A stretch of DNA of 64,000 nucleotides, taken from positions 41,162 through 105,161 of the IMG/VR virus record IMGVR_UViG_3300044911_003339. One strand, given 5' to 3'. Within the stretch, counting starts at the first letter, position 1, and each line of letters starts with the position of its first letter. This document shows positions 1 to 64,000 of the stretch, one piece after another. A model generated the notes under the pieces. That model made no database searches and was not told the origin of the DNA. It saw only the letters and a list, made by a program, of their open reading frames with translations. The DNA comes from a virus. The position numbers and the translations under genes were made by a program.

Positions 1-2463
1 AACGAGATCCACGGCGAGCGCGTCCAGGAGATCATCGAAGACCCGAAGGAGCGAGAGAATCTCGCGAAGCAGATCATCATCTCGAACGACGGCTTCATCC
101 TCGATGGGCACCATCGCTGGGCAGCGCTCACGACGATCGACCCGAAGGCGAAGATCAAGACGCTCCATGTGGACATGCCGATGCGCTCTCTGCTGAAGGA
201 GGCGCACGCGTTCGAGGGTGTGGAGTACCAGAAGAGCGAACAGGAGACGGACATGGGCGGCGACCTCATCGACAACCTCGAACTGCTCGCGAAGGGCGAC
301 ACGCTCGTCGGCTTCTACTCGCCCGGTGTCGCTCGCGGCGGCAAGTACTACCGCCGAGTCCCGACCGGGAATCCGAAGCACCCGTGGAGGTACTTCTACA
401 CGGAGGCGGAGTACAAGGACGCGATGAAGGACGCTTCGCACGTCGGCGGGACCGAGGCGAAGCGGGCGCGCGTGAAGAAGCGCGTCTTCGTGAGCGAGAA
501 GGAGGCGCGCGAGAAGTACGGCCTTCCTGGTACGACGAAGGAGCTTCACGCGCCGGACGGGAACTACCCGCCCGAGCGGAAGAAGCTCCACGAGGAGATC
601 ATCTCGCACTTCCTCGACGGCAAGGGGAAGCCCCCCGCAGGCAAGAAGCCCGTCGCGCTGCTCACCGTCGGAGGTCCGGCCGCGGGCAAGTCCACGCTGC
701 TGAAGCACCTCGGCGAGAACCTCGACGATTACGTGATGATCGCCGCCGACGACGTGAAGGAGAAGCTCCCCGAGTTCCAGCGCGCGCTCAACCTCGGGAA
801 TCGCAAGGTGACGCAGCCCGACGGCTCGGTCACGAGCGTGCCAGTCACGGCGAGCCACTCGGGCTGGATGGCGCACGACGAGAGCACGGACATCTCCGAC
901 GAACTGGAGAAGCGCGTCATCGCCTCGGGCAAGTCGGCCATCTTCGACGGCACGGGCAAGAACGTCCCGAAGATGCTCGCGAAGATCGCCGCGCTGAAGA
1001 AGGCCGGCTACCACGTGCGCGTGGTGATGCCGCACGTGCCGATGGGCGAAGCGATCAAGCGGCTGCACTCGCGCTCGGAGGACACGGGCCGCACGCTGCC
1101 CGTCGATGCGGCGATCGACATGCACCGGAAGATTCCGGGCAACTTCGAAGCCATCGCTCGCGCTGCCGACGACTTCTCGCTCTTCAAGTCGGGCAACCCG
1201 CCGAAGCCGATCTGGACGGGCGGCGCGGGTCAGGAGGACAAGATCCACGACCACGAGGAGATGTCGAAGTTCAACCTCGCGCGAGGACTGCACCAGGACA
1301 TCGGCGCAGAGGAGAAGGCGGGCGGAATCTACAAGAAGAGCGAGGACCCCGAAGCGCTCGACGCGACCGGCCCGAAGCAGCCGCACCACACCATGAACGA
1401 GTTCATGGAGATCCTCTCGCGCTGGAACGGCTCCATCGACAACCACGAGGACGGCCGGAGCAAGGTGCCGCACGACGGCGACATCGAGGACGGCCTCGCG
1501 GACGTGATTCCCGACGCGGAGGACGAGACCGTCAAGCACCTGAAGCGTCGTGCTCCGAAGGCCAAGAAGGCGAAGGGCGCTCGCTTCATGGAGCGAGGCG
1601 AGGTCGAGAAGAGCGGCGACCTCATCGACTCGCTGGAAGCTCTCGTGAAGGGCGGCGAGGCTGCGGGGCACAAGCTGGTGCACTCGGAGAATCCGCGTGC
1701 GCACGGAGGAGACGTGACGAAGAGCGACCGCTCGCGTCGCCTGGAGGAGAAGATCATGAGCGACGAGATGCAGAAGGGCCTCTACCAGTTCCAAGGTCTC
1801 GGCTCGGGCGAGGTCCCGGACCAGTACCTCTACGATTACCTCTGCGCGTTCGTCGAAGAGGCGTACGAGCACGAGCGGCAGGAGAAGGTGCACCAGAACA
1901 CGCTCGTGCCGCCGTCGAGCACGGGGGCGAGCATCGAGGACGTGTGGGCGACCGCCGTCTTCAACGAACTCGTCAGCATGATGGGCTCGAACGCGAACCT
2001 GAAGCGCGCGGCGGTGAAGTACAACGTCACGAAGGACGTGATCGCGCACATCCTCCGCAGCAAGGGCCTCGTGCGCCCCTTCTCCGACGCCGGCACGTGG
2101 ACGAGCGACTACGACTCGATGCGCGCGATGGACGGCGAGGGCGTCACGCGCCCGCTCGTGCTCTCCGAGTCGGCCCGCGCGCAGTACCGCGACATCGTGC
2201 CGGATCCGTTCGGGCACAACGTCGGAGTCGCGCTCGCGAAGGCCGAGCCCGCGCCGACCGCGCCGCTCTTCATCGACGATTCCCACGACCCGCACGGGAA
2301 TCTCGCGAAGGCCGAGCGTGCTCGCCTCGCACTCGTGGACTACCGGCAGAACGCCGAGTGGCGGCCGAACGTCTCGCCGACGTGTATGATCCACGGCAGC
2401 GCGGATCTCACGAAGTCGATGAATCTCTCGAACCCGCACGCTCGCTGCACCTGCCCGCGCTGA
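1..2463 (+). CDS. ParB-like nuclease + zeta-toxin-type kinase polyvalent protein (5' partial)
   Basis: The frame is open from base 1, so the N-terminus lies outside the window; starting at the ATG at 169 would cut off a ParB/Srx-like motif, DGHHRWAA, at bases 103-126. A zeta-toxin-like P-loop kinase follows: Walker A GGPAAGKST at 670-696, then a conserved DD and an IFDGTGKN strand near 937-966. Between the two lies a GGKYYRR...PWRYFY module (bases 340-400) that recurs in neighbouring proteins. The C-terminal third is unassigned and holds a second copy of a GDLIDxLExLxKG motif. Zeta enzymes phosphorylate UDP-amino sugars or nucleotides; whether this one is toxic is unknown. Its position before the portal suggests a packaged polyvalent protein. 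Domain calls are by motif only. Confidence 0.8.
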   Translation, partial: NEIHGERVQEIIEDPKERENLAKQIIISNDGFILDGHHRWAALTTIDPKAKIKTLHVDMPMRSLLKEAHAFEGVEYQKSEQETDMGGDLIDNLELLAKGDTLVGFYSPGVARGGKYYRRVPTGNPKHPWRYFYTEAEYKDAMKDASHVGGTEAKRARVKKRVFVSEKEAREKYGLPGTTKELHAPDGNYPPERKKLHEEIISHFLDGKGKPPAGKKPVALLTVGGPAAGKSTLLKHLGENLDDYVMIAADDVKEKLPEFQRALNLGNRKVTQPDGSVTSVPVTASHSGWMAHDESTDISDELEKRVIASGKSAIFDGTGKNVPKMLAKIAALKKAGYHVRVVMPHVPMGEAIKRLHSRSEDTGRTLPVDAAIDMHRKIPGNFEAIARAADDFSLFKSGNPPKPIWTGGAGQEDKIHDHEEMSKFNLARGLHQDIGAEEKAGGIYKKSEDPEALDATGPKQPHHTMNEFMEILSRWNGSIDNHEDGRSKVPHDGDIEDGLADVIPDAEDETVKHLKRRAPKAKKAKGARFMERGEVEKSGDLIDSLEALVKGGEAAGHKLVHSENPRAHGGDVTKSDRSRRLEEKIMSDEMQKGLYQFQGLGSGEVPDQYLYDYLCAFVEEAYEHERQEKVHQNTLVPPSSTGASIEDVWATAVFNELVSMMGSNANLKRAAVKYNVTKDVIAHILRSKGLVRPFSDAGTWTSDYDSMRAMDGEGVTRPLVLSESARAQYRDIVPDPFGHNVGVALAKAEPAPTAPLFIDDSHDPHGNLAKAERARLALVDYRQNAEWRPNVSPTCMIHGSADLTKSMNLSNPHARCTCPR

Positions 2464-2499
2464 ACGCGCAGGAGTCGCCCCGAGGCGTAGAGGAGACGC

Positions 2500-4299
2500 A
2501 TGGGCCTGTTCGACAAGTTCAAGGATGGATTCGAAGCGCTCGCGAAGGCGCTCGGCGAATCCGAGGAAGACGGCGAGGACATCCCCTTCGACAAGATGCG
2601 GGATGCCCTCGTGCGTTCAGGTCTCGCGGAACCGACGGAGGAGAAGCCGCGCGCGCTCTTCCACGATCCCTACGCGGTCACGGACTGGGGAGGCTGGCGA
2701 GAGCGACCGTCGTCGATGACGTACGAGACGCTTCGCATGATGAGCGTGAAGAACACGGTCATCGCCTCCATCATCCAGATCCGGTGTAATCAGGTCGCGC
2801 AGTTCGGTCGGCCTCAGCAGGGCCCGTACGACAAGGGCTACCGGATCATCCCGCGCGACAGGCGGGACAAGAAGAAGGTGCTCACGCCCGCGGAGAAGAA
2901 GCAGGCCGCGGAGATCGAGCGGATGCTGGAGACGACGGGCTTCCTCCTGCCCGGCGAGAAGCCCGCGGATCGCGACAGCTTCCGCACCTTCTTGCGGAAG
3001 GCCACGCGCGACATCCTCACCTACGACCAGTGGGCGTTCGAGAAGATTCGCGACCGCAAGGGTCGCGTCTCGCGCTTCATCGCGCTCCCCTCAGAGAGCA
3101 TCCGGCCGGCGAGCGCGGACATCGAGCACATGGACGTGAAGTCCCTGCGCGAGCGCGTCTCGCACGTCCAGGTCTACGAGGACACGCCGATCGCCGAGTT
3201 CAGCCCCGAGGACATCGCGTGGTGCGTGATGAATCCTCGCTCCGACCTGCGCGCGAACGGCTTCGGCTTCTCGTACATCGAGATGCTCGTCTCGCTCGTG
3301 ACCGCGTGGCTCTACGGGTTCGAGTACAACCAGCGATTCTTCATGCAGGGCAGCGCCATCAAGGGCATCCTGAACGTGAAGGGCGCGATTCCCGATCGTC
3401 AGCTTCGTGCGTTCCGACGCATGTGGTATTCGATGGTCTCGGGCGTGAGCAACGCGTGGAAGACGCCGATCCTCAACAGCGAGGATCTCCAGTGGGTCCC
3501 GCTCCACGTGAACAACCGCGAGATGGAGTACGGGCAGTGGATGGACTGGCTCACGAAGCTCACGTGCGCCGTGTTCGGAATCGATCCCGTCGAGATCAAC
3601 TTCATCTTCGGCAACAGCGGGCAGTCGTCGTCGCTGAACCAGTCGCGCCCGAACGCGGCGGAGGTCCAGGAGTCGAAGGACAAGGGCCTCGTGCCTCTCA
3701 TGGACCACATCGCCGACAACCTGAACATGCACATCATCTGGGAACTCGCACCAGATTTCGAGTTCGCCTTCACGGGCTTCGACGCGCAGGCCGAGGAGAA
3801 GGAGCAGGAGGGTCGCATCAAGGCGGTCACGAACTACAAGATGATCGACGAGGTGCGCGCGCTCTACGAAGACGATCCGCTGCCGAACGGCATGGGCCAA
3901 CTGATTCTGAATCCGACCTACATGCAGTGGGCGATGCAGAAGGAGCAGGCCGCGATGGGCGGACCTCCCGGTGGAGGTGAGGGCGACATGGGCATGGGCG
4001 ATCCCGACGCGCTGCCCTCCACAGCACCGGGCAACGACGAGGAAGACCTCGCAGGGCCTCCCCAGAAGGGCCCGCCCAAGCCCGGCCAGCCCCCGAAGGG
4101 TCCGCAGGGCCCGCAACCCCCGAAGGGCGCGCAGAAGCCCCCAGGGAAGCCCTTCGGCTCCCCCGGTGAGGAAGCGCTCCAGGCGTCAGCCTTCGTCGAG
4201 CGCACGGCGCGTGGCATCCTCCGCAAGTCCCGCGTACACACGCGCACCGAAGGCGGGCGGGAAATCATCGACATCGAACTGCCGGAGGATCCGACATGA
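2500..4299 (+). CDS. Portal protein
   Basis: This 599-residue protein has the build of a phage portal, the dodecameric ring at the head vertex through which DNA is packed and ejected. The core (about residues 50-460) has the alternating helical and beta pattern of portals, including conserved-looking WLYGFEYNQRFF and EINFIFGNSGQSSS stretches. The C-terminal 130 residues are a Gly/Pro/Lys-rich low-complexity arm ending in a short folded tail. An SD (GTAGAGGAG) precedes the ATG. Its stop overlaps the next start (ATGA). No terminase gene is adjacent; it probably lies upstream of the window. Length and neighbours (MuF protein, prohead protease, capsid) agree with the call. Confidence 0.88.
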   Translation: MGLFDKFKDGFEALAKALGESEEDGEDIPFDKMRDALVRSGLAEPTEEKPRALFHDPYAVTDWGGWRERPSSMTYETLRMMSVKNTVIASIIQIRCNQVAQFGRPQQGPYDKGYRIIPRDRRDKKKVLTPAEKKQAAEIERMLETTGFLLPGEKPADRDSFRTFLRKATRDILTYDQWAFEKIRDRKGRVSRFIALPSESIRPASADIEHMDVKSLRERVSHVQVYEDTPIAEFSPEDIAWCVMNPRSDLRANGFGFSYIEMLVSLVTAWLYGFEYNQRFFMQGSAIKGILNVKGAIPDRQLRAFRRMWYSMVSGVSNAWKTPILNSEDLQWVPLHVNNREMEYGQWMDWLTKLTCAVFGIDPVEINFIFGNSGQSSSLNQSRPNAAEVQESKDKGLVPLMDHIADNLNMHIIWELAPDFEFAFTGFDAQAEEKEQEGRIKAVTNYKMIDEVRALYEDDPLPNGMGQLILNPTYMQWAMQKEQAAMGGPPGGGEGDMGMGDPDALPSTAPGNDEEDLAGPPQKGPPKPGQPPKGPQGPQPPKGAQKPPGKPFGSPGEEALQASAFVERTARGILRKSRVHTRTEGGREIIDIELPEDPT

Positions 4300-5060
4300 G
4301 CGTCCGCACCTTCCTCGACATGAGCTTCCAGATCGGACTGGAGAACAGTCTCGACGATTCGCTGTTCGAGCGCACGAACTCGCAGCTTCTCGACACGCTT
4401 GACCACGCAACCGGAGGTGTCGTGTCGCTCGCGGCGCTTCAGACGAACGTCACGCTGCCCTTCGGCGACGTGACCGAGGCGCGAATCCTCTACATCGAGG
4501 CCGAGGACGGCGACGTGCGCTTCACGCTCGGCGGCGGGCTCGCGACCTCGGGGCGTATCGACGCCGTGGGCGCGGCCTACCCGACGGGCTTCGTCGGCGC
4601 AGAGACGCTCGACTTCGAAGTGGACGCCACGGCGATCGCCGTGACCTTCACGTCGGGAGACCAGACGATCACGCAGGTCATCAACCGTATCAACGCGGCG
4701 TGCGCGCTCGCGGGATTCGCCACGCCGATCGCGAAGGTGAGCGCGGGGCAGCTTCGCCTCGAAAGCCCGACGACGGGCACGTCTTCGTCGATCGAGATCA
4801 TCGGAGGCACAGGCCGCGCGACGCTCGGCCTCCCCGCTCCCTCCACCATCAACTCAGGTGCGAACTCGACGCCCGGCACGAGCCCCGTGGAGCTTCGTCG
4901 TCCCGCGGACCCCGCGGGCGCGAGCGCCGCGGCAGGCGTGAAGGCGATCTTCTTCGGCACCGTGAAGACGAGCAGCATCGTCATGGAGAATCTCTCCGAC
5001 AACGTGACGAAGGTGCGCTGGGCGATCGCGGGAGACCTCACGACCGACGACGCGTGCTGA
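4296..5060 (+). CDS. Putative virion structural protein
   Basis: A 254-residue protein translationally coupled to the portal through an ATGA overlap. It has no recognised enzyme motif. It is rich in Thr, Ala, Gly and beta-branched residues. A central section (about residues 105-185, with ITQVINRINAAC and SIEIIGGTGRATLGL) resembles the small beta domains found in flagellar hook-associated and phage tail proteins. No signal peptide or membrane segment is visible. Position between portal and MuF genes suggests a head-vertex or neck component; the function is an inference from context. Confidence 0.7.
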   Translation: MSVRTFLDMSFQIGLENSLDDSLFERTNSQLLDTLDHATGGVVSLAALQTNVTLPFGDVTEARILYIEAEDGDVRFTLGGGLATSGRIDAVGAAYPTGFVGAETLDFEVDATAIAVTFTSGDQTITQVINRINAACALAGFATPIAKVSAGQLRLESPTTGTSSSIEIIGGTGRATLGLPAPSTINSGANSTPGTSPVELRRPADPAGASAAAGVKAIFFGTVKTSSIVMENLSDNVTKVRWAIAGDLTTDDAC

Positions 5061-5070
5061 CGGAGGTCCC

Positions 5071-6885
5071 GTGGCTCGCGTACGCATCGAAGCCCCCGAG
5101 GGACTGGACCGACTGACGCTCGCGCAGATCGTCGTCGGTCCTCACCTGCTTCTGAAGTCCCAGCACGTCCGGCATGCCGGCGAGCGGACGTTCTCGCGCT
5201 ACGTCGCGCTCCAGGAGTTGAACGAGCACGTCGTGAAGTCGTTCGAGGAGACGCTGAAGCAAGCGCTGAAGCGCGCGGACGATTACATGCAGCGCACGGT
5301 GCTGCTCGCCGACGTGGGGCTGCGGAAGGCGGACGAGCACCTCCCCGCGTTCCCTCCGCTCTTCACGCCCGAGCAGATGGAGGCGGTGCGCCGCATCCTC
5401 ACCGATCACGTGCACGGCTTCATCGCGACGACCGTGGATCCGAATCTTCTCTCGCAGCACGAGGTCGCGCGCCTGATCGCCGAGGGAGTGATTCCCGCGT
5501 CGATGAGCTACGTGTTCCAGGCCGAGCCGGGGCAGGAGGCTCCTCTCGCCGAGGACTGGATCGGAGCGGCCTACACCTACGGCGCGATGCTCGGCTCGAT
5601 GCGAGAGGGCGATGACGCCGCCTACGTGAAGTCGCTGTCGTGGCCGACGTTCGCCAAGAAGCAGAAGGCACAGCCGCTCGTGCTGACCCCGCACGAGCAG
5701 GCCGCGCTCGACGTGGCGAAGCACAGCGCGGGCATCCACTGCCGCGGGCTCGGGAACGAAGTCGCCGACGACTTCTCGACGATCGCCATCGACACGGACC
5801 GCGCGCTGCGGAAGCGATTCGAGCACGAGATCCAGACCTCGACCGAGGCGAACATCGCGCGCCGCGACGCGTGGCGGAAGCTCGCGAGCGACCTCGGGCA
5901 CAAGACCGGGGACTGGGCGCGAGGCTTCGGGCGCATCGCCGCGACCGAGAAGCAGCGCGCGTTCCAGGAGGGATTCTCCACGACGCTGAAGAAGCGCGAG
6001 AAGAAGCGCCCCGAGGACGTGCGCGTCGCCAAGCTCCCGGCACCCGACGCGTGCCCCGACTGCGTGCGCCTGCACCTCACCGCAGGTCCCGGTTCCAAGC
6101 CGCGCATCTTCTCGCTCGCAGACCTGGAGGCCAACGGCTCGAACATCGGCGTGAAGCGCGCCTCGTGGAAGGCCGTCGTCGGGCCGGTGCATCCGTGGTG
6201 CGGGTGCGAACTCGTGCACGTGCCCGACGGCTGGGATTTCGACGACGAGAACAAGCTCATGCCCACGAAGCTCGAACGCAGCGCACGCCTGGAGGCGGAC
6301 CTGCGGAAGAGCGCGGACAAGCAGCGACACCTGACCTACAGGGAATCGGTTCCCGAGAAGGGCATCGTCGTTCGCGTCGGCGACCCGCTCACGCGAGCGG
6401 AGATCGACAAGGTGATCGCGCGCACGCCCGAAGTGCTGTTCGACCACAAGGTCGGCGTCACGCTCATCACGACCGATCTGCCGACGGTGCAGAACGTGCT
6501 CGACCCGCACGATCTCGCCTACTGGACGGGCAACGAGATTCGCCTCTCGCAGACTCTCGCGCCCGAGCGCGTGAACCTCGTGCTCATGCACGAGTTCGGT
6601 CACGCGCTGAACGTGTTCCTCTACCAGAAGTTCGACGAGAACACGGACCGCGTGCGCGCGTGGCACGACGCCCTGTTCGCCATCGCGAAGGTCGAGGGCT
6701 TCGTCTCCGATTACGCGACCCGCGAGCCGATCGAGAACGCAGCCGAGGTGACCCGGCTCTACCTCTACGACCGGCCGAAGCTCATGCGGGAGTTCCCGCG
6801 GCAGTTCGCCTTCTGCCAGAAGGACTACCGCGACATCCTCCCGCCCTGGAAGTGGAGGAACGATGGCGATTCTAAAGATCGCTGA
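5071..6885 (+). CDS. MuF-type minor head protein fused to a zincin metallopeptidase
   Basis: The start is a GTG preceded by GGAGG at 5062-5066. Residues about 200-410 match the Mu gpF/SPP1 gp7 pattern: CPDC near residue 326, a Gly-Asn turn, then VGPVHPWCGC near 370. MuF proteins are minor head proteins carried near the portal and are often fused to effector domains. Here the C-terminal part holds HEFGHALNVF near residue 506, the HExxH signature of a zincin-type metallopeptidase, with further Glu residues downstream that could be the third ligand. The N-terminal 200 residues are helical. The gene overlaps the next one by 23 bases. Substrate unknown; a packaged peptidase acting after injection is one possibility. 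Confidence 0.8.
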   Translation: MARVRIEAPEGLDRLTLAQIVVGPHLLLKSQHVRHAGERTFSRYVALQELNEHVVKSFEETLKQALKRADDYMQRTVLLADVGLRKADEHLPAFPPLFTPEQMEAVRRILTDHVHGFIATTVDPNLLSQHEVARLIAEGVIPASMSYVFQAEPGQEAPLAEDWIGAAYTYGAMLGSMREGDDAAYVKSLSWPTFAKKQKAQPLVLTPHEQAALDVAKHSAGIHCRGLGNEVADDFSTIAIDTDRALRKRFEHEIQTSTEANIARRDAWRKLASDLGHKTGDWARGFGRIAATEKQRAFQEGFSTTLKKREKKRPEDVRVAKLPAPDACPDCVRLHLTAGPGSKPRIFSLADLEANGSNIGVKRASWKAVVGPVHPWCGCELVHVPDGWDFDDENKLMPTKLERSARLEADLRKSADKQRHLTYRESVPEKGIVVRVGDPLTRAEIDKVIARTPEVLFDHKVGVTLITTDLPTVQNVLDPHDLAYWTGNEIRLSQTLAPERVNLVLMHEFGHALNVFLYQKFDENTDRVRAWHDALFAIAKVEGFVSDYATREPIENAAEVTRLYLYDRPKLMREFPRQFAFCQKDYRDILPPWKWRNDGDSKDR

Positions 6886-9800
6886 TCTCGTGAAGAGCGG
6901 AGGTCCGTACATCGGGCCGAAGGGCGGTGTGTGGGCCGACCCGCAGCACACGGTGCCGTGGAAATCGGATCATGAGGACACCACCTCTCACTTGTTCCAC
7001 TCCACGCCCGCGTACGCGATGAGCCGGATCAAGCGGGAAGGTCTTGCTCCGCGCAAGGGCGCAGGTCTCTTCCAGCACGGCGGCTACGATCTGCACTCGC
7101 AAGGCAAGGTGTTCCTCTCGAACAACCTCTACGCGGCGAAGCAGTGGCACAGCAAGGTCGAGGCTCAACTCGAACACCACCACGATAATCCGAAGCACCA
7201 CGTTGCAGTCATGCTTCGTGTGAAGCCTCGGGAGACGCATCTCGACGATGTTGGAGACCGCGATGTGAGCGGCTCTCGCTTCGTGCGCGACGTTGTGCCT
7301 GCAACCGACATCGAGTTCTTCCACGAAGGTACGAAGCGCTGGAAGCCGGTGAAGGATTACAAGCACGGCACGCACGGTATCCCGGACGACCACTACGAAG
7401 CTCACGCGCCGCGCGACGAAGAGGCAGACGCCGCCGAGAAGGCCGCAGCGAAAGAGGCACGACGCGCGAAGCGCGAAGCCGAGGAGCAGGCGACTCGCGC
7501 GCGGCTCGCGGCGCTCCAGGAGGAGCGCGCGAAGCGCGAGGCTGCGGAAGCGCAGGTTCACTTCAGGGATTCTGACGAAGGCAAGGCAATCCTCACGCGC
7601 TGGAAGGGCCTCTCCCCCGAAGAGCGTCAGGCGAAGGCGAAGCGCATCCTCGACGCGCCCCGCCCTTTCCCCGGCGCTCCCTCGATGCTGTCGCTCGGGC
7701 AGCGAGGCGAGGTGTGGCGCGAAGCTCTCGGAGTCGATGAGAAAGGGAATCTCGTGAAGTCGCGATTCATCATCAAGGCAGGCCCCTCAGGTGGGGGTTG
7801 GATGCCGATCCCCGGAGGCCACCACGGAGGGCTTCGGCGACGACACGGCGCGGGCTGGGAGTACTGGTACCCGAACGGAGCCCCGCACTTCGTGCTCCGC
7901 GAGCAGAAGCACCCCGAGGAGCAGCACGGGCACGAGCAGATCGACCCGGAGCCCTCGCACTGGGCCCTCGTCACGCCCGGCCCCGGCCTGCCCCCGGTCG
8001 GGTGGACCGCGGGCGGCGTGAACCCGCACGACACGAAGACCCCCGTGAAGGAGGCCGGTGTCTCGGGGAAGCTCTACCGCATCAAGAATCCGCACATCCG
8101 AGAAGGCTGGGCGCTGCTCACCGACGTGCGCTCGGGCGAGGACCACATGGTCCAGCACGACCGCGTGATGCCCGTTCGGTGGCTTTCGCCCGAAGAGAGG
8201 GCTCTCCAGGGCTCTACAGAGCCTCAGGAGCCGTTTTCGACCTGGAAGCCAGGGGTGGGTCCCTCCAAGCGCCCGAGCGGCGGAGGGGCGTCTGAGGGCA
8301 AGCGGATGCCCTCCTTCCCCGACTCCCGAGCGCTGCCCGGAACCGAGACGCACAAGCTGGAGAACGGCGCGTACGTCTGGCGCAAGGTCACGCGGTACGA
8401 AGCCGACGAGGACGGCACCACTCGCAAGGTCGAGCGGCTCGCGCCTGGAATCCCCGACTCCGACAAGATCGCGCTCATCGCAGAGTACGAGGGCCTCGTC
8501 GCCAAGACGGCGAAGCGCGTGCGCAGCGCGTTCGGGCTCAGCGCCCGCCTCTCCACCGGCCCCGGTCAGCGCACGGTGGACGACACGCTCGTCGAGCTTC
8601 GGCAGGCCGGCGTGGAGGGTCTGCTCCACGCCATCGACAGCTATCGCCCCGTGGGCCCGTTTGCAGCGCACGCCCAGCAGTACGTTCGCGATTACGCGCG
8701 TCTCCACGCCGCACGGGAGTTCGCGGGAGGCATCGCGATCCCGCGGCGGCATGCGCGCCTGCTCTCGTCCTACATCGCGGCCCGCGCAGAGGCCGCGCGC
8801 GTGAGCGGAAGCCACGACCCGAGCCCCGAGGTGGTCGCGGAGTTCTGGAAGCCGAAGAAGCGGGACCTGCACTCGGGCCTCTCGCCCGAGGAAGGCGGAG
8901 GAACGATTCCTCTCGCTGGCTACACGCTGAAGCGCAAGACGACCTCGACCGATCCCGAGACGGGCAAGAAGAAGACGACCGTCGAGGGCGAGGACGTGGT
9001 GCAGCAGCCCGGCCGCCTGGAGTGGGCGCAGCAGTTCCACGCGTTCCTCGTCGGGCAGGGAGGCATGGCGGACATCGACGAGCAGGCCGCGCTGTTCCCC
9101 GGCCTCGGCGTCGGCACGGGGCTCGGCGCGGACGAGCGCATCGCCGTGCGCGAGGCGATGATGCGCGCGCTCCCTCCCGACGGGACGATCGTCACGGTCC
9201 AGGCGGGCCCGCAGGCCCAGTTCCGCGGCGAGACCTGGAAGGCGATCGACCTCGCCCTCGGGCTCTCGTCGGGCGATCCGCTGCCTCTCGACGAAGTGGT
9301 CCGTCGCGTGCCCGTCGAGGGATCGCGCGGAGGTGAGTGGAAGCGTCTCGGAAGCTCGCGAGCGCGCGCCGCGATCGAGGCGCTCATCCGCGACGGCCTG
9401 AACACGGTCGCGCGTCACCTGCGAGGCGACGAGGACCGAGCAGCGTCGCTCGCGCAGGCCCTCGTGACGAAGCTCGTGCCGACCGAGGCTCCGAAGGAGC
9501 GGCTCCCCACGATGCGAGAGCGAATCCGCGCTGCGATGGCCCGCATCACCCCGGCCGAGGTGCAGCGCTGGCGCGAGGAGACGCGAGCGCGCTACCCCGA
9601 GCGGCCCGACATCGGCCGACGGATGTCTCGTGTCACCGATTCCGAAGCGAAGCGCCGCATCGTCGAGGAGCGCATCGCCGCAGCCCCGCTCACGCCCGAG
9701 ATGCACGAGGCGATGCTCCGCACGATGACGGCGATTCGCCAGGGCGTCTCGGCCTCGGGCCAGAACGTCTTCGGCGTCGTGGACCCGAAGGGGTCGAAGA

Positions 9801-9976
9801 AGAGCCTGCGCGTGCACTCGCTCTCCAAGGCCGGCGACCACGGCGCGTCCGATTCGGCTATGGTCGGGGAGTGGCTCCGGTTCCCGGAGCTTTCGCGACT
9901 TCGCTGGGCGAGCGAAGATCCGCTCGTGCACGCTCCGACGATCGCTCGCGCACGGTTCGATTCCATCATCGGGTGA
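6863..9976 (+). CDS. Giant polyvalent protein: ADP-ribosyltransferase-like + sigma-70-like regions
   Basis: This 1037-residue protein starts at an ATG after GGAGG, inside the end of the MuF gene. Residues 10-30 hold a SGGPYIGPKGG...ADPQHTVPW module. Residues about 38-115 look like an ART/KptA-like fold: LFHSTP, then IKREGL, then GKVFLSNN and AAKQW. A charged coiled coil covers about 185-235, and a GGHHGG...GWEYWY module lies near 315. Residues about 530-660 read as sigma-70 region 2 and the start of region 3: LVAKTAKRV, then a VDD...LRQAGVEGLLHAID segment and YRPVGPFAAHAQQYVRDYARLHAARE. The last 350 residues are unassigned. Likely virion-packaged; both catalytic and promoter roles are inferred. 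Confidence 0.75.
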   Translation: MAILKIADLVKSGGPYIGPKGGVWADPQHTVPWKSDHEDTTSHLFHSTPAYAMSRIKREGLAPRKGAGLFQHGGYDLHSQGKVFLSNNLYAAKQWHSKVEAQLEHHHDNPKHHVAVMLRVKPRETHLDDVGDRDVSGSRFVRDVVPATDIEFFHEGTKRWKPVKDYKHGTHGIPDDHYEAHAPRDEEADAAEKAAAKEARRAKREAEEQATRARLAALQEERAKREAAEAQVHFRDSDEGKAILTRWKGLSPEERQAKAKRILDAPRPFPGAPSMLSLGQRGEVWREALGVDEKGNLVKSRFIIKAGPSGGGWMPIPGGHHGGLRRRHGAGWEYWYPNGAPHFVLREQKHPEEQHGHEQIDPEPSHWALVTPGPGLPPVGWTAGGVNPHDTKTPVKEAGVSGKLYRIKNPHIREGWALLTDVRSGEDHMVQHDRVMPVRWLSPEERALQGSTEPQEPFSTWKPGVGPSKRPSGGGASEGKRMPSFPDSRALPGTETHKLENGAYVWRKVTRYEADEDGTTRKVERLAPGIPDSDKIALIAEYEGLVAKTAKRVRSAFGLSARLSTGPGQRTVDDTLVELRQAGVEGLLHAIDSYRPVGPFAAHAQQYVRDYARLHAAREFAGGIAIPRRHARLLSSYIAARAEAARVSGSHDPSPEVVAEFWKPKKRDLHSGLSPEEGGGTIPLAGYTLKRKTTSTDPETGKKKTTVEGEDVVQQPGRLEWAQQFHAFLVGQGGMADIDEQAALFPGLGVGTGLGADERIAVREAMMRALPPDGTIVTVQAGPQAQFRGETWKAIDLALGLSSGDPLPLDEVVRRVPVEGSRGGEWKRLGSSRARAAIEALIRDGLNTVARHLRGDEDRAASLAQALVTKLVPTEAPKERLPTMRERIRAAMARITPAEVQRWREETRARYPERPDIGRRMSRVTDSEAKRRIVEERIAAAPLTPEMHEAMLRTMTAIRQGVSASGQNVFGVVDPKGSKKSLRVHSLSKAGDHGASDSAMVGEWLRFPELSRLRWASEDPLVHAPTIARARFDSIIG

Positions 9977-9984
9977 GGTTCTCC

Positions 9985-10329
9985 ATGAAGAGGTTCTCCA
10001 TCGACCCCGCCACGCTGCCGACCACATGGCGGGTCGGGCGGCGTGTCGGCAATAGCGGGCTGGAGCACGCCTTCGATCTCCGCCGTCGGGATGACGGCGG
10101 AATCTCCATCTCGAACGTCGAGCACCCGCTCACGGAGACCGAGCGCACCATGCTGCTCTCGCACTTCGGCAAGGCGCGCGTCGTGACGATCGGAGGCGAG
10201 GCCGACAACGGCGCGCTCGTGACGACGATGCAGCGCCACGAGCCGGGGGAGATCGAGAACTTCGTGGAGGCGGTCTACTCGCTGCCCTCACCCTTCATGG
10301 TGATGCCGAACGCTCGGAGGGAGACATGA
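9985..10329 (+). CDS. Hypothetical protein
   Basis: A 114-residue protein, beginning MKRFSIDP, between two giant polyvalent genes. The ATG at 9985 lies 8 bases after the previous stop, with a weak GAGG upstream; longer versions of the frame would run deep into the upstream gene. The stop overlaps the next start (ATGA). It looks like a small alpha/beta protein, without cysteines, signal peptide or membrane segment. I do not recognise the family. Coupling to the helicase gene suggests that it may be an accessory or loading partner, but nothing in the sequence shows that. Confidence 0.65.
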   Translation: MKRFSIDPATLPTTWRVGRRVGNSGLEHAFDLRRRDDGGISISNVEHPLTETERTMLLSHFGKARVVTIGGEADNGALVTTMQRHEPGEIENFVEAVYSLPSPFMVMPNARRET

Positions 10330-13300
10330 GCCGGTTCGTGATTCCTGCGCTCCGCGCCGCACTGCCGGACGCCCTGGCGAAGTCGTTCCAGCGAGGCCCG
10401 CTCGCGCAGCACAAGTACCTGAAGCGAGAGCCCTACTTCGTCGGGGGCAAGCTGCGCTGGAGGTACTGGTACGCGAGCGACGAGCTTCGCAAGCAGGGCA
10501 TGGTCGAGCACGACCCCGCGGGCGAGCACGAGCACCACCTGCTCGCGAACATCGCGGACATCTACGAGCACTTCAAGTCCGTGATCCGCTCGACTGCTGC
10601 GACCCCGACGACGGCGATCGAGGGAATCTTCCAGGCCGCGGTCGATGACCCGAAGGCGCAGCGCGTGCCACAGGTCGCGATGTCTCCGGCGTTCCAGGCG
10701 CAGCACGTTCAGCCGTTCATCGACGCAGAGGCGAAGGGAGCACCTCCCGAGGCGAGCCCGATCGTGCGCGTGCACGACGCGCTGGAGATGGTGCCCGACT
10801 ACCTCCTGAAGCTCGTGATGGGCGGGACGAAGAACACGAAGCACCCCGGCTACAAGGGGCTCGGCCCGTACCCCGGTCTCTCCGCGCTCGTGATGAATCG
10901 CCAGGAGGACGAGGGAGCGGATTACGCGAACACCGCAGGTTGGGCGCATCCGAAGACGGGCGAGCTTCACCTGCTTGGCGGCGGCTCGGGCAAGCACGGC
11001 AGCGATTCGAGCTACTCCTTCCTCGACGGCGGCGACCCTGCCACGGCTCCCACGCCGACGGACTTCAACGACGCGAAGGTGCATCTCGAAAAGGTCGTCT
11101 GGCACGAGCTTGGGCACCACGTGCACTTCACGCTGGAGACCGAGCAGCCGGACGTGATGGATTCGTGGAGGGACCTCTCGACGGGTCCGGGTCCGAAGCC
11201 GACGGCCTACGCGCACACGGCATGGTGGGAGGACTTCGCAGAATCCTTCTCGGGCTGCTTCGCGCTCCCGAAGGTGATGGCGATGCGCTGCCCCGAGCGA
11301 TACGACTGGATGCGACAGCACGTCCTGAAGTCGCTGCCCGAGAGGTCCGCGCTCCTGAAGATGTCGGACGAGGAACTCGCGTGGTGGAACAAGAAGAAGA
11401 CCACGCCGCCCGGCAAGCTGCTGATGCACCTGAAGTCGAACGCGCCCGCGCGTCGCTTCGGTGCCTACTACAGCGACAAGGACCAGTTCTTCACGGTCGG
11501 CAAGGGAGGGCGCACGGTCTACCTGCGCTTCGGTCCGTCCGAGCCTGATCAGGAGGACGGCTGGACGCAGGTCCCCTCGACCATCGACCCGGAGACCGGG
11601 CTGCCGGTCTACGACGCCGCCTACGGTCCGCGCTTCAAGGTGCAGGGCAACCTGAAGGAGATGTACGACGAGCGCGGGAATCCGCTCGACGACTTCCAGG
11701 CGTTCCTCTACCTCGGACAAGACGACCCCGAGGTGCAGAAGTTCGTCGCCGACACGATGGAGAAGTACGTCGCGACGTTGCCTCCGAACTCGCCGCAGCC
11801 GACGGAGTACGACGCGGTGCAGTGGCTCGCCGCGAAGGGCGGCGACGAGGCGAAGGCTCTGGAGACGCGTCTGCTCTCGTACAAGATGTACACGTCGCTC
11901 GGCTACAAGCGGGAGTCGGAGAAGATTTCCGCGAAGGAAGCCCACACGACGGAGAAGGAGCGCAAGCGAGTCGAGAAGGAGCGCGCGAAGGGCGGCACGG
12001 GCTACCTCGATCGCCACGACTGGGTTCCGGTCGAGATTCCTCGCTCGGAGTTCGTTCAGAAGTCGGGCACCTTCAAGTTCGACAACGTGCGACCCGCGGA
12101 GTACCAGCCGTGGCAGGCCCGCGAGTGGGATCCCGTCACGAAGACCTCGCGTGTGAAGACCGTCTACGACCCTGCGGCCGGCAAGGTGGTGCCCGTGCGC
12201 ACGGCGACGGTCTACGAGCAGGAGAACCCCGACGGCACGACGTTCCGTGTGACGGTCGCGGAGGGCGAGCCCTTCTCGATCGGACAGACCATCCTCGCGC
12301 CGGTCAGCGTGAAGCTGCCCGACGGTCGCATCTCGCAGGACTGGCAGCCCTACAAGCTGTCCGTCGAAGACGGCGAGATGACCGTCACGAACCTCGCGAA
12401 GAAGTTCCGCGTCGATCCTGAGGCGCTCCTTCGTCAGAATCACCGCTACATGCGCGGGCAGATCACGGACCCGATGCTCGCCGCGCTCCTCAACCCGAGC
12501 GGCGAGGTGATTCGCGATCAGTTCGATCTCATGCGCCTCATGAAGCTCGCGGCCGAGCAGCCCACGCCGCCGACCGCGTGGGTCAGCGTCCGGGGCAAGA
12601 CGGGCTCGATCGCTCACTTCAAGGTGAGCTTCGACGGCTCGGGCCCGCCGCGCGTCGAGGGTCGTCAGTGGGCCGCGAAGCTCGGGAAGGACCCGACCGA
12701 ACCCATCCGCCTCGATCAGATTCTCGGGAAGGACGACGAACTCATCGGCGTCGAGACCGTGCGCGAGCGGAAGGCGAAGGAGGTCAAGATCAAGCCGGGC
12801 GGCCTGGTGTGGGTCACCGTCAAGAATCACCTCGGCGACGCGAAGCGCGTGATGGCGCGCTACATCGAGAAGAAGTCGTTCGAGGAGAAGGGCAAGAAGA
12901 AGAACGCCCACGTCGTCCAGGTGCTCCCCGGTCAGGGCACGGGTCTGCCGAAGGACCGCGTGATCGTCACGCGCGTGAACAAGAGCGACGAGAGCCAGAT
13001 CCCCGGCAAGCCGGAGATTCGTCGGCGCTTCGTCGAGCCGATGCAGAAGGACGTGCTGCTCTACGCCGACGAGGTGCGGGTCGGCTCGGGCGACCGAGAC
13101 ACGAGCGGCGTGATCAAGATCCTCCCGCCGAAGAACGGCTCGGTCACGAAGGCGCAACTCGCTGCGATTCCTGGCGTGCGCATCATCGGACTGGAGAAGG
13201 CACGGAACAAGAAGGGCGGAGCAGTCACGGAGGAGCTTCCCGAGGGCGTCGAGCTTGCCATCTCGCCCCGTGACCTCCCGGCCTTCCGGGAGTACCTCGG

Positions 13301-16300
13301 CGGCTTCGTGATGGACGAGCGCGTCTCGTCCATGATGGACGAGCAGGCTGCCATCATCCGAGAGCGCGCGCTCCAGGTGACCGGAGAGGACTGGCCTCCC
13401 GCAGACCAGATCGTCGATGCGGACGGCAACGTGAATCCCAACGGAGTGCTGCGCGGCATGGTGACGGGCGCGATGGGCATGCAGCCCGGCGCGCATCGCA
13501 TCGAGGCGCTTCAGCGCGTCGCGATGAACAACGGTCGCCTCATCGCTGCGCACTTCATGGGCACGGGCAAGACCGCGTTCTCGATCGCAGCCGCGCAGAT
13601 GATGCGGAACCTCGAATCCCGCGAGCAGCCCGGCAAGCCGCACCCGAATCAGGTGAAGAAGAAGGTGCTCGCGCTCGTGCCGCTCAACACCGCGAACAAC
13701 TACGCCGACGAGGTGGAGGTGTTCACCGGAAGGCCCGCAACGATCATCGGCTCGGGCTCGCTCGCGGGCAGCGTGCGGATGTTCCGCATGCCGAAGGACC
13801 AGGGCCAGAAGAAGAACGAGACGCGCGAGGCGTTCATCGCGCGCTCGCTCGCCGCATGGAAGGCGGCGGTCAAGACCGACCCGACGCTGTGGAACCCGTG
13901 GGCAGACGATTCCCAGATGTGCGTCTGCCCCTACGAGTACTTCCGCGACAACGAGGAGTTGATGCGGGCCACGGAGATGTTCGACGGGCTCGTCGTGGAC
14001 GAGGCGCACAACATCGCACGTGAGAACGAACTCTCACGTGCGGTCGAGCGCTGGAATCCGAACATGAACATGTTCCTCATGCTCACCGGCACGCCCGTGA
14101 CGAACACGCTCGACGTGCTCCCGCGTATGGCGAGCCTCGTGAGCGCGGGCAAGGTGAACCTCGGCACGAAGCAGGAGTTCACGGAGCGCTACCTCGTCGG
14201 CTCGGCTGTCGCGAAGGGCGAGGGCGCGAAGAATCCTCCGAAGACGGACCTCAACCCGCAGCGTGCCGGCGAACTGGCGGCGATCATGCGTCCGCTCATG
14301 CACATCGCGACGACGCAGGACGTGAAGGGCAAGACGATGCCCGCGGTGCTGCTCGACGAGAACAAGCCCGCGCACATGATCGGTCAGCAGGCGCGCATGT
14401 ACCGACTCTCGATGGCGAAGTTCACGCCCGAGGAGAAGGCGGCGATCATCGAGAGCGGTGCGGTCGGCACCGACGAGTCGTACGCGCTCGATGACGAGGG
14501 TCGCCGCAAGATCGGTGTCGCTCGCTCGATCGCGAACTGCCTCGCCTACAAGGCACCCGACCAGCGTGAGAATCTCACGTACGAGTCGAAGAGCACCGAG
14601 GAGAAGAAGGGCAAGGTCATCGAGAAGACCGTCACCCGCGTCTTCTCGCTGCCCACGCACGCGATGATGACGACGAAGCGCCCCGAGGGCTGGGGCGGGA
14701 AGTGGCCGACGTTCTCGGAGGTCGAGAAGGGAATCGTCGAGCCGGGCTACTACAACGTGCTCTCGGAGTACTACGAGCGCCTCTTCGGCGTGACGTACGA
14801 CTCCGTGGAGGGCAAGCCCATCGCGAAGGAGATCCTGGACGGCGTGAAGCGCGGCGACTACGTGACGCCGAGCGGCGCGCCGTGGGGTACGGTCGTGAAT
14901 CCCGATTACGGCCCAGAGGGCATGATCTGTCGCGGCACGCTCGACCCGGTGACGGGCAAGATCGAGCCGCTGCGGAAGGAGATCGTCGAGAACGGGCAGA
15001 AGCGCGTCGTCGAGGTCAAGCCGGGCACGCGCTTCATCCGCGATCCGAACTCCAAGGCGGCGGGCCTCTTCTACCACGAGGATGACTGGAACTTCACCGG
15101 CCGCTTCATCGACTCGGGCGAGGGAGGCGGCGGCGAGGGTGGAGGCGAGGACGATCCGTCCGACCCGAAGCCCGCGTCTGCCGGCAAGCAGGCCCCGAAG
15201 GACCCCTCGCTCTCCATCCAGCGTTCGACGAAGCGCCGGAAGGAGCGAGAGATGTTCGACCTCGCGGTCACGGCGGGCAACGCGAAGAGCGACGAACTGG
15301 AGCAGTACATCCACAACGCGCTTCGCGACGACAACCTCGGGCCCGATCAGCAGTTCATCCTCTTCGGGAATCGCATCGGCTCTTCCTTCCGCACGATGGA
15401 GAGCAAGCTCCGCACGATGGGATTCCAGGACGTGAACGAAGCGCTCGGGCACCCCGAGTGGAGCACGGCCGAGGACAAGGCGATGATGCCTCGGAAGTTC
15501 TTCGTGACGTACGCGGGCAAGGGAGCAACGCTCGGCGACCGCGACATCAACTCGGAAATCTTCCGACAGAAGCTCGACCAGTTCGGCCACAAGACCGGGC
15601 AGTCGATGTTCGTCTTCCGCACGCTCAACGGCGGCACGAAGAAGCCACCCAAGGTCGGCGAGATGCGCGAGGGCTGGAGCCGTGGCCAGCGGAAGCGCAT
15701 CGCCGACGCTCTCGCGGAGCCCACGCGCAAGACGGCCGAGGGCAAGCCTGCGGGCCTGGAGGTGCCGATGCGCGTGACGAGCGTCGAGGTCGATGGTCGC
15801 ATCGAGCAGCGGTACCTCTACGAGTCGGACATGAAGCCGAAGGATCGCGCAGAGTTCCTCCGGCTGGAGAAGGAGCGCCGCGGCGCGGACAAGGCGCGCA
15901 AGCAGGCGATCGACGGCGAGATGCGCGCGCTCGCCGACCGCTACTGGAGCGACCGGATTCCTCTGTCCGATCACTACCAGTACGTGCTGAACAACACGCA
16001 GATCATGGTGGCGACCGACGCCGCGAACGTCGGCCTCAACTGGCCTGCTCCCAAGCTCGTCATGTACGACTCGCTCTTCTCGCCGATGGACGAGTGGCAG
16101 CGCATGACGCGTGCGGCCCGCATGCTCGACGCAGCGGTCACCGGACCCGCGAAGAAGTACGTCGAGAAGATCGACGCGAAGCTCTCCGAGATGGAGAAGC
16201 AGACCGGGCTGAAGGAGTACGGACCAGAATCTTCCCTTCAGGCGGTGCAGGACGCGATCGAGTCGCTCCCCGAGGACGAGCGCGCCGAGCTTCTGAACCT

Positions 16301-16961
16301 GGAGGGAGGAGGCCCCGATCAGATCGTCGAGGCCATCTTCAGCCGTCGCGCCATGGACAAGATCGCGAAGCTCCGCCCCGAGGTCGGCGCGCATCTCCGG
16401 CAGGCCGGCGCTGCGCCTGATCCCGATCGCCCCGAGATCCGCATCCGTCCATCGGCCATCCAGGAATCCGACGTGACGAACGAGATCATCCGCAAGCACC
16501 TCACGCCCTTCGAGCAGCGCGTGCTCCGAGGACGCATGTACCTCGTGGACGTGAAGCGGCTCACGACCTCGTGCGACGTGCCCGAGATGAAGTCGATTCG
16601 CATCGAAGACCCGATGACGGGCAAGAAGACCACGGTTCAGGTCCCGACCGGCAAGTGGTCGGTCGAGGCTCCGACGCAGGCCGAGCGAAGCCAACTCACG
16701 CAGGGCCGCATGAAGATGGTGCCCTACGAGAAGGCGATGAAGGCGTTCCAGAACGCGCAGCCGGTGAAGACCGACTACGACTTCCTCGTGACGCCTCGCG
16801 GGAGCGTGCGTAGCTTCTCGATCATGCCTGAGGAGATCGAGCGCGAGAAGGCGAGTCGCGCGAAGCGCGAGGTCGCGAAGCCGAAGCCCACGAAGACGAA
16901 GAAGTCGGAGAGCTACAGCCGATTCTTCATTCCAGCGCGAACCGCGCGCGGGGAGGCGTGA
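10326..16961 (+). CDS. Giant polyvalent protein: zincin metallopeptidase + SF2/SNF2-type helicase
   Basis: At 2211 residues this is the largest gene here. Residues 30-55 carry the LKREPYFVGGKLRWRYWY module. VVWHELGHHVHF near 256 is an HExxH zincin motif. A possible LysM-like stretch lies near 670-715. Residues about 1060-1960 form an SF2 helicase: HFMGTGKTAFSIAAA (motif I) near 1077, LVVDEAHN (motif II) near 1223, LTGTPVTN (motif III) near 1257, then IMVATDAANVGLNWP and EWQRMTRAARML (motifs V and VI) near 1893-1930. A Gly/Glu linker near 1597 and other inserts separate the lobes. By analogy with virion helicases such as P1 DarB it may protect or remodel incoming DNA. That role is an inference. 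Confidence 0.82.
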   Translation: MSRFVIPALRAALPDALAKSFQRGPLAQHKYLKREPYFVGGKLRWRYWYASDELRKQGMVEHDPAGEHEHHLLANIADIYEHFKSVIRSTAATPTTAIEGIFQAAVDDPKAQRVPQVAMSPAFQAQHVQPFIDAEAKGAPPEASPIVRVHDALEMVPDYLLKLVMGGTKNTKHPGYKGLGPYPGLSALVMNRQEDEGADYANTAGWAHPKTGELHLLGGGSGKHGSDSSYSFLDGGDPATAPTPTDFNDAKVHLEKVVWHELGHHVHFTLETEQPDVMDSWRDLSTGPGPKPTAYAHTAWWEDFAESFSGCFALPKVMAMRCPERYDWMRQHVLKSLPERSALLKMSDEELAWWNKKKTTPPGKLLMHLKSNAPARRFGAYYSDKDQFFTVGKGGRTVYLRFGPSEPDQEDGWTQVPSTIDPETGLPVYDAAYGPRFKVQGNLKEMYDERGNPLDDFQAFLYLGQDDPEVQKFVADTMEKYVATLPPNSPQPTEYDAVQWLAAKGGDEAKALETRLLSYKMYTSLGYKRESEKISAKEAHTTEKERKRVEKERAKGGTGYLDRHDWVPVEIPRSEFVQKSGTFKFDNVRPAEYQPWQAREWDPVTKTSRVKTVYDPAAGKVVPVRTATVYEQENPDGTTFRVTVAEGEPFSIGQTILAPVSVKLPDGRISQDWQPYKLSVEDGEMTVTNLAKKFRVDPEALLRQNHRYMRGQITDPMLAALLNPSGEVIRDQFDLMRLMKLAAEQPTPPTAWVSVRGKTGSIAHFKVSFDGSGPPRVEGRQWAAKLGKDPTEPIRLDQILGKDDELIGVETVRERKAKEVKIKPGGLVWVTVKNHLGDAKRVMARYIEKKSFEEKGKKKNAHVVQVLPGQGTGLPKDRVIVTRVNKSDESQIPGKPEIRRRFVEPMQKDVLLYADEVRVGSGDRDTSGVIKILPPKNGSVTKAQLAAIPGVRIIGLEKARNKKGGAVTEELPEGVELAISPRDLPAFREYLGGFVMDERVSSMMDEQAAIIRERALQVTGEDWPPADQIVDADGNVNPNGVLRGMVTGAMGMQPGAHRIEALQRVAMNNGRLIAAHFMGTGKTAFSIAAAQMMRNLESREQPGKPHPNQVKKKVLALVPLNTANNYADEVEVFTGRPATIIGSGSLAGSVRMFRMPKDQGQKKNETREAFIARSLAAWKAAVKTDPTLWNPWADDSQMCVCPYEYFRDNEELMRATEMFDGLVVDEAHNIARENELSRAVERWNPNMNMFLMLTGTPVTNTLDVLPRMASLVSAGKVNLGTKQEFTERYLVGSAVAKGEGAKNPPKTDLNPQRAGELAAIMRPLMHIATTQDVKGKTMPAVLLDENKPAHMIGQQARMYRLSMAKFTPEEKAAIIESGAVGTDESYALDDEGRRKIGVARSIANCLAYKAPDQRENLTYESKSTEEKKGKVIEKTVTRVFSLPTHAMMTTKRPEGWGGKWPTFSEVEKGIVEPGYYNVLSEYYERLFGVTYDSVEGKPIAKEILDGVKRGDYVTPSGAPWGTVVNPDYGPEGMICRGTLDPVTGKIEPLRKEIVENGQKRVVEVKPGTRFIRDPNSKAAGLFYHEDDWNFTGRFIDSGEGGGGEGGGEDDPSDPKPASAGKQAPKDPSLSIQRSTKRRKEREMFDLAVTAGNAKSDELEQYIHNALRDDNLGPDQQFILFGNRIGSSFRTMESKLRTMGFQDVNEALGHPEWSTAEDKAMMPRKFFVTYAGKGATLGDRDINSEIFRQKLDQFGHKTGQSMFVFRTLNGGTKKPPKVGEMREGWSRGQRKRIADALAEPTRKTAEGKPAGLEVPMRVTSVEVDGRIEQRYLYESDMKPKDRAEFLRLEKERRGADKARKQAIDGEMRALADRYWSDRIPLSDHYQYVLNNTQIMVATDAANVGLNWPAPKLVMYDSLFSPMDEWQRMTRAARMLDAAVTGPAKKYVEKIDAKLSEMEKQTGLKEYGPESSLQAVQDAIESLPEDERAELLNLEGGGPDQIVEAIFSRRAMDKIAKLRPEVGAHLRQAGAAPDPDRPEIRIRPSAIQESDVTNEIIRKHLTPFEQRVLRGRMYLVDVKRLTTSCDVPEMKSIRIEDPMTGKKTTVQVPTGKWSVEAPTQAERSQLTQGRMKMVPYEKAMKAFQNAQPVKTDYDFLVTPRGSVRSFSIMPEEIEREKASRAKREVAKPKPTKTKKSESYSRFFIPARTARGEA

Positions 16962-16962
16962 G

Positions 16963-17268
16963 ATGCCGTTGCTCGGGAAGCAGATCGACCCCATCTCGAT
17001 GTTCCAGGGAGGCCCCTTCGGCGGGGCCCCTCAGGGCGCGATCGACCTGGAGGCGTTCGAGAAGATCACCAGCGCGGACCTCGCCTTCAAGCGGCTGAAC
17101 TGGCTCCGCAACTACGACGTGGTGCTGCGCGGCTTTCACGCGCCGTCCGACATGCAGCGCATGTGGCGCGCGGTCTTCCGCTCCTCACTCGCCTACGGCT
17201 CGCCCATCCCAACCGACATGATTCCGTACGCACGCGCGCTCGGCGTCGTGATCCCGTCGAGTTCGTGA
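16963..17268 (+). CDS. Hypothetical protein
   Basis: A 101-residue protein following the helicase gene directly, with GGGAGG 6 bases before its ATG. The N-terminus is Gly/Pro-rich (MFQGGPFGGAPQG), followed by a helical segment rich in Trp, Arg and Leu. No known motif. Its TGATG junction with the next gene implies translational coupling. It belongs to the structural gene run by position; no further function can be supported. Confidence 0.65.
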   Translation: MPLLGKQIDPISMFQGGPFGGAPQGAIDLEAFEKITSADLAFKRLNWLRNYDVVLRGFHAPSDMQRMWRAVFRSSLAYGSPIPTDMIPYARALGVVIPSSS

Positions 17269-17495
17269 TGCTGTGTCCTCACTGCGGATCGGCTGTCTTC
17301 AAGTCGAGCGGCGACGCCCGGCTGAAGGCGCGCGTCACGGTGCTCGTGCTCCGCAAGGGCACGGGAGGCGAGGTGCAGGTCGAGACGAACTGCGATTCGT
17401 GCAAGGGAGCAATCCTTCTTCCTCTCGTGCTCGCAGCCGGTCCGTTCGAGATTCGAAAGTCGGACCAGCCGCGACTCGTCGTGAGGCGGACTTGA
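17268..17495 (+). CDS. Small zinc-ribbon protein
   Basis: A 75-residue protein whose ATG overlaps the previous stop (TGATG). It has two CxxC knuckles, CPHC at residues 3-6 and CDSC near residues 43-46, spaced as in zinc ribbons, with a beta-rich middle (RVTVLVLRKG). Such ribbons bind zinc and often nucleic acid or protein. It is the last gene before an intrinsic terminator, closing the operon that contains portal and polyvalent genes. Comparable in size to small phage Com-like proteins but not assignable to that family. Confidence 0.7.
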   Translation: MLCPHCGSAVFKSSGDARLKARVTVLVLRKGTGGEVQVETNCDSCKGAILLPLVLAAGPFEIRKSDQPRLVVRRT

Positions 17496-17555
17496 CGCTG
17501 CTGCCGGATTCGTGACACACCATGGACCGTGGCCTGCTCCCGTGTGGAGCACGAG

Positions 17556-17591
17556 AGGCGACCGAAGGAGAAATCCATCGGTCGCCTTTTT
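17556..17591 (+). terminator. Intrinsic terminator before the head-maturation operon
   Basis: AGGCGACCG (17556-17564) pairs perfectly with CGGTCGCCT (17579-17587) across a 14-base loop, followed by TTTTT to 17591. The 9-bp GC-rich stem plus U-tract is a standard rho-independent terminator and separates the portal/polyvalent operon from the protease-scaffold-capsid operon. Confidence 0.85.
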
Positions 17592-17621
17592 CGTTCTCGG
17601 GTCGCAGATCGCGCGGACGCG

Positions 17622-18377
17622 ATGAAGACCTCTCCCCAGCGCAAGTTCAGCTTCGACTTCGATGTCGAGGTGTTCGAGAAGGCGAGCCCCGAAGGAACGG
17701 AGCGCCGCATCGGCGGAATCGTGTCCACCGATCACCTCGATCGTCAGAGCGAGGTGCTGCTTCAGGAGGGCCTGGACTTCTCGCCCTTCCTGAAGGGCGG
17801 GTGGTTCAACGACAACCACGAGTCCACGACGGACAGCGTGATCGGCTACCCGACGGCGGCCGAGCTTCGTCACCTGCCGGACGGCAGGAAGGGCTGGTAC
17901 GTCGAGGGCTACCTCCTGAAGACCGACCGCGCGAATCGGATCTGGGACCTCGCGACCGAGCTTCAGCGCTCGGGCTCGGGGCGCAAGCTCGGATTCTCGG
18001 TCGAGGGCTCGATCGCCGAGCGCGACCCGGACGACCCGAAGAAGGTCCGCAAGGCCGTCGTGCGCGAGGTCGCGATCACGAAGTGCCCGGTCAACACGAA
18101 CACCGCGCTGCACGTGCTGGCGAAGTCGCTGGCCGTTGGTGCGGGTGGGCCGCCCTCAGGGCCGACGGGTGACGCGAGCGTGCTCGCGCCCGAGGCTCTG
18201 GAGGGCGTGAGTCCCGCGCGCCCGAGTCCGAAGGACCCGAAGAAGCGCCGCAAGGTCAAGCAGCGGATGAACAAGTCCGAGGCTGTGGATTTCTTGCTGT
18301 CGGTTCGGCCTGGGATGTCTCGGGCGCTCGCAGAGCGCGTGGTCGAGTACGCGATTCGGTGGCACCCGGCCGCCTGA
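17622..18377 (+). CDS. Prohead maturation protease
   Basis: A 251-residue protein of the caudovirus prohead protease type (herpes-protease fold; serine protease with His). Candidate catalytic residues are the His in FNDNHES (about residue 65) and the Ser in LGFSVEGS (about residue 125), followed by the typical REVAITKCPVNTNTAL strand. The ATG at 17622 is chosen because longer starts would overlap the terminator stem; it lacks a strong SD. The C-terminal 80 residues, after LAKSLAVG, are a probable self-cleavage tail. It should cut scaffold and other head-packaged proteins. It is followed by scaffold and major capsid genes, the usual order. Confidence 0.88.
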   Translation: MKTSPQRKFSFDFDVEVFEKASPEGTERRIGGIVSTDHLDRQSEVLLQEGLDFSPFLKGGWFNDNHESTTDSVIGYPTAAELRHLPDGRKGWYVEGYLLKTDRANRIWDLATELQRSGSGRKLGFSVEGSIAERDPDDPKKVRKAVVREVAITKCPVNTNTALHVLAKSLAVGAGGPPSGPTGDASVLAPEALEGVSPARPSPKDPKKRRKVKQRMNKSEAVDFLLSVRPGMSRALAERVVEYAIRWHPAA

Positions 18378-18392
18378 AGAGGAGAAGAGGAC

Positions 18393-19427
18393 ATGAGCGG
18401 AAGCAACGTCGAAGTGGACGTGAGCGGTCTGGAGGCCAGCCTGAACGATCTCGTGAAGGCAGCCGACGCGACCGATCTCGTCAAGGGCAAGGGCGCAGGC
18501 GGTTCGGTGAACCGGGACTACTCGGGTCACATGGACGAGCGCGGCAAGGTCGGCGGAGGTGCCGCGGGCAGCGGCGACATCGGCGGCATCGACGACATGA
18601 TGATCGGCAAGATGGGCGAGACCGCGATGTCGGCCCTCGCGTCGGCGGGCTTCAGCGCGCCGCAGATCGCCGCCTTCATGTCGGGCAAGGCCGCGGACGA
18701 GGACGAGGACGAGAGCGACGACGAGGACGAGAGCGACGACGAGGACATGAGCGGTCAGGCCGACGGCTCGTTCGTCTCGCACAACCGCCCCGAGCCGACC
18801 GGCAAGATGGCTCCTCCGATGCCGCCCTTCCGCGGCAAGGCGAAGAAGAGCGGCGCGGGCGAGGGCGAGCCCCTCAACAAGTCGCTCGACATGCTCCGGC
18901 AGGACCCGGACATCGGCGACGCGATCGACGTGTCGGCGTACCTGGAGGCCATGACCGCGCGTGTCGCCGAGCAGATCGACGGGCTCGCGAAGGGCGTCCA
19001 CGGCGCGCGCACGGAGCAGGCGCAGGTCAACCGCGCGATGGCCGCGGCACTCTGGCAGACCGGCAAGCTGGTGAAGAGCCAGCAGGCGATCATCCAGGCG
19101 CTCGGCGAGCGTCTCGGAATCGTCGAGGCGACGCCGGTCCCGCCGAAGGGCGTCCAGGACCCGCGTCGGGCTGCCGCGCTCGCGAAGGGATTCGCGGGCG
19201 AGGCGGGCGGGCCGGGCTCGCGTCAGATGAAGAAGAGCGAGATCCTCGGAGCGCTCTCCTACATGACGCTGGAGAAGGGCATCCGCGAGATCAACGGCCA
19301 GAAGACCTCCGAGGTCATCTCGCTGTTCGAGGGCGGCAACGTGATCGCCCCCGAGACCATCCAGGCGGTCGAGAGCTTCCTCCGCCAGAACCCGAGCGAC
19401 GCCGCGAAGGCGCTCTCGTACCGCTGA
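18393..19427 (+). CDS. Scaffold-like capsid assembly protein
   Basis: A 344-residue protein between prohead protease and major capsid, the scaffold position. It has an Ala/Gly-rich N-terminus with two DLVK motifs, an acidic Asp/Glu/Ser run near residues 100-116, a Pro/Lys linker, then a long helical stretch (about 170-255) likely to form a coiled coil, and a compact helical C-terminus that probably binds the capsid protein. The SD AGAGGAGAAGAGG precedes the ATG. Scaffolds are usually degraded by the prohead protease. The call rests on position and composition rather than family signature. Confidence 0.75.
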   Translation: MSGSNVEVDVSGLEASLNDLVKAADATDLVKGKGAGGSVNRDYSGHMDERGKVGGGAAGSGDIGGIDDMMIGKMGETAMSALASAGFSAPQIAAFMSGKAADEDEDESDDEDESDDEDMSGQADGSFVSHNRPEPTGKMAPPMPPFRGKAKKSGAGEGEPLNKSLDMLRQDPDIGDAIDVSAYLEAMTARVAEQIDGLAKGVHGARTEQAQVNRAMAAALWQTGKLVKSQQAIIQALGERLGIVEATPVPPKGVQDPRRAAALAKGFAGEAGGPGSRQMKKSEILGALSYMTLEKGIREINGQKTSEVISLFEGGNVIAPETIQAVESFLRQNPSDAAKALSYR

Positions 19428-19443
19428 ACAACGTCTGGGCTCG

Positions 19444-19461
19444 CTCGGAAGTGATTCCGAG
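19444..19461 (+). promoter_or_regulatory. Short perfect hairpin in the major capsid leader
   Basis: CTCGGAA (19444-19450) pairs with TTCCGAG (19455-19461) around a GTGA loop, 37 bases upstream of the capsid ATG. There is no U-tract, so it is more likely an mRNA stabiliser or processing element than a terminator. Confidence 0.5.
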
Positions 19462-19497
19462 TGAATCCACCGAACCGAAGAGAGAAAGACCAGGATC

Positions 19498-20922
19498 ATG
19501 AACACCACCCCGTTCGTCAGCGCACGCGACTACGGCGGCTTCGGGTCGAGCAGCCCCGACGAGATCGCCGCACTCAGGAAGGCCCTCTACGCGGGCCAGG
19601 ACGTGAACGCCCCCGCGGTCGTTCCCGGCGAGGGCTTCCCGCTCCGCACCGAATCTCTGGAGGCGAGCTTGAAGGTGCTCACCTACGAGATGGACGAGAT
19701 CAAGCTGTTCAAGACGATCAGCAAGATTCCCGCGACGAACACCGTCGAGGAGTTCAACCGTCTCCTGAGCTACGGCCGCGGCGGCAGCCGACGCTTCAAC
19801 CTCGGCTGGATGACCGAGGGCGATCTTCCCGAGGAGGAGGACTCGACCTACGAGCGCATCACGATGCAGATCAAGTTCCTCGGCGTGGTCGGCCGCGTGA
19901 CCCACGTCGCGAACACGATCCGCGCCGCGCACGGCAACGTGATCGCGATGGAGACGCAGAACAAGACGATGGAACTGCTGAAGCAGTTGGAGAACGCGCT
20001 GTTCTTCGGCGATTCCTCGCTCATCCCCGAGCAGATCGACGGCCTCGAACGCCTCATCACCGCGGGTGCTCCGAACAACGTCATCGACCTCCGCGGTGGA
20101 CCGATCACCGAGGAGATCATGAACGACTCGCTGCTCCAGATCCGCGACAACTTCGGCATGGCGACCGACTGCTACCTCGGCACGGGCCCGTTCGCGGACC
20201 TCGCGAAGCAGGTCTACGACCGTCAGCGCTTCGGCGTCGCTCCGGCTCCGGGCGTGCTCGGCGCGCAGGTGACGGCGTTCCAGGGCCAGCACGGCAAGGT
20301 GTCGATGCACGACCACGTGTTCATCACGGAGGGTCAGACGGCGCTCGCTGCGGGCCTCGGCTCGACCACGAAGCGCGCGGCGGCTCCGACCATCACCGTC
20401 GCTCCCGCGGCCGGTGCGGCGGCGGGCTCGCTCTTCACCGCGGCCGACGCGGGCACCTACATCTACCGCGTGGTGGCGGGCAATCGCTTCGGCCTCAGCG
20501 TCCCCGTGAACTCGGCGGGCGTGGCGGTCGTCGCGGGCGACGGCGTGACCTTCACGGTCGCGGACGGCGGCCCCCCGAGCGCGACCTTCTACGAAATCTA
20601 CCGCACGACCCCCGGAGGCTCGGCGGCAGATGCTCGTCTCATGACGCGCGTCGCGCGCACGGGTGCCACGCAGGTCATCACCGACCTCAACGCGGACATC
20701 CCCGGCACGTCGAAGGGCTTCATGCTCATGCAGAACGCGCGCTCGTTCTCGTGGGCGCAGCTTCTCCCGATGACGCGCATCCCGCTCGCCGCGATCGACA
20801 CGTCGATCCGCTGGGCGCAGGTGCTCTACGGCGGCGTGAAGATGTACACGCCCGCGAAGAACATCGTGTTCAAGAACATCGGTCGCCTGCCCGGCTCGCT
20901 CCCGTCGTCGGTCGTCCCCTGA
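19498..20922 (+). CDS. Major capsid protein with Ig-like insertion
   Basis: A 474-residue HK97-fold-type major capsid protein by position and pattern: helical N-arm, a conserved-looking core (ESLEASLKVLTYEMDEIKLF, then ALFFGDSSLIPEQIDGLE) and a C-terminal strand set ending in KNIVFKNIGRLPG. Residues about 294-405 differ in character: a Val/Ala/Gly/Thr beta-sandwich (YIYRVVAGNRFGLS, then YEIYRTTPGG) like Ig or fibronectin-type domains displayed on phage capsids. The leader contains a hairpin and a purine-rich SD (GAGAGAAAG). An intrinsic terminator follows the gene. It is the most strongly codon-biased region, as expected for high expression. Confidence 0.88.
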   Translation: MNTTPFVSARDYGGFGSSSPDEIAALRKALYAGQDVNAPAVVPGEGFPLRTESLEASLKVLTYEMDEIKLFKTISKIPATNTVEEFNRLLSYGRGGSRRFNLGWMTEGDLPEEEDSTYERITMQIKFLGVVGRVTHVANTIRAAHGNVIAMETQNKTMELLKQLENALFFGDSSLIPEQIDGLERLITAGAPNNVIDLRGGPITEEIMNDSLLQIRDNFGMATDCYLGTGPFADLAKQVYDRQRFGVAPAPGVLGAQVTAFQGQHGKVSMHDHVFITEGQTALAAGLGSTTKRAAAPTITVAPAAGAAAGSLFTAADAGTYIYRVVAGNRFGLSVPVNSAGVAVVAGDGVTFTVADGGPPSATFYEIYRTTPGGSAADARLMTRVARTGATQVITDLNADIPGTSKGFMLMQNARSFSWAQLLPMTRIPLAAIDTSIRWAQVLYGGVKMYTPAKNIVFKNIGRLPGSLPSSVVP

Positions 20923-20950
20923 CGTGAGCGCCGTGAGCGTGTAGGCTCGG

Positions 20951-20983
20951 AAGGCGAGCGGGCTACGGCTCGCTCGCCTTTCA
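20951..20983 (+). terminator. Intrinsic terminator after the major capsid gene
   Basis: AAGGCGAGCG (20951-20960) pairs perfectly with CGCTCGCCTT (20971-20980) across a 10-base loop, followed by a short T-run. It has the same architecture as the terminator at 17556, so protease, scaffold and capsid form one bounded transcription unit. Confidence 0.75.
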
Positions 20984-21004
20984 CGTTTGTAGGAGGATTT
21001 CCCC

Positions 21005-21460
21005 ATGGCCCGAATCCAGAACAAGAATCTCCCGTGGACCCAGCTTCGCCTGCGGAGCGGCAAGGTCGTCCAGACCGACGGCGACGGCGTGCTCTCGGAC
21101 ATCTCCGACGAGGACGCGAAGATGCTCGGCGCGACCCCCGGCTGGCGCGTGGCAGGCGCGATCGGCGAGGTCCGGTCCGACGGCATCGCCACGGTCTCCA
21201 GGCGGGCTCCCGTGCCCCCGAAGGTCGAGGAGGAGCCTCCCGCCGCCAAGGTCGAGCCGAAGGCTCCCGAGAGCCCGGAGCAGGCCGCGAGCGAGACCGA
21301 GGAGAGCGAGGAGGCCGAAGGGCCGGACATCGACGGGCTCCGGTCGAAGGCCGAGGCTCTGCGCATCGCCGAGGAGTACGGCGTGGAGGGGCTGACCGAG
21401 GACATGAAGCTCGCCGACATGAAGGCGAAGCTGAACGCGGCCCTCTACCCCGAGGGCTGA
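21005..21460 (+). CDS. Hypothetical head-region protein with SAP/HeH-like C-terminus
   Basis: A 151-residue protein with a very strong SD (AGGAGG at 20991-20996) just after the capsid terminator. A small folded N-terminal part (residues 1-65) is followed by an acidic Pro/Glu linker (about 70-110). The last 40 residues (LRSKAEALRIAEEYGVEG, then an ADMKAKL helix) resemble the SAP/HeH or Rho-N helix-extended-loop-helix fold. Similar short proteins sit after capsid genes in several phages, but the role (head completion or capsid-associated) is inferred. Confidence 0.7.
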   Translation: MARIQNKNLPWTQLRLRSGKVVQTDGDGVLSDISDEDAKMLGATPGWRVAGAIGEVRSDGIATVSRRAPVPPKVEEEPPAAKVEPKAPESPEQAASETEESEEAEGPDIDGLRSKAEALRIAEEYGVEGLTEDMKLADMKAKLNAALYPEG

Positions 21461-21501
21461 ACTCGCCGCAGAACTGATCTGCGCGGAAACGGAGGATTCT
21501 C

Positions 21502-21855
21502 ATGGCGGCTCGTGGCGACGATCTCCTCGACTTCTACAGGCGGGATCCCGACAAGGCGATCGTGCTCGCGCTGACGAACGTCTCCGCGCAGATCCCCGCG
21601 CCCCTGCCTCCCGGCAGGTACTTGCTCATCCTGCGGGCAGTCGCAGGCGTGTGGGCCTGGTTCCGGGCGGAGCCCTACGAGGACGGAAGCACCGTGACCG
21701 TGGTGGCCGCGCAGGGAATCCCACTTTCCATCGACGGTCTTCAGACCATCGAGATCAACGTGAGGAAGGGTCACAACGACCGCATCGCCGCCATCACCGA
21801 GGCCGGTGTCGGCACGCTCTACATCGTGCCTCTCGCGCGGCCCGCGCGCCGCTGA
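21502..21855 (+). CDS. Hypothetical head-region protein
   Basis: A 117-residue beta-rich protein with SD GGAGG and the spacer ATTCTC before the ATG. Alternating hydrophobic strands (RYLLILRAVAGVWAWF, then TVTVVAAQGIPLSI) suggest a small beta-barrel. No cysteines, no signal peptide. Position directly after the capsid region suggests a decoration or head-stabilising protein. I do not recognise the family. Confidence 0.65.
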   Translation: MAARGDDLLDFYRRDPDKAIVLALTNVSAQIPAPLPPGRYLLILRAVAGVWAWFRAEPYEDGSTVTVVAAQGIPLSIDGLQTIEINVRKGHNDRIAAITEAGVGTLYIVPLARPARR

Positions 21856-21865
21856 AGGAGTCCCC

Positions 21866-22519
21866 ATGCCGCTCCCGCGCATGCGCACTGACGGTGCGCA
21901 GCCCATCACGAACGATGGCACCGTGCCGATGGCGGCTCCGCTGTCTCTCGGCGGGAATCGTATCGAGCGCCTGGGGCCTCCGACGCAGCCCGACGATGCG
22001 GCTCGACTGGCGGACGTGAGCGGGGGCGGGGCTGCGGATGAGGTGACCTACGACGATTCCGCGGTCTCGCCTCCACTGGGAGCGGCCGATGTGCAGGGCG
22101 CGCTCGACGCCGTGAAGGGAGACCTCGCAGATCGCGCAACGAGCAGCGCGAGCACCTACGCACCAACCATCACGCCCGTCACGCCCGGCACGCTGGTCGC
22201 TGCTGCGGCAGCGAACTTCAGGTACTTCCGAATCGGCTCGATGGTTCACGTCATGGGCACGCTCAACGTGACCCCTGCCTCGCTGGCGGGCAACAACCAG
22301 ATCGACATCTCGCTGCCTGTCGCAACCGCGAGCGTCGCTGACCTCACGGGCGTCGCAGCAGGCTCGTCTCTCCCCGGATCGAGCTTCGACGTGATGTTCG
22401 TCCACGGGCCTGTGGTCGGCTCGGGAGGCAACGCTCGCGTCTACTTCTCGCTCGCCATCGCGAACGCTCCGGGCACGCAGTTCAAGCTGCCCGTGAGCTT
22501 CTCCTACACCGTCTCGTGA
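21866..22519 (+). CDS. Head-fibre or short-fibre-like protein
   Basis: A 217-residue protein starting at the ATG at 21866 with AAGGAG upstream. The N-terminal third carries SLGGNRIERLGPPTQPDDAARLADV, a pattern widespread at the bases of phage tail and head fibres. A spacer (LGAADVQGALDAVKGDLA) then leads to a beta-rich C-terminal domain (about residues 100-217). Because the gene sits in the head cluster, a capsid fibre or decoration is more likely than a tail fibre. The C-terminal knob may bind host surface sugars; this is an inference. Confidence 0.6.
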   Translation: MPLPRMRTDGAQPITNDGTVPMAAPLSLGGNRIERLGPPTQPDDAARLADVSGGGAADEVTYDDSAVSPPLGAADVQGALDAVKGDLADRATSSASTYAPTITPVTPGTLVAAAAANFRYFRIGSMVHVMGTLNVTPASLAGNNQIDISLPVATASVADLTGVAAGSSLPGSSFDVMFVHGPVVGSGGNARVYFSLAIANAPGTQFKLPVSFSYTVS

Positions 22520-22544
22520 TCAACCCTCTTGCCGTGAGGTTTCA

Positions 22545-22886
22545 GTGGACGCAGCGACGAGCACGCTCATCACACAAGGTGGAATCTTCGGAGCGTTCTT
22601 CGTCTTCGTCACCATCCCTCTCGCGCTCTACGCGCGCACGCTCGCTCAACGTCTCAACGAGGTGCAGGCCCAGCGCGTAGCAGATGCCCGTGAGGTGCGA
22701 GACACGCTTCTCGCCGTCACGGCTGAGTTCTCTGGGGCCTTGCGAGAGCAGGTCCGCACTTCGACTGAAGTGAAGGGGGTCTACGAGCGCACCGTAGCGA
22801 CCCTCGAACGCGTGGAGAAGAGAATCGAGACGCTGGAAGACACGGTGCGCGCTCATCAACACCACTTCGGAGGGAGCAAGCGATGA
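22545..22886 (+). CDS. Membrane-anchored coiled-coil protein
   Basis: A 113-residue protein with a GTG start after GTGAGGT. One hydrophobic segment (about residues 10-29, IFGAFFVFVTIPLALYA) is followed by a long heptad-like helix to residue 105. This is the build of an XhlA-like or spanin-like membrane protein, but it lies among connector genes rather than in the lysis cassette. It overlaps the next gene by 4 bases (ATGA). Function uncertain: a holin accessory or membrane-associated factor. Confidence 0.6.
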   Translation: MDAATSTLITQGGIFGAFFVFVTIPLALYARTLAQRLNEVQAQRVADAREVRDTLLAVTAEFSGALREQVRTSTEVKGVYERTVATLERVEKRIETLEDTVRAHQHHFGGSKR

Positions 22887-23083
22887 AGCCTGCCGTCGGC
22901 GAAGAAGAAGCGATCCAGGAGATGCGCGCGTCACTCGTGGCCTTCCGAGAAGCCGCGACGCGAGTCGCCCGCCGCGTGAGCGACTCGCAGCGAACGCTGC
23001 GCGCGGTGCTCACGCCTCCAGGCGGCGTGCCCTGTGCGCCTCTCGACCCAGCCCCGCTCGCCGATCCTCCGGCAGAACGGTAG
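22883..23083 (+). CDS. Small hypothetical protein
   Basis: A 66-residue protein coupled by ATGA overlap to the preceding coiled-coil gene. Residues 5-45 form a charged helix; the end is Pro-rich. No family recognised. The next gene's longest possible frame would overlap it, which is one reason to start that gene at 23094 instead. Confidence 0.5.
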   Translation: MKPAVGEEEAIQEMRASLVAFREAATRVARRVSDSQRTLRAVLTPPGGVPCAPLDPAPLADPPAER

Positions 23084-23093
23084 ACTCGATCTC

Positions 23094-24158
23094 ATGCCTC
23101 CTTCAGCGCGCATCGACGCAGGGTCGATCGGCACCGTCATCACGGTGGCCGTAATCGACGAGAACATCGACGCTGCCATCGAGAGCGGCTACAGCCGTCT
23201 CGTAGTCGAGCGCTCGACGGATGGTGGTCTCACGTACTCCGAGATCACGATCCCTTCCGAGCGGCCGGTGCTGGCGAAGGGGCAGACGACGCTGAAGTTC
23301 GTCGATCGTCGAGGAGACCCGAACGCGCTCTACCGCACACGCTACCTGATTCGGGGTGGAGAGTTCGATGGAGAGACCAGCGATCCGTCCGACCCGATTC
23401 CTGGAGCCGGTCTGGCGATCCGTCGAATCCTGTCGGTTCCTCAGTTGAAGGACCGCTACCTCTTCGGCGTGAACATCACGCGCGACGACGGGACGCCGCT
23501 GCCCGATGCCGTGTTCCAGCACTACATCATGCAGTCGATTCGCTGGATGGAGAAGCAACTCGACATCCCGATCCTGCCGACGGTGTTCGTCGAGAAGCAC
23601 GATTACTTCCGCGGCGACTACCAGGCGTTCAACCTGATTCGCCTCGACAACTACCCCGTGATCGACGTGGAGGAGTTCCGCGTTCAGTACCCGTCGGGGC
23701 AGAACGTGGTCGTGTTCCCTCCCGAGTGGTACCGACTCAACAAGCCCGAGGGGCACATCCAGATCGTGCCGACTGCGGGCACGCTCTCGAACATCATGAT
23801 CGGACAGGGAGGCTCGTTCCTGCCCGCCATCTACTCCGGCATGGATTATCTGCCGCAGTTGTTCGAGGTCACGTACACCGCGGGCTTCGAGGACGGACAG
23901 ATTCCCGAGGACATCCTCGACCTCATCGGCATGTTCGCGTCGCTCGGTCCCTTCAACATCTTTGGCGATTTGATTGCGGGGGCGGGCATCGCGACGATCT
24001 CGCTGTCGATGGATGGGCTCTCGCAGAACATCGGCACCACGTCGAGCGCCACGAACGCGGGGTACGGTGCGCGCATCATCCAGTACTTGAAGCAAATCAA
24101 GGAACAGATTCCGAATCTGCGCCGCTACTACAAGGGCCTGCGCATGGTGGTCGCGTGA
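23094..24158 (+). CDS. Head-tail connector protein with N-terminal FnIII-like domain
   Basis: A 354-residue protein taken from the ATG at 23094, the first start outside the previous gene; no SD is evident. Residues about 5-100 have fibronectin-III-like strands (YSRLVVERSTDGG, then YRTRYLIRGG). The remainder contains helical and strand elements with several Tyr/Trp patches (WMEKQLDIPILP, then FEVTYTAGF), typical of gp6/gp15-type head-completion adaptors that check whether the head is full and bind the tail. The stop overlaps the next start (GTGA). Identification is from context and pattern. Confidence 0.6.
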   Translation: MPPSARIDAGSIGTVITVAVIDENIDAAIESGYSRLVVERSTDGGLTYSEITIPSERPVLAKGQTTLKFVDRRGDPNALYRTRYLIRGGEFDGETSDPSDPIPGAGLAIRRILSVPQLKDRYLFGVNITRDDGTPLPDAVFQHYIMQSIRWMEKQLDIPILPTVFVEKHDYFRGDYQAFNLIRLDNYPVIDVEEFRVQYPSGQNVVVFPPEWYRLNKPEGHIQIVPTAGTLSNIMIGQGGSFLPAIYSGMDYLPQLFEVTYTAGFEDGQIPEDILDLIGMFASLGPFNIFGDLIAGAGIATISLSMDGLSQNIGTTSSATNAGYGARIIQYLKQIKEQIPNLRRYYKGLRMVVA

Positions 24159-25045
24159 CCGACTCGCGACGCATCGACCGACGGAAGATCAAGCCTGCGT
24201 CCGTAGTGGACGAGGGAGATTACCGCGTTGCCGTTCCTCCGACCGTGCTCGACCAGGACACGCCTCGGAACAGCAACGACGACGCTCGACTGCGCAAGCA
24301 GCGCGCGGACTTCCGGCCGGACTACTTCAAGCAGGCCATCGACCAGAAGGGCCGCCACGTTGTGTGGCGCAAGGCGCTCGTCTGTCCCTGCTTCAACCCG
24401 ACGACGAACCAGACCGAGATCAACTGCGAGGACTGCGACGGCTCGGGCTACGTCTACGTGGACCCGCTGCGCATCCAGGCGTGGACGACGAACTTCGATC
24501 AGAATCTCTCCATCTACAAGCACGCAGGCTCGTGGCTCGCTGGCGAAGGGTCCGCGACGACCTACCCCGAGCACCGCTGCGGCTACAGGGATTCGCTCGA
24601 ACTCGTGAACGACCTCATGCCGTTCAACGAACTGCTGAAGCGCGGTAATCGACGCGGCATCCGCAGCAAGCTCCCCGACGGGGTGGACTCGGCGCGGTAC
24701 CGCATCAAGCAGATCGTGCGCATCGGCTACAAGAACGCAGAGGGGCGTGTCGCGCTCGCCGAAGAGGACGTGCACTTCAGGCTCACGAAGGAGGGCTGGA
24801 TCGAGTGGCTCCCCGCGAGCAACGCGATCATCGCCGACGAGAGCTACTTCTCGATTCTCTACAACTTCGCGCCCGTCTACATCGTGAACTCGCACGCGAA
24901 CGTGACGCGCAACGAGATGAACATCTTCGCGCAGCCGAAGAACACCCTCACGGCGCTCCCCACGCGCGTGTTGATCAAGCTCGACTACCTGACCGACGTG
25001 AACGCACCCGTCACCGGGCCCCTCGGAGAGCCCACCTCGACCTGA
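24155..25045 (+). CDS. Neck/connector protein with DnaJ-like zinc motif
   Basis: A 296-residue protein starting at a GTG in a GTGA overlap. Residues about 77-100 contain CPCFN...NCEDCDGSGYVYVD, a CxC plus CxxCxGxG arrangement like half of a DnaJ zinc finger, expected to hold one zinc ion. Around it are beta-rich segments. Proteins of this type occur among neck genes between connector and tail-terminator genes of large myoviruses. A structural role in the neck is likely; the zinc site probably stabilises the fold. Confidence 0.6.
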   Translation: MTDSRRIDRRKIKPASVVDEGDYRVAVPPTVLDQDTPRNSNDDARLRKQRADFRPDYFKQAIDQKGRHVVWRKALVCPCFNPTTNQTEINCEDCDGSGYVYVDPLRIQAWTTNFDQNLSIYKHAGSWLAGEGSATTYPEHRCGYRDSLELVNDLMPFNELLKRGNRRGIRSKLPDGVDSARYRIKQIVRIGYKNAEGRVALAEEDVHFRLTKEGWIEWLPASNAIIADESYFSILYNFAPVYIVNSHANVTRNEMNIFAQPKNTLTALPTRVLIKLDYLTDVNAPVTGPLGEPTST

Positions 25046-25047
25046 AC

Positions 25048-25857
25048 ATGCCGGCAATCGTGAAAGTGGACATCACGCCGCTCGTGGCGACGGTGCTGAG
25101 GGCGATGCCCTCCGCAGACGATCGCACGCGCATCGTCCACGGAATCGCGGCGAGCGCGCGAGCCTTCTGGATCTCGCTCGCGCAGACGCGTCTGCGCTCG
25201 ACCGCTCGCGACTACATCCAGGGCATCCAGGAAGACATCGGAGACGACTACGCCGTGCTCACGCTGGAAGGCACGGTGCCCAACATGGTCGAGCAGGGAT
25301 GGACCGGAGGCGATCTGCGGCAGTGGCTTCTCCACGGTCCGAACGCGAAGCAGGGCAAGAACGGTCCGTACAACGTGATTCCGTTCGGCCACGGCACGCC
25401 CGGCACTGGAGGTCGCAACGTCGGCCGCCCGATGCCGACCGACATCCACGCCGCTGCGAAGATGCTCGCCCCCACGCTCTCCCGGCCGGGCAAGGTGGAC
25501 ACGAAGGGCGGACGCACGACCGTCTACGGCGAGAGGCTGCACCCCGGCTCGCGCAACGTGAACGACGTGGCGCACAAGCTCCTCACCACGAAGTCGAAGC
25601 CGTGGCACGCGACCTCGATCTTCATGGGCATGATCCGTGAGGGCAAGCAGTTCTCGTCTGGGCGAATCCAGACGACGGGGTACAAGTCGTTCCGCACGAT
25701 CTCGCTCACCGATCGCGCGCCCGGCAAGCACTGGTTCCATCCAGGAATCAAGGCGCGCCGATTCGCGAACGAGGTCAACACGCACGTCGGCCAAGTCGCA
25801 TCGCGGATCGTCTCCGCGACGCTCGCCGACGCTTCCACGCCGCGAGGTTCTCGATGA
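25048..25857 (+). CDS. Neck or tail-completion protein
   Basis: A 269-residue protein starting 3 bases after the previous stop. It contains the motif GKHWFHPGIKARRF near residues 230-243, which resembles the WxHPG signature of HK97-gp10-like tail-completion proteins. An earlier section is rich in Gly/Pro loops (GPNAKQGKNGPYNVIPFGHG). It overlaps the next gene by ATGA. The likely role is joining tail tube to head; assignment moderate. Confidence 0.6.
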   Translation: MPAIVKVDITPLVATVLRAMPSADDRTRIVHGIAASARAFWISLAQTRLRSTARDYIQGIQEDIGDDYAVLTLEGTVPNMVEQGWTGGDLRQWLLHGPNAKQGKNGPYNVIPFGHGTPGTGGRNVGRPMPTDIHAAAKMLAPTLSRPGKVDTKGGRTTVYGERLHPGSRNVNDVAHKLLTTKSKPWHATSIFMGMIREGKQFSSGRIQTTGYKSFRTISLTDRAPGKHWFHPGIKARRFANEVNTHVGQVASRIVSATLADASTPRGSR

Positions 25858-26618
25858 GCCGCAAGCAGCGACTTCTGCGGAACCTCGGAGGCACCACCTC
25901 GGCGGCGACGCCTGAGGCCCCCGACGCGCCCGAGGTGATGCGCACGAACATCGTGCTCGTAGAGCGCATCGTGCTCGCAATCCTCCGCTCCGAGGTGGAG
26001 CGGCTGTCGAAGGACACGTCGGAATGCACGCGATTCTTCTCGCACTTCTTCGATCCCATCGCTGGACCGACCGAGCGCGCGGAGTTCGTGCGCAACTTCG
26101 TGAGGCGGCCTCCCACGGTCGTGCTCGGCTATCCGAGAACCTCCGCCGAGTTCCCCTGCGTCTCGATCGTGCTCGGCAGCGAGGAGGAGACGCAGAACGC
26201 AGTAGGTGATTTCATCACGCAGACCGCTTCGGATTCCCCGGAGCGCGACGCGCGGGAGTACGTCGGCGCGACCTTCTCGCAGAGCTACATGATCTACATC
26301 TACGCCGAGCACCCGGACGTGGTGATGTACCTCTACCAGTTCGTGAAGCTCTGCCTGTTCGGCGCGAAGCAGACCTTCCTGGAATCTGGTTGCACGGAGG
26401 TCAGCTTCAGCGGCGGCGAACTCTCGCCCGACGAGGGCTACCTCCCCGAGAACATGTTCGTGCGCTACCTCCAGGTGCGCGCGCAAGCGCAGGTCACGAT
26501 TCCGAAGCTGCTCGTCGTCGATCCTCGCCGCATGAGGGTCACTGGGATTCACATGCACGACGTGGTAGTAGACGGCATGCGTGGCGGCGTGACCCCGTAC
26601 GCAGAGGACGACGAATGA
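25854..26618 (+). CDS. Tail terminator-like protein
   Basis: A 254-residue protein just before the small gene and sheath, the usual place of a tail terminator. The middle (PTVVLGYPRTSAEFPCVSI, then SYMIYIYAEHPDVVMYLYQ) has the alternating strand-helix pattern of gpU/gp15-like terminators, followed by a helix (FVKLCLFGAKQTFLES) and a beta-rich end. It probably caps the finished tube and sheath. No catalytic motif. Confidence 0.55.
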   Translation: MSRKQRLLRNLGGTTSAATPEAPDAPEVMRTNIVLVERIVLAILRSEVERLSKDTSECTRFFSHFFDPIAGPTERAEFVRNFVRRPPTVVLGYPRTSAEFPCVSIVLGSEEETQNAVGDFITQTASDSPERDAREYVGATFSQSYMIYIYAEHPDVVMYLYQFVKLCLFGAKQTFLESGCTEVSFSGGELSPDEGYLPENMFVRYLQVRAQAQVTIPKLLVVDPRRMRVTGIHMHDVVVDGMRGGVTPYAEDDE

Positions 26619-26659
26619 CGCGCAGGAATCGAGAGACCCGCCACGAGGAGGAGATTCCC

Positions 26660-26878
26660 ATGGCGCTCCAGACGCCCGAGCCCGAGTCCGAGGCTCCGCC
26701 GCCTCGCGCGGTGTTCGTCGCCGAGTTCGTCCGGCTCCGGCATCACGGTGTGCTGGGCGAGGCGTTCGCGAGCCAGCTTCGCGGTGAAGCTCTCGTCGCG
26801 AAGCAGCCCCCGAAGAGGCTCCCGCTCACCGAGTGGGATTCGATGTTCCAGGAGTGGTCGCGCAAGTCGCGCGGGTGA
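26660..26878 (+). CDS. Small hypothetical protein before the sheath gene
   Basis: A 72-residue protein. I prefer the ATG at 26660 because AGGAGGAG lies 7 bases upstream; a longer version starting at the ATGA overlap at 26615 (87 residues) is also possible. It begins with a Pro/Glu-rich tail and ends in a compact helical segment (EWDSMFQEWSRKSRG). No family recognised. Position suggests a small tail or neck component. Confidence 0.6.
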   Translation: MALQTPEPESEAPPPRAVFVAEFVRLRHHGVLGEAFASQLRGEALVAKQPPKRLPLTEWDSMFQEWSRKSRG

Positions 26879-26893
26879 GGAGACAAGGGAATC

Positions 26894-29164
26894 ATGCCGA
26901 CCGCAATCTTCTTCAACGGCCGTCGCATCGTGCGCCCCGGCGCGTACTCCAAGGTGGACGCGAGCGCGCTCTCGTCCGTGAGCCCGTCTGCCGTCGGCAT
27001 CGTGGCTCTCATCGGAACCGCAGAGGGAGGCAAGCCTCTCTCGGTCGCGTCGGAGGACAGCGACCACACGCGGCCGGAGACCGTGCTGGAGCGCTACCGC
27101 TCGGGCTACCTCCGCACGGCGGGCCAGTTCTGCTTCGAGCCTGCGAACGACGAGGCAGTGCCCGGTGGCGCGCAGCGTCTCGTGTGCGTGAAGGTGAACC
27201 CCGCCACGCAGGCGACCGCGACGCTCTTCGACTCGACGCCCACGGCGTCAGTGCTGCTCACGTCGAAGGACTACGGCGCGTTCACGAACCAGATCAACGT
27301 GGAGGTCGCCGCGGGCACGACGCTCGGCAAGCGCATCACGGTGCGGTTCGAGAGCACGACCGAGGACTTCGACGACGTGGGCGGGCTCGACGTGCTCTCC
27401 CTCGCCTACCCGGCCGTCGCAGGGCAGTGGTCGAGCGCCACGCTCGAATCGCTCACGACGAGCCTTCGCGTGAACCTCACGCGCTCGATGACGGGCCTCA
27501 TCGGCGAGCGTGCTGCCGACATTCCCGCAACCGGCGTGGTGCGCGTGGTCTCGACCGACGCGGGCGACACCACGCAGACCGTGACCGTCTACGGCCTCGA
27601 CGGCACCAACACCCCGGTGAGCGAGACGCTCTCCCTGAACGGCACGACGGCAGTCGTGGGCACGCAGTCGTTCGCGAGCGTGACCGCAGCGCGGAAGAGC
27701 GCGGCCACGATCGGCACCGTGACGGTCGAGGATTCGCCGTTCACCGTGGCGATGTTCTCGCTCGCACCTGCGACGCTCACGCGCGGCCTCGTGTCCGTGA
27801 CCGACATGACGGTCGCTTCGGCGCTCGCCATCTCGATCGACACGCTCACGGCCGGTGCGAACGCGGTCATCCGCGGTCGGACGGCGGCGAACGCCGACAT
27901 CGCGGTGCGCTGCGACCTCTCGGCTGCGGTGCCTGCGACGGCGGTCTTCTCGCGCATCACGCAGATCGAACTCGGCGACGTGTCGGCCGCGCGCACGGTC
28001 ACGGTCGCAGGCTCGATCAGCTTCTCGCACAGCGTCTACAACACGGTGCAGAAGGTGCTCGACGCGCTGAACAACATCACGGGCTTCACGGCGACCAGCG
28101 AGGTCGCGAATCCCACGACGTTCCTCCCGAGCGACTTCGACCGCACGCTCGTCGCCGTCTCCGCGACGCCCGGCCCCGCCACGCTGTCGGCCGACCTCTT
28201 CTACTTCATCGACAAGCTCAACAACGAATCCGCGTTCGTGAGCGGCTCTCGCGTGGCCGCGCCGAGCGGCGTCCGCGTGCCGGCGAACACGGCTGCTCCG
28301 GTCTTCCTCGGGGGCGCGGTCGAGGGCACGCCGACCATCTCGGAGTACCAGCAGGCGTTCACGCTGCTGAAGAAGCGCAGGGTGAACATCATCGTCCCGC
28401 TGACGGGCGACCCTGCCGTGCACGCGCTGCTCCTCTCGCACCTCATCGAGCGCGCGGGCAAGCTGCGCTCGGAGGCGAACGGCTACGTGGGCCTGGAGAA
28501 CGTCGGCCTGACGGCGGCCCCCGACCTCTCGCGCATCAAGTCGCTCATCCAGGTCATCCAGTCGCGCCACATCTCCGCGGTCGCGCAGGAGCCTCAGCGC
28601 TTCGATCCCGACACGGGCGAGGCGACCTACTACCCGACGTGGATGCTCGCCGCGATCGCCGCGGGCATGCAGGCGGGCTCGCCCATCGGCGAGCCGCTCA
28701 CGCGCAAGAAGCCGCTCCTCACCGACTTCCGCCAGGATTCGTCCTGGACCTCGGAGGACAACGGCGACGAGCTTCTCGACGCGGGCCTCATGTTCTTGGA
28801 GAAGGTGGACGGCGTGGGAATCCGCTTCGTGCGCTCCCTGACGACCTACCTCGCCGACGACAACGTGGTCTTCAGCGAGATGAGCGCGAACGAGAGCGCG
28901 AACACCGCGGTCTACCGTCTGCGAACCGCGCTCGACCGGCGCATCGGCTCGCGCGGCCTTCGCGGCACCGTCGCGGCGATCAAGTCCCTCGCCAACGACG
29001 AACTCTCGCGCATGCGAGACGAGGAGATCATCGTGGACTACAGGAATCTCCAGGTGGAGCAGGTCGGCGACGTGTTCCCGATCTCGGTGGAGATCGCGCC
29101 CGTCTTGCCGGTGAACTTCATCCCCATCACCGTGCATCTCGTCGCCACGCGCGCTGCGGCGTGA
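26894..29164 (+). CDS. Contractile tail sheath protein
   Basis: At 756 residues this matches phage tail sheaths. The N-terminus (GRRIVRPGAYSKVD, then SAVGIVALIGTAEGG) is the classic start of the gpL/gp18-like family. The central 300 residues include added beta domains. The C-terminal third has the conserved sheath core (RVNIIVPLTGDPAVHALL, GIRFVRSLTTYLADD, FPISVEIAPVLPVNFI). It polymerises around the tube and contracts on infection. SD GAGGAGACAAGG precedes the ATG. It is followed by the tube gene, as usual in myoviruses. Confidence 0.9.
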   Translation: MPTAIFFNGRRIVRPGAYSKVDASALSSVSPSAVGIVALIGTAEGGKPLSVASEDSDHTRPETVLERYRSGYLRTAGQFCFEPANDEAVPGGAQRLVCVKVNPATQATATLFDSTPTASVLLTSKDYGAFTNQINVEVAAGTTLGKRITVRFESTTEDFDDVGGLDVLSLAYPAVAGQWSSATLESLTTSLRVNLTRSMTGLIGERAADIPATGVVRVVSTDAGDTTQTVTVYGLDGTNTPVSETLSLNGTTAVVGTQSFASVTAARKSAATIGTVTVEDSPFTVAMFSLAPATLTRGLVSVTDMTVASALAISIDTLTAGANAVIRGRTAANADIAVRCDLSAAVPATAVFSRITQIELGDVSAARTVTVAGSISFSHSVYNTVQKVLDALNNITGFTATSEVANPTTFLPSDFDRTLVAVSATPGPATLSADLFYFIDKLNNESAFVSGSRVAAPSGVRVPANTAAPVFLGGAVEGTPTISEYQQAFTLLKKRRVNIIVPLTGDPAVHALLLSHLIERAGKLRSEANGYVGLENVGLTAAPDLSRIKSLIQVIQSRHISAVAQEPQRFDPDTGEATYYPTWMLAAIAAGMQAGSPIGEPLTRKKPLLTDFRQDSSWTSEDNGDELLDAGLMFLEKVDGVGIRFVRSLTTYLADDNVVFSEMSANESANTAVYRLRTALDRRIGSRGLRGTVAAIKSLANDELSRMRDEEIIVDYRNLQVEQVGDVFPISVEIAPVLPVNFIPITVHLVATRAAA

Positions 29165-29184
29165 GAAGGATTCGGAGGTAGGTC

Positions 29185-29622
29185 ATGGCCGAACTGGGCA
29201 GGGTTCTTTCTGGCGCACGGGCGCGTCTCATGATCGAGGGCGTTCCCGTGATGTACGCCACGAACTGCTCGTACTCGGAGGAAATCCAGTACGACCCCGT
29301 GGAGGTGCTCGACAAGCTCGACGTGGCCGAGCACGTGCCCGTCGCGTACCGAGTCACCTTCTCGGCGCAGATGGTCCGTGTCGTGCTGAGCCCGATCAAG
29401 AATCGGGACGGCGTGGCGATCATGCCGGTGCTGGAGGACATCCTCACGGCCGGCGAACTGACGGCGACCATCGAGGACTCGGTGACGGGCGCGGTCGTGG
29501 CGAGCATCGAGCGTGTGCGGGCCTCCCGCTACACGCAGAACATCGGTGCCCGCGCGATGGTGCTGACGGATGTCGAGTTCGTCGCCATCCGCGTCCGCGA
29601 CGAGAGCGAGATCGGAACCTGA
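29185..29622 (+). CDS. Tail tube protein
   Basis: A 145-residue protein with SD GGAGG, directly after the sheath. The beta-strand pattern (RARLMIEGVPVMYATNCSYS, then TDVEFVAIRVRDE) and size fit gp19/gpM-type tube proteins, which stack as hexameric rings inside the sheath. No cysteine pair or signal peptide. Order sheath-tube-chaperone-tape measure supports the call strongly. Confidence 0.82.
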   Translation: MAELGRVLSGARARLMIEGVPVMYATNCSYSEEIQYDPVEVLDKLDVAEHVPVAYRVTFSAQMVRVVLSPIKNRDGVAIMPVLEDILTAGELTATIEDSVTGAVVASIERVRASRYTQNIGARAMVLTDVEFVAIRVRDESEIGT

Positions 29623-29651
29623 TTCCAGGTTCCACACAGGGAGGGTGATCC

Positions 29652-30242
29652 ATGACGAGTGCATCGGCGGCGAGGAAGAGCCTCGCAGCAGCGCAACAGG
29701 CGGCGTCGAAGGACGAGACGGCGAAGAAGACCGTCTCGTCCGAGACGTACATCGACCTCGACGTGACCGACACGTCGGGGCGGCGCTTCACGGGGCGGTT
29801 CAAGTACCGCGTCCCGAACCTCTCCGCGATCGTCGAGATCGGGAAGCTGAAGGCGCTGCTCGCAGCGGGTCAGAATCTCGCCGTCGTCGATCCGGCTTCA
29901 GCAGGCATCGTCGAGGTGACGGCGTACCTGGAGGTCACGATCGACCACAGCGCGCCCGGCACGCCTTCGTGGTGGCAGGAGACCGACCACGGCTCGCGCC
30001 TCTACGACTTCACCCCGCTGCGGCGGCTCTACGAGGAGGTGCGCTCGTACGAGGAGAGGTTTCACGGAGGAGGTAAGAAGCGCGGCGAATCTGAAGCCGC
30101 TGCTCCAGCACCCGAAGAGCCCGGAGATGCAGGTGATGCTGGTGCGGACGCTCTGGGCGAGAGCGTTCAACCTGAGCCCGCTGGACCCGTCGTGCTCGCA
30201 GGTGACGGTGCGCGAAGCTCTGGAATGGATCGCCGCGGCTAA
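29652..30242 (+). CDS. Tail assembly chaperone, upstream frame (gpG-like)
   Basis: This 196-residue frame starts at an ATG after GGGAGGG, between tube and tape measure, the place of tail assembly chaperones. Residues 30-137 look folded (TYIDLDVTDTSGRRFTGRF, then PNLSAIVEIGKL). After about base 30063 the frame turns into low-complexity Glu/Ala/Gly/Pro sequence with mixed third bases and ends in a rare TAA, while the +1 frame becomes strongly coding. A probable frameshift therefore gives two products: this short form, and a G-GT-like fusion of about 272 residues ending at 30471. Confidence 0.75.
   Translation: MTSASAARKSLAAAQQAASKDETAKKTVSSETYIDLDVTDTSGRRFTGRFKYRVPNLSAIVEIGKLKALLAAGQNLAVVDPASAGIVEVTAYLEVTIDHSAPGTPSWWQETDHGSRLYDFTPLRRLYEEVRSYEERFHGGGKKRGESEAAAPAPEEPGDAGDAGADALGESVQPEPAGPVVLAGDGARSSGMDRRG
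30051..30066 (+). promoter_or_regulatory. Candidate programmed frameshift site
   Basis: The upstream frame reads GAG AGG TTT CAC at 30054-30065. A +1 slip of the Phe tRNA from TTT (30060-30062) to TTC (30061-30063) joins EERF to TEEVRSAAN. A purine-rich SD-like run (GAGGAGAGG, 30051-30059) sits directly upstream, as in prfB +1 frameshifting. A -2 slip, as described for Mu tail chaperones, would reach the same frame. Confidence 0.5.
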
Positions 30243-30471
30243 CGCGGTCGAAGAGATTGCGAACGAGAGCCGGAAGAAGAGGGAGCGAGAGCAGGCGAGG
30301 TACAAGCTCGGAGACACGGAGGTCACCGTGCGCAGCGACGAAGAGGCGAGGAAGCTCGCAGACACGCCGCACCTCACGGGCGATCCTGAGTGGGACGCCA
30401 TCGAACTCGCCGCAACCGACGCTTCCCGGCCCCTGCTCGACAAGGGAATCAAGGTGAAGCGTGGCCGGTGA
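30064..30471 (+). CDS. Tail assembly chaperone, downstream (frameshifted) part (gpT-like)
   Basis: The +1 frame is open from upstream of 30001 and has strong G/C third positions from 30064 on. If translated alone it would start at the ATG at 30127 (114 residues), which has no good SD. As a fusion it adds about 135 residues to the first 137 of the upstream frame. The sequence is helical and charged (VREALEWIAAANAVEEIANE), as expected for the part of gpGT that contacts the tape measure. It overlaps the tape measure start by 11 bases. The frameshift is inferred, not proven. Confidence 0.65.
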   Translation, partial: TEEVRSAANLKPLLQHPKSPEMQVMLVRTLWARAFNLSPLDPSCSQVTVREALEWIAAANAVEEIANESRKKREREQARYKLGDTEVTVRSDEEARKLADTPHLTGDPEWDAIELAATDASRPLLDKGIKVKRGR

Positions 30472-32305
30472 GAAGCTGAAGACGACGATCGAGATCGGGG
30501 TCGATGACCGTCAGGTCCGCGGCCTCGGTCGAACGCTCGACGGTGCGCTCAACCCGCGCACCGTCGATCGCTTCACGCGTTCGATCGATCGCGCCACGGC
30601 GGCCATCGAGAAGATGGCGAAGCTCCAGGCGGGCCTCGTCGGGCACCTGGAAGAAGCCGCGAAGATTCAGAGCGAGATGGCTCGCTCGATGGAGATGGCG
30701 CAGCGGCGGCAGCAGCAGCAGATGCCCGGAGGCGCGCTGGCTCCGACGCCTGGGCAGCGCTCTCCCGCAGACGAGCGCGAGCGAGACGAGCATCGTCGCG
30801 AGCTTGCGGCGCAGCGCTACCAGCGATGGGAGAATCGAGTCAACTCCGCTGGCGCTGCCGTCGTGCCTCAGGAGGGCATGATCGCGCGCGCCCTCGGAGG
30901 TCTCCCTTGGGTCGGCGGCCTGCTCGGCGGAGCGGCGAGCGCCGCCACGCAGTTCTCGTCGCACAGCGACGCCTACAGCCGCGCCCTCGCACAGACCGCA
31001 GGCGTGCTCGGCACCTCGCGCGGCTTCAACACCCGGATGCCGGGTGAGGAGCGGAGCGCTGTCGGCGCGTATCAGCGCGCAGGATTCTCGGCGACCGAGA
31101 TGCTGCCCATGCTGCGCGAGCTTGCGCAGGCTGGTTGGATCAGCGGCGACAACGTGCTCGGCGTCGCCCCCACGGCTGCGCGCCTTCAGGCAGGTCTCGG
31201 AGTGGGCGCGGGGCAGGCCGGCTCGCTGATCAGCGCGATCGGCACGGCGCGCATGGACGAGCCGAACCCGCAGGAATCCATCGCCATCCTCACCGACGCA
31301 GTGGACTCCGGCATCCGCTCGGGCTTCTCGCGCTCCGTCATCGGGCAGTACATGCAGCAGATGGCGTCGGACATCGAGGGGCTCCGACGGCAGGGCATCA
31401 TGATCGACCCGCACGGCATGCTCGCGATGCAGCGGTTCGTGGCGAATCTCGGGCAGGGCTTCGCGGGTGCTGCGGGCCCGCAGGCGGCGCAGGGCATGCG
31501 CGACGCGCTCCGGGGTGCCCCTGACCGCTCGGGTGCCTTCTCGGCCTTCGCGATGCAGGCGGCGGGCTTCGGAAGGGGGCGCTCGGCCTTCCAGGCGGCC
31601 CGTACGCTGGAGGAGAGCCCCTGGGAGGTGCTTCCGACCATCCTCCAGCAGATGAACGCTCGTGGAGGCTCTGAGGAGTCGCGCGCCATGGCGATCCGCC
31701 AGTTGTTCATGGACGGCGGTCACACGCTCTCGCGCACGCAGGCCCTCACGCTCGCGCAGATCGCCCCCGAGGACATCCAGCGACGCATCGACGACGCGAA
31801 TCGACGCGGAGGGCTGTCGGACATCGAGCAGCTTCTCGAACCCGGTGAGCGTGGGTCGGGAGGAGCCGCGGTCATCGCGGGCGAAGAGAATCAGCGCATC
31901 GCAGTCGGCCAGCGTGTGCGTCCCATCGTGACCCAGATGCGAGGGCTCGAACTCCAGTACGCGCGCGAGTTCGCAGAGATCGGCGTGAACGTCTTCAACG
32001 CGGTTCGCGAAGGGCTGCGAGAGGCAGCCGACGCCGCGGTGAGCGGAGGTGCGCGCGGGCTCATGCGTCATCTCGCGAGCACGGTCGCTCCGAGCGGCTC
32101 AACGGCGCGAGCTTCCGCAGACCAGTGGGAGGCCGGCCGCGAGGACATCAACCGCTCGTTCGACGAAGCCATGGCTCCGGTCATCGGCTCGCTCCAGGAC
32201 TTCGATTCCGCGCTCTCGACCGTCATCAACCGGATCAGTCGCTTCTTCGGTGGAGGCAGCGAGGCCCCCGCACCCGCAGCGCTCTCTGCCGGAACGAGGG
32301 AGTGA
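30461..32305 (+). CDS. Tail tape measure protein
   Basis: A 614-residue, mostly helical protein beginning at a GTG inside the chaperone end. A Lys/Arg/Glu/Gln-rich helix (about residues 40-130) is followed by Ala/Gly-rich hydrophobic helices (GGLPWVGGLLGGAASAATQF) and a helical domain (AGFSATEMLPMLRELAQAG) typical of tape measures. It fixes tail length and is ejected through the tube. If the usual near-proportional rule holds, the tail would be short for a myovirus (inference). Position between chaperones and the hub gene supports the call. Confidence 0.7.
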   Translation: MAGEKLKTTIEIGVDDRQVRGLGRTLDGALNPRTVDRFTRSIDRATAAIEKMAKLQAGLVGHLEEAAKIQSEMARSMEMAQRRQQQQMPGGALAPTPGQRSPADERERDEHRRELAAQRYQRWENRVNSAGAAVVPQEGMIARALGGLPWVGGLLGGAASAATQFSSHSDAYSRALAQTAGVLGTSRGFNTRMPGEERSAVGAYQRAGFSATEMLPMLRELAQAGWISGDNVLGVAPTAARLQAGLGVGAGQAGSLISAIGTARMDEPNPQESIAILTDAVDSGIRSGFSRSVIGQYMQQMASDIEGLRRQGIMIDPHGMLAMQRFVANLGQGFAGAAGPQAAQGMRDALRGAPDRSGAFSAFAMQAAGFGRGRSAFQAARTLEESPWEVLPTILQQMNARGGSEESRAMAIRQLFMDGGHTLSRTQALTLAQIAPEDIQRRIDDANRRGGLSDIEQLLEPGERGSGGAAVIAGEENQRIAVGQRVRPIVTQMRGLELQYAREFAEIGVNVFNAVREGLREAADAAVSGGARGLMRHLASTVAPSGSTARASADQWEAGREDINRSFDEAMAPVIGSLQDFDSALSTVINRISRFFGGGSEAPAPAALSAGTRE

Positions 32306-32308
32306 CCG

Positions 32309-34135
32309 ATGCGCGGGCAGCACACGCGCGTCATCCCGACGTTCTACTCGGCGCAGGGATTCTCAGGTGAGGTCGTTGACGGCTATCACCAGGACTTCGG
32401 TCACATCGTCGGCTTCACGCACCAGAAGGCGTTCGGCGGCGCGAGTGGTCGCTGGTCGATCACCTTCAAGAAGGCGAGTGCCGACCCGCTGCGTCTCTGG
32501 CGCGAGCCCGAGGGCGTGTGGGTCGGCCTCGACGTGCTGCTCGGGAATCGTCGTCATCCGCTGACGCTCGGTCACGTCGATTCGCTGCGCAAGAACGTGG
32601 CTCGCGGCGGAGGTGGCGATCGCGACGTGACCTTCACGCTCTCGGGACGCGACATCGGCAAGCCGCTGGAGACGACGGAACTCTACATCAACATCTACGA
32701 GCAGACCGGGGCGATTCCCATGGTCCCGCTCTACGACGCGGTGCAGGACGACCTGGAGGGATCTCCCGACACCATCATCGCGTCGATCATCAAGGCGTGG
32801 CTCGGCAACAACGGCGTGGCCGACAAGCAGTGGGTCCTGCCTCCCGGTCTCGGCTCGGGCTCGACCGCGTTCTTCGACGAGCTTCGCCTCGCGCTCGGAA
32901 CCACGCGCGGACGCATCTACGAGCCTGCGCTCTACAACCCCGACCAGTGGCAAGGCCGCAAGCTCTGGGAGTGCCTCCAGGAGTACCAGAACGGCCTGCT
33001 CAACGAGATGTGGGTCGATTACGCGCCCGAGCGCCCGAACACGACCGACCCCAGCACGCCGGCCGAGAACCTGAAGCCGACGCTCTTCCTGCGCGAGAGG
33101 CCCTTCCCGACATTCGAAGGAGGTCATCGCGCGTGGGACGCGCTCACGACCTGGAAGCTCCGCTTGGAGGACTACAGGAGCCTCGACGTGAACGTCGGGA
33201 ATCCGACCGAGCGCTTCAACTACTGGATGATCGAAGGGCAGGGTCTCGGCAGCGAGCGCTACGAGTCGATCGCGTACGTCCAGGAGTCGGTGCAGCGCCA
33301 GCGCGGCGAGCCCGGCTCTCTGCCGATCTACAACCTCGAATCCATCCGCAAGCACGGCTTCCGTCGCTGGCAGCAGAGCACGCGCTACCTCCCGCTCGCT
33401 GACGAGAAGGAGTGGCTCCAGCAGTGCGCGCCGTGGCTCCAGATGGTGCACGACTGGTACGTCATCTCGCCGCAACTCGCCTCGGGCATCGTCCAGACCT
33501 CGCGCCTCATGCCGTGGATTCGCATCGGCGACCGCGTGAAGATCACGGAGTACGAGGGGCACACGCGAATCTACTACGTCGAGGGTGTCTCCCACGCCTA
33601 CCAGTACCCGCAGGCCGGAACGACCACGCTCACGATCACGCGAGGTCAGCGGATCGATGAAGACCTGCTCTCGGTCTACTATCGGACGGTGGTCAGCGCG
33701 CAGGTCGAGGAGAACGACCGCGCTCGCATCGAGGAGAATCGTCGCATGAGCGTGGAGGACGCAACCGATCGCGCGCTCGCGTCCTACGACGCCACGGTGG
33801 GCACGCCGCTCGACTCGCCCGAGGAAGGGCTCGACGCGAGCGAGGCGGGCAACCTCGATCGTGTCGATCCTGAGGACACGTCTGCGGTCGCCGACGACAC
33901 GACGCTCGGAGACGATTCGTCGCTGCGGGGTCGCGAGGTCGCGCCCGACGCAGAGGCCCTCGTCGAGACCCCGAGCGACGACACGGCGGCGACGAGCCTC
34001 GAACGAGGAGACCCGATCGCGACCGAGGATGCTCCGACCGATGACGTGCGCGCACCCCTGGAGGACCGTCCTGGCGTCGTCCGCATCTCGGAGCCGATGG
34101 TGTTCGAGGGCCGCATCGGCGGAGGTCGCCGATGA
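32309..34135 (+). CDS. Baseplate hub protein (gp27/gpP-like)
   Basis: A 608-residue protein between tape measure and spike. The first 480 residues are beta-rich with many Trp/Tyr residues and a strand pattern like gp27-type hubs (DRVKITEYEGHTRIYYVEGV near residues 408-427). The last 130 residues are a hydrophilic Asp/Glu/Ser/Thr-rich tail, probably disordered. Hubs join the tube to the spike trimer. The stop overlaps the spike start (ATGA), consistent with joint assembly. Confidence 0.7.
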   Translation: MRGQHTRVIPTFYSAQGFSGEVVDGYHQDFGHIVGFTHQKAFGGASGRWSITFKKASADPLRLWREPEGVWVGLDVLLGNRRHPLTLGHVDSLRKNVARGGGGDRDVTFTLSGRDIGKPLETTELYINIYEQTGAIPMVPLYDAVQDDLEGSPDTIIASIIKAWLGNNGVADKQWVLPPGLGSGSTAFFDELRLALGTTRGRIYEPALYNPDQWQGRKLWECLQEYQNGLLNEMWVDYAPERPNTTDPSTPAENLKPTLFLRERPFPTFEGGHRAWDALTTWKLRLEDYRSLDVNVGNPTERFNYWMIEGQGLGSERYESIAYVQESVQRQRGEPGSLPIYNLESIRKHGFRRWQQSTRYLPLADEKEWLQQCAPWLQMVHDWYVISPQLASGIVQTSRLMPWIRIGDRVKITEYEGHTRIYYVEGVSHAYQYPQAGTTTLTITRGQRIDEDLLSVYYRTVVSAQVEENDRARIEENRRMSVEDATDRALASYDATVGTPLDSPEEGLDASEAGNLDRVDPEDTSAVADDTTLGDDSSLRGREVAPDAEALVETPSDDTAATSLERGDPIATEDAPTDDVRAPLEDRPGVVRISEPMVFEGRIGGGRR

Positions 34136-35193
34136 GCCGCTTCGGCCCCGTGCTGGGTCCCTCGGGCGAGATCGTCCAAGGAGGCGTCGCACCCCGCCTC
34201 GCCGGCTCCACGCCGCGCTACGGGCCCCGCGGGACGCTCTACCGGGCCATCGTGCTCCGCACCTTCACGACCGACGACCCGGTGCGCACGGAGGGACGCA
34301 AGGGCTCGACGGATCGCACGGTGGACGTGGAGTGCGACGTGGTGCTCACGAAGTCGCACGTGCGACTCCGACGCGTGCCGGTGCTTCAGCGCAACCACGG
34401 CTTGAACGACCTGCACAACGTCTGGATTCCGAGGCCGTGCTCCCGCGTGATCAACGTGGACGGCACGACTGATCCGAATCGCCAGTTGAACCTGCGAGGC
34501 GTCTCGCGCCGCGGCGTTCCGATCAGCGTGCCTCCCGCCTTCACTGACCTCGACGGCGATCACGTGCTCGTCTCGTTCATCGACAACGACATGGAGTCGC
34601 CCGTCATCGTCGGCGCGCTCGCGCACGCTCGCACGCGCAGGCTCGTCGTCTCGGGCAGCGGGTGGCGCGAGGACGGCTCGGGCGCGGCCCGCGGCGAGGT
34701 CGGCGAGAACGAGTTCTACACGCGTCACCGCGGGACCGAGGTGCGCATCAACGATCAGGGCGACCTGCTCTTCGACGCGCTCGGCGCGACCACGAACGAA
34801 GAGAATCAGTCGCCCGGAAGTGGCATCGGTCAGATCCGATTCCGGGTGAAGGACTCGACCCGCCTCACGATCGAGGTGGACGGCACGGACGTGCTGGAGG
34901 TGTGGCAGGACGGCGCGCAGGTGCGCATCGACCTCGGCGAAGGCGCGAGCGAGAGCCTCATCCTGGGCGACTCCTTCCGCTCGTTCCTGAACGACTGGCT
35001 CACGCACGTCTTCGCGCAGCACCAGCACCTCCCCGGTACGCTCACGAACAGCGGAGGTGCCGTCACAGGGCTCTCGGGCACGGTCTCTCCGGTGACCGTC
35101 CCGCCGCTCGTGCCTCCACCTCCCCTCTCCTACACCGGCTCGCAGATGGCGGCTTCGCTCCTCTCCGACCTCGCGAAGACGAAGCGGACCTGA
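34132..35193 (+). CDS. Baseplate spike protein (gpV/gp5-like, OB-fold)
   Basis: A 353-residue protein. The section RGVPISVPPAFTDLDGDHVLVSFIDNDMES fits the gpV/gp5 OB-fold that sits under the hub (shown here only in outline: VPPAFTDLDGD and VLVSFIDND). Repeating short strands (TRLTIEVDGTDVLEV) predict a beta-helical spike, and HVFAQHQHLPGT near residue 283-294 provides an HxH that could bind a metal at the tip. No lysozyme domain is inserted, unlike T4 gp5. The Pro-rich end may be flexible. Confidence 0.7.
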   Translation: MSRFGPVLGPSGEIVQGGVAPRLAGSTPRYGPRGTLYRAIVLRTFTTDDPVRTEGRKGSTDRTVDVECDVVLTKSHVRLRRVPVLQRNHGLNDLHNVWIPRPCSRVINVDGTTDPNRQLNLRGVSRRGVPISVPPAFTDLDGDHVLVSFIDNDMESPVIVGALAHARTRRLVVSGSGWREDGSGAARGEVGENEFYTRHRGTEVRINDQGDLLFDALGATTNEENQSPGSGIGQIRFRVKDSTRLTIEVDGTDVLEVWQDGAQVRIDLGEGASESLILGDSFRSFLNDWLTHVFAQHQHLPGTLTNSGGAVTGLSGTVSPVTVPPLVPPPPLSYTGSQMAASLLSDLAKTKRT

Positions 35194-35206
35194 CAGGATC
35201 ACCACC

Positions 35207-36985
35207 GTGACCGCATCCACCGATAGAACGACGATCTCCGCCCCGAGCTTGCTCCAGGCGGAGACATCGCTTGTCGATGCTCGAATCGGCTTCCAGAACG
35301 GATTCGTGTTCGAGCTTTTCGACGCCGCTCCCGGTGCCGGAATCATCGCGACGCACGTGCTCGTCCTGAACCCGAGCGGCTACACCCTCGGCGAGCCGTT
35401 CCAGGCTGCGCTCACGCCGACCGAGGACAACTCGATCGTGGCCGAAGAGGTCGGCACGATCATGCGGGACATCACGCTGGAGGGCACCTTCGGCTTGGCG
35501 AAGAAGCGCGTGACCTCCTTCGACGGAGCGCAGGGAGGCGGAGCCGAACTCTCCGGCTCCGAGCACTTCATGAAGCTGCGGAATCTGTTCCGCGAGTACA
35601 GCCGCTTGAAGAAGGATCACACGCGCTCCGAGAACATCCGCATGCACTTCCACGCGCTGCGCGACGACGACCACTTCATCGTCGTCCCGAAGATGTTCGA
35701 GACGCCGCGCGACGCGAAGGGCAACCGCGTCCACTACGAATACAGAATCCAGTTGACCGTGGTCGGCACCGTGGATGGCTCGACGCTTCGCCCTCGCGCA
35801 GACGAGTCGGACTTCAGCGATGCGCTCCGCGACATCAACGAATCCTTCCACGACATGCGCGGTTACTTCTCCGACATCACCGCGTCGATCAGCAAGGCGC
35901 GCCGCTACGTCGGCACGATCAACACCGTGATGCGCCAGGGCGCGGTACTGATCAACTCGGTCGGCAACGTCGTGCGCGGAGCGAGCAGCTTCATCGAGGG
36001 CTCGATCCTCGGCTTCGTCTCGACCATCGAGGAGTACGAGCGCACGAGCCTTCGTCTCGCAGATTCCATCGTGGCCTTCCAGGTTGGCACCGACGACCTC
36101 TTCGGCGTCGAGCGCGCCATCCGAAGGCTGGAGGCCGCGGGCGACCGCATCGCGGCCTACCCGGAGAAGTTCGCGCCTCCGACGGGCTCGGGCGTGGCGG
36201 CTGCGTACGACGGCGAGCGCCGCCTCACGCAGCGAGACGTTCGAGAGCGCACGGCGGGCGCGAACGTCGGCTCTCGCACTCGTGTCGCGCTCGGCTCGGA
36301 ATCTCGCGCGGGGCTCGACCTCTCGGTCTACACCGGCCGCCTGACCGTGATGGTGACCCGCACGGACACGGTGGAAGGTCTCGCGGCCCGCTACGGTGTG
36401 GAGCCCGAGGCGATCATCATCATCAACGACCTGCGCCCTCCCTACATCGCGGAAGGTGGCGGGCCGGGCATCTTGGCTCCTGGCGACGAGATGCTGATTC
36501 CCGTCATCGGCGGAGCGGCGCTCACCGCGAGCCCCTCGAACGCGTTCTACCGCACGCCCGACGACCTGCTCTACGGCGTCGATTTCATGATCGACCCCAC
36601 GACGTTCGAGCGCGAGGGTCTGTTCGAGATCCAGATCGACGCCGCGCACGGAGCGACCGACGCATCGCTGATCCGCGGTGTTCAGAACGTCGTGCAAGGC
36701 ACGCGGATTACCATCGAGACCGAGCGCGGCTCGACGACGTTCTTGCCGCAGGTCGGCATCTTGCGGAACGTCGGGGTCCGGGGGACGCTCCAGCACATGT
36801 TGCTCGCCGCTCTCCGGCTTCGCGAGGCTGTTCTCTCCGACCCGCGCATCGAGCGGATCGCGAGTTCACGCATCGTGCTGGAGGCCGACGTGCTGACGCA
36901 GGAAATCACCCCCGTCGTTCGCGGTCGCACGGCTGCCCCCACGATCGCAATCCCGTTCGGCCGCGCGTCTGGCGGAGGAGCCTGA
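35207..36985 (+). CDS. Baseplate protein: LysM + gp25-like wedge fusion
   Basis: A 592-residue protein with a GTG start. The N-terminal half resembles gpN/gp53-type baseplate proteins (SEHFMKLRNLFREYSRLK, then YRIQLTVVGTVDG). Residues about 381-437 form a LysM domain (TDTVEGLAARYGVEPEAI, then ILAPGDEMLIPV). Residues about 455-570 match the gp25/IraD-like wedge fold (LYGVDFMIDPTTFEREG, RGVQNVVQGTRI, then LSDPRIERIASSRI). In T4 the LysM-like gp53 and gp25 are separate wedge proteins, so this is a fusion. It lies directly before gpJ. Confidence 0.75.
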   Translation: MTASTDRTTISAPSLLQAETSLVDARIGFQNGFVFELFDAAPGAGIIATHVLVLNPSGYTLGEPFQAALTPTEDNSIVAEEVGTIMRDITLEGTFGLAKKRVTSFDGAQGGGAELSGSEHFMKLRNLFREYSRLKKDHTRSENIRMHFHALRDDDHFIVVPKMFETPRDAKGNRVHYEYRIQLTVVGTVDGSTLRPRADESDFSDALRDINESFHDMRGYFSDITASISKARRYVGTINTVMRQGAVLINSVGNVVRGASSFIEGSILGFVSTIEEYERTSLRLADSIVAFQVGTDDLFGVERAIRRLEAAGDRIAAYPEKFAPPTGSGVAAAYDGERRLTQRDVRERTAGANVGSRTRVALGSESRAGLDLSVYTGRLTVMVTRTDTVEGLAARYGVEPEAIIIINDLRPPYIAEGGGPGILAPGDEMLIPVIGGAALTASPSNAFYRTPDDLLYGVDFMIDPTTFEREGLFEIQIDAAHGATDASLIRGVQNVVQGTRITIETERGSTTFLPQVGILRNVGVRGTLQHMLLAALRLREAVLSDPRIERIASSRIVLEADVLTQEITPVVRGRTAAPTIAIPFGRASGGGA

Positions 36986-36986
36986 G

Positions 36987-38387
36987 ATGCCGATCTTCTC
37001 GCTGCGAAATCGAGTCCAGATCATCCGCGACATGGTGGCCCGCGTCGTCGCGCGGAGTCCTCTCGCGGGACTCACGCGCAACTCGGTCGTCTACCACGTC
37101 CTCGCAGCAGCGAGCGCAGAGGACGCGGAGCAGTACCTCCAGCTTGCGCGCCTGCGCGCGCTCTTCTCGATCGACACCGCGACGGGCTCCGACCTCGACG
37201 AGCGCGCAGCGGAGATCCAGCCCGCGGTCGTCGCGCGCCGAAGCGCACTCTACGCGTCGGGGGTCGTCACCTTCTCGCGCCCCGGCACGATCGGCGCGAC
37301 TGCGGTCCCTGCGGGCTCCATCGTCGCGGCCACGGATGCACGTGGGCAGATCCGATTCCGCACGACGGCCGCGGCGACGATCCTCGCGGGCAACACGACC
37401 GTCTCTGGCGTGCCCGTGATCGCCATGGAGGCCGGCTCTCGGGGGAACGTGGACGCGGGCCAGATCGTCCGCTTCGTCACGCGCATCCCTGGCGTCACGG
37501 GCGTGACGAATCCTGCCTCGTTCACGACGGGCCGCGATCGCGAGAGCGACGAGGAGTTCCGCGCGCGGTTGAAGGCGTACACGCAGTCGCTCTCGCGGGG
37601 GACGGTCACCGCGCTCACGGGCTACGCGCTGAACGTGCTGCTCACGACGGGACAGCGCGTGCTCTTCGCGAAGGTGTTCGAGCCTGCGATTCCGAACGGC
37701 ACGGTGCGCCTCTACATCGACGACGGCACGGGCGCGGTCGAGAGCTACTCGTCAGCGTTCATCGGCACGCCCGACGTGTTCCTGCCCGCCGCAGTCGGCG
37801 GAGAGCGCGACGTGTTCACGACGCAGAAGCCGATCCGCGACGATGGCTCGTTCGTCTTCCGCATCAACGCAGTCGTCCAGACCCGCAACGTCGATTACAC
37901 GCTGAACGCGGCGACGGGGCAGATCACCCTCACGACGACGAGCTACCCCACAGGGCTCGCGCCCGCGGATGCCTGCGAGGCGGAGTACCGATTCTACACG
38001 GGCCTCATCGCGGCCACGCAGCGAGTCATCGACGGCGACCCGGCCTTCCCGACGCAGTTCCCCGGTGTGCGCGCGGCTGGCATCACGGTGTACGTGCTCC
38101 CGCCGCAGACGCTCCTTCAGAGCGTGACGGCGAACCTCTCGGTCGCCTCGGGCTTCGACGTGACGGTCGTGACGCAGCGCGTGCGCGACGCCATCCAGGA
38201 TTACATCAACACGCTGAACATCGGCGACGACGTGATCGTCGCGGAACTGATCCAGCGCATCATGGACGTGGACGGGATGTTCGATGTGGACCTCCAGTCG
38301 CTCACAGGCTCGGCGCCTCCTGCGAATCAGGTCGTCGGAGCGACGCAGGTCGCTCGAATCTTCTCGGTCAACATCACTCTGACGTGA
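36987..38387 (+). CDS. Baseplate J-like protein
   Basis: A 466-residue protein starting 1 base after the previous stop. It has the J-family build: N-terminal helices (YHVLAAASAEDAEQYLQ), a VPAGSIVAATDARGQIRFRT beta region, the REShxSDEEFRARLKAY-type helix (here DRESDEEFRARLKAYTQS, about residues 184-201) and a C-terminal alpha/beta domain. J-like proteins form the wedges that surround the hub and trigger sheath contraction. Strong match by order and motif. Confidence 0.85.
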   Translation: MPIFSLRNRVQIIRDMVARVVARSPLAGLTRNSVVYHVLAAASAEDAEQYLQLARLRALFSIDTATGSDLDERAAEIQPAVVARRSALYASGVVTFSRPGTIGATAVPAGSIVAATDARGQIRFRTTAAATILAGNTTVSGVPVIAMEAGSRGNVDAGQIVRFVTRIPGVTGVTNPASFTTGRDRESDEEFRARLKAYTQSLSRGTVTALTGYALNVLLTTGQRVLFAKVFEPAIPNGTVRLYIDDGTGAVESYSSAFIGTPDVFLPAAVGGERDVFTTQKPIRDDGSFVFRINAVVQTRNVDYTLNAATGQITLTTTSYPTGLAPADACEAEYRFYTGLIAATQRVIDGDPAFPTQFPGVRAAGITVYVLPPQTLLQSVTANLSVASGFDVTVVTQRVRDAIQDYINTLNIGDDVIVAELIQRIMDVDGMFDVDLQSLTGSAPPANQVVGATQVARIFSVNITLT

Positions 38388-38396
38388 GGCTCGCAC

Positions 38397-39743
38397 ATGG
38401 CAGCGAAGATCGTGATGGACGATGGTGGCGGGCCGGTTACCGGCTCGATCGAGGTGCCCGCGAGCACGCTCGTCACGCTGTCCAACCTCAACGACACGGG
38501 CGTCGCCGCCTGGGCATGGACGCTGCGCGACAAGCCCGCGGGCTCGGCCGCAACGCTCTCGGCGTCGAACGTCGCCTCTCCAACGATCACGCCCGACATC
38601 GAGGGTGAGTACCTGATCGAACTGATCACGTACCGCGACGCCGCGATGACGGTGTTCGACGGCTCTGACACTCAGGTCGTGGGAATCCGCTACGCAGGAC
38701 CCTACGCGTGGCTCCTGCCTGCCGCGGGGCAGACGAACCAACGCGACTCCGGCAAGGGCTGGAAGGTCGAACTGAACGCGATTCTGACCCAGATCCGCTC
38801 GGCACTCGCCGCTGTGGTCTCGGGCATCAACCAACTCACGGGAGACGCGACTGCGGGGCCGGGCTCGGGCTCTCAGGCGGTCACGGTGGTGCAGGCGCGA
38901 GGTCTGCGCGAGACCGGAGGACCGACAACGCTCACGATGGGCGCAGTCGCCGATGGTGAGTACCTCCTCCGTTCCGGCAACACGATCGTTGGCGGATCTG
39001 GCGGATCTGGCGGCGGTAGCACGGTGCTCTACGACATGCCGATCAGCGTCGGTTCCGTCGGTACCCCGTACTACTACCGATGGTCTGGCGACACGGGCAC
39101 ACCCGTGCCTACGTCGGTCGCCACGTCGATCGAAGCATGGGAGTGCTACCCCCGCTTCAACGCGCTTCGCTTGTCGGCCTCAGGACTCTCGTTGGGTGGG
39201 GTCGTCTGGCCAATCAACCATGGAATCGTGCTCCCGGAGCAGTATCTCCTGGAGGTGACTTTCTCGGGAATGGACTCGATGCTCGGCTCTAACAAGGCCG
39301 TTGTGTTTCCGTTCTGCGAGTTGTTCCTGGACGGAGCAAACCGCACGGTGCGGGGCTTGTCGGTCGAGTTCTATCGGTACCAAGGTCAAGCCGAGCCGCG
39401 CCCGGTCGATGTCGCACTTGGCCCGTACTCCCGTGTGTCTGGCAGCACGCTCGGGCCCGTTCAGGGATACGGCTCCACACCAGATTTCCCAGCGGGGGAG
39501 AACGTTGTCACGTTCCTCGTACGGCGCAGGCTGCCCAACTTGGGCACCACTGCGGAGTGGTCGATGCGGAGTCAGTACCTCGGCACTGATACCCCGATGA
39601 CGAACTACTTCATTTCAGGAGAAGCGGATGCACATGCGCCGTTCGACGCCCAGGCTATGACAGAAATCGCCATTGGCGTCTTCGGTGGCTCTGGCGACAT
39701 GGATGTGGACATCGCTCGGCTCCGCATTCTCTCGGTTCCGTGA
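38397..39743 (+). CDS. Tail fibre / receptor-binding candidate
   Basis: A 448-residue protein after gpJ. Residues 5-100 look like a PKD/Ig-type domain (SIEVPASTLVTLSNL, then WAWTLRDKPAGS). A spacer contains RDSGKGWKVELNAILTQIRSAL and an APPTT-like GPTTLTMGAVADGEYLLR base motif, then a Gly/Ser linker (GGSGGSGGGS near residues 198-208). The C-terminal 240 residues form a Tyr/Phe/Trp-rich beta domain. From about base 39060 codon use shifts toward A/T-ending codons, suggesting an exchanged receptor-binding tip. A 60-base gap follows with a possible 14-codon ORF. Confidence 0.65.
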   Translation: MAAKIVMDDGGGPVTGSIEVPASTLVTLSNLNDTGVAAWAWTLRDKPAGSAATLSASNVASPTITPDIEGEYLIELITYRDAAMTVFDGSDTQVVGIRYAGPYAWLLPAAGQTNQRDSGKGWKVELNAILTQIRSALAAVVSGINQLTGDATAGPGSGSQAVTVVQARGLRETGGPTTLTMGAVADGEYLLRSGNTIVGGSGGSGGGSTVLYDMPISVGSVGTPYYYRWSGDTGTPVPTSVATSIEAWECYPRFNALRLSASGLSLGGVVWPINHGIVLPEQYLLEVTFSGMDSMLGSNKAVVFPFCELFLDGANRTVRGLSVEFYRYQGQAEPRPVDVALGPYSRVSGSTLGPVQGYGSTPDFPAGENVVTFLVRRRLPNLGTTAEWSMRSQYLGTDTPMTNYFISGEADAHAPFDAQAMTEIAIGVFGGSGDMDVDIARLRILSVP

Positions 39744-39761
39744 TGTGTGGGCGAGGAATCA

Positions 39762-39806
39762 ATGACAGCGAAGACCACCAACCTACTCGCTGAGAGGCCG
39801 ACGTGA
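39762..39806 (+). CDS. Possible 14-codon leader ORF
   Basis: ATG with upstream GAGGAATCA opens a frame of 14 codons (MTAKTTNLLAERPT) whose TGA overlaps the GTG start of the next gene. The overlap is the same GTGA type used between real genes here, so it may couple translation. It is too short to judge as a real peptide. Confidence 0.25.
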   Translation: MTAKTTNLLAERPT

Positions 39807-40279
39807 CTTGGGGACTCGGCACATTCGGAATCTCGCCGTGGGGCACGGGCATCACCGCGCCCCCTCCGGGGCTCGCTGCCGTGTCGAGTCCTCACGGTGC
39901 GGGTCCTCTCGGCGGCTCGCTGGTCGAGGTGCGCGGCGGCACCGTCATCACGATCGCAGGGACCGACTTCTTCTCTCCCGTGCTCATCGAGGTGTTGGAG
40001 GGCGCGGGTGCTCCCTTCAACGTAGTCGGCACGTGCTTCGTGTGGGATTACGAGTTCGACCTGAAGAACAACCTGATCTACGCAGGCACCCCAGCGCTTC
40101 CGGCCGGCCTCTACTCGCTGCGTGTCACGACCGACGGAGGCCCGAGTCCCGTGCTCCTCGATTGCCTGGAGTACGTGCCGTTCTCGGAGGAGATGAAGGT
40201 GCAGCGCGCTCGCCGCGGCTTCGCCCCGGTGTGGAAGACGGGACCTCGCGTGCTCGTCACGAACGAGGACGGAGGCTGA
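39803..40279 (+). CDS. Hypothetical baseplate/fibre protein with IPT-like domain
   Basis: A 158-residue protein with a GTG start. The N-terminus is Gly/Trp/Pro-rich (TWGLGTFGISPWGTGITAPP), a pattern of small phage baseplate proteins. Residues about 40-128 have an IPT/TIG-like beta-sandwich pattern (GGTVITIAGTDFFSPVLIEV, then AGLYSLRVTTDGGPS). It lies between the fibre gene and the gpI-like gene and probably helps attach fibres to the baseplate. Confidence 0.6.
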   Translation: MTWGLGTFGISPWGTGITAPPPGLAAVSSPHGAGPLGGSLVEVRGGTVITIAGTDFFSPVLIEVLEGAGAPFNVVGTCFVWDYEFDLKNNLIYAGTPALPAGLYSLRVTTDGGPSPVLLDCLEYVPFSEEMKVQRARRGFAPVWKTGPRVLVTNEDGG

Positions 40280-40280
40280 C

Positions 40281-41267
40281 GTGGGACTACTTCAGGCGAT
40301 TCTCGACGCCATCCAGGGCGAGGACGAGCGCATCGGCGGTCAGAAGCTCACGCGTCTGACCGCGACGCTCTCCGAGACCGAGGTCGCCACGATGAGCGTG
40401 GACACGACGTACGGCTTCGGGGAGTACGACGACGGCACGGGCAACGGTCGCGTGCTCGTGGGCGGAGAGGTCATCACGTTCACAGGTCGCACGCCGACGA
40501 CCTTCACAGGGCTCACGCGCGGCGTCGGAGCCTCCCGCGTGAGGCAGCACGTTCCCACGTCGCTCGTCTACGATCTCTCGCAGAACACGAGCGCGATCGA
40601 TCACGTGAGGCGCGGGCTGTTCGTCAACTTCGCCATCGGCGAAGACCTCGACGTGATCGCGCGGAATCTCGGGCTGCCGAAGTGCCCCGGTCTCTCGGAG
40701 GCGCAGTGGCGCGCCGTGATCAAGGCGACTGCCTACCTCGCGAAGCAGCCCCTCGACGCCTTCAGGCAAGCGCTGACGGCGCTGCTCGGCGCAGGCAACT
40801 TCTCGATCCGAGAGGGCATCACGGACCCGTGGAAGGTCTTCGTCTCGATCGCGATCGTGCTCGCCACGTCGCTGCGCGGTCGTTTCGTGTTGAACGGAGG
40901 CACGCTCGCGACGGCCGACGGTGCCGGTGCGACGGTGACGGTGCCCTACGACGTGAATCACGTCATCGGCGTGTACCTCGACACGCCGCTCGCGCGTCGC
41001 GGTGAGCGCTCGGGCCTCACGAACTACTTCCTGCCCGGAGGCTCCTTCCTCGGGCCGGTCATCACGCTGGGCACGGCCACGGCACCGTCTGCGGCGGTCA
41101 TCGTCGATTACGGCGCGCACGAAGCCCACTACCTCGCACCGAACGAGACCACGCTCGACGACGCCGATTACTACGCCTATCTCGCGGACCCGCTCTTGAC
41201 CGCTCGCTGCTTGGTGGATCACATCCGAGCAGCGGGCATCAAGGTCGAAGTCACCGCGATGCTCTGA
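40281..41267 (+). CDS. Baseplate/tail protein (gpI-like position)
   Basis: A 328-residue protein with a GTG start 1 base after the previous stop. An N-terminal beta section (FGEYDDGTGNGRVLVGGEVI) is followed by LFVNFAIGEDLDVIARNLGLP (residues about 114-134) and a helical region, a recurring pattern in wedge-associated baseplate proteins next to gpJ. The C-terminal half is beta-rich. In Mu-like order this is the gpI slot, between J and the fibre. I infer a role linking baseplate and tailspike. Confidence 0.55.
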   Translation: MGLLQAILDAIQGEDERIGGQKLTRLTATLSETEVATMSVDTTYGFGEYDDGTGNGRVLVGGEVITFTGRTPTTFTGLTRGVGASRVRQHVPTSLVYDLSQNTSAIDHVRRGLFVNFAIGEDLDVIARNLGLPKCPGLSEAQWRAVIKATAYLAKQPLDAFRQALTALLGAGNFSIREGITDPWKVFVSIAIVLATSLRGRFVLNGGTLATADGAGATVTVPYDVNHVIGVYLDTPLARRGERSGLTNYFLPGGSFLGPVITLGTATAPSAAVIVDYGAHEAHYLAPNETTLDDADYYAYLADPLLTARCLVDHIRAAGIKVEVTAML

Positions 41268-41276
41268 GGAGACGCC

Positions 41277-43919
41277 ATGAGAATCGTTCAGTGGACCGCG
41301 CAGGAGCGAGTCGATCAGCCCGACATCACGGCGATGTCGTTCCTCGTGCTCGGGGAGTTCCGTCGCCTTGCGCGTTCGGTGCTGCTCGGAGAGAGCGCGC
41401 TGAAGGTGATTCGAGGCTTCGCGGTCGAGGCCGCGGCCCCGCCCGACACGACGGTCATCGTGAAGCTCGACCCCGGAGGCGGAAATCCCCTGTCGGCGGC
41501 GCTCGGCGCAGAGGACACGGGCTTCACTGATCACGGCGCGCTCATCGGCGATCGCGACTCCAACGGCGCATCGAGCCTGGAGGGCAACGCGCAGCAGATC
41601 ATCGACTTCACCGGACAGCCGGTCGGCGTCTACACGATCGAGATGACGTTCCAGTACGCCTCGGGTGCGAACGACAACCGCGCGTTCTGGAATCCTGGCA
41701 CGAACACGGAGAGCATCGCCGCGACCGACACGCGCTTCCTCCCGACGTGGACCACGCAGATCGTCGCAGCCCCCACGGGAGGTGCGTGGATCCCTCTCGC
41801 CACGGTCAACTGGGGCGGCGGCGTCATCGTGAGCGGCGACATCACGGACGCGCGCACGTTCGCGTTCGAGGGGACCCGACCATTCCGGCAGACGACGCAG
41901 ACCGGCACGGGCGGCGTGCCGGACTTCTCGCGCTCGACCTCGCGAGGGTCCGTCACGGTCGAGCGCAACGGCGTCTACACCGCGCTCCGCGCGCTCGCGC
42001 GTCAGGTGCAGGACATCAAGGGGCCTGCGACCGATGGGCAGTGGGACTGGTTCTCCTACGTCGCGAAGCCCTTCGATCCGGGAGGCGTGCTCACGGCGGG
42101 GCTCACGAAGAATCTTCGCTCCATCGACACCGTGACCTACACCGTCGGCGACGGCACGACGACGTTCGGCGACTTCAACGGCGCGACGGGCCTCAACGCG
42201 TGTCTTGCTCACCTCGACGCGATGGCCGCCGCGAACGTGCCCGAGCGTGTCGAGATCGTGCTCCACGGCGGAGTCACCTACACGCTGACGGGCTCGAAGA
42301 ACATCGCGGGAGGTCTCGGCAATCCGCTCACGATCATCATCCGCGCAGGGCAGACTCTCGCGCAGGCGAACACGGGCACGTACGGCAGGCCCCGCGTGGA
42401 GATCGACGGTGCGTCGCTCGCGGTCTCCTCGTACGCGCTCGCGGTTTCTGGCAGCGGGCTCGGCTCGCTCACGCTGCGCGACATCGACGTGACCTGGACG
42501 GGCACCACGGCGGGCGGGCGAGGCGCGTTTGCGACCACGGGCGCTCTCATCGTCGAGCGATGCAGTCTGCTCTCAGGCACGACGCCCGCCGTGGACGCGG
42601 GCTACACGCTCTCGTCGGCGAACGCGCGTCGCAGCGCTGTGAGGCACTCGACCATCGTGGGTCGTGTGCAGTTCTACGACGACGATGCCTCGGGCTCTCC
42701 TCCGGTCGAGGGTGAGTGCGGCGTGATCGAGCACTGCCGAATCGACTCCGCGCAGGTCGTGCTCCACGCAGACGCGGCCGGCGCTCCGGGCCGAGACATG
42801 GTGAACGGATTCGCGATCCGCAACACGTTCCTCCAGGGGCGCGGCACGGCGATCTACAACTCCTCGCTCGCGGTCATCGACGCGCGAAGCGCGCGCAAGC
42901 TGCGCGTCTCCGACTGCACCATCAACTACGGCACGAACGAGAACGCGATCGACGGGCGCACCTACAGCACCGTCACGCCGTTCGACTGGTGCATCGAGCG
43001 CTGCCGCTTCGACGACGGAGCGACGAACGGCGCAGCCCACGCTTCCGGTGCTGGAGGCTCGGGCGCGGCTGGTACGGGCTGGGCGATCTCGGTCAGCGCG
43101 GGCGCGATGATCACGCTGCGGGGCAACCGCTACGCCGTGACGAACTCGGTCGATGCCGGCTGCGTGCGGCTCTCCGACGTTCAGGGATTCGAGATCGACG
43201 GTGCTCAGCACCTCTTCTGCGGGCACGCCTCGGGCGGTGCGGACCAGTTCGACGGCTACCTGCTCACTGGCACGGGCAACGGCTGCTTCCTCGGCTCGAT
43301 GCGCGGAATCAACTTCTCCGACTGGAGCACGGGCGTCACGCGCGTGATCGCGATCAACCTCGACTTCGTGTCACGCCTCGACATCGAGGCGAGCGTGCTG
43401 CTCGGGCAGGAGACCGCGTTCGGCGCAGCCCTCGTGCCTGCTGCCGGCTTCGGCGCGATGCGCGTGGATCAGATCCAGGACGTGTCGGTGCGCGGCTGTC
43501 TGTTCGAGAAGTGGGCGAACGCGACTGCGAACTCTCGGACGATCTTCTTCACGTCGAACCTTCAGTCGTTCACCGCGAGCGAGTGCAGCTTCCTCGACTG
43601 CGGCGGCTTCTCGGTCATCCGCTCCGCAGGCTCTCCGGTCGCCGTGACGCTGGACGACTGCAAGCACTACACGGGCGATGGCGCGAACGAGGATTTCGCG
43701 GACCTGCGCTCGTGCATCGCGCCTCGCGTGACGAACTGCAAGGGCACGGTCACGGCGGGCGGACCGAACACGTTCGTGTCGTTCAACACCGCCAACTTCC
43801 TCTTCATGGGGAATCAGTGCCCGAACGGCGACTTCAACATGAACGGCGCAGCGGTCGCGGGCCGCGGCTTCAACGAAGCCGGGCAGGATCTCAACCTCGT
43901 CAACGCGTACACGCCCTGA
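41277..43919 (+). CDS. Tailspike with parallel beta-helix
   Basis: An 880-residue protein. Residues 1-270 form an attachment region (GVYTIEMTFQYASGANDNRAF, then WIPLATVNWGGGVIVSG) like N-terminal domains of large virion fibres. From about 290 to 870 the sequence has the repeating short strands, Asn ladders and small residues of a right-handed beta-helix (IVERCSLLSGT, LRVSDCTINYGTN, ITLRGNRYAVTN, FTASECSFLDCGG). Such spikes bind and often cleave surface polysaccharide. Many Cys residues occur, unusual for a spike. No catalytic residues can be named from sequence alone. Confidence 0.75.
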   Translation: MRIVQWTAQERVDQPDITAMSFLVLGEFRRLARSVLLGESALKVIRGFAVEAAAPPDTTVIVKLDPGGGNPLSAALGAEDTGFTDHGALIGDRDSNGASSLEGNAQQIIDFTGQPVGVYTIEMTFQYASGANDNRAFWNPGTNTESIAATDTRFLPTWTTQIVAAPTGGAWIPLATVNWGGGVIVSGDITDARTFAFEGTRPFRQTTQTGTGGVPDFSRSTSRGSVTVERNGVYTALRALARQVQDIKGPATDGQWDWFSYVAKPFDPGGVLTAGLTKNLRSIDTVTYTVGDGTTTFGDFNGATGLNACLAHLDAMAAANVPERVEIVLHGGVTYTLTGSKNIAGGLGNPLTIIIRAGQTLAQANTGTYGRPRVEIDGASLAVSSYALAVSGSGLGSLTLRDIDVTWTGTTAGGRGAFATTGALIVERCSLLSGTTPAVDAGYTLSSANARRSAVRHSTIVGRVQFYDDDASGSPPVEGECGVIEHCRIDSAQVVLHADAAGAPGRDMVNGFAIRNTFLQGRGTAIYNSSLAVIDARSARKLRVSDCTINYGTNENAIDGRTYSTVTPFDWCIERCRFDDGATNGAAHASGAGGSGAAGTGWAISVSAGAMITLRGNRYAVTNSVDAGCVRLSDVQGFEIDGAQHLFCGHASGGADQFDGYLLTGTGNGCFLGSMRGINFSDWSTGVTRVIAINLDFVSRLDIEASVLLGQETAFGAALVPAAGFGAMRVDQIQDVSVRGCLFEKWANATANSRTIFFTSNLQSFTASECSFLDCGGFSVIRSAGSPVAVTLDDCKHYTGDGANEDFADLRSCIAPRVTNCKGTVTAGGPNTFVSFNTANFLFMGNQCPNGDFNMNGAAVAGRGFNEAGQDLNLVNAYTP

Positions 43920-43931
43920 GTGGAGGCCGTC

Positions 43932-44297
43932 ATGGGAATCTGGTCTGAGTTGCTCTGGAACCCGATCATCGTCGTCATCGCGTTCGTCATCGGCACGCTC
44001 GGCGAGATCGCGAAGCGAGCCGTCAAGGCGAAGGCCGGCGACAAGGGGTGGCGAGGCGTCTACTACGTCACGCTCCCCGCGCATCCTGTGCTCGTCGGCG
44101 CGCTCGTGGGCCTGATCCCGTGGCTCCCGATCCCCGAGGCGCTCACGAAGGAGGGATTCGAGTTCGCGGGTCGCCTCGCGACGGGTCTCCTGGGAGGCAT
44201 CCTCTGCAAGATCGGCTACGACATCCTCGTCTCGACCGCGAAGCGCATGCTCGGTCAGGGCGCGGCGCGCGAGAGCAATCCTCCCGACGGAAGGTGA
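43932..44297 (+). CDS. Holin-like membrane protein
   Basis: A 121-residue protein. I choose the ATG at 43932 because GTGGAGG lies 5 bases upstream; an earlier GTG at 43920 overlaps the tailspike stop. Three hydrophobic segments are visible: residues about 7-26 (LLWNPIIVVIAFVIGTLGEI), 45-64 (PAHPVLVGALVGLIPWLP) and 77-98. The C-terminus is short and charged. Size, topology and position as first gene of a lysis-type cassette support a holin, but no family signature is visible. Confidence 0.6.
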   Translation: MGIWSELLWNPIIVVIAFVIGTLGEIAKRAVKAKAGDKGWRGVYYVTLPAHPVLVGALVGLIPWLPIPEALTKEGFEFAGRLATGLLGGILCKIGYDILVSTAKRMLGQGAARESNPPDGR

Positions 44298-44300
44298 CCC

Positions 44301-44786
44301 ATGACGAAGCGCCCCTGGTATCGCGGATTCCTCTACATCGGCACGCTGCCGACTGATCTCGTCGGCTGGCTCTGCGTCGCCGTCGTGCGCGCTCTCTGGG
44401 GGCGTGACCTCGCGTGGCAGGACGGCGTGCTCTTCGTCCGGCTGAAGAAGGACACGTGGTTCGAGAAGCGCTTCTATCAGAAGTGGGGAGGCTCCACGAT
44501 CGGCCACGCGATCATCATCAACGAGCGCTGGGACGGCGAGCGCATCGTGCTCCACGAGTTCGCGCACGTGGAGCAGAAGGAAGCCTACGGCCTGCTCGGC
44601 GTCGTCTGCGCGCTCGCGTGCGTGTGGTGGGCGTGGTGGATCGCGCTCCTCTTCTGGTTCTTCATGCCGACGCTCTCGTACGTGCTCGGCGGCTGCGCGG
44701 CGGTGCTGCGCGGCGAGGACTGGTACCGCGGCAACCACAACGAGGAGAGCGCTCGCGCGCACGCTCTCGCTGAGGGGCGCGAGTGA
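44301..44786 (+). CDS. Membrane zincin in the lysis cassette
   Basis: A 161-residue protein carrying IVLHEFAHVEQKEAYG near residues 76-91, an HExxH zinc-peptidase motif with a further Glu two residues on. It is followed by a Trp-rich hydrophobic stretch (about residues 96-130) that may form two membrane helices. The N-terminus has another hydrophobic segment. It sits between the holin-like and spanin-like genes where an endolysin is expected, and no other endolysin is seen in the window. It could be the muralytic peptidase or act on another envelope protein; both are inferences. Confidence 0.6.
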   Translation: MTKRPWYRGFLYIGTLPTDLVGWLCVAVVRALWGRDLAWQDGVLFVRLKKDTWFEKRFYQKWGGSTIGHAIIINERWDGERIVLHEFAHVEQKEAYGLLGVVCALACVWWAWWIALLFWFFMPTLSYVLGGCAAVLRGEDWYRGNHNEESARAHALAEGRE

Positions 44787-45142
44787 GCGACGGCCCCGTC
44801 AAGATTCCCGTCTCGTGGTTCGTGGCCGCCATCGGCCTCGGGCTGCTCGTGGTCGTGCTCTCGTTCTTCATCGGGCGAGGGTGCGAGCGTTCTCCACAGC
44901 CTGTGGATGAACTGGGGATCGATGCGGGGCCTGGAGAGGCCGAGATCGCGGCGAGGCTCGACGGGTCGCTTCAGGCGGCCGAGGTCGAGCTTCGTCGCAT
45001 CGAGGAGCAGCACGCAGCCGACATCGCTGCGTTCGAGGCGCTCCAGCGCGAGAAGTACGAGGAGATGCGCGCCGAGGGGCCCGAGGCCCTCGCGCACTGG
45101 TTCTCCGACTTCAATCGGAGGCTGCGAGACGGAGGTCCGTGA
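44783..45142 (+). CDS. i-spanin-like (Rz) protein
   Basis: A 119-residue protein starting at a GTG in a GTGA overlap. One N-terminal membrane helix (about residues 11-30, WFVAAIGLGLLVVVLSFFIG) is followed by a periplasmic helical region (AEVELRRIEEQHAADIAAFEALQ). This is the Rz build: anchored in the inner membrane and coiled to reach the outer-membrane partner. Its presence implies a Gram-negative host. It joins the next gene through TGATG. Confidence 0.65.
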   Translation: MSDGPVKIPVSWFVAAIGLGLLVVVLSFFIGRGCERSPQPVDELGIDAGPGEAEIAARLDGSLQAAEVELRRIEEQHAADIAAFEALQREKYEEMRAEGPEALAHWFSDFNRRLRDGGP

Positions 45143-45654
45143 TGATTCGTGCCTTGCAGGTTGCCGTCCTGTGTTGCGTGGCGGCGTTCACCCCCCTGTC
45201 GCATGCTCGGGCGCAGGACGGCAACCTGCAAGGCACGGGGCCCGCGCAGACGCCCCCAGGAAGCCCGGAGAGCACCGAGCCGCGTGGAGAGGTCGTCTTC
45301 CTCCCTGCGGGCCGGCCAGCCCCCTTCGCGGGCTTCCTCCTGGAAGGGCAGGATCTCGCGCGCTGGCGCTTCCACATCGAGACCCTGGAGTACCGGCTCG
45401 CGCGAGACGCCGAAGCCGCGGCTGCTCGGCTCGACGTGCTGCTCGGGATGGAGCGCGCCCGCACGAGCGCGGCCGAGGAGAGGCTCACGCTCCGCGACAC
45501 GCTCTGGCAGCAGCGCGTCGAGCAGCTTGCTTCAGAGCTTCGGGAGGCGCGGCGTGCCGTCGAGCGCGGGTGGTGGGAGAGCCCCGCTCTCTGGTTCGCG
45601 ATCGGCATGGTCGTCGCTGGCGGTGCTGTGATCGGAATCGCCGCCGCTCTCTGA
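45142..45654 (+). CDS. Secreted membrane-anchored protein, possible spanin partner
   Basis: A 170-residue protein; the ATG at 45142 is preferred over GTG at 45139 because GGAGG lies 7 bases upstream. It begins with a signal peptide (IRALQVAVLCCVAAFTPLSHARA, cleavage after ARA in outline) without a clear lipobox, then a Pro/Gly linker, a helical charged section (about residues 75-140) and a C-terminal membrane helix (LWFAIGMVVAGGAVIGIAAAL in outline). A two-anchor protein of this kind could bridge membranes during lysis. The last 123 bases overlap the antisense gene. Confidence 0.55.
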   Translation: MIRALQVAVLCCVAAFTPLSHARAQDGNLQGTGPAQTPPGSPESTEPRGEVVFLPAGRPAPFAGFLLEGQDLARWRFHIETLEYRLARDAEAAAARLDVLLGMERARTSAAEERLTLRDTLWQQRVEQLASELREARRAVERGWWESPALWFAIGMVVAGGAVIGIAAAL

Positions 45655-46593
45655 GCGTGCGCGGATGTTCGCCAGCTTGACGGCCTCGCCGAACGCGGTG
45701 AAGGCCGCTCGCTCTTCCTCGGTCAGCGGATCCGCCATGGGGTCAACGTTGATCAGAGAGAGCGCGTGAACGACGCTCGCGTAGGGAGTTGCGAACGGCG
45801 GGGGCATCGGCGGAGGACTCTTCATCACGGTCTTGAACATCCCCGGTGCCCCAGGTACCGGCTCCAGTTCGCGATCGTCGGGAAGCCGGAGCTTCCCCGC
45901 GTACTGCCGTACGTACGGACCGACCGACTTGGCGGCGATGGCCTGAGTCAAGAGTCGCGCTCGGTAATCGCTGTCCAACTCTCCTGCGTAGCGAAGCATG
46001 CCAAGCTCGGTGCCGATCTCATCCAGCAGCCCGGCAGCGTTCTCGGCGAGCAGGCGGCGCAGATCCTCTTCAGCTTGATCGGGTTCGAATCCCGCAGGCA
46101 CGGCCTCGCCGCGTCGCTTCCGCATGAAGGCTGCGAACGCGGTAGCGCTCATGGAGGCCGAGTGCGCGCCTTCCTTCTTGCTGCTGTGAGGTCCCAGCAA
46201 GAAGCTGCGCGCTCTGGTGCGCACATGCGTAATCGCATTGGCGCGCGAGACGTGCCAATCCAGACCGCGCTCACCCTCCACGAGACCGGCGAGCAGCTTG
46301 CCGCCGCCCTCCCACGAGAACGCCGCGGTGTACGAGCGAGAGCGACCGAGGGTCAGCACGAGGAAGGCGAGGTCTTCCTCAGGGTCGCCGTCGAGGAGTT
46401 TCACGGCGTTGAACCCGCCGATTCCTCTGAGCGTGAGAGAATCCAAGATCGTGACTTCTTCTCCGAACTCGGTCGCAATCTTGTGGAGGTGCTCCGCGCG
46501 CGTCCAGATCGTGATCTCTTCGCTGTAAGAGATTACCCGCTGCCGGACGTAGTTGAGAACGATCTCCAGGGTCTCTCTGTAGCTCTTGCCCAT
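45532..46593 (-). CDS. Hypothetical protein; only minus-strand gene
   Basis: A 353-residue protein read from 46593 leftward. On the minus strand AAGGAGAG stands 3-4 bases before its ATG, and composition is protein-like and not a mirror of a + gene for most of its length. It begins MGKSYRETLEIVLNYV and is rich in Leu, Ala, Glu and Arg; a mixed alpha/beta N-terminal half precedes a helical section (about residues 150-240) and a Pro/Ser-rich disordered tail. The tail runs 123 bases antisense to the preceding gene. GC bias is weaker than in neighbours. No family recognised; an independently acquired (moron-like) gene is likely. Confidence 0.7.
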   Translation of the reverse strand: MGKSYRETLEIVLNYVRQRVISYSEEITIWTRAEHLHKIATEFGEEVTILDSLTLRGIGGFNAVKLLDGDPEEDLAFLVLTLGRSRSYTAAFSWEGGGKLLAGLVEGERGLDWHVSRANAITHVRTRARSFLLGPHSSKKEGAHSASMSATAFAAFMRKRRGEAVPAGFEPDQAEEDLRRLLAENAAGLLDEIGTELGMLRYAGELDSDYRARLLTQAIAAKSVGPYVRQYAGKLRLPDDRELEPVPGAPGMFKTVMKSPPPMPPPFATPYASVVHALSLINVDPMADPLTEEERAAFTAFGEAVKLANIRARSESGGDSDHSTASDDHADREPESGALPPPALDGTPRLPKL

Positions 46594-46727
46594 GCTCTCT
46601 CCTTACCCGATTACGACCCGCTCCTCTCCGGCCGGACTCTGGTGCTGGGATCGCGCGGAGCGCACAATGGGTCGGGCGAAATCCGAAGCGAAGCGCGGAC
46701 ACACGCCCCCCATTAGCCGCTCCGCGG

Positions 46728-46765
46728 CTTCAATCTGATTCGACGTTAGGAGAATCAGATTGAAG
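46728..46765. repeat. Perfect 14-bp inverted repeat
   Basis: CTTCAATCTGATTC (46728-46741) and GAATCAGATTGAAG (46752-46765) are perfect complements around a 10-base loop. It is AT-richer than its surroundings and lies 135 bases upstream of the minus-strand start, at the edge of the hairpin-rich region. It could be an operator or the first stem of a structured RNA. No T-run follows on either strand. Confidence 0.7.
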
Positions 46766-47413
46766 GCTTCCCGGATCTCCGGGCGGAGGGGGTCAGACGA
46801 GTTGAACGCAGGTAGCTCTGAAGCGTGAGGCCCGCGGCGAGGTGTCTACGCTCGCCCGGCTCGTGTTCAGGATTCCCGGCTATACGAGTCAGCGAAGGGG
46901 TGTTGCTCCACACTGGGGTGGGGGGCGTTCGTTGCTCGGTCCTTCTCAGGACTTCGCATAGCGGCGATGCCGCCGCGCTCACGCGCGTCGAGGTGCCTTC
47001 CTCGATCCGGGACGCAGGCTCCGGTATGGCGGGGGTCCCCCAGTGCGCCGTCCACCACATCGACCCTGTACTGCTCCGCCGCGATTACCGCGGCAGTAGG
47101 GGAGGTCGGTCGCGACGCGACCTCACACGAAGAGGCCACCTCTGCGGGATGGAAGTGCCAGGATGCACGCTGTTGCAAGGTCCCGCCTCTCGTCGTCGAT
47201 GCGGCTGCTAGGGCTCGGCCCGATCTCAGCCTCGGCACGCATACGGCGTGCGCGTCACGAGGCACCGATGCCTCGCTCGCGGTGCCCTGCCAGGGACTAC
47301 CCGCGAGCGAAGACCCTGGCCGACTTGCAGCCGAAGCGCAAGTCCTGCATCCTCTGAGGGTCCCGATCTCATGGTTCCTCCCACAGCACCCGCTGAACCC
47401 GGAGGCACCAACA

Positions 47414-47447
47414 CGAAGCCCGGTGTGCCAGCACTGGGCTTCGGCGT
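47414..47447 (+). terminator. Terminator-like hairpin ending the structured region
   Basis: CGAAGCCCGGTG (47414-47425) pairs with CACTGGGCTTCG (47432-47443) over 12 bp with one G-U pair and a 6-base loop; GCGTTTC follows. The U-run is short, so termination strength is uncertain. Confidence 0.45.
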
Positions 47448-47462
47448 TTCTGGGCTACGCGT

Positions 47463-47475
47463 AATCGTGTAAGAC
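47463..47475 (+). repeat. 13-base motif, copy 1
   Basis: AATCGTGTAAGAC occurs here, between the structured region and the tRNA-like fold, and again at 58926-58938 upstream of the AAA+ ATPase gene. It could be part of a phage promoter; no clear -35 box is seen. Confidence 0.4.
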
Positions 47476-47481
47476 GGGCTT

Positions 47482-47576
47482 GCTCCCGAGCGTGCGAGTC
47501 CCGTAGACCGGCAACGGGCACAGGTCACGGCAGTCCGGCTCCACCACTGGTTCAAGTCCAGCGTGCGCTCGGGAGC
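47482..47576 (+). ncRNA. tRNA-like structure upstream of the helicase gene
   Basis: A 14-bp closing helix (47482-47495 with 47563-47576, two G-U pairs) encloses a T-arm-like hairpin CTGG-TTCAAGT-CCAG (47547-47561) and a D-arm-like hairpin CCCG/CGGG (47500-47518) with GG in the loop. I cannot find a 5-bp anticodon stem with a 7-base loop, so this is not a normal tRNA; it may be a degenerate tRNA or a tRNA-like RNA end. The closing helix would hide GGGAG at 47571-47575, the only SD-like sequence near the ATG at 47588. Confidence 0.35.
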
Positions 47577-47587
47577 GCTACCCACAC

Positions 47588-49000
47588 ATGCGCGTCTTCG
47601 TCGGCAACTCCTGGGCGGAACTCATGGGCGCGAGCCCGAGCTTCCTCGACTCGTGCACGAGGCACCTCGCGGTCTCCCTCGGGGACGATCCAGGGCCGGG
47701 CGCGAAGGTCGGTCACCGCTTCGGCGCGCTCTTCTGGGCGACGCACCAGGGGCAGCGCACGCTCTGGGGCTCGCTGCTCCACGAGAGGCGTCGCGTGGCC
47801 TCGGGGCTCGTGCCGTGGGTCGAGGCCCTCGCGCGGCACTACGGCGAGCCGATCGAGATCGTCGAGTGCCGCCGCCGCCCCGAGTGCGAACTGCCGATGT
47901 GGTCGATCAGCGGCGTCTCGTGGAGGCCGTACCAGGACGCGGTGCAGAAGCAGATTCTTCTGCATGACCGCGGGGTCGTCGCTGCCCCGCCTCGTTCCGG
48001 CAAGACGCTCATGGCCGCGCGTGCGTTCGACGCGATCGCGCAGCCGTGCCTCTGGCTCGTGCCCAGCCTCGCGATCGGCCGGCAGACCTACACCGTGCTG
48101 AAGAAGCACTTCGGGGCCGACTTCGTGGCGCGTCTCGACGGCGAGGCGAGCCGCGACGAGCGCGACATCGAGAAGAGGCTCGTCGTCTCGACGATCCAGT
48201 CGGCGCTCTCGCAGAGCCCCGAGTGGTTCAAGACGCGCAAGATGCTCGTCATCGACGAGTTCCATCACGCAGCGGCGGAATCCTATCATCGCCTCAACGC
48301 GCTCTGCGAGCACGTCTACTATCGACTGTGCTGGACGGGCACGCACTTCCGCACGGGAGAGGACGCGCTCGCGATGCACGCGATCTGCTCGACCGTGCTG
48401 CACAAGATCGAGTTCGATGACCTCGTGGCCGAGGGCTTCCTCGCGCCCGCGCGCGTGCTCTTCATGCAGCCGCGAGCGCCCGCTCCGATCTTCACCGACA
48501 ACCGCTGGATGCAGGTCTACCAGACCGGAATCGTCGAGTGGGAGCCGCGCAACGCGATGATCGCGTTCACCGCGCGCACGCTCGACGCGAGCGGCGTCCC
48601 GACGATCGTGCTCACGCGCCGCCGCGCGCACGCAGAAGCTCTCGCGAAGATGATCCCCGGCGCGCAGGTCGTGCTCGGCGGAGACGGCGCGCTCCTCTCG
48701 CGAGCGATCGCCGACTTCAACGACGGCGTGACGAACGTCCTGGTCGGCACGCAGGTGATCGGCGAGGGTGTGGACGTTCCTCGCGCCGCAGCGCTCATCT
48801 ACGCGGCAGGCGGCAACGAAGGGGTGCAGCAGATGCAGAGCTACTACCGACCGCTCACGGCGTTCCCTGGCAAGAAGATCGGCCTCATCTACGACTTCCA
48901 AGATTCCCAGCACGGCATGCTCAACGCGCACGCGCGCTCTCGGCAGCGCATCACGGCAGAGATCCTCGGCGAGAAGGCTCTCGTGCGGGTGGAGCGATGA
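47588..49000 (+). CDS. SF2 DNA helicase (UvsW/DEAD-box type)
   Basis: A 470-residue helicase. The ATG at 47588 follows the tRNA-like fold; no exposed SD is visible. An N-terminal domain of about 110 residues precedes the motor: WRPYQDAVQKQIL (Q-like), VVAAPPRSGKTLMAA (motif I, near 130), MLVIDEFHHAA (motif II, DEFH, near 219), LCWTGTH (motif III), then TNVLVGTQVIGEGVDVP (motif V) and QMQSYYRPLTA (motif VI, divergent). Size and layout fit UvsW-like phage helicases used in recombination-dependent replication. The stop overlaps the next start. Confidence 0.8.
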   Translation: MRVFVGNSWAELMGASPSFLDSCTRHLAVSLGDDPGPGAKVGHRFGALFWATHQGQRTLWGSLLHERRRVASGLVPWVEALARHYGEPIEIVECRRRPECELPMWSISGVSWRPYQDAVQKQILLHDRGVVAAPPRSGKTLMAARAFDAIAQPCLWLVPSLAIGRQTYTVLKKHFGADFVARLDGEASRDERDIEKRLVVSTIQSALSQSPEWFKTRKMLVIDEFHHAAAESYHRLNALCEHVYYRLCWTGTHFRTGEDALAMHAICSTVLHKIEFDDLVAEGFLAPARVLFMQPRAPAPIFTDNRWMQVYQTGIVEWEPRNAMIAFTARTLDASGVPTIVLTRRRAHAEALAKMIPGAQVVLGGDGALLSRAIADFNDGVTNVLVGTQVIGEGVDVPRAAALIYAAGGNEGVQQMQSYYRPLTAFPGKKIGLIYDFQDSQHGMLNAHARSRQRITAEILGEKALVRVER

Positions 49001-49668
49001 GCGCCGACCTGCTCGCGCGCTACGACGCTCTCTGCCAGGAGCACGGCGTCTACTCGGGCAAGCGCAGCCTCTCGCGATTCCGTGAGCCGATGGAGCACTA
49101 CGCAGCGTGGTGCGCGGAGAGGCAGATCGACCCGAAGCTCTTCATGCGATTCCGGTTCGAGCAGGCGCTCGCGCGGCACAAGGCCGCACCGAGCATCAAG
49201 ACGCTCGTGAGCGACGACTCCGCGCAGGAGTACCTCCGCACGGAGGCAGGCGCGTCCCTCGCGGTGTTCGAGCAGACCGTGAAGCCCGTCTACGATCTCG
49301 TGGGGCCGGGCAACGGACGAATCTACTCGCTCGTGCGAGACGCGATGTGCGCGCCCGAGCCCTACGTCGAGCGCTTCCGGCACCAGCAGGTCTCGACTGG
49401 CAGGGCGTGGGCGTGCCGCTCCGAGCGCCTCAGGTTCGGAATCGGGTATGACCCTCGGAGCAGCGTGTGTCCTCGCTGCCCCGAGGCTGCTCTCTGCGCG
49501 CAGCAGACGAGCGCGGAGATCGGCTTCGACATCACAGCGCTACGCCGAGGAGACTTCGACTTGCTCCCTGAGATTCCCAAGAAGGTCGCACGCCACAGCT
49601 CGGAGCTTCACGCTCTCGTGAAGCAGGGCTCCGCTGCTCGCCGCCGCGCAGCACGGAGGCTCGCATGA
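48997..49668 (+). CDS. Hypothetical Cys-containing replication-module protein
   Basis: A 223-residue protein coupled by ATGA to the helicase and by ATGA to the DnaB-like gene. It is helical in the first 110 residues. A Cys cluster (VCPRCPEAALC near residues 156-166, with another Cys about 20 residues earlier) could bind zinc or an iron-sulfur cluster. The C-terminus is Arg/Ala-rich. Its place between two helicases suggests a loader or adaptor, but I recognise no loader motif. Confidence 0.65.
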   Translation: MSADLLARYDALCQEHGVYSGKRSLSRFREPMEHYAAWCAERQIDPKLFMRFRFEQALARHKAAPSIKTLVSDDSAQEYLRTEAGASLAVFEQTVKPVYDLVGPGNGRIYSLVRDAMCAPEPYVERFRHQQVSTGRAWACRSERLRFGIGYDPRSSVCPRCPEAALCAQQTSAEIGFDITALRRGDFDLLPEIPKKVARHSSELHALVKQGSAARRRAARRLA

Positions 49669-51008
49669 CCTCGCTGTCGGAGTTCGGAATCGACTTCCAG
49701 CGCGCCATCGTGCGGCTCGCGCAGGTCGATGACGCGTTCGCCTACCGCGCAGTGAAGCACGTCGAGCCCGGCTTCTTCTCGATCGAGCCTCTCGGCTGGT
49801 TGTGGAAGGGAATCCGCGCGCACGTTGAGGCGTACCGCAAGCCTCCATCGGACCTCGTGCTCAACGAGTGGCTCCGCACGCTGCCCGGCGACAAGCAGCC
49901 GGTCTACGCGCCCGAGGTGTACGCGGTCCGCACGCTCGGCGAGGTGAAAGACTCGGAGTACGTGAAGCACAAGCTCCGCGACTTCCTTCGTCGGAATCTG
50001 TTCGCGACCGCGCATCGAGAGAGCGCGCTCCTCTTCAACGAGAACAAGTTCGACGAGAGCTACGACGTGATGGCGAAGGCGCACGACGCCATCGCGACGC
50101 TGGATTTCGAGATCGTCGATCGCCAGTGGTTCTTCGACGAGGTGAGCGAGCGCCAGCACTCGCGCGCTCTCGCAGCGATGTCGTTCGAGCAGAACTTCAC
50201 GACGGGCGTGACGATGCTCGACAGGATCTCCGAAGGTGGCGTGAAGCTCGGCGAGGTCTGGTCGATTCTGGGCTACGCGAAGCGCGGCAAGACCACGTGG
50301 TTGATCAACCAGGCGTTCGGAGCGACGCGCGTGCATCGCGCTCCCACGCTCGTAATCAACATGGAGGGCAAGGGCTCTCAGTGGGCCGACAAGCTCGACG
50401 CGTGCTTCTCACGCGAGTTGTACTCCAACGTGAAGCGCGGCCAGATCGATCCCGTGCTCTGGCGCGAGATGCACGCGGAGTACCTCGGGCTTCGTCGTCT
50501 GCTCGTAATCCGCACACGCAACGAGTGGGACACGAACATCCTCGACATCCAGGCGGAGATCGACGAACTGCGCGCGCAGAACTTCAAGCCGCGCATGCTG
50601 ATCGTGGACTACATGGATCTCGGCCGCTCGCGTGACCGCGTGGATTCCGAGACCGCGCACCAGATCGCGTTCGGTCGCGACCTGAAGCGGCTCGTCGTGA
50701 ACGAGGAGATGGCGTGCTGGACCGCGTGGCAGGCGCAGCGCCCGAAGGCCGACGCGAACGTGCGCGAGCACATCATCACGTCCGGCATGGTGGCCGACGC
50801 CTACGCGAAGGTGCGCATCGTGGACGGCTTCGGATCGATCAACGCGACCGATGAGGAATGGAAGCGCGGCCACGCGCGCCTCTACTGGGAGAACTACCGC
50901 GACGCTGCGGTCAACGAGACCTTCTGGCTCCAGAACGACCTCGCGCGCATGCGAATGGCGGTCGCCTCTGGTGCAGGCGTAGACCCGAGCACGATGGGGC
51001 ATCCATGA
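49665..51008 (+). CDS. Replicative DNA helicase, DnaB-like
   Basis: A 447-residue protein with the DnaB layout: a helical N-terminal domain (about residues 1-150) that contacts primase, a linker, and a RecA-type motor. Walker A is GYAKRGKTTWLINQ (about residues 204-217) and Walker B is RMLIVDYMDLG near 308-318; the arginine-finger region lies near ITSGMVADAYAKVRI. Such hexamers unwind the fork 5' to 3'. The canonical loop GMPTPTG-type segment is not clear. Downstream small gene and primase form one replication operon. Confidence 0.8.
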   Translation: MTSLSEFGIDFQRAIVRLAQVDDAFAYRAVKHVEPGFFSIEPLGWLWKGIRAHVEAYRKPPSDLVLNEWLRTLPGDKQPVYAPEVYAVRTLGEVKDSEYVKHKLRDFLRRNLFATAHRESALLFNENKFDESYDVMAKAHDAIATLDFEIVDRQWFFDEVSERQHSRALAAMSFEQNFTTGVTMLDRISEGGVKLGEVWSILGYAKRGKTTWLINQAFGATRVHRAPTLVINMEGKGSQWADKLDACFSRELYSNVKRGQIDPVLWREMHAEYLGLRRLLVIRTRNEWDTNILDIQAEIDELRAQNFKPRMLIVDYMDLGRSRDRVDSETAHQIAFGRDLKRLVVNEEMACWTAWQAQRPKADANVREHIITSGMVADAYAKVRIVDGFGSINATDEEWKRGHARLYWENYRDAAVNETFWLQNDLARMRMAVASGAGVDPSTMGHP

Positions 51009-51454
51009 GACCGCTGATCTTGGAAGACGGGCAGCAGGATCGCTTCGCAGAACACGTGAAGCGCGTCATGAGCGCGCTCTGGGTTGACACGACCGATTAC
51101 GAAATCGACGCGCACCTTCGGCAGACGTGCGCGCAGTGGCTCGACGGCACGACCTGCGACATCGTGATCGCGCGCGAGTCCCTGGACAACGGAGATGTCC
51201 GGCTGGACGTGGACTTCCGCTGGAGGGTCGGCACGCCCCTTTCCGGTGCGAGTCTCACCGGGGAAGGGCCCATCGCGGGCGTCTCCTTCGCATTCGATCG
51301 TGAAGGTCCCGTCATCAAGTTCCGATTCTTGCGCAAGGGCTGGGAGTCCCGCAGCTTCGCCCCCTCCACCTCCTCGCTGCCGCTCGACCACACCAAGCTC
51401 TCGAATCGCGACTTCGCCAAGCTCATGCGCGAGCGCAGGAGCGGCGGTCGATGA
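51005..51454 (+). CDS. Hypothetical replication-module protein
   Basis: A 149-residue protein coupled at both ends by ATGA overlaps between DnaB-like helicase and primase. The middle is beta-rich (TCDIVIARESLDNGDVRLDV, then GPIAGVSFAFDREG). No known motif. Tight coupling suggests that it works with the helicase or primase. Confidence 0.65.
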   Translation: MRPLILEDGQQDRFAEHVKRVMSALWVDTTDYEIDAHLRQTCAQWLDGTTCDIVIARESLDNGDVRLDVDFRWRVGTPLSGASLTGEGPIAGVSFAFDREGPVIKFRFLRKGWESRSFAPSTSSLPLDHTKLSNRDFAKLMRERRSGGR

Positions 51455-52509
51455 GCAACGTGCGCAGGGCGCTCGCGCAGTTCGACGCGCACGCGTTCGT
51501 GCGCAAGCATGGAGGCCGGAAGGAATCCAGTTCGGCGCTCTCGCAGGAGTACCTGCTCAACTGCCCCGCGTGCGGCTCGTCGCGTCTGCGCTGGAACGCA
51601 GCGAAGAAGCAGGGCGCGTGGACGTGCTGGGGCTGCCATCGCTCCGGCGACACGCTCTCGCTCGTGAGGCTGCTCGAACGCACGACCGACATGGGCGCGA
51701 TCGACTTCGTGATGCAGGGCTACGTCGGAGGAGACCAGCCGACGAACCTCGAACCGCTCGGAATCGTCGCGCCTCGCGCGCCCCAGCGCGCCACCGTGAA
51801 GCACCTGCCCGCGATCTCGTGGCCTCACGGTGTGGACCTGCTCGCGCCCGTGCCTGCTCACGCACGAGCGTTCGATTACCTGCGAGGTCGAAAGCACTTC
51901 GGCGTGGACCCCGCGCTGCTCGCGCCGCATCGCGTCGGCTTCGGTCGCTCGGGCCGCCTCGACGGCTACCTCGTGTTCCCGTGCTGGATGGACAACGGGC
52001 TCGCCTACTGGCAGGGCCGCGCGACGTGGGACCCTCCCGCGGGCACCGACGAAGAGGTGCGCGCGTGGAAGGAGAGCACGGGCTACCGCAAGACGCTGAA
52101 CCCCGTCGCGGTGCCCGGAGCGGCTACGGCGAGCGACGTGATCTTCGGCTTCGATCACGCGCGCACGGCCGAGCACGTCGTCGTGTGCGAAGGTCCCTTC
52201 GATGCCGCGCAGATCGGAATCCCTTCGACGGCGGTCGCGGGTGTCGCGCTGCTCGGGAAGGCGTGGAGCGATCAGAAGCTCGCGCGCCTCGCACGCCTCC
52301 CGGCACGACGCGTGACCGTCTACCTCGACCGAGGTCGCGACGAGTGGGAATCCGCGTGCCGGCTCGCCGCCGCGCTCTCTCCCTACGTGGAGACCTACCT
52401 CGCGGTCCCTCCCGAGGGGTGCGATGCCGGATCCCTGACCCCCCAGCACAACGCGGTCGTGCTCGCGCACGCCACCCGGTACGCGGGGCAGGCCCTCCAG
52501 GGCGTCTGA
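51451..52509 (+). CDS. DNA primase, DnaG-like (zinc ribbon + TOPRIM)
   Basis: A 352-residue protein. The N-terminal zinc-binding domain has CPAC near residues 39-42 and CWGCHRSGD near 58-66, as in CHC2-type primases. A core (LDGYLVFPCWMDNGLAYWQGR) precedes the TOPRIM domain: VVVCEGPFDAAQIG near 244-257 supplies the catalytic Glu and VTVYLDRGRDE near 288-298 the acidic pair. It lacks the long C-terminal helicase-binding domain of cellular DnaG. It should make primers for the adjacent DnaB-like helicase. Last gene of the replication operon. Confidence 0.8.
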   Translation: MSNVRRALAQFDAHAFVRKHGGRKESSSALSQEYLLNCPACGSSRLRWNAAKKQGAWTCWGCHRSGDTLSLVRLLERTTDMGAIDFVMQGYVGGDQPTNLEPLGIVAPRAPQRATVKHLPAISWPHGVDLLAPVPAHARAFDYLRGRKHFGVDPALLAPHRVGFGRSGRLDGYLVFPCWMDNGLAYWQGRATWDPPAGTDEEVRAWKESTGYRKTLNPVAVPGAATASDVIFGFDHARTAEHVVVCEGPFDAAQIGIPSTAVAGVALLGKAWSDQKLARLARLPARRVTVYLDRGRDEWESACRLAAALSPYVETYLAVPPEGCDAGSLTPQHNAVVLAHATRYAGQALQGV

Positions 52510-52715
52510 TAATCCTGAGTCTTTACGGCGACTTCTGAGAATCTTTCGGAGATTTTCCAGAATCGCCCTCCGACGGTCCATCTCTCTGAGTGTCGGTCGC
52601 TGCTGGGCTTCGTGCTCGGAGGAACCGACTTCGGAGCGGTGTCGGCCCCTGCGGGGTGTGCGGTCGCTCCCCAACTCTGCGCTGCGTAGGTCGCAGCGCT
52701 CTCTGGGAGGGCATC
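52510..52715 (+). promoter_or_regulatory. Structured 206-base leader before the small-gene operon
   Basis: No gene is visible. The first part is AT-richer than average; further on are CCCC-TGC-GGGG near 52647-52657 and a perfect 8-bp hairpin (52679-52686 with 52692-52699, loop TAGGT) ending 4 bases before GGGAGG, the SD of the next gene. This gap probably contains the promoter and a translation-control element. Confidence 0.45.
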
Positions 52716-52940
52716 ATGCTCATGCACGTCGGCGCGGTCTCGCGCGTGGTCGTCTCGTCGCGGTACGAGGACCGGGCGGTTCGCTCGGTCTCGCGGTCGA
52801 AGGATTCGGTCGTCTGCTGCGGCCGGGTCGAGCGGGAGGAGTGGTCGTGGCGGTGCGCGCGGTGCAACGCGCGCGGCGTCGGCAACCGGAACCGCTGCGA
52901 CTGCGGCATGCCCGTCGTCCCCAACCTCAACTACGTCTGA
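52716..52940 (+). CDS. Small RanBP2-like zinc-finger protein
   Basis: A 74-residue protein starting at ATG 52716 with GGGAGG upstream; an alternative longer frame from 52590 would consume the hairpin leader. The C-terminal half reads WSWRCARCNARG, then NRNRCDCG: Trp, CxxC, Asn, then CxC, close to RanBP2-type fingers that bind RNA or protein. The N-terminal half is Val/Ser/Arg-rich. First gene of the early-type operon. Confidence 0.6.
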   Translation: MLMHVGAVSRVVVSSRYEDRAVRSVSRSKDSVVCCGRVEREEWSWRCARCNARGVGNRNRCDCGMPVVPNLNYV

Positions 52941-52953
52941 AGGAGAAGGAATC

Positions 52954-53271
52954 ATGGACAGCTATCAGGATTCGGTCGAGCACGGCAAGGCTCTCGCGGC
53001 GGCGGTCGGTCGCGCGGTGAAGAAGGTCTGGCCGGGCACGACGGCGCGCCTCAACTACGTCGGCACGGGTTCGAAGGCCCATCGGCGGCAGGTCTGGCTC
53101 CGGTGCCCGGACGGCTACTGCGTGGACGTGTGGCTCGACGGCGCGCAGTCCACGGCGCAGGTCGGCGGCGTGGTCGGGCGGCAGGGCGTGCCGCGGGTCG
53201 TCGGCGTGGGCTCGGTCGGCGATTACGTGGTCGAGGAGATGCGGGCGCGTGGCGCGGCAGGAGGTGCGTGA
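52954..53271 (+). CDS. Small hypothetical protein
   Basis: A 105-residue protein with SD AAGGAGAAGG and GAATC in the spacer. An N-terminal helix (HGKALAAAVGRAVKKVW) is followed by beta strands with one CxxC-less Cys pair and a Gly/Val-rich end. Overlaps the next gene by TGATG. No family recognised. Confidence 0.65.
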   Translation: MDSYQDSVEHGKALAAAVGRAVKKVWPGTTARLNYVGTGSKAHRRQVWLRCPDGYCVDVWLDGAQSTAQVGGVVGRQGVPRVVGVGSVGDYVVEEMRARGAAGGA

Positions 53272-53510
53272 TGGCGATGGTGAAGCGCTTCGTCGTGACG
53301 CACGCGAGCCAGAAGCTCGGGCTCCGCATCCTGACCTTCCCGGCCCAGGGCCGGTGGACGTTCGAGACGCGCGAGGAAGCCGAGAAGGTGCTCGCGACCT
53401 TCGCGCCCTCGCTGCGCGAGAAGGTGCTCGGCGACCTCGCGGACACGCTGGAGGTCACGGAAGTGGATTGCTATCCGGGTCATCACGACCCCTCACGCAC
53501 GGTTTTCTGA
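53271..53510 (+). CDS. Small hypothetical protein
   Basis: A 79-residue protein whose ATG overlaps the previous stop, with GGAGG upstream. It begins MAMVKRFVVTHASQKLG and contains a helix (TREEAEKVLATFAPSLREKV). It reads like a small alpha/beta protein. Function unknown; part of the early-type run. Confidence 0.6.
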   Translation: MAMVKRFVVTHASQKLGLRILTFPAQGRWTFETREEAEKVLATFAPSLREKVLGDLADTLEVTEVDCYPGHHDPSRTVF

Positions 53511-53522
53511 AGGGAGCGAACG

Positions 53523-53819
53523 ATGGAACGAGGAGATTACGTCAAGGTCCGGGCTCTCGCGGGTGTCGCCTGCGTCTTCCTCGGGCCCGGCCGGGTATGG
53601 GAGCAGACGACGGTGCTCGTCGAGAACGAGGACGGCGAAGAGGTCGAGCACGAGATTCCGGGCGACGGCGAGTGGGTCCCCGACGAGTCGGTCGCTCGTG
53701 TGCGCATGGTCGGCGACGACACGGTGTACGAGGTCGATCCCGACGACTGCAAGCCGCTCGACGAGAGCGAGTTCTGCGGCTCCTGCGGGCAGATGGGCTG
53801 CTCGCACGGGCGGCAGTGA
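53523..53819 (+). CDS. Small acidic protein with C-terminal Cys motif
   Basis: A 98-residue acidic protein with SD AAGGGAG. A beta-barrel-like N-terminal part (GDYVKVRALAGVACVFLG) is followed by an acidic loop region and CGSCGQMGCSHGRQ at the end, a Cys/His cluster able to bind zinc. Function unknown. Confidence 0.62.
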   Translation: MERGDYVKVRALAGVACVFLGPGRVWEQTTVLVENEDGEEVEHEIPGDGEWVPDESVARVRMVGDDTVYEVDPDDCKPLDESEFCGSCGQMGCSHGRQ

Positions 53820-53829
53820 AGGAGGAATC

Positions 53830-54069
53830 ATGAGTCTGGCTTTCCGATACAGCCTGCGGGCGATCGAGGTCCGCTGCGGTTCGCGCGTCTGCGCGCTCGC
53901 AGTGGACTCGGGATTCACTGGCGCGAGCCTCGTGCTCACGAGCGGCGAGGATTGGGTCTGCCTCTGGTACGAGACCCTGGACGCCGCGGCCAAGGCCGCC
54001 GCGGACTACCTCGTCGTGTTCGCGACGCACCTCGAATCGAAGGCGACGCTCCCCGCGTTGCCGCGCTGA
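53830..54069 (+). CDS. Small hypothetical protein
   Basis: A 79-residue protein with SD AAGGAGG and the spacer AATC. Two Cys residues lie near residues 16 and 21 (VRCGSRVCALAVDSG) and one later. Alternating hydrophobics suggest a small alpha/beta fold. Function unknown. Confidence 0.6.
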   Translation: MSLAFRYSLRAIEVRCGSRVCALAVDSGFTGASLVLTSGEDWVCLWYETLDAAAKAAADYLVVFATHLESKATLPALPR

Positions 54070-54086
54070 CCGCGCGTGTGGTGACA

Positions 54087-54107
54087 GCCGAGGTTCGACT
54101 CCTCGGC
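54087..54107 (+). promoter_or_regulatory. Intercistronic hairpin
   Basis: GCCGAGG (54087-54093) pairs with CCTCGGC (54101-54107) around a 7-base loop. There is no T-run; it more likely slows RNA decay than terminates transcription. Confidence 0.45.
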
Positions 54108-54133
54108 CGCGCATTCCAACAGGGAGGGATTCA

Positions 54134-54505
54134 ATGCTCGGAATCAACGTGGTGAACGCGCTTCGTGCGCAGGAGATGAAGATGAAGACGGATCAGGATT
54201 CGGTTCCCCTCACCCCCGGCGAGGAGAACCTCTCGCACTTCGCCCCCGACGAGCACACGACCATCCGCATCGGCAGTCGCGTGCGCCTGAACGATGAGAC
54301 GCTCGCGGAGTACCGCGCCGCGGGGATCAGCGAGGGCACGCGCGCCGCGTACCGCAAGGGCGGCACCGTCACGCAGATCGTCACGCATCGCCGCCACGGC
54401 TGGGTCTCCATCCGCATCCGGCTCGACGAGCCCTTCTCGCACGCGGACGGGTCGGGAGGCGACCCCTACACGTGGCAGGCACCCGGTGACCTGACCTCGC
54501 TCTGA
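54134..54505 (+). CDS. Small hypothetical protein
   Basis: A 123-residue protein with SD AGGGAGG and spacer GATTCA. The middle has strands (TTIRIGSRVRLND, then GWVSIRIRLDEPF) suggesting a small beta-barrel, perhaps an SH3-like fold. No Cys. Function unknown; it lies between two hairpin-separated gaps in the early-type run. Confidence 0.62.
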   Translation: MLGINVVNALRAQEMKMKTDQDSVPLTPGEENLSHFAPDEHTTIRIGSRVRLNDETLAEYRAAGISEGTRAAYRKGGTVTQIVTHRRHGWVSIRIRLDEPFSHADGSGGDPYTWQAPGDLTSL

Positions 54506-54557
54506 GGTCTGTCAGTTCAGCAACAAGTCGATCGTCAACAACCAGGAGAAGAGAACC

Positions 54558-55076
54558 ATGGATTACTCGAACAGCAGCAAGAACGATCTCATCGCCCTCG
54601 TCGTCGCTCGCGGCCTCGCGAAGAACAAGACCGCGGCCCGCGACATCAAGGCGGCTGACCTCCGCGCGATGCTCGCGGAGAACGACACCGCGAACCGCGC
54701 CGCGCTCCGCGAGTCGATCGACCCGACCCCGGTCGTCACCGCCCGCGCGCCGAAGATGATGCCGGGCCAGGAGCCCTACACGCCCGCGGAGATGGCGCGC
54801 CTCAACTCGCTCGTGAGCGATGCGGCCCGCGCGAACGTCACGGAGATCGACGAGCCCCACGGCTTCGACGATCGAGGGATGCCGGTCAACACGGACCACA
54901 CGGGGCGATTCACGACGCCTCCGGTCGCGAGTCCGAAGGCTCGCGTCTTCGTGCCCCCCCTCACCCGCGAGCAGCGCGCACGCAAGCTCGCTCGTAATCG
55001 TCGTCGCCACAAGCGCTCGCTCGCCGCATGGCCGAACGGGCAGAAGACGCCGCGTCAGTCGGCGGCCGAGGTCTGA
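54558..55076 (+). CDS. Hypothetical protein with SAP/HeH-like N-terminus
   Basis: A 172-residue protein with SD AGGAGAAGAG. Residues 5-42 (KNDLIALVVARGLAKNKT, then KAADLRAMLAEND) resemble the SAP/HeH or Rho-N fold used to bind nucleic acid. The middle is Pro-rich; the C-terminus is strongly basic (RKLARNRRRHKRSLAAW), a second hint of nucleic-acid binding. Function otherwise unknown. Confidence 0.65.
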   Translation: MDYSNSSKNDLIALVVARGLAKNKTAARDIKAADLRAMLAENDTANRAALRESIDPTPVVTARAPKMMPGQEPYTPAEMARLNSLVSDAARANVTEIDEPHGFDDRGMPVNTDHTGRFTTPPVASPKARVFVPPLTREQRARKLARNRRRHKRSLAAWPNGQKTPRQSAAEV

Positions 55077-55078
55077 AC

Positions 55079-55477
55079 GTGACCGAGAAGAAGCCCCATC
55101 ACGAACTCGACGAGTTCATCGTCCGCGTCTCCGACGACGGCCGGCGTCTCGCGAAGCGCTACTCGGGTCGCATGAGCGTGACGATGACGCTCATGCCCGA
55201 CGACACCTACCGCTGCATCGTGCGCGACGCGGACAAGCTCGCGGTCTCTGTGACCGTCGGTCGGCCCGCGCGCTCGACGGTCGCGACCGACGCGCCCGAG
55301 GCGTTCGATGCAGCGGCGAGCGCCGCAATCTCCTTCGCCCTGGAGGAGAAGGACGAGCACGGGATTCGCGTGCTCACGGACCATTCGGTCTACGACGAGC
55401 ACGAGCGCGTCATCGCGCGCTCGCCGTCGGAAGACCCCACGCTGAAGAACAACCTCCGACGAAAGGATTCGAAGTGA
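55079..55477 (+). CDS. Hypothetical protein
   Basis: A 132-residue protein; GTG at 55079, 2 bases after the previous stop, is preferred because the longer frame from 55028 lies inside the previous gene. Strand-rich (RMSVTMTLMPDDTYRCIV) followed by an Ala-rich helix and a charged end. Ends in a GTGA overlap with the next gene. No family recognised. Confidence 0.6.
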   Translation: MTEKKPHHELDEFIVRVSDDGRRLAKRYSGRMSVTMTLMPDDTYRCIVRDADKLAVSVTVGRPARSTVATDAPEAFDAAASAAISFALEEKDEHGIRVLTDHSVYDEHERVIARSPSEDPTLKNNLRRKDSK

Positions 55478-55707
55478 AGGAAAAGCGATTCGTCGTTCTC
55501 GACGGCAGCGACCAGAACGTGCTCGGCGGCGAGGTGAGCGAAGCCAACGCCTACATCGCCGCCTACGGCGCTCTGCTCGCGGGTCACCCGCCCGTCTCGG
55601 ATCTCGCCGTCGGCGAGAGCACCCGGAAGCGGTACGCGCTCTCCGGCCAGAAGCCCACCGTCTACCGCATCCTGCGAGTGCAGGACGCAGAAGGAGATTC
55701 GAAGTGA
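55474..55707 (+). CDS. Small hypothetical protein
   Basis: A 77-residue protein with a GTG start in a GTGA overlap and AAAGGATTC upstream. Begins MKEKRFVVLDGSDQNVLGG; it has a helical middle (ANAYIAAYGALLAG) and a basic strand-rich end. Coupled at both ends by GTGA. Function unknown. Confidence 0.6.
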   Translation: MKEKRFVVLDGSDQNVLGGEVSEANAYIAAYGALLAGHPPVSDLAVGESTRKRYALSGQKPTVYRILRVQDAEGDSK

Positions 55708-56648
55708 CCGTCACGCTCTCTCGACACTGCTCGCGCTGCGGCAAGCCGCTCGACGATGCCGCCTCCCGCGAGGCCGGCACCGGCCCGGTCTGCCGCAAGC
55801 TCGACAACGCACTGCTCGCCCGCCTCATCCCGGCCGACGTGGCGAAGGCCATCGCCATCGCGCAGCACATGGTCGATGCCGCCGACGCCATCACGGCCGC
55901 CGAGGAGACGCGCGAGACCTTCCTCCGCGTGCTCGACGATCTCGCCGACGCCTCGCGCACCGACTGGCGCACGACCGTCAAGCGGATCGAGTGGCTCGCG
56001 AGCTTCGACATCGGCTCGCACGGCGAGCGCGAGCGGCTCTTCGGAATCGTCGAAGCGCTCGGCTACCTCGCGCTCACGGCCGCGTGGCGCGGCGAGACGG
56101 CGAGCGGCAAGGCGCTCGTCTGGCTCCAGGACGGACGCACGTGGGATTACGGCCGACCCCAGACGCAGGAGGGCTCGTTCCTCTTCGCGCAGGGCGTGCG
56201 CAATCCCGCCTTCAACGCGGCGATCAAGCGCTGCGTCGGCGCGAAGTTCCATCGCGCGGGTCCGCACGGCAAGCCGTGCTGGAGCGTGCCGGTCACCGCG
56301 CACGAGGGATTCTGGCGAGCCGTCGCCGTCCACTACCCCAACCACGAGGTCGATGGGCACGACGACCTCGACGCGCTCGTCGCCCGCGCCGCCTCGCTCG
56401 CGACCGTCGCGAAGCCTGCGCCGGTCGCCTCGGCCTACTCCATCACGCACGCGGGCGACTGGCTCCTCGTGCGCACCCCGCGGCGTGACGACGCCTTCCT
56501 CTCCACGCTGAAGTCGCTGCCCTACAGCGACCGCAAGTGGACCGAGGGCCTGCGGGCCTGGATGGTCCTCTCCAAGCACGAGACGTTCGTGCGCGACGCC
56601 TGCGAGCGCTGCTTCGGCGCGGCTCGCGCTTCCGACATCGCAGCCTGA
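55704..56648 (+). CDS. Zinc-finger + HARP-like repeat protein
   Basis: A 314-residue protein with a GTG start. Residues 8-31 contain CSRCGKPLDD...GTGPVC, the CxxC...GxGPVC pattern of DUF6011-like zinc fingers common in phages. Two later segments have a HARP-like pattern: about 165-205 (AAIKRCVGAKFHRAG, then CWSVPV) and about 255-305 (GDWLLVRTPRRDD, then RKWTEGLRAWMVL). HARP domains in SMARCAL1 act with a SNF2 motor in DNA annealing; here no motor is attached, so it may assist another helicase. Assignment by pattern. Confidence 0.6.
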   Translation: MTVTLSRHCSRCGKPLDDAASREAGTGPVCRKLDNALLARLIPADVAKAIAIAQHMVDAADAITAAEETRETFLRVLDDLADASRTDWRTTVKRIEWLASFDIGSHGERERLFGIVEALGYLALTAAWRGETASGKALVWLQDGRTWDYGRPQTQEGSFLFAQGVRNPAFNAAIKRCVGAKFHRAGPHGKPCWSVPVTAHEGFWRAVAVHYPNHEVDGHDDLDALVARAASLATVAKPAPVASAYSITHAGDWLLVRTPRRDDAFLSTLKSLPYSDRKWTEGLRAWMVLSKHETFVRDACERCFGAARASDIAA

Positions 56649-56675
56649 TTCAACCCGTCAACGAAGGAGATTCCC

Positions 56676-57095
56676 ATGACCGCACGCATCCGCTGGACCG
56701 ACTCACTGAAGATCGCGAAGAAAGGACACAGAATCTTCCGCGAGGACCGTGGGCCGTTCGCGGCTCCCGAGACCTGCCACTGGGCCATCGCGGACAACAG
56801 CGGCTCGCGCCCCGACACGACCGACGACGGCGTGCTCTGGCTCGCCTTCGACCGGCCCATCGTGGTCGATCTCGGCGACCACTTCATCGCGAGCATCCCG
56901 GTCCGCAAGGACCACGACCGCAGTCGCGATTACTGGGTCGCGACGAACGAAGAGGGTCTGCTCACGCTGCGGAAGAAGTTCCCGCGCTGGCCGCTCATCA
57001 TCGGAGAGCGCGCGCAGATGCTCCTGGAGGCCCTCCAGGACGCGCCGCGCTACGTCGAGCCCAGCACCCCGGCCCCGGCGCTCTCGCCGCTCTGA
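56676..57095 (+). CDS. Hypothetical protein
   Basis: A 139-residue protein with SD AAGGAG and spacer ATTCCC. Trp/His/Asp-rich, with strands (GVLWLAFDRPIVVDLGDHFI) and a C-terminal helix before a Pro-rich end. No Cys pair or membrane segment. Function unknown. Confidence 0.62.
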   Translation: MTARIRWTDSLKIAKKGHRIFREDRGPFAAPETCHWAIADNSGSRPDTTDDGVLWLAFDRPIVVDLGDHFIASIPVRKDHDRSRDYWVATNEEGLLTLRKKFPRWPLIIGERAQMLLEALQDAPRYVEPSTPAPALSPL

Positions 57096-57107
57096 GGCCC
57101 CGCGCAC

Positions 57108-57168
57108 GAACCGCAACAGCGGTTCCTGCGCGCCTCCTGCTCTCGACTCGATCGAGGTCAGGAGGCGC
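57108..57168 (+). promoter_or_regulatory. Two intercistronic hairpins
   Basis: GAACCGC/GCGGTTC (57108-57114 with 57119-57125) and GCGCCTCCTG/CAGGAGGCGC (57130-57139 with 57159-57168) are perfect stems of 7 and 10 bp in a 109-base gap. No T-runs follow. They may control stability or translation of the next gene. Confidence 0.5.
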
Positions 57169-57204
57169 GAAGGTCGCGCCATGTTCAAACAGGAGGATTC
57201 CGAT

Positions 57205-57735
57205 ATGCGCTGTCCCGATTGCAACAAGTTCGTCCCCCAGACGGCCGGTGACCTCGATGTTCAGAGCGAGGACTGCGACCAGGAAGGGAGCATCTCTGTC
57301 GAGTGCCGCATCACGCAGGTCTGCGAGGAGTGCGGCACGGAGTTGAAGGAGGCCACGATCCTCCTGGAGTTCGATGCGGGCGACGAGGGTCACGAGGAGC
57401 CCGAGTTCACGCACGACAACGTGGACGTGACCGACGAGATGGACGACGCGCTCGCTGTCACGTACGCGCTCTACCTGCTCCTCACGGACATGAGCGAGAG
57501 CGACCTGAAGGGTCATCTCCTCTTCCTCCGCGACGGCTTCGTGCCGAAGCACGAGTTCGAGATCGAGGTGAATCTCGACAACGACACGCGGGTCGAGGGC
57601 AAGGGCCGCGGCAAGCTGACCTTCTACGGCGTGAGCGGCAGCATCGACGTGAAGTGCTCGTGCGGCTGGGACCACACGATCGAGGTCAGCGTCGCCGACA
57701 ACGGCGTCGCCGCTTCGTCGATGGACGAGTGCTGA
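57205..57735 (+). CDS. Acidic zinc-ribbon protein
   Basis: A 176-residue protein. ATG 57205 is preferred because AGGAGG lies 8 bases upstream; an in-frame ATG at 57181 would add 8 residues. Cys pairs CPDC (residues 3-6) and CEEC near residue 43 could form a zinc ribbon, with CSCG near 154 as a further pair. The middle is very acidic (about residues 60-100). Function unknown; acidic zinc proteins in phages often target host nucleic-acid enzymes, but no such link is shown here. Confidence 0.62.
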   Translation: MRCPDCNKFVPQTAGDLDVQSEDCDQEGSISVECRITQVCEECGTELKEATILLEFDAGDEGHEEPEFTHDNVDVTDEMDDALAVTYALYLLLTDMSESDLKGHLLFLRDGFVPKHEFEIEVNLDNDTRVEGKGRGKLTFYGVSGSIDVKCSCGWDHTIEVSVADNGVAASSMDEC

Positions 57736-57766
57736 AATCCGACAACCAACGAAAGAGAGGACCGAC

Positions 57767-57976
57767 ATGAACGACCCGATGGAATCGATCCGAGAGATGA
57801 AGCGTGTGCAGGCAGAGTTCGAGCGCTCGGTCAACGCGGTGCTCGACGCTGCGAACGAGTGGGAGCAGAAACGGGATTCGCGCAGTCGCGTGTCCGACCT
57901 CGCCGACGCGGTGCGGGACTGGCGCGCCGCCGCCGCTCTGCTCATCGACACGCAGCGCAAGATGATGGGGGGCTGA
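57767..57976 (+). CDS. Small helical protein
   Basis: A 69-residue, almost wholly helical protein (MKRVQAEFERSVNAVLDAAN, then LADAVRDWRAAAALLID) with SD GAAAGAGAGG. Probably forms a coiled coil or helical hairpin. Function unknown. Confidence 0.58.
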   Translation: MNDPMESIREMKRVQAEFERSVNAVLDAANEWEQKRDSRSRVSDLADAVRDWRAAAALLIDTQRKMMGG

Positions 57977-57979
57977 GAG

Positions 57980-58924
57980 ATGGATTCCAAGACCATCGGC
58001 TACCGCGTGAAGCGCGCCACTGCCGTGCTCGCGCTCAACAGCGTGACGCTCGGCACCTACTCGCACCTCCGGCCCGCGCTGGAGGCGCTCGCTGCCGTCA
58101 ACTTCGACATGGAGCGCCTCCCCGACGAGACGGTGCAGGTGCTCTACGCGGGCCTCGACGACACGTTCTCCGCGAAGGTGCTCGCCGAGTTCAGCTACGT
58201 GCCCGGTCGCGGTGCCGTGCGCGACAACGGTGCGTGCGTCGCGATCTGCAACCTGTGCGGCAAGGGAGATTCCCGAGACGACGGCGCGAACCGAGACCAC
58301 CTCCGCTACGAGTTCCGGCTCACGAACGTGGCCGGTGGCAGCGAAGTCTGGACGGGTTCGACCTGCATCATCAACCACGCGCTGAAGGTCCAGGGCGCGG
58401 AGAACGCCGAAGAGGCGCGCCGCATCCTGGAGAAATCCTTCCGCGAGCACCTCGCGATGTGGCGCATCGAGCAGTGGCAAGCCGAGCATCCCGACCACAA
58501 GGAGATTCCGACGCAGTTCGAGCAGTTCCGCACGCTGCCGCGCGACCTGTCGTCCTACGGTCGCTACTCGCGCTACGAGGGTGAGGCCGCGCTGCTCGGG
58601 CTCGACCTCGGCAGGCTCTCGCGTGACGCGTCGCGGTCCTTCAAGCCGTTCCGCGCCGCGGTGCGCAAGTACCAGCGCGACGGGCATCTCGGCTTCGGCA
58701 AGGGCACGTTCCCGAGTGAGAAACAGGCAGCGTGGGAGCGCGCGAAGGACGTGCTGGAGAAGGTCGTGCGCTTGGAGCGCGACCTTCTCGACGCTGCCCA
58801 GATCAACGACCCCGACGAGCGCATCGCGCACTTCGTGAAGCTGCGCGAGCAGCGCGAGCAGGAGGCGGCCGAAGCGGCCGCCAACGCGCCGCGCATCCGA
58901 CGCCCTCGCGTCATCCTCGACTGA
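57980..58924 (+). CDS. Hypothetical zinc-binding protein
   Basis: A 314-residue protein starting 3 bases after the previous stop. Around residues 86-130, ACVAICNLCGKGDSRDD and WTGSTCIINHAL provide Cys/His residues for a zinc site. The remainder is helical, with long charged helices at about residues 135-170 and 245-300 (ERAKDVLEKVVRLERDLL). No enzyme motif. It closes the small-gene run before the AAA+ operon. Confidence 0.62.
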   Translation: MDSKTIGYRVKRATAVLALNSVTLGTYSHLRPALEALAAVNFDMERLPDETVQVLYAGLDDTFSAKVLAEFSYVPGRGAVRDNGACVAICNLCGKGDSRDDGANRDHLRYEFRLTNVAGGSEVWTGSTCIINHALKVQGAENAEEARRILEKSFREHLAMWRIEQWQAEHPDHKEIPTQFEQFRTLPRDLSSYGRYSRYEGEAALLGLDLGRLSRDASRSFKPFRAAVRKYQRDGHLGFGKGTFPSEKQAAWERAKDVLEKVVRLERDLLDAAQINDPDERIAHFVKLREQREQEAAEAAANAPRIRRPRVILD

Positions 58925-58925
58925 G

Positions 58926-58938
58926 AATCGTGTAAGAC
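58926..58938 (+). repeat. 13-base motif, copy 2
   Basis: Second exact copy of AATCGTGTAAGAC, 26 bases before the ATG of the AAA+ ATPase gene and directly after the previous stop. Placement upstream of a new operon supports a promoter or other transcription signal. Confidence 0.4.
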
Positions 58939-58963
58939 CCCCTTCAACGAGAAAGTAGGAATC

Positions 58964-59932
58964 ATGAAGCAGAGAAAGCCCCGCACCGTCGCTTCGGTCG
59001 CAGACACCGCCGAAGCGGCTGCCGCCGCGCCGACGACCATCAAGATCGCGGGCCACGATTTCGTCGTGGCCGAGCCCTCCCCCGAGCACGCCTTCCGCGT
59101 GCCGCCCACGCGCCCGTACCGCTTCAACGACGTGCTCGTGAAAGACCTCGCCGTCGGCATCGAGGAGGCCATGAACATCTTCCTCACGGGCCCGACGGGC
59201 TGCGGCAAGACCTCGGTCATCGTCGCGCTCGCCGCGCTCCTCCGGCGTCCCCTGATCCGCTTCAACCTGGACGGCGAGACGCGCGTCACGCATCTCCGCG
59301 GGCAGCAGGTCCCCGCCGCGAAGGACGGCGTGCTCACGCTCGCCTTCAGCCCCGGTGCGCTCGCGGTCGCGATGCGCGAGGGCTACTGGGTCGTCTTCGA
59401 CGAGTTCGACATGGGAGCGCCGAGCGTGCTCGCGGTTCTCCAGCCCGTGCTGGAGGAGGACCGACGCACGCTCTTCGTGCCCGAGACCGGAGAGACGGTC
59501 ACCGCCCACGAGGGATTCCGCGTGTTCGCCACGGGCAACACGGTCGGCTACCGCGCATCGGCGCGCGCTCGCCACGCGGGCACGAATCCTCTCAACGCAG
59601 CCGTGCTCGACCGCTTCGGTCTGGTGATCGCCTGCGACTACCCGGACCGCGCCGAGGAGATCGAGCGCGTCGCCTGCAACGTCCCCGACTGCCCGGCCGA
59701 GTTCATCGACGGCGTGTGCCGCGTCGCCGAGGAGCTTCGGAAGGACGACAAGTTCCGCGCCGACTTCTCGACGCGTCGCCTCGTCCAGTGGGCGCGCCTG
59801 ATCCCGCGCTTCGACTTCGACGTGCTGCGCGCGAGCGAGCTTGCGGTCGTGCGCAAGCTCGAATCTTCCACCGACGCCAAGGTGGCCCGCGAGGTCATCC
59901 GCCGCGTCTTCGGCTACGAGGAGAATCGCTGA
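58964..59932 (+). CDS. MoxR/CobS-like AAA+ ATPase
   Basis: A 322-residue AAA+ ATPase with SD AAGTAGG and spacer AATC. Walker A TGPTGCGKTSVIVAL is near residues 77-91, Walker B YWVVFDEFDMG near 140-150, sensor 1 RVFATGNTVG near 185-194, and an arginine-bearing helix follows. The NLDGETRVTHLRG stretch is typical of the CobS/MoxR group. These ATPases act with VWA partners to remodel or insert metal into target proteins. A CobT-like VWA gene lies two genes downstream, so this is a phage MoxR-VWA module. No CobN is seen; cobalt chelation is therefore unlikely. Confidence 0.8.
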   Translation: MKQRKPRTVASVADTAEAAAAAPTTIKIAGHDFVVAEPSPEHAFRVPPTRPYRFNDVLVKDLAVGIEEAMNIFLTGPTGCGKTSVIVALAALLRRPLIRFNLDGETRVTHLRGQQVPAAKDGVLTLAFSPGALAVAMREGYWVVFDEFDMGAPSVLAVLQPVLEEDRRTLFVPETGETVTAHEGFRVFATGNTVGYRASARARHAGTNPLNAAVLDRFGLVIACDYPDRAEEIERVACNVPDCPAEFIDGVCRVAEELRKDDKFRADFSTRRLVQWARLIPRFDFDVLRASELAVVRKLESSTDAKVAREVIRRVFGYEENR

Positions 59933-60756
59933 TGGCAGACATCTACTTCGGCAAACGCGCAAAGCCCGGCGTCTCGCCGCTCACCAGCATCTACTGGATG
60001 CGAGACCACACGCTCTTCCATCTCTTCGCGGGCGATTGGTGGCCCGTCTTCAGCGACGCCGCTCTGAACGGAGGCGGGACGGTGCCGAGCATCGGCGACG
60101 TGACCGCCGCGCTCGCGACGGGATCGCACTCCTCGCTCTCCGGCGAGGTGTGGAACAAGACGCACGACTTCTCCTCCGCGGTGAAGGCGGTGACGACGCC
60201 GATGGCGCTCGTGAAGCCCGACTCGCTTCGGTCTATCAGGACCCCCACGACCGACACGCGCTGGCGCGTGGCGCACATGACCTCGTTCCGCATGGGCAGC
60301 CTGGAGTGGGTTCAGGCCGAGGTCGCCACGGTCGTGCACGGCCACACCGTCTTCACCACCCCCGGCAGTCTGTCGGACGCGGCTTCGATGGCCTTCGCTG
60401 GACCGACCGCTGAGGCCGCAGCGAAGAAGTGGATTGCGACATCGCTGTCCAGCGGGCGCAACGGCTGGTGGTTCTACGAGGGTCAGTCGATTCCGATGTT
60501 CGGATCGTTCCACGAGCGTCACCGTTTCGCGTGGGTCGATGACCTGTACGTGAAGGCGCTCGCCGAAGCCGAGTCACTGGACGCCGATGCCAAGCGCATC
60601 GCCGAGGAGCGCGAGCGCGCTCGCATCGCGGCTGAGGAGAAGGCCGCCGCGGAACGCAAGAGGCTCCTGGAAGGAGCGACCACTGACCTCTCGCGAGAAG
60701 ATTTCGCGAAGGTCGTTCAGGCGCGCATCCGCGCGCGGAAAGGAAGCACGCTGTGA
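59932..60756 (+). CDS. Hypothetical partner between MoxR-like and VWA genes
   Basis: A 274-residue protein whose ATG overlaps the previous stop (TGATG) and whose end overlaps the VWA start. A Trp/Phe-rich N-terminal domain (ITSIYWMRDHTLFHLFAGD in outline: IYWMRDHTLFHLF) is followed by a helical section, and residues about 205-247 form a charged coiled coil (DAKRIAEERERARIAAEEK). Tight coupling on both sides suggests that it is the substrate, adaptor or regulator of the ATPase-VWA pair. Family not recognised. Confidence 0.65.
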   Translation: MADIYFGKRAKPGVSPLTSIYWMRDHTLFHLFAGDWWPVFSDAALNGGGTVPSIGDVTAALATGSHSSLSGEVWNKTHDFSSAVKAVTTPMALVKPDSLRSIRTPTTDTRWRVAHMTSFRMGSLEWVQAEVATVVHGHTVFTTPGSLSDAASMAFAGPTAEAAAKKWIATSLSSGRNGWWFYEGQSIPMFGSFHERHRFAWVDDLYVKALAEAESLDADAKRIAEERERARIAAEEKAAAERKRLLEGATTDLSREDFAKVVQARIRARKGSTL

Positions 60757-62576
60757 GCGTCGAACACGAGATGGAGCGCATCGGCAAGATCATCGCAGCC
60801 GACAACGGAATCGATGTCGTCTGCCGCGGCGTCGATGCGTACTGCACAGAGGACCGCAAGGTCGTGATTCCGAGCATCGAGACCTACGCGTGGCTCGGGG
60901 CCGACGCGGAGCGCATGCTCCACGGGCTCCTCGACCACGAGACGGGTCACGCGCTCGACACGGACTTCGCGTGGGTCGCGAAATCCTCCGAGGAGTCACC
61001 CGCGTTCAAGGTGCTCATGAACGCGCTGGAGGACGGCTACATCGAGGCGCGCCAGGGCATGCGCTACCGCGGCAGCGCGCAGAATCTCGCTCGCAAGAAC
61101 GAGTGGTTCTGGGAGCGCGGTGCCTCCGAAAGACAGACGACGCAGAAGGTGCTCGCGAAGGCCGATCGCTGGAGCGCGTTCACGCTCGCGCTGACCTGCG
61201 TCGTCCGGCCGTACGGGGGCCGCAAGGTCTCCGACATCGAGCCGATCAGGCCCGACATCGCTGCGATGCTTCGCGAGTGCGAGAGCGACTGGAGCGAGAT
61301 CGTTCCTCTCGCCGATCAACCCCGCGCGTCCGGCGAGGTCTTCAAGATCGCGCAGCGCATCTACGCTCGATTCCTTTCGGGCTCCGACCCGGAGTCGAAG
61401 AAGGACGAGTCGAGCATCGGCGGCCTCGCCCCCGGAGCCGGAACCCCGGACGAGATCAAACTCGACCGATGGACACCTCCGCCGCAGGGCGAGTTCGCGC
61501 TGACGCCCGAGGCAGCGATCAGCGCGCGCATCCATCAGGTGTTCGATCGCAACATCGCCACGCAGCCCTACACGAACTTCGACCACAGCTTCGATCTGGA
61601 GCGCGACTTCTCGACCGAGGATCTGCGCTCCGCGTCCGCCGCGTTCGAGGAGATGGAGCACGAGGTCCGTCTCGCGACGGACGCGCTCGTGCTGGCGTTC
61701 GAGGCTGCGGTGCGCGCGCGAAGCTCGACGCGCCTCGTCTCGGGTGCCGACGAGGGTCTGATCGACTCGTCGCTGCTCCCCTCCTACGCGATCGGTGCCG
61801 AGCGCGTGGACAGCATCTTCCAGGAGTTGACGACGGACGGCGATGACCGAGCGGTCGCCGTCTCGATCCTCATCGACTGCTCCGGCAGCATGCGAGGACC
61901 GAAGTCCAAGCTCGCCGCGCAGGCCGGGCTCGCGATGTCGCGCGCCTTGTCTGTCGTCGGAATCGCGCACGAGGTCACCGGATTCACGACGGTGGACTCG
62001 ACCATCGGCTCTCACCCGTGGGTCGATTCGCTCAACCGCTCCGCCGTGGAGCGCAACTTCCGGGAGATGCGCGCCGCTCTACGCGAAGCGCAGAAGCAAG
62101 GGACCGACGTGGGGCGCTTCGCGCGCGAGGTCTACCGCGGCAGCGAGGACGACCTCGAAATGCTGGAGGTCCCGATTCACGCGACCTTCAAATCCTTCGC
62201 GAGCGACGACGCACGTGGACTCACACGCGTCGAGGGCATCGCGGAGAACCTGGACGGCGAGGCGGTGATCTGGGCCGCGCGTCGTCTCGCCGCTCGGCAC
62301 GAGCAGCGCCGCATCCTGTTCGTGCTCTCCGACGGATTCCCGGCTGGCTCGCGTGACAACGCGCAGGGCCAGCGGTACTTGCGCGAAGTGGAGAAGCGCG
62401 TGCGGGATGCCGGCATCGAGGTCTACGGCTTCGGCATCATGTCCACCGCGGTGCAGCACTTCTACCCGACCCACTGGGTCATCACGGATCTCAACGACCT
62501 CGTGCGCGAGGCGCTCACCTCGCTGGCCGAGATCCTCACTCGTAATCGTACGGAGCGTGCGTGCGTCGTGCTGTGA
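60753..62576 (+). CDS. CobT-like VWA protein with HExxH motif
   Basis: A 607-residue protein starting at a GTG. HGLLDHETGHALDTDF near residues 56-71 has HExxH followed by NALEDGYIEAR, the arrangement of VWA-linked predicted metallopeptidases (CobT-like group). A variable middle is helical. The VWA domain begins near 366 with VSILIDCSGSMRG, supplying the MIDAS DxSxS; ILFVLSDGFPAGS near 516 is the later VWA strand. Partner of the MoxR-like ATPase two genes upstream. Peptidase activity is possible but unproven. The stop overlaps the next GTG. Confidence 0.75.
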   Translation: MSVEHEMERIGKIIAADNGIDVVCRGVDAYCTEDRKVVIPSIETYAWLGADAERMLHGLLDHETGHALDTDFAWVAKSSEESPAFKVLMNALEDGYIEARQGMRYRGSAQNLARKNEWFWERGASERQTTQKVLAKADRWSAFTLALTCVVRPYGGRKVSDIEPIRPDIAAMLRECESDWSEIVPLADQPRASGEVFKIAQRIYARFLSGSDPESKKDESSIGGLAPGAGTPDEIKLDRWTPPPQGEFALTPEAAISARIHQVFDRNIATQPYTNFDHSFDLERDFSTEDLRSASAAFEEMEHEVRLATDALVLAFEAAVRARSSTRLVSGADEGLIDSSLLPSYAIGAERVDSIFQELTTDGDDRAVAVSILIDCSGSMRGPKSKLAAQAGLAMSRALSVVGIAHEVTGFTTVDSTIGSHPWVDSLNRSAVERNFREMRAALREAQKQGTDVGRFAREVYRGSEDDLEMLEVPIHATFKSFASDDARGLTRVEGIAENLDGEAVIWAARRLAARHEQRRILFVLSDGFPAGSRDNAQGQRYLREVEKRVRDAGIEVYGFGIMSTAVQHFYPTHWVITDLNDLVREALTSLAEILTRNRTERACVVL

Positions 62577-63106
62577 ACATCGAGGAGACCGAGGGGATCG
62601 TCGAGTCCGAGATTCGGCGCGTGAGGCTCCCCGGCTACGACCGCGACGATCTCCGCCAGGAGGCTCGCATCGCGGTCGAGGCCGCTCTCCGCCGCGTGCG
62701 GAAGCACGACCCCAAGGCTCCCGCGTACGTGCGCATCACCGTGCGCAACGCGCTCCGCAATCTCGTGCGCGCCCAGTGCACGGCCGGCCGCGCTCCTCAC
62801 GACGATCGCGGCCGACGCATCGCAGGGGCCTTCCAGCCCGACATCCACGACCTGCTGCCTTCGCATGCGCCGAGCCCCGAGAGCACGGCGCACGCGCGAC
62901 AGCTTGTGCAAGCGCTCGCTCGCGAACGTCCGGCCGACATGGAGATCCTCCACGCGGTGTTCGTCGAGGGCGCGAGCGCTGCTCACGCGCTCCACACGTC
63001 GGCCGGGCTTCCCGCCTACCGACGCCTAGAAGCTGCTCGCCGACGAGCAGCCTTGATTCTGAATCGATTGCTTGATAATCAACCGATCTCTCACAGGGGT
63101 TCCATC
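62573..63106 (+). CDS. Sigma-70-like protein (no stop; frame continues into next gene)
   Basis: From a GTG in a GTGA overlap, 178 codons read as a small sigma-like protein: YDRDDLRQEARIAVEAALRR and AYVRITVRNALRNLVRAQ (residues about 22-70) resemble sigma region 2, and a helix-turn-helix-like end (LHAVFVEGASAAHALHTSAG, then YRRLEAARRR) resembles region 4. There is no stop codon before the ATG at 63107, so the frame continues into the downstream protein. A hairpin, a promoter-like sequence and a good SD lie in the joint, suggesting either a true fusion with an internal start or a lost stop. Confidence 0.55.
63032..63051 (+). terminator. Hairpin at the end of the sigma-like region
   Basis: GCTGCTCG (63032-63039) pairs perfectly with CGAGCAGC (63044-63051) around CCGA, followed by CTTGATT. 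It could be a weak terminator; it lies inside the continuous frame. Confidence 0.4.
63053..63079 (+). promoter_or_regulatory. Sigma-70-like promoter candidate
   Basis: TTGATT (63053-63058) and GATAAT (63074-63079) are separated by 15 bases in an unusually AT-rich patch with short inverted repeats. The spacer is shorter than the normal 17. The putative start point would lie 20-25 bases before the ATG at 63107. Confidence 0.35.
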
Positions 63107-64000
63107 ATGACGAAGCTCGACACCGCCAAGTTCCCGCTCCCGCCGACCGACGATCCCGACTGCCACGCGCAGGAGGCCAACTCCGAGCCCATCGGCTACG
63201 ACGCCAAGCTCGCGCTCTGCCGCTACCTGTGCCCGGACAAGCACACGTGCCTCGCGCTCGCGATCGAGCGCGGTCTCGTCAAGCTCTCGCTCGACGACGA
63301 CCACGAGGTCGCCGACGTGCTCAGCGGCGCGCTCTCGGTCAACGACATGAAGGACCGCGTGCGCCAGCGGCAGAAGATCCTCGGCATCCCCGACGGCTCG
63401 CCCGAGATGGACAAGCAGATCGAGGGCCGGGTGAAGCTGCTGCCCGCGTCGCTCCTCGTGCGCAAGGCCGAGGCGAAGAAGGCGGCACCCGAGAAGAAGG
63501 ATTCGACCACGGCGGCCCCGGCCGCCGCACCTGCTGCACAGGAGGGACCCGTGAAGACCGAGACGAAGAACGAAGCACCGAAGGAACCCGCCGCGAAGGC
63601 CAAGCCCGCGAAGGCGGCGAAGCCCGCCCCGGCCCCGAAGGAGGCCCCGAAGGCTGCGGAGCCTGCTCCCGCCGCCGCGGCCCCGAAGGAGCCCGCCAAG
63701 GCCCCCGAGAAGCCCGCCAAGCCCGCGAAGGCGGCCAAGGCTGCTCCGGCCCCGAAGGAGGCCCCGAAGGCTCCCGAGAAGCCCGCGAAGGCGGCCAAGG
63801 CTGCCCCGAAGGAGCCCGCCAAGGCCCCCGAGAAGCCCGCCAAGCCCGCGAAGGCGGCCAAGGCTGCTCCGGCCCCGAAGAAGGCGGCCAAGGCCCCCGA
63901 GAAGCCCGCGAAGGGCAAGGCCGAGGCCAAGCCCGCGAAGCCCGCCAAGCCCGCGAAGAAGGCGAAGGGCAAGAAGGCAACGACGAACGGCAGCAAGGCG
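63107..64000 (+). CDS. Histone-H1-like Lys/Ala/Pro-rich protein (3' partial)
   Basis: Starts at ATG 63107 with AGGGG 7 bases upstream and runs off the window (298 codons seen). The first 115 residues form a small domain with four Cys (CHAQEANSEP, then LCRYLCPDKHTC) able to bind a metal. After about residue 125 the sequence becomes Lys/Ala/Pro/Glu repeats (AKPAKAAKPAPAPKEAPK), like histone H1 tails and bacterial H1-like proteins. It would bind DNA non-specifically, perhaps compacting phage or host DNA. A 77-base exact repeat lies in this part. The frame is continuous with the sigma-like region upstream. Confidence 0.7.
   Translation, partial: MTKLDTAKFPLPPTDDPDCHAQEANSEPIGYDAKLALCRYLCPDKHTCLALAIERGLVKLSLDDDHEVADVLSGALSVNDMKDRVRQRQKILGIPDGSPEMDKQIEGRVKLLPASLLVRKAEAKKAAPEKKDSTTAAPAAAPAAQEGPVKTETKNEAPKEPAAKAKPAKAAKPAPAPKEAPKAAEPAPAAAAPKEPAKAPEKPAKPAKAAKAAPAPKEAPKAPEKPAKAAKAAPKEPAKAPEKPAKPAKAAKAAPAPKKAAKAPEKPAKGKAEAKPAKPAKPAKKAKGKKATTNGSKA
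63681..63880 (+). repeat. Two exact 77-base direct repeats in the H1-like gene
   Basis: Bases 63681-63757 and 63804-63880 are identical over 77 bases, offset by 123 bases (41 codons), so they keep the reading frame. A shorter core, AAGCCCGCGAAGGCGGCCAA, occurs a third time between them near 63779. The tail probably grew by in-frame duplication. Confidence 0.85.

Follow-up and report, generated by a model that had tools for sequence, protein, structure and literature searches.

A conserved, hairpin-dense noncoding element at the replication locus of a phage: a probable new large structured RNA, or folded DNA

What does a kilobase of DNA without a recognizable gene do directly upstream of the replication genes of a phage? 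The question arises in a 64,000-nucleotide stretch (the window) that runs from base 41162 to base 105161 of an IMG/VR virus record of 105 kb, where a gap at 46594-47587 is bounded by a minus-strand ORF and by the first gene of a helicase-DnaB-primase series. The element discussed here is the part of the gap that is common to a related phage, L002.

45532-46593, minus strand: ORF, function unknown, missing in L002
46594-47480, plus strand: noncoding, hairpin-dense element, the part common to L002 (no shared frame; fold z -6.0; colinear hairpins)
47588-49000, plus strand: SF2 DNA helicase, directly downstream of the gap (phrog_16, E 3e-48)
49665-51008, plus strand: DnaB-like replicative helicase (phrog_19, E 2e-41)
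51451-52509, plus strand: DNA primase (phrog_47, E 7e-23)

Besides DnaB and primase, the proteins searched in the window and the rest of the record include a DNA polymerase and a UvsX-like recombinase but no replication initiator. Elsewhere in the window lie a CobS/MoxR-type ATPase-like gene (58964-59932; PHROG “porphyrin biosynthesis”, E 7e-51), in a region also conserved in the relatives L015 and L016, paired with a CobT-like gene with a VWA domain (60753-62576; E 6e-23); the structural gene block includes a 2211-aa protein (10326-16961) with a helicase-like middle (phrog_62, residues 1025-1365).

The initial annotation took the gap to be noncoding, and this holds. No ORF in 46594-47587 carries the GC3 signal that is so pronounced in the flanking genes, and tblastx against the homologous gap of L002 finds no reading frame in common: matches are fragments no longer than about 40 aa (about 25 for the best one), fall on either strand and are frequently interrupted by stops, against 275 aa at 7e-167 for the adjacent helicase. 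A protein gene in the gap is ruled out by this comparison. L002, an IMG/VR contig, is syntenic with the window, its neighbouring proteins are 69-74% identical and its gap has the same length; the hairpins colinear with those of the window lie within 5035-6000 there. The element does not need the minus-strand ORF, since L002 lacks it.

If not protein, could the conserved feature be structure? The gap contains 14 strict hairpins (at least five Watson-Crick pairs), so the dense run of stems described earlier stands as a count; its density is less striking, since all homologous regions together have 844 stem pairs where shuffles have 748, modestly above chance. Comparison with L002 is more telling. 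Six strict hairpins are colinear between the two phages (2.2 ± 1.3 expected from shifted registers), a number that just 1 of 309 register shifts attains. Both bases differ between the phages in 23 stem pairs, compared with 7 and 5 in the helicase and DnaB coding controls of the same phage pair, which lie at the null. Compensatory changes in a related phage, which the initial annotation had proposed as a check, are therefore present, in a comparison of two sequences. The structured part has the following features:

46728-46765, plus strand: 14-bp perfect hairpin; L002 has a different hairpin of 9-11 bp at the same place
46868-47090, no strand assigned: structurally conserved core with hairpins 46939-46952, 46974-46987, 46988-47005 and 47007-47024 (two-sequence alifold)
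46878-46892, plus strand: GGCTATACGAGTCAG, the longest core block identical in L002 (sequence comparison)
47102-47143, no strand assigned: hairpins 47102-47124 and 47131-47143, with stems that covary with L002
47414-47443, plus strand: 13-bp hairpin with a GCCA loop and no T-run; counterpart at L002 5942-5978

Against column shuffles of the two-sequence alignment, alifold z is -4.6 (plus) and -3.6 (minus) for the core and -3.4 (plus) and -4.0 (minus) for 46925-47256, and ranges from +4.2 to -1.1 in control tiles of the helicase gene. The remaining gap tiles score near zero, an outcome due in part to failure of the sequence alignment in them. In the RNAalifold structure of the core, which was derived from the same alignment, 16 pairs differ at both positions and pairing is 100%. 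Folding energy points the same way for one strand: z against dinucleotide shuffles is -6.0 for the plus strand of the gap and -2.8 for the minus strand, and the plus strand lies 50.6 kcal/mol below its own shuffles, beyond all 24 control strands (best, 30.7), which makes it the best folder among 26 one-kilobase strands tested in the window; the minus-strand excess is inside the control range. The comparison with shuffled controls suggested earlier thus came out in favor of structure. Short tiles of the gap are just mildly unusual, so folding energy by itself is weak evidence, and the homology evidence for structure is the stronger. Outside the gap, a near-perfect inverted repeat of about 26 bp (CGTGCCTTGCAGGTTGCCGTCCTGTG ... 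CGCAGGACGGCAACCTGCAAGGCACG) at 45148-45235, inside the start of ORF 45139-45654, gives a structural signal stronger than anything in 46594-47587; this hairpin is kept with changes in L002 (tile alifold z -7.6 plus, -5.8 minus) and is not in the relative L024.

How far the element extends among phages bears on what it may be called. In the viral_contigs collection, L002 has the sole true occurrence of GGCTATACGAGTCAG, matches to a shortened pattern being chance; distant blastn against cultured phages matches no part of the element; genome_contigs holds no relatives of the DnaB or the helicase; and a covariance model of the core (R1), run on the relatives, finds just the two sequences from which it was built. 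No Rfam family, GOLLD and ROOL included, matches the element in the window or L002 at the gathering threshold or at E 10, and Rfam finds no match for it in the other relatives. The statement that the stems fit no nameable family is therefore confirmed, whereas the suggested resemblance to GOLLD or ROOL does not extend to membership in either. Because the element is noncoding, more structured than shuffles, marked by compensatory changes and without an Rfam match, it can fairly be read as a new structured element; the further proposal of a new class is best scaled back to a candidate class, because only two sequences carry the core.

The right-hand end of the gap is of a different kind.

47481-47578, plus strand: tRNA-like element with an acceptor-like helix, a D-arm and a T-arm, no anticodon stem; absent from L002

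Its end helix has 15-16 bp, its T-arm reads CTGG-TTCAAGT-CCAG and its D-arm CCCGT-AGACCGGCA-ACGGG, with a loop of the form AG..GG.A; inspection of 47481-47578 finds no anticodon stem. ARAGORN calls no tRNA in the window or the rest of the record, and the best Rfam hit of this segment is tRNA-Sec at 16.4 bits (cut-off 47; E 3.9), which together rule out a functional tRNA. Of the tRNA-like fold noted initially, the two arms and the end helix stand. The most fitting view of it is a decayed tRNA or a tRNA mimic that was added to this phage and lies outside the conserved element, and the proximity to a true tRNA island falls away. So does the terminator-like hairpin at the end: the terminator scan of the gap is empty, and an intrinsic terminator at 47414-47443 is ruled out, the hairpin there having no T-run. 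A promoter scan of the window gap likewise finds none. At the 5′ edge of the element in L002, 5056-5084 is a rightward sigma70-like promoter (CTGACA-17-GATAAT, 10/12), where 0.0 ± 0.2 such sites are expected and very few occur elsewhere in either phage.

The position of the element becomes informative when the same slot is followed through more distant relatives, a context absent from the initial annotation. Searches with DnaB yielded L015, L016 (= L017), L022, L023, L024 and the AT-rich L025 and L026; their DnaB proteins are 38-52% identical, and all keep the helicase-DnaB-primase order. The content of the slot varies between lineages. It is largely noncoding in L015, L016 and L023 too, although in L015 a ParB-like gene and a second ORF, unknown, lie at 5995-7541 inside a noncoding stretch that is continuous in L016. 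In L022 (7409-7884) and L024 (6886-7658) it is filled by HTH ORFs that weakly match DnaD-like loaders and replication initiation proteins (PHROG E 2e-6) and O-like initiators (PHROG E 3e-4), respectively, near which lie 15-bp direct repeats (GACCCAGATCA... in L022, ACTCAAAAATGAGTG in L024) in few copies, two to three. On the left, L024 closely resembles the window (tail fibre 63%, next gene 80%), and it nevertheless carries the initiator cassette. With initiator ORFs and repeats filling it in these two relatives, the slot has the look of a replication-initiation locus, occupied either by a cassette of initiator plus repeats or, in its place, by the noncoding element. The window gap itself contains only one 10-base pair of direct repeats, short of the clustered repeats beside an initiator gene that mark an iteron origin, and GC skew across the locus is flat, with no origin-type shift. 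The two ORFs with their repeats are, in their own right, likely replication origins of uncultivated phages. In L025 (6341-6425) and L026 (6376-6460) the slot holds a real tRNA-Leu (TAA) gene, at the place where the window phage has its tRNA-like fold.

Is anything in the noncoding slots shared beyond the closest pair? A short motif is:

46666-46714, plus strand: motif hairpin, AATGGGTCGGGCG .. inner hairpin .. ACACA .. CGCCCCCCATT; same layout at L002 5095-5150
46699-46711, plus strand: ACACACGCCCCCC, a 13-base word also present in L002 and L023
46917-46928, plus strand: GGTGGGGGGCGT, a second potential pairing partner for the CGCCCCCC strand; L002 retains 12 pairs

By inspection, a comparable motif hairpin is present in L015 and L016, which also contain the first eight bases of ACACACGCCCCCC, and ACACACGC is common, on the plus strand, to all five noncoding slots (window and L002, L015 and L016, and L023: three lineages); the motif is absent at this locus from L022 and L024. 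With at most one mismatch, ACACACGCCCCCC occurs once each in the window, L002 and L023 records, solely here, and among 1000 L023 shuffles none attains even 12 bases against the 13-base match, a statistic that is partly after the fact. Homology past the window and L002 rests on position and motif, because R1 does not recognize the other lineages. In the window as in L002, one good partner for the CGCCCCCC strand lies upstream of it and another downstream, its duplex with GGTGGGGGGCGT being predicted at -24.4 kcal/mol versus -16.2 for the upstream partner. A switch would therefore be allowed, and a strand exchange at CGCCCCCC is possible.

The strand signals conflict. The L002 promoter, the fold z of the window and, by inspection, the motif hairpin of L015 and L016, where G-C/G-U and G-U/A-U exchanges (L015 5525-5560) are standard only on plus, favor the plus strand. 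The minus strand is favored by core tetraloops that are GNRA on that strand in both phages (GAGA; GTGA in the window and GCAA in L002), by the fold z of L002 (minus -8.5 vs plus -6.4) and by leftward intrinsic terminators. These terminators, two at L016 7732-7869 and one at L015 7854-7889 (the right-hand one is conserved), point left and so away from the start of the helicase gene; immediately upstream of them there is no leftward gene. Also on the minus side, L015 and L016 have more A-C than G-U columns, and the overall tally of G-U to A-C, 33 to 44, gives no clear excess of either. We lean toward plus as the functional strand. That the RNA would instead be made leftwards, as a long leader or antisense RNA, for example, is highly improbable despite the minus-strand hints: in the window the plus strand folds far better than the minus, the L002 promoter points right and L002 has no leftward gene.

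We posit, with a probability of roughly 40%, that the element is a conserved, structured cis-element of a replication-initiation locus that most likely acts as a rightward RNA of about 0.9 kb; the comparisons show its lack of coding, a shape kept through compensatory changes, its position, the shared motif and the different filling of the slot in relatives, whereas its RNA nature, strand, cis action and origin role are what we infer. It would be transcribed rightwards, fold while being made and lead into the helicase-DnaB-primase operon, acting in cis either (i) as an origin-linked transcript, a primer or R-loop former, or (ii) as a structured leader, and it would thereby be linked to origin firing or leader control. 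Such an RNA would do the job performed by an initiator protein and repeats in related phages. Counting against this reading are a core found in two sequences only, the conflicting strand signals, the lack of a promoter in the window, the flat skew, the few repeat copies in L022 and L024 and the weak initiator matches there. Its boldest form, a class of protein-free replication initiator RNAs whose folded transcript, equipped with a G6/C6 switch by strand exchange around ACACACGCCCCCC, starts replication and is swapped during evolution with initiator-protein and iteron cassettes, is unlikely.

An origin that acts as DNA, its inverted repeats binding proteins or extruding hairpins while transcription is irrelevant, is somewhat unlikely. 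It would explain the lack of strand bias as well as an RNA does, both strands folding about equally in the alignments and G-U not exceeding A-C, and it would suit the initiator genes and repeats of L022 and L024; the window region has no iterons of note and no skew shift, and the rightward promoter at the element edge in L002 and the plus-strand fold excess in the window speak for a transcript. A large trans-acting phage RNA, a self-assembling ornate RNA of the GOLLD or ROOL kind unrelated to replication, is unlikely. Phages encode GOLLD and ROOL, frequently close to tRNA islands, and GOLLD is often over 800 nt (PMC12286853), a description that fits the window element only loosely. Size (about 0.9 kb), phage setting, dense helices, the adjacent tRNA-like fold and the real tRNA-Leu at the slot in the distant L025 and L026 are in keeping with it, but the case comes down to size and the tRNA-like element, set against Rfam searches that match at no threshold, a record in which ARAGORN calls no tRNA, a position tied to replication genes and a core found in two phages only. 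Decay or chance, with gene and tRNA remnants lying functionless in a GC-rich gap, is the least probable explanation: it would account for the missing anticodon stem, the variable slot and the modest stem count, and is contradicted by a relative that keeps hairpins and blocks while bases change, and by the unique shared 13-mer.

Our preferred reading, a rightward cis-acting RNA, has the merit that position suggests a testable function, the element occupying a slot that relatives use for an initiator and repeats; if confirmed, it would add a large noncoding RNA linked to the start of phage replication. To our knowledge, very few large structured phage RNAs are known, and their functions are open. 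GOLLD, a cage-forming RNA expressed during lysis, resembles the window element in being large, phage-encoded and rich in helices, and a tRNA-like element lies near the latter, which differs in its replication-module setting, its lack of an Rfam match at E 10 and the absence of tRNA genes from the record. ROOL is likewise a large phage RNA of complex predicted folding and unknown function; the window element is longer, matches neither Rfam nor the conserved ROOL sequence and has no true tRNA island. The O-like or DnaD-like initiator and iteron origins of L022 and L024 share its slot directly upstream of helicase-DnaB-primase, where the window has hairpin-rich noncoding DNA in place of an initiator gene and iterons. 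The origins primed by RNA, ColE1 RNA II and the T4 R-loop origins, have no demonstrated sequence similarity to the window element; with its G6 and C6 tracts and its neighbouring SF2 helicase gene, the window element would resemble them as a structured transcript crossing an origin.
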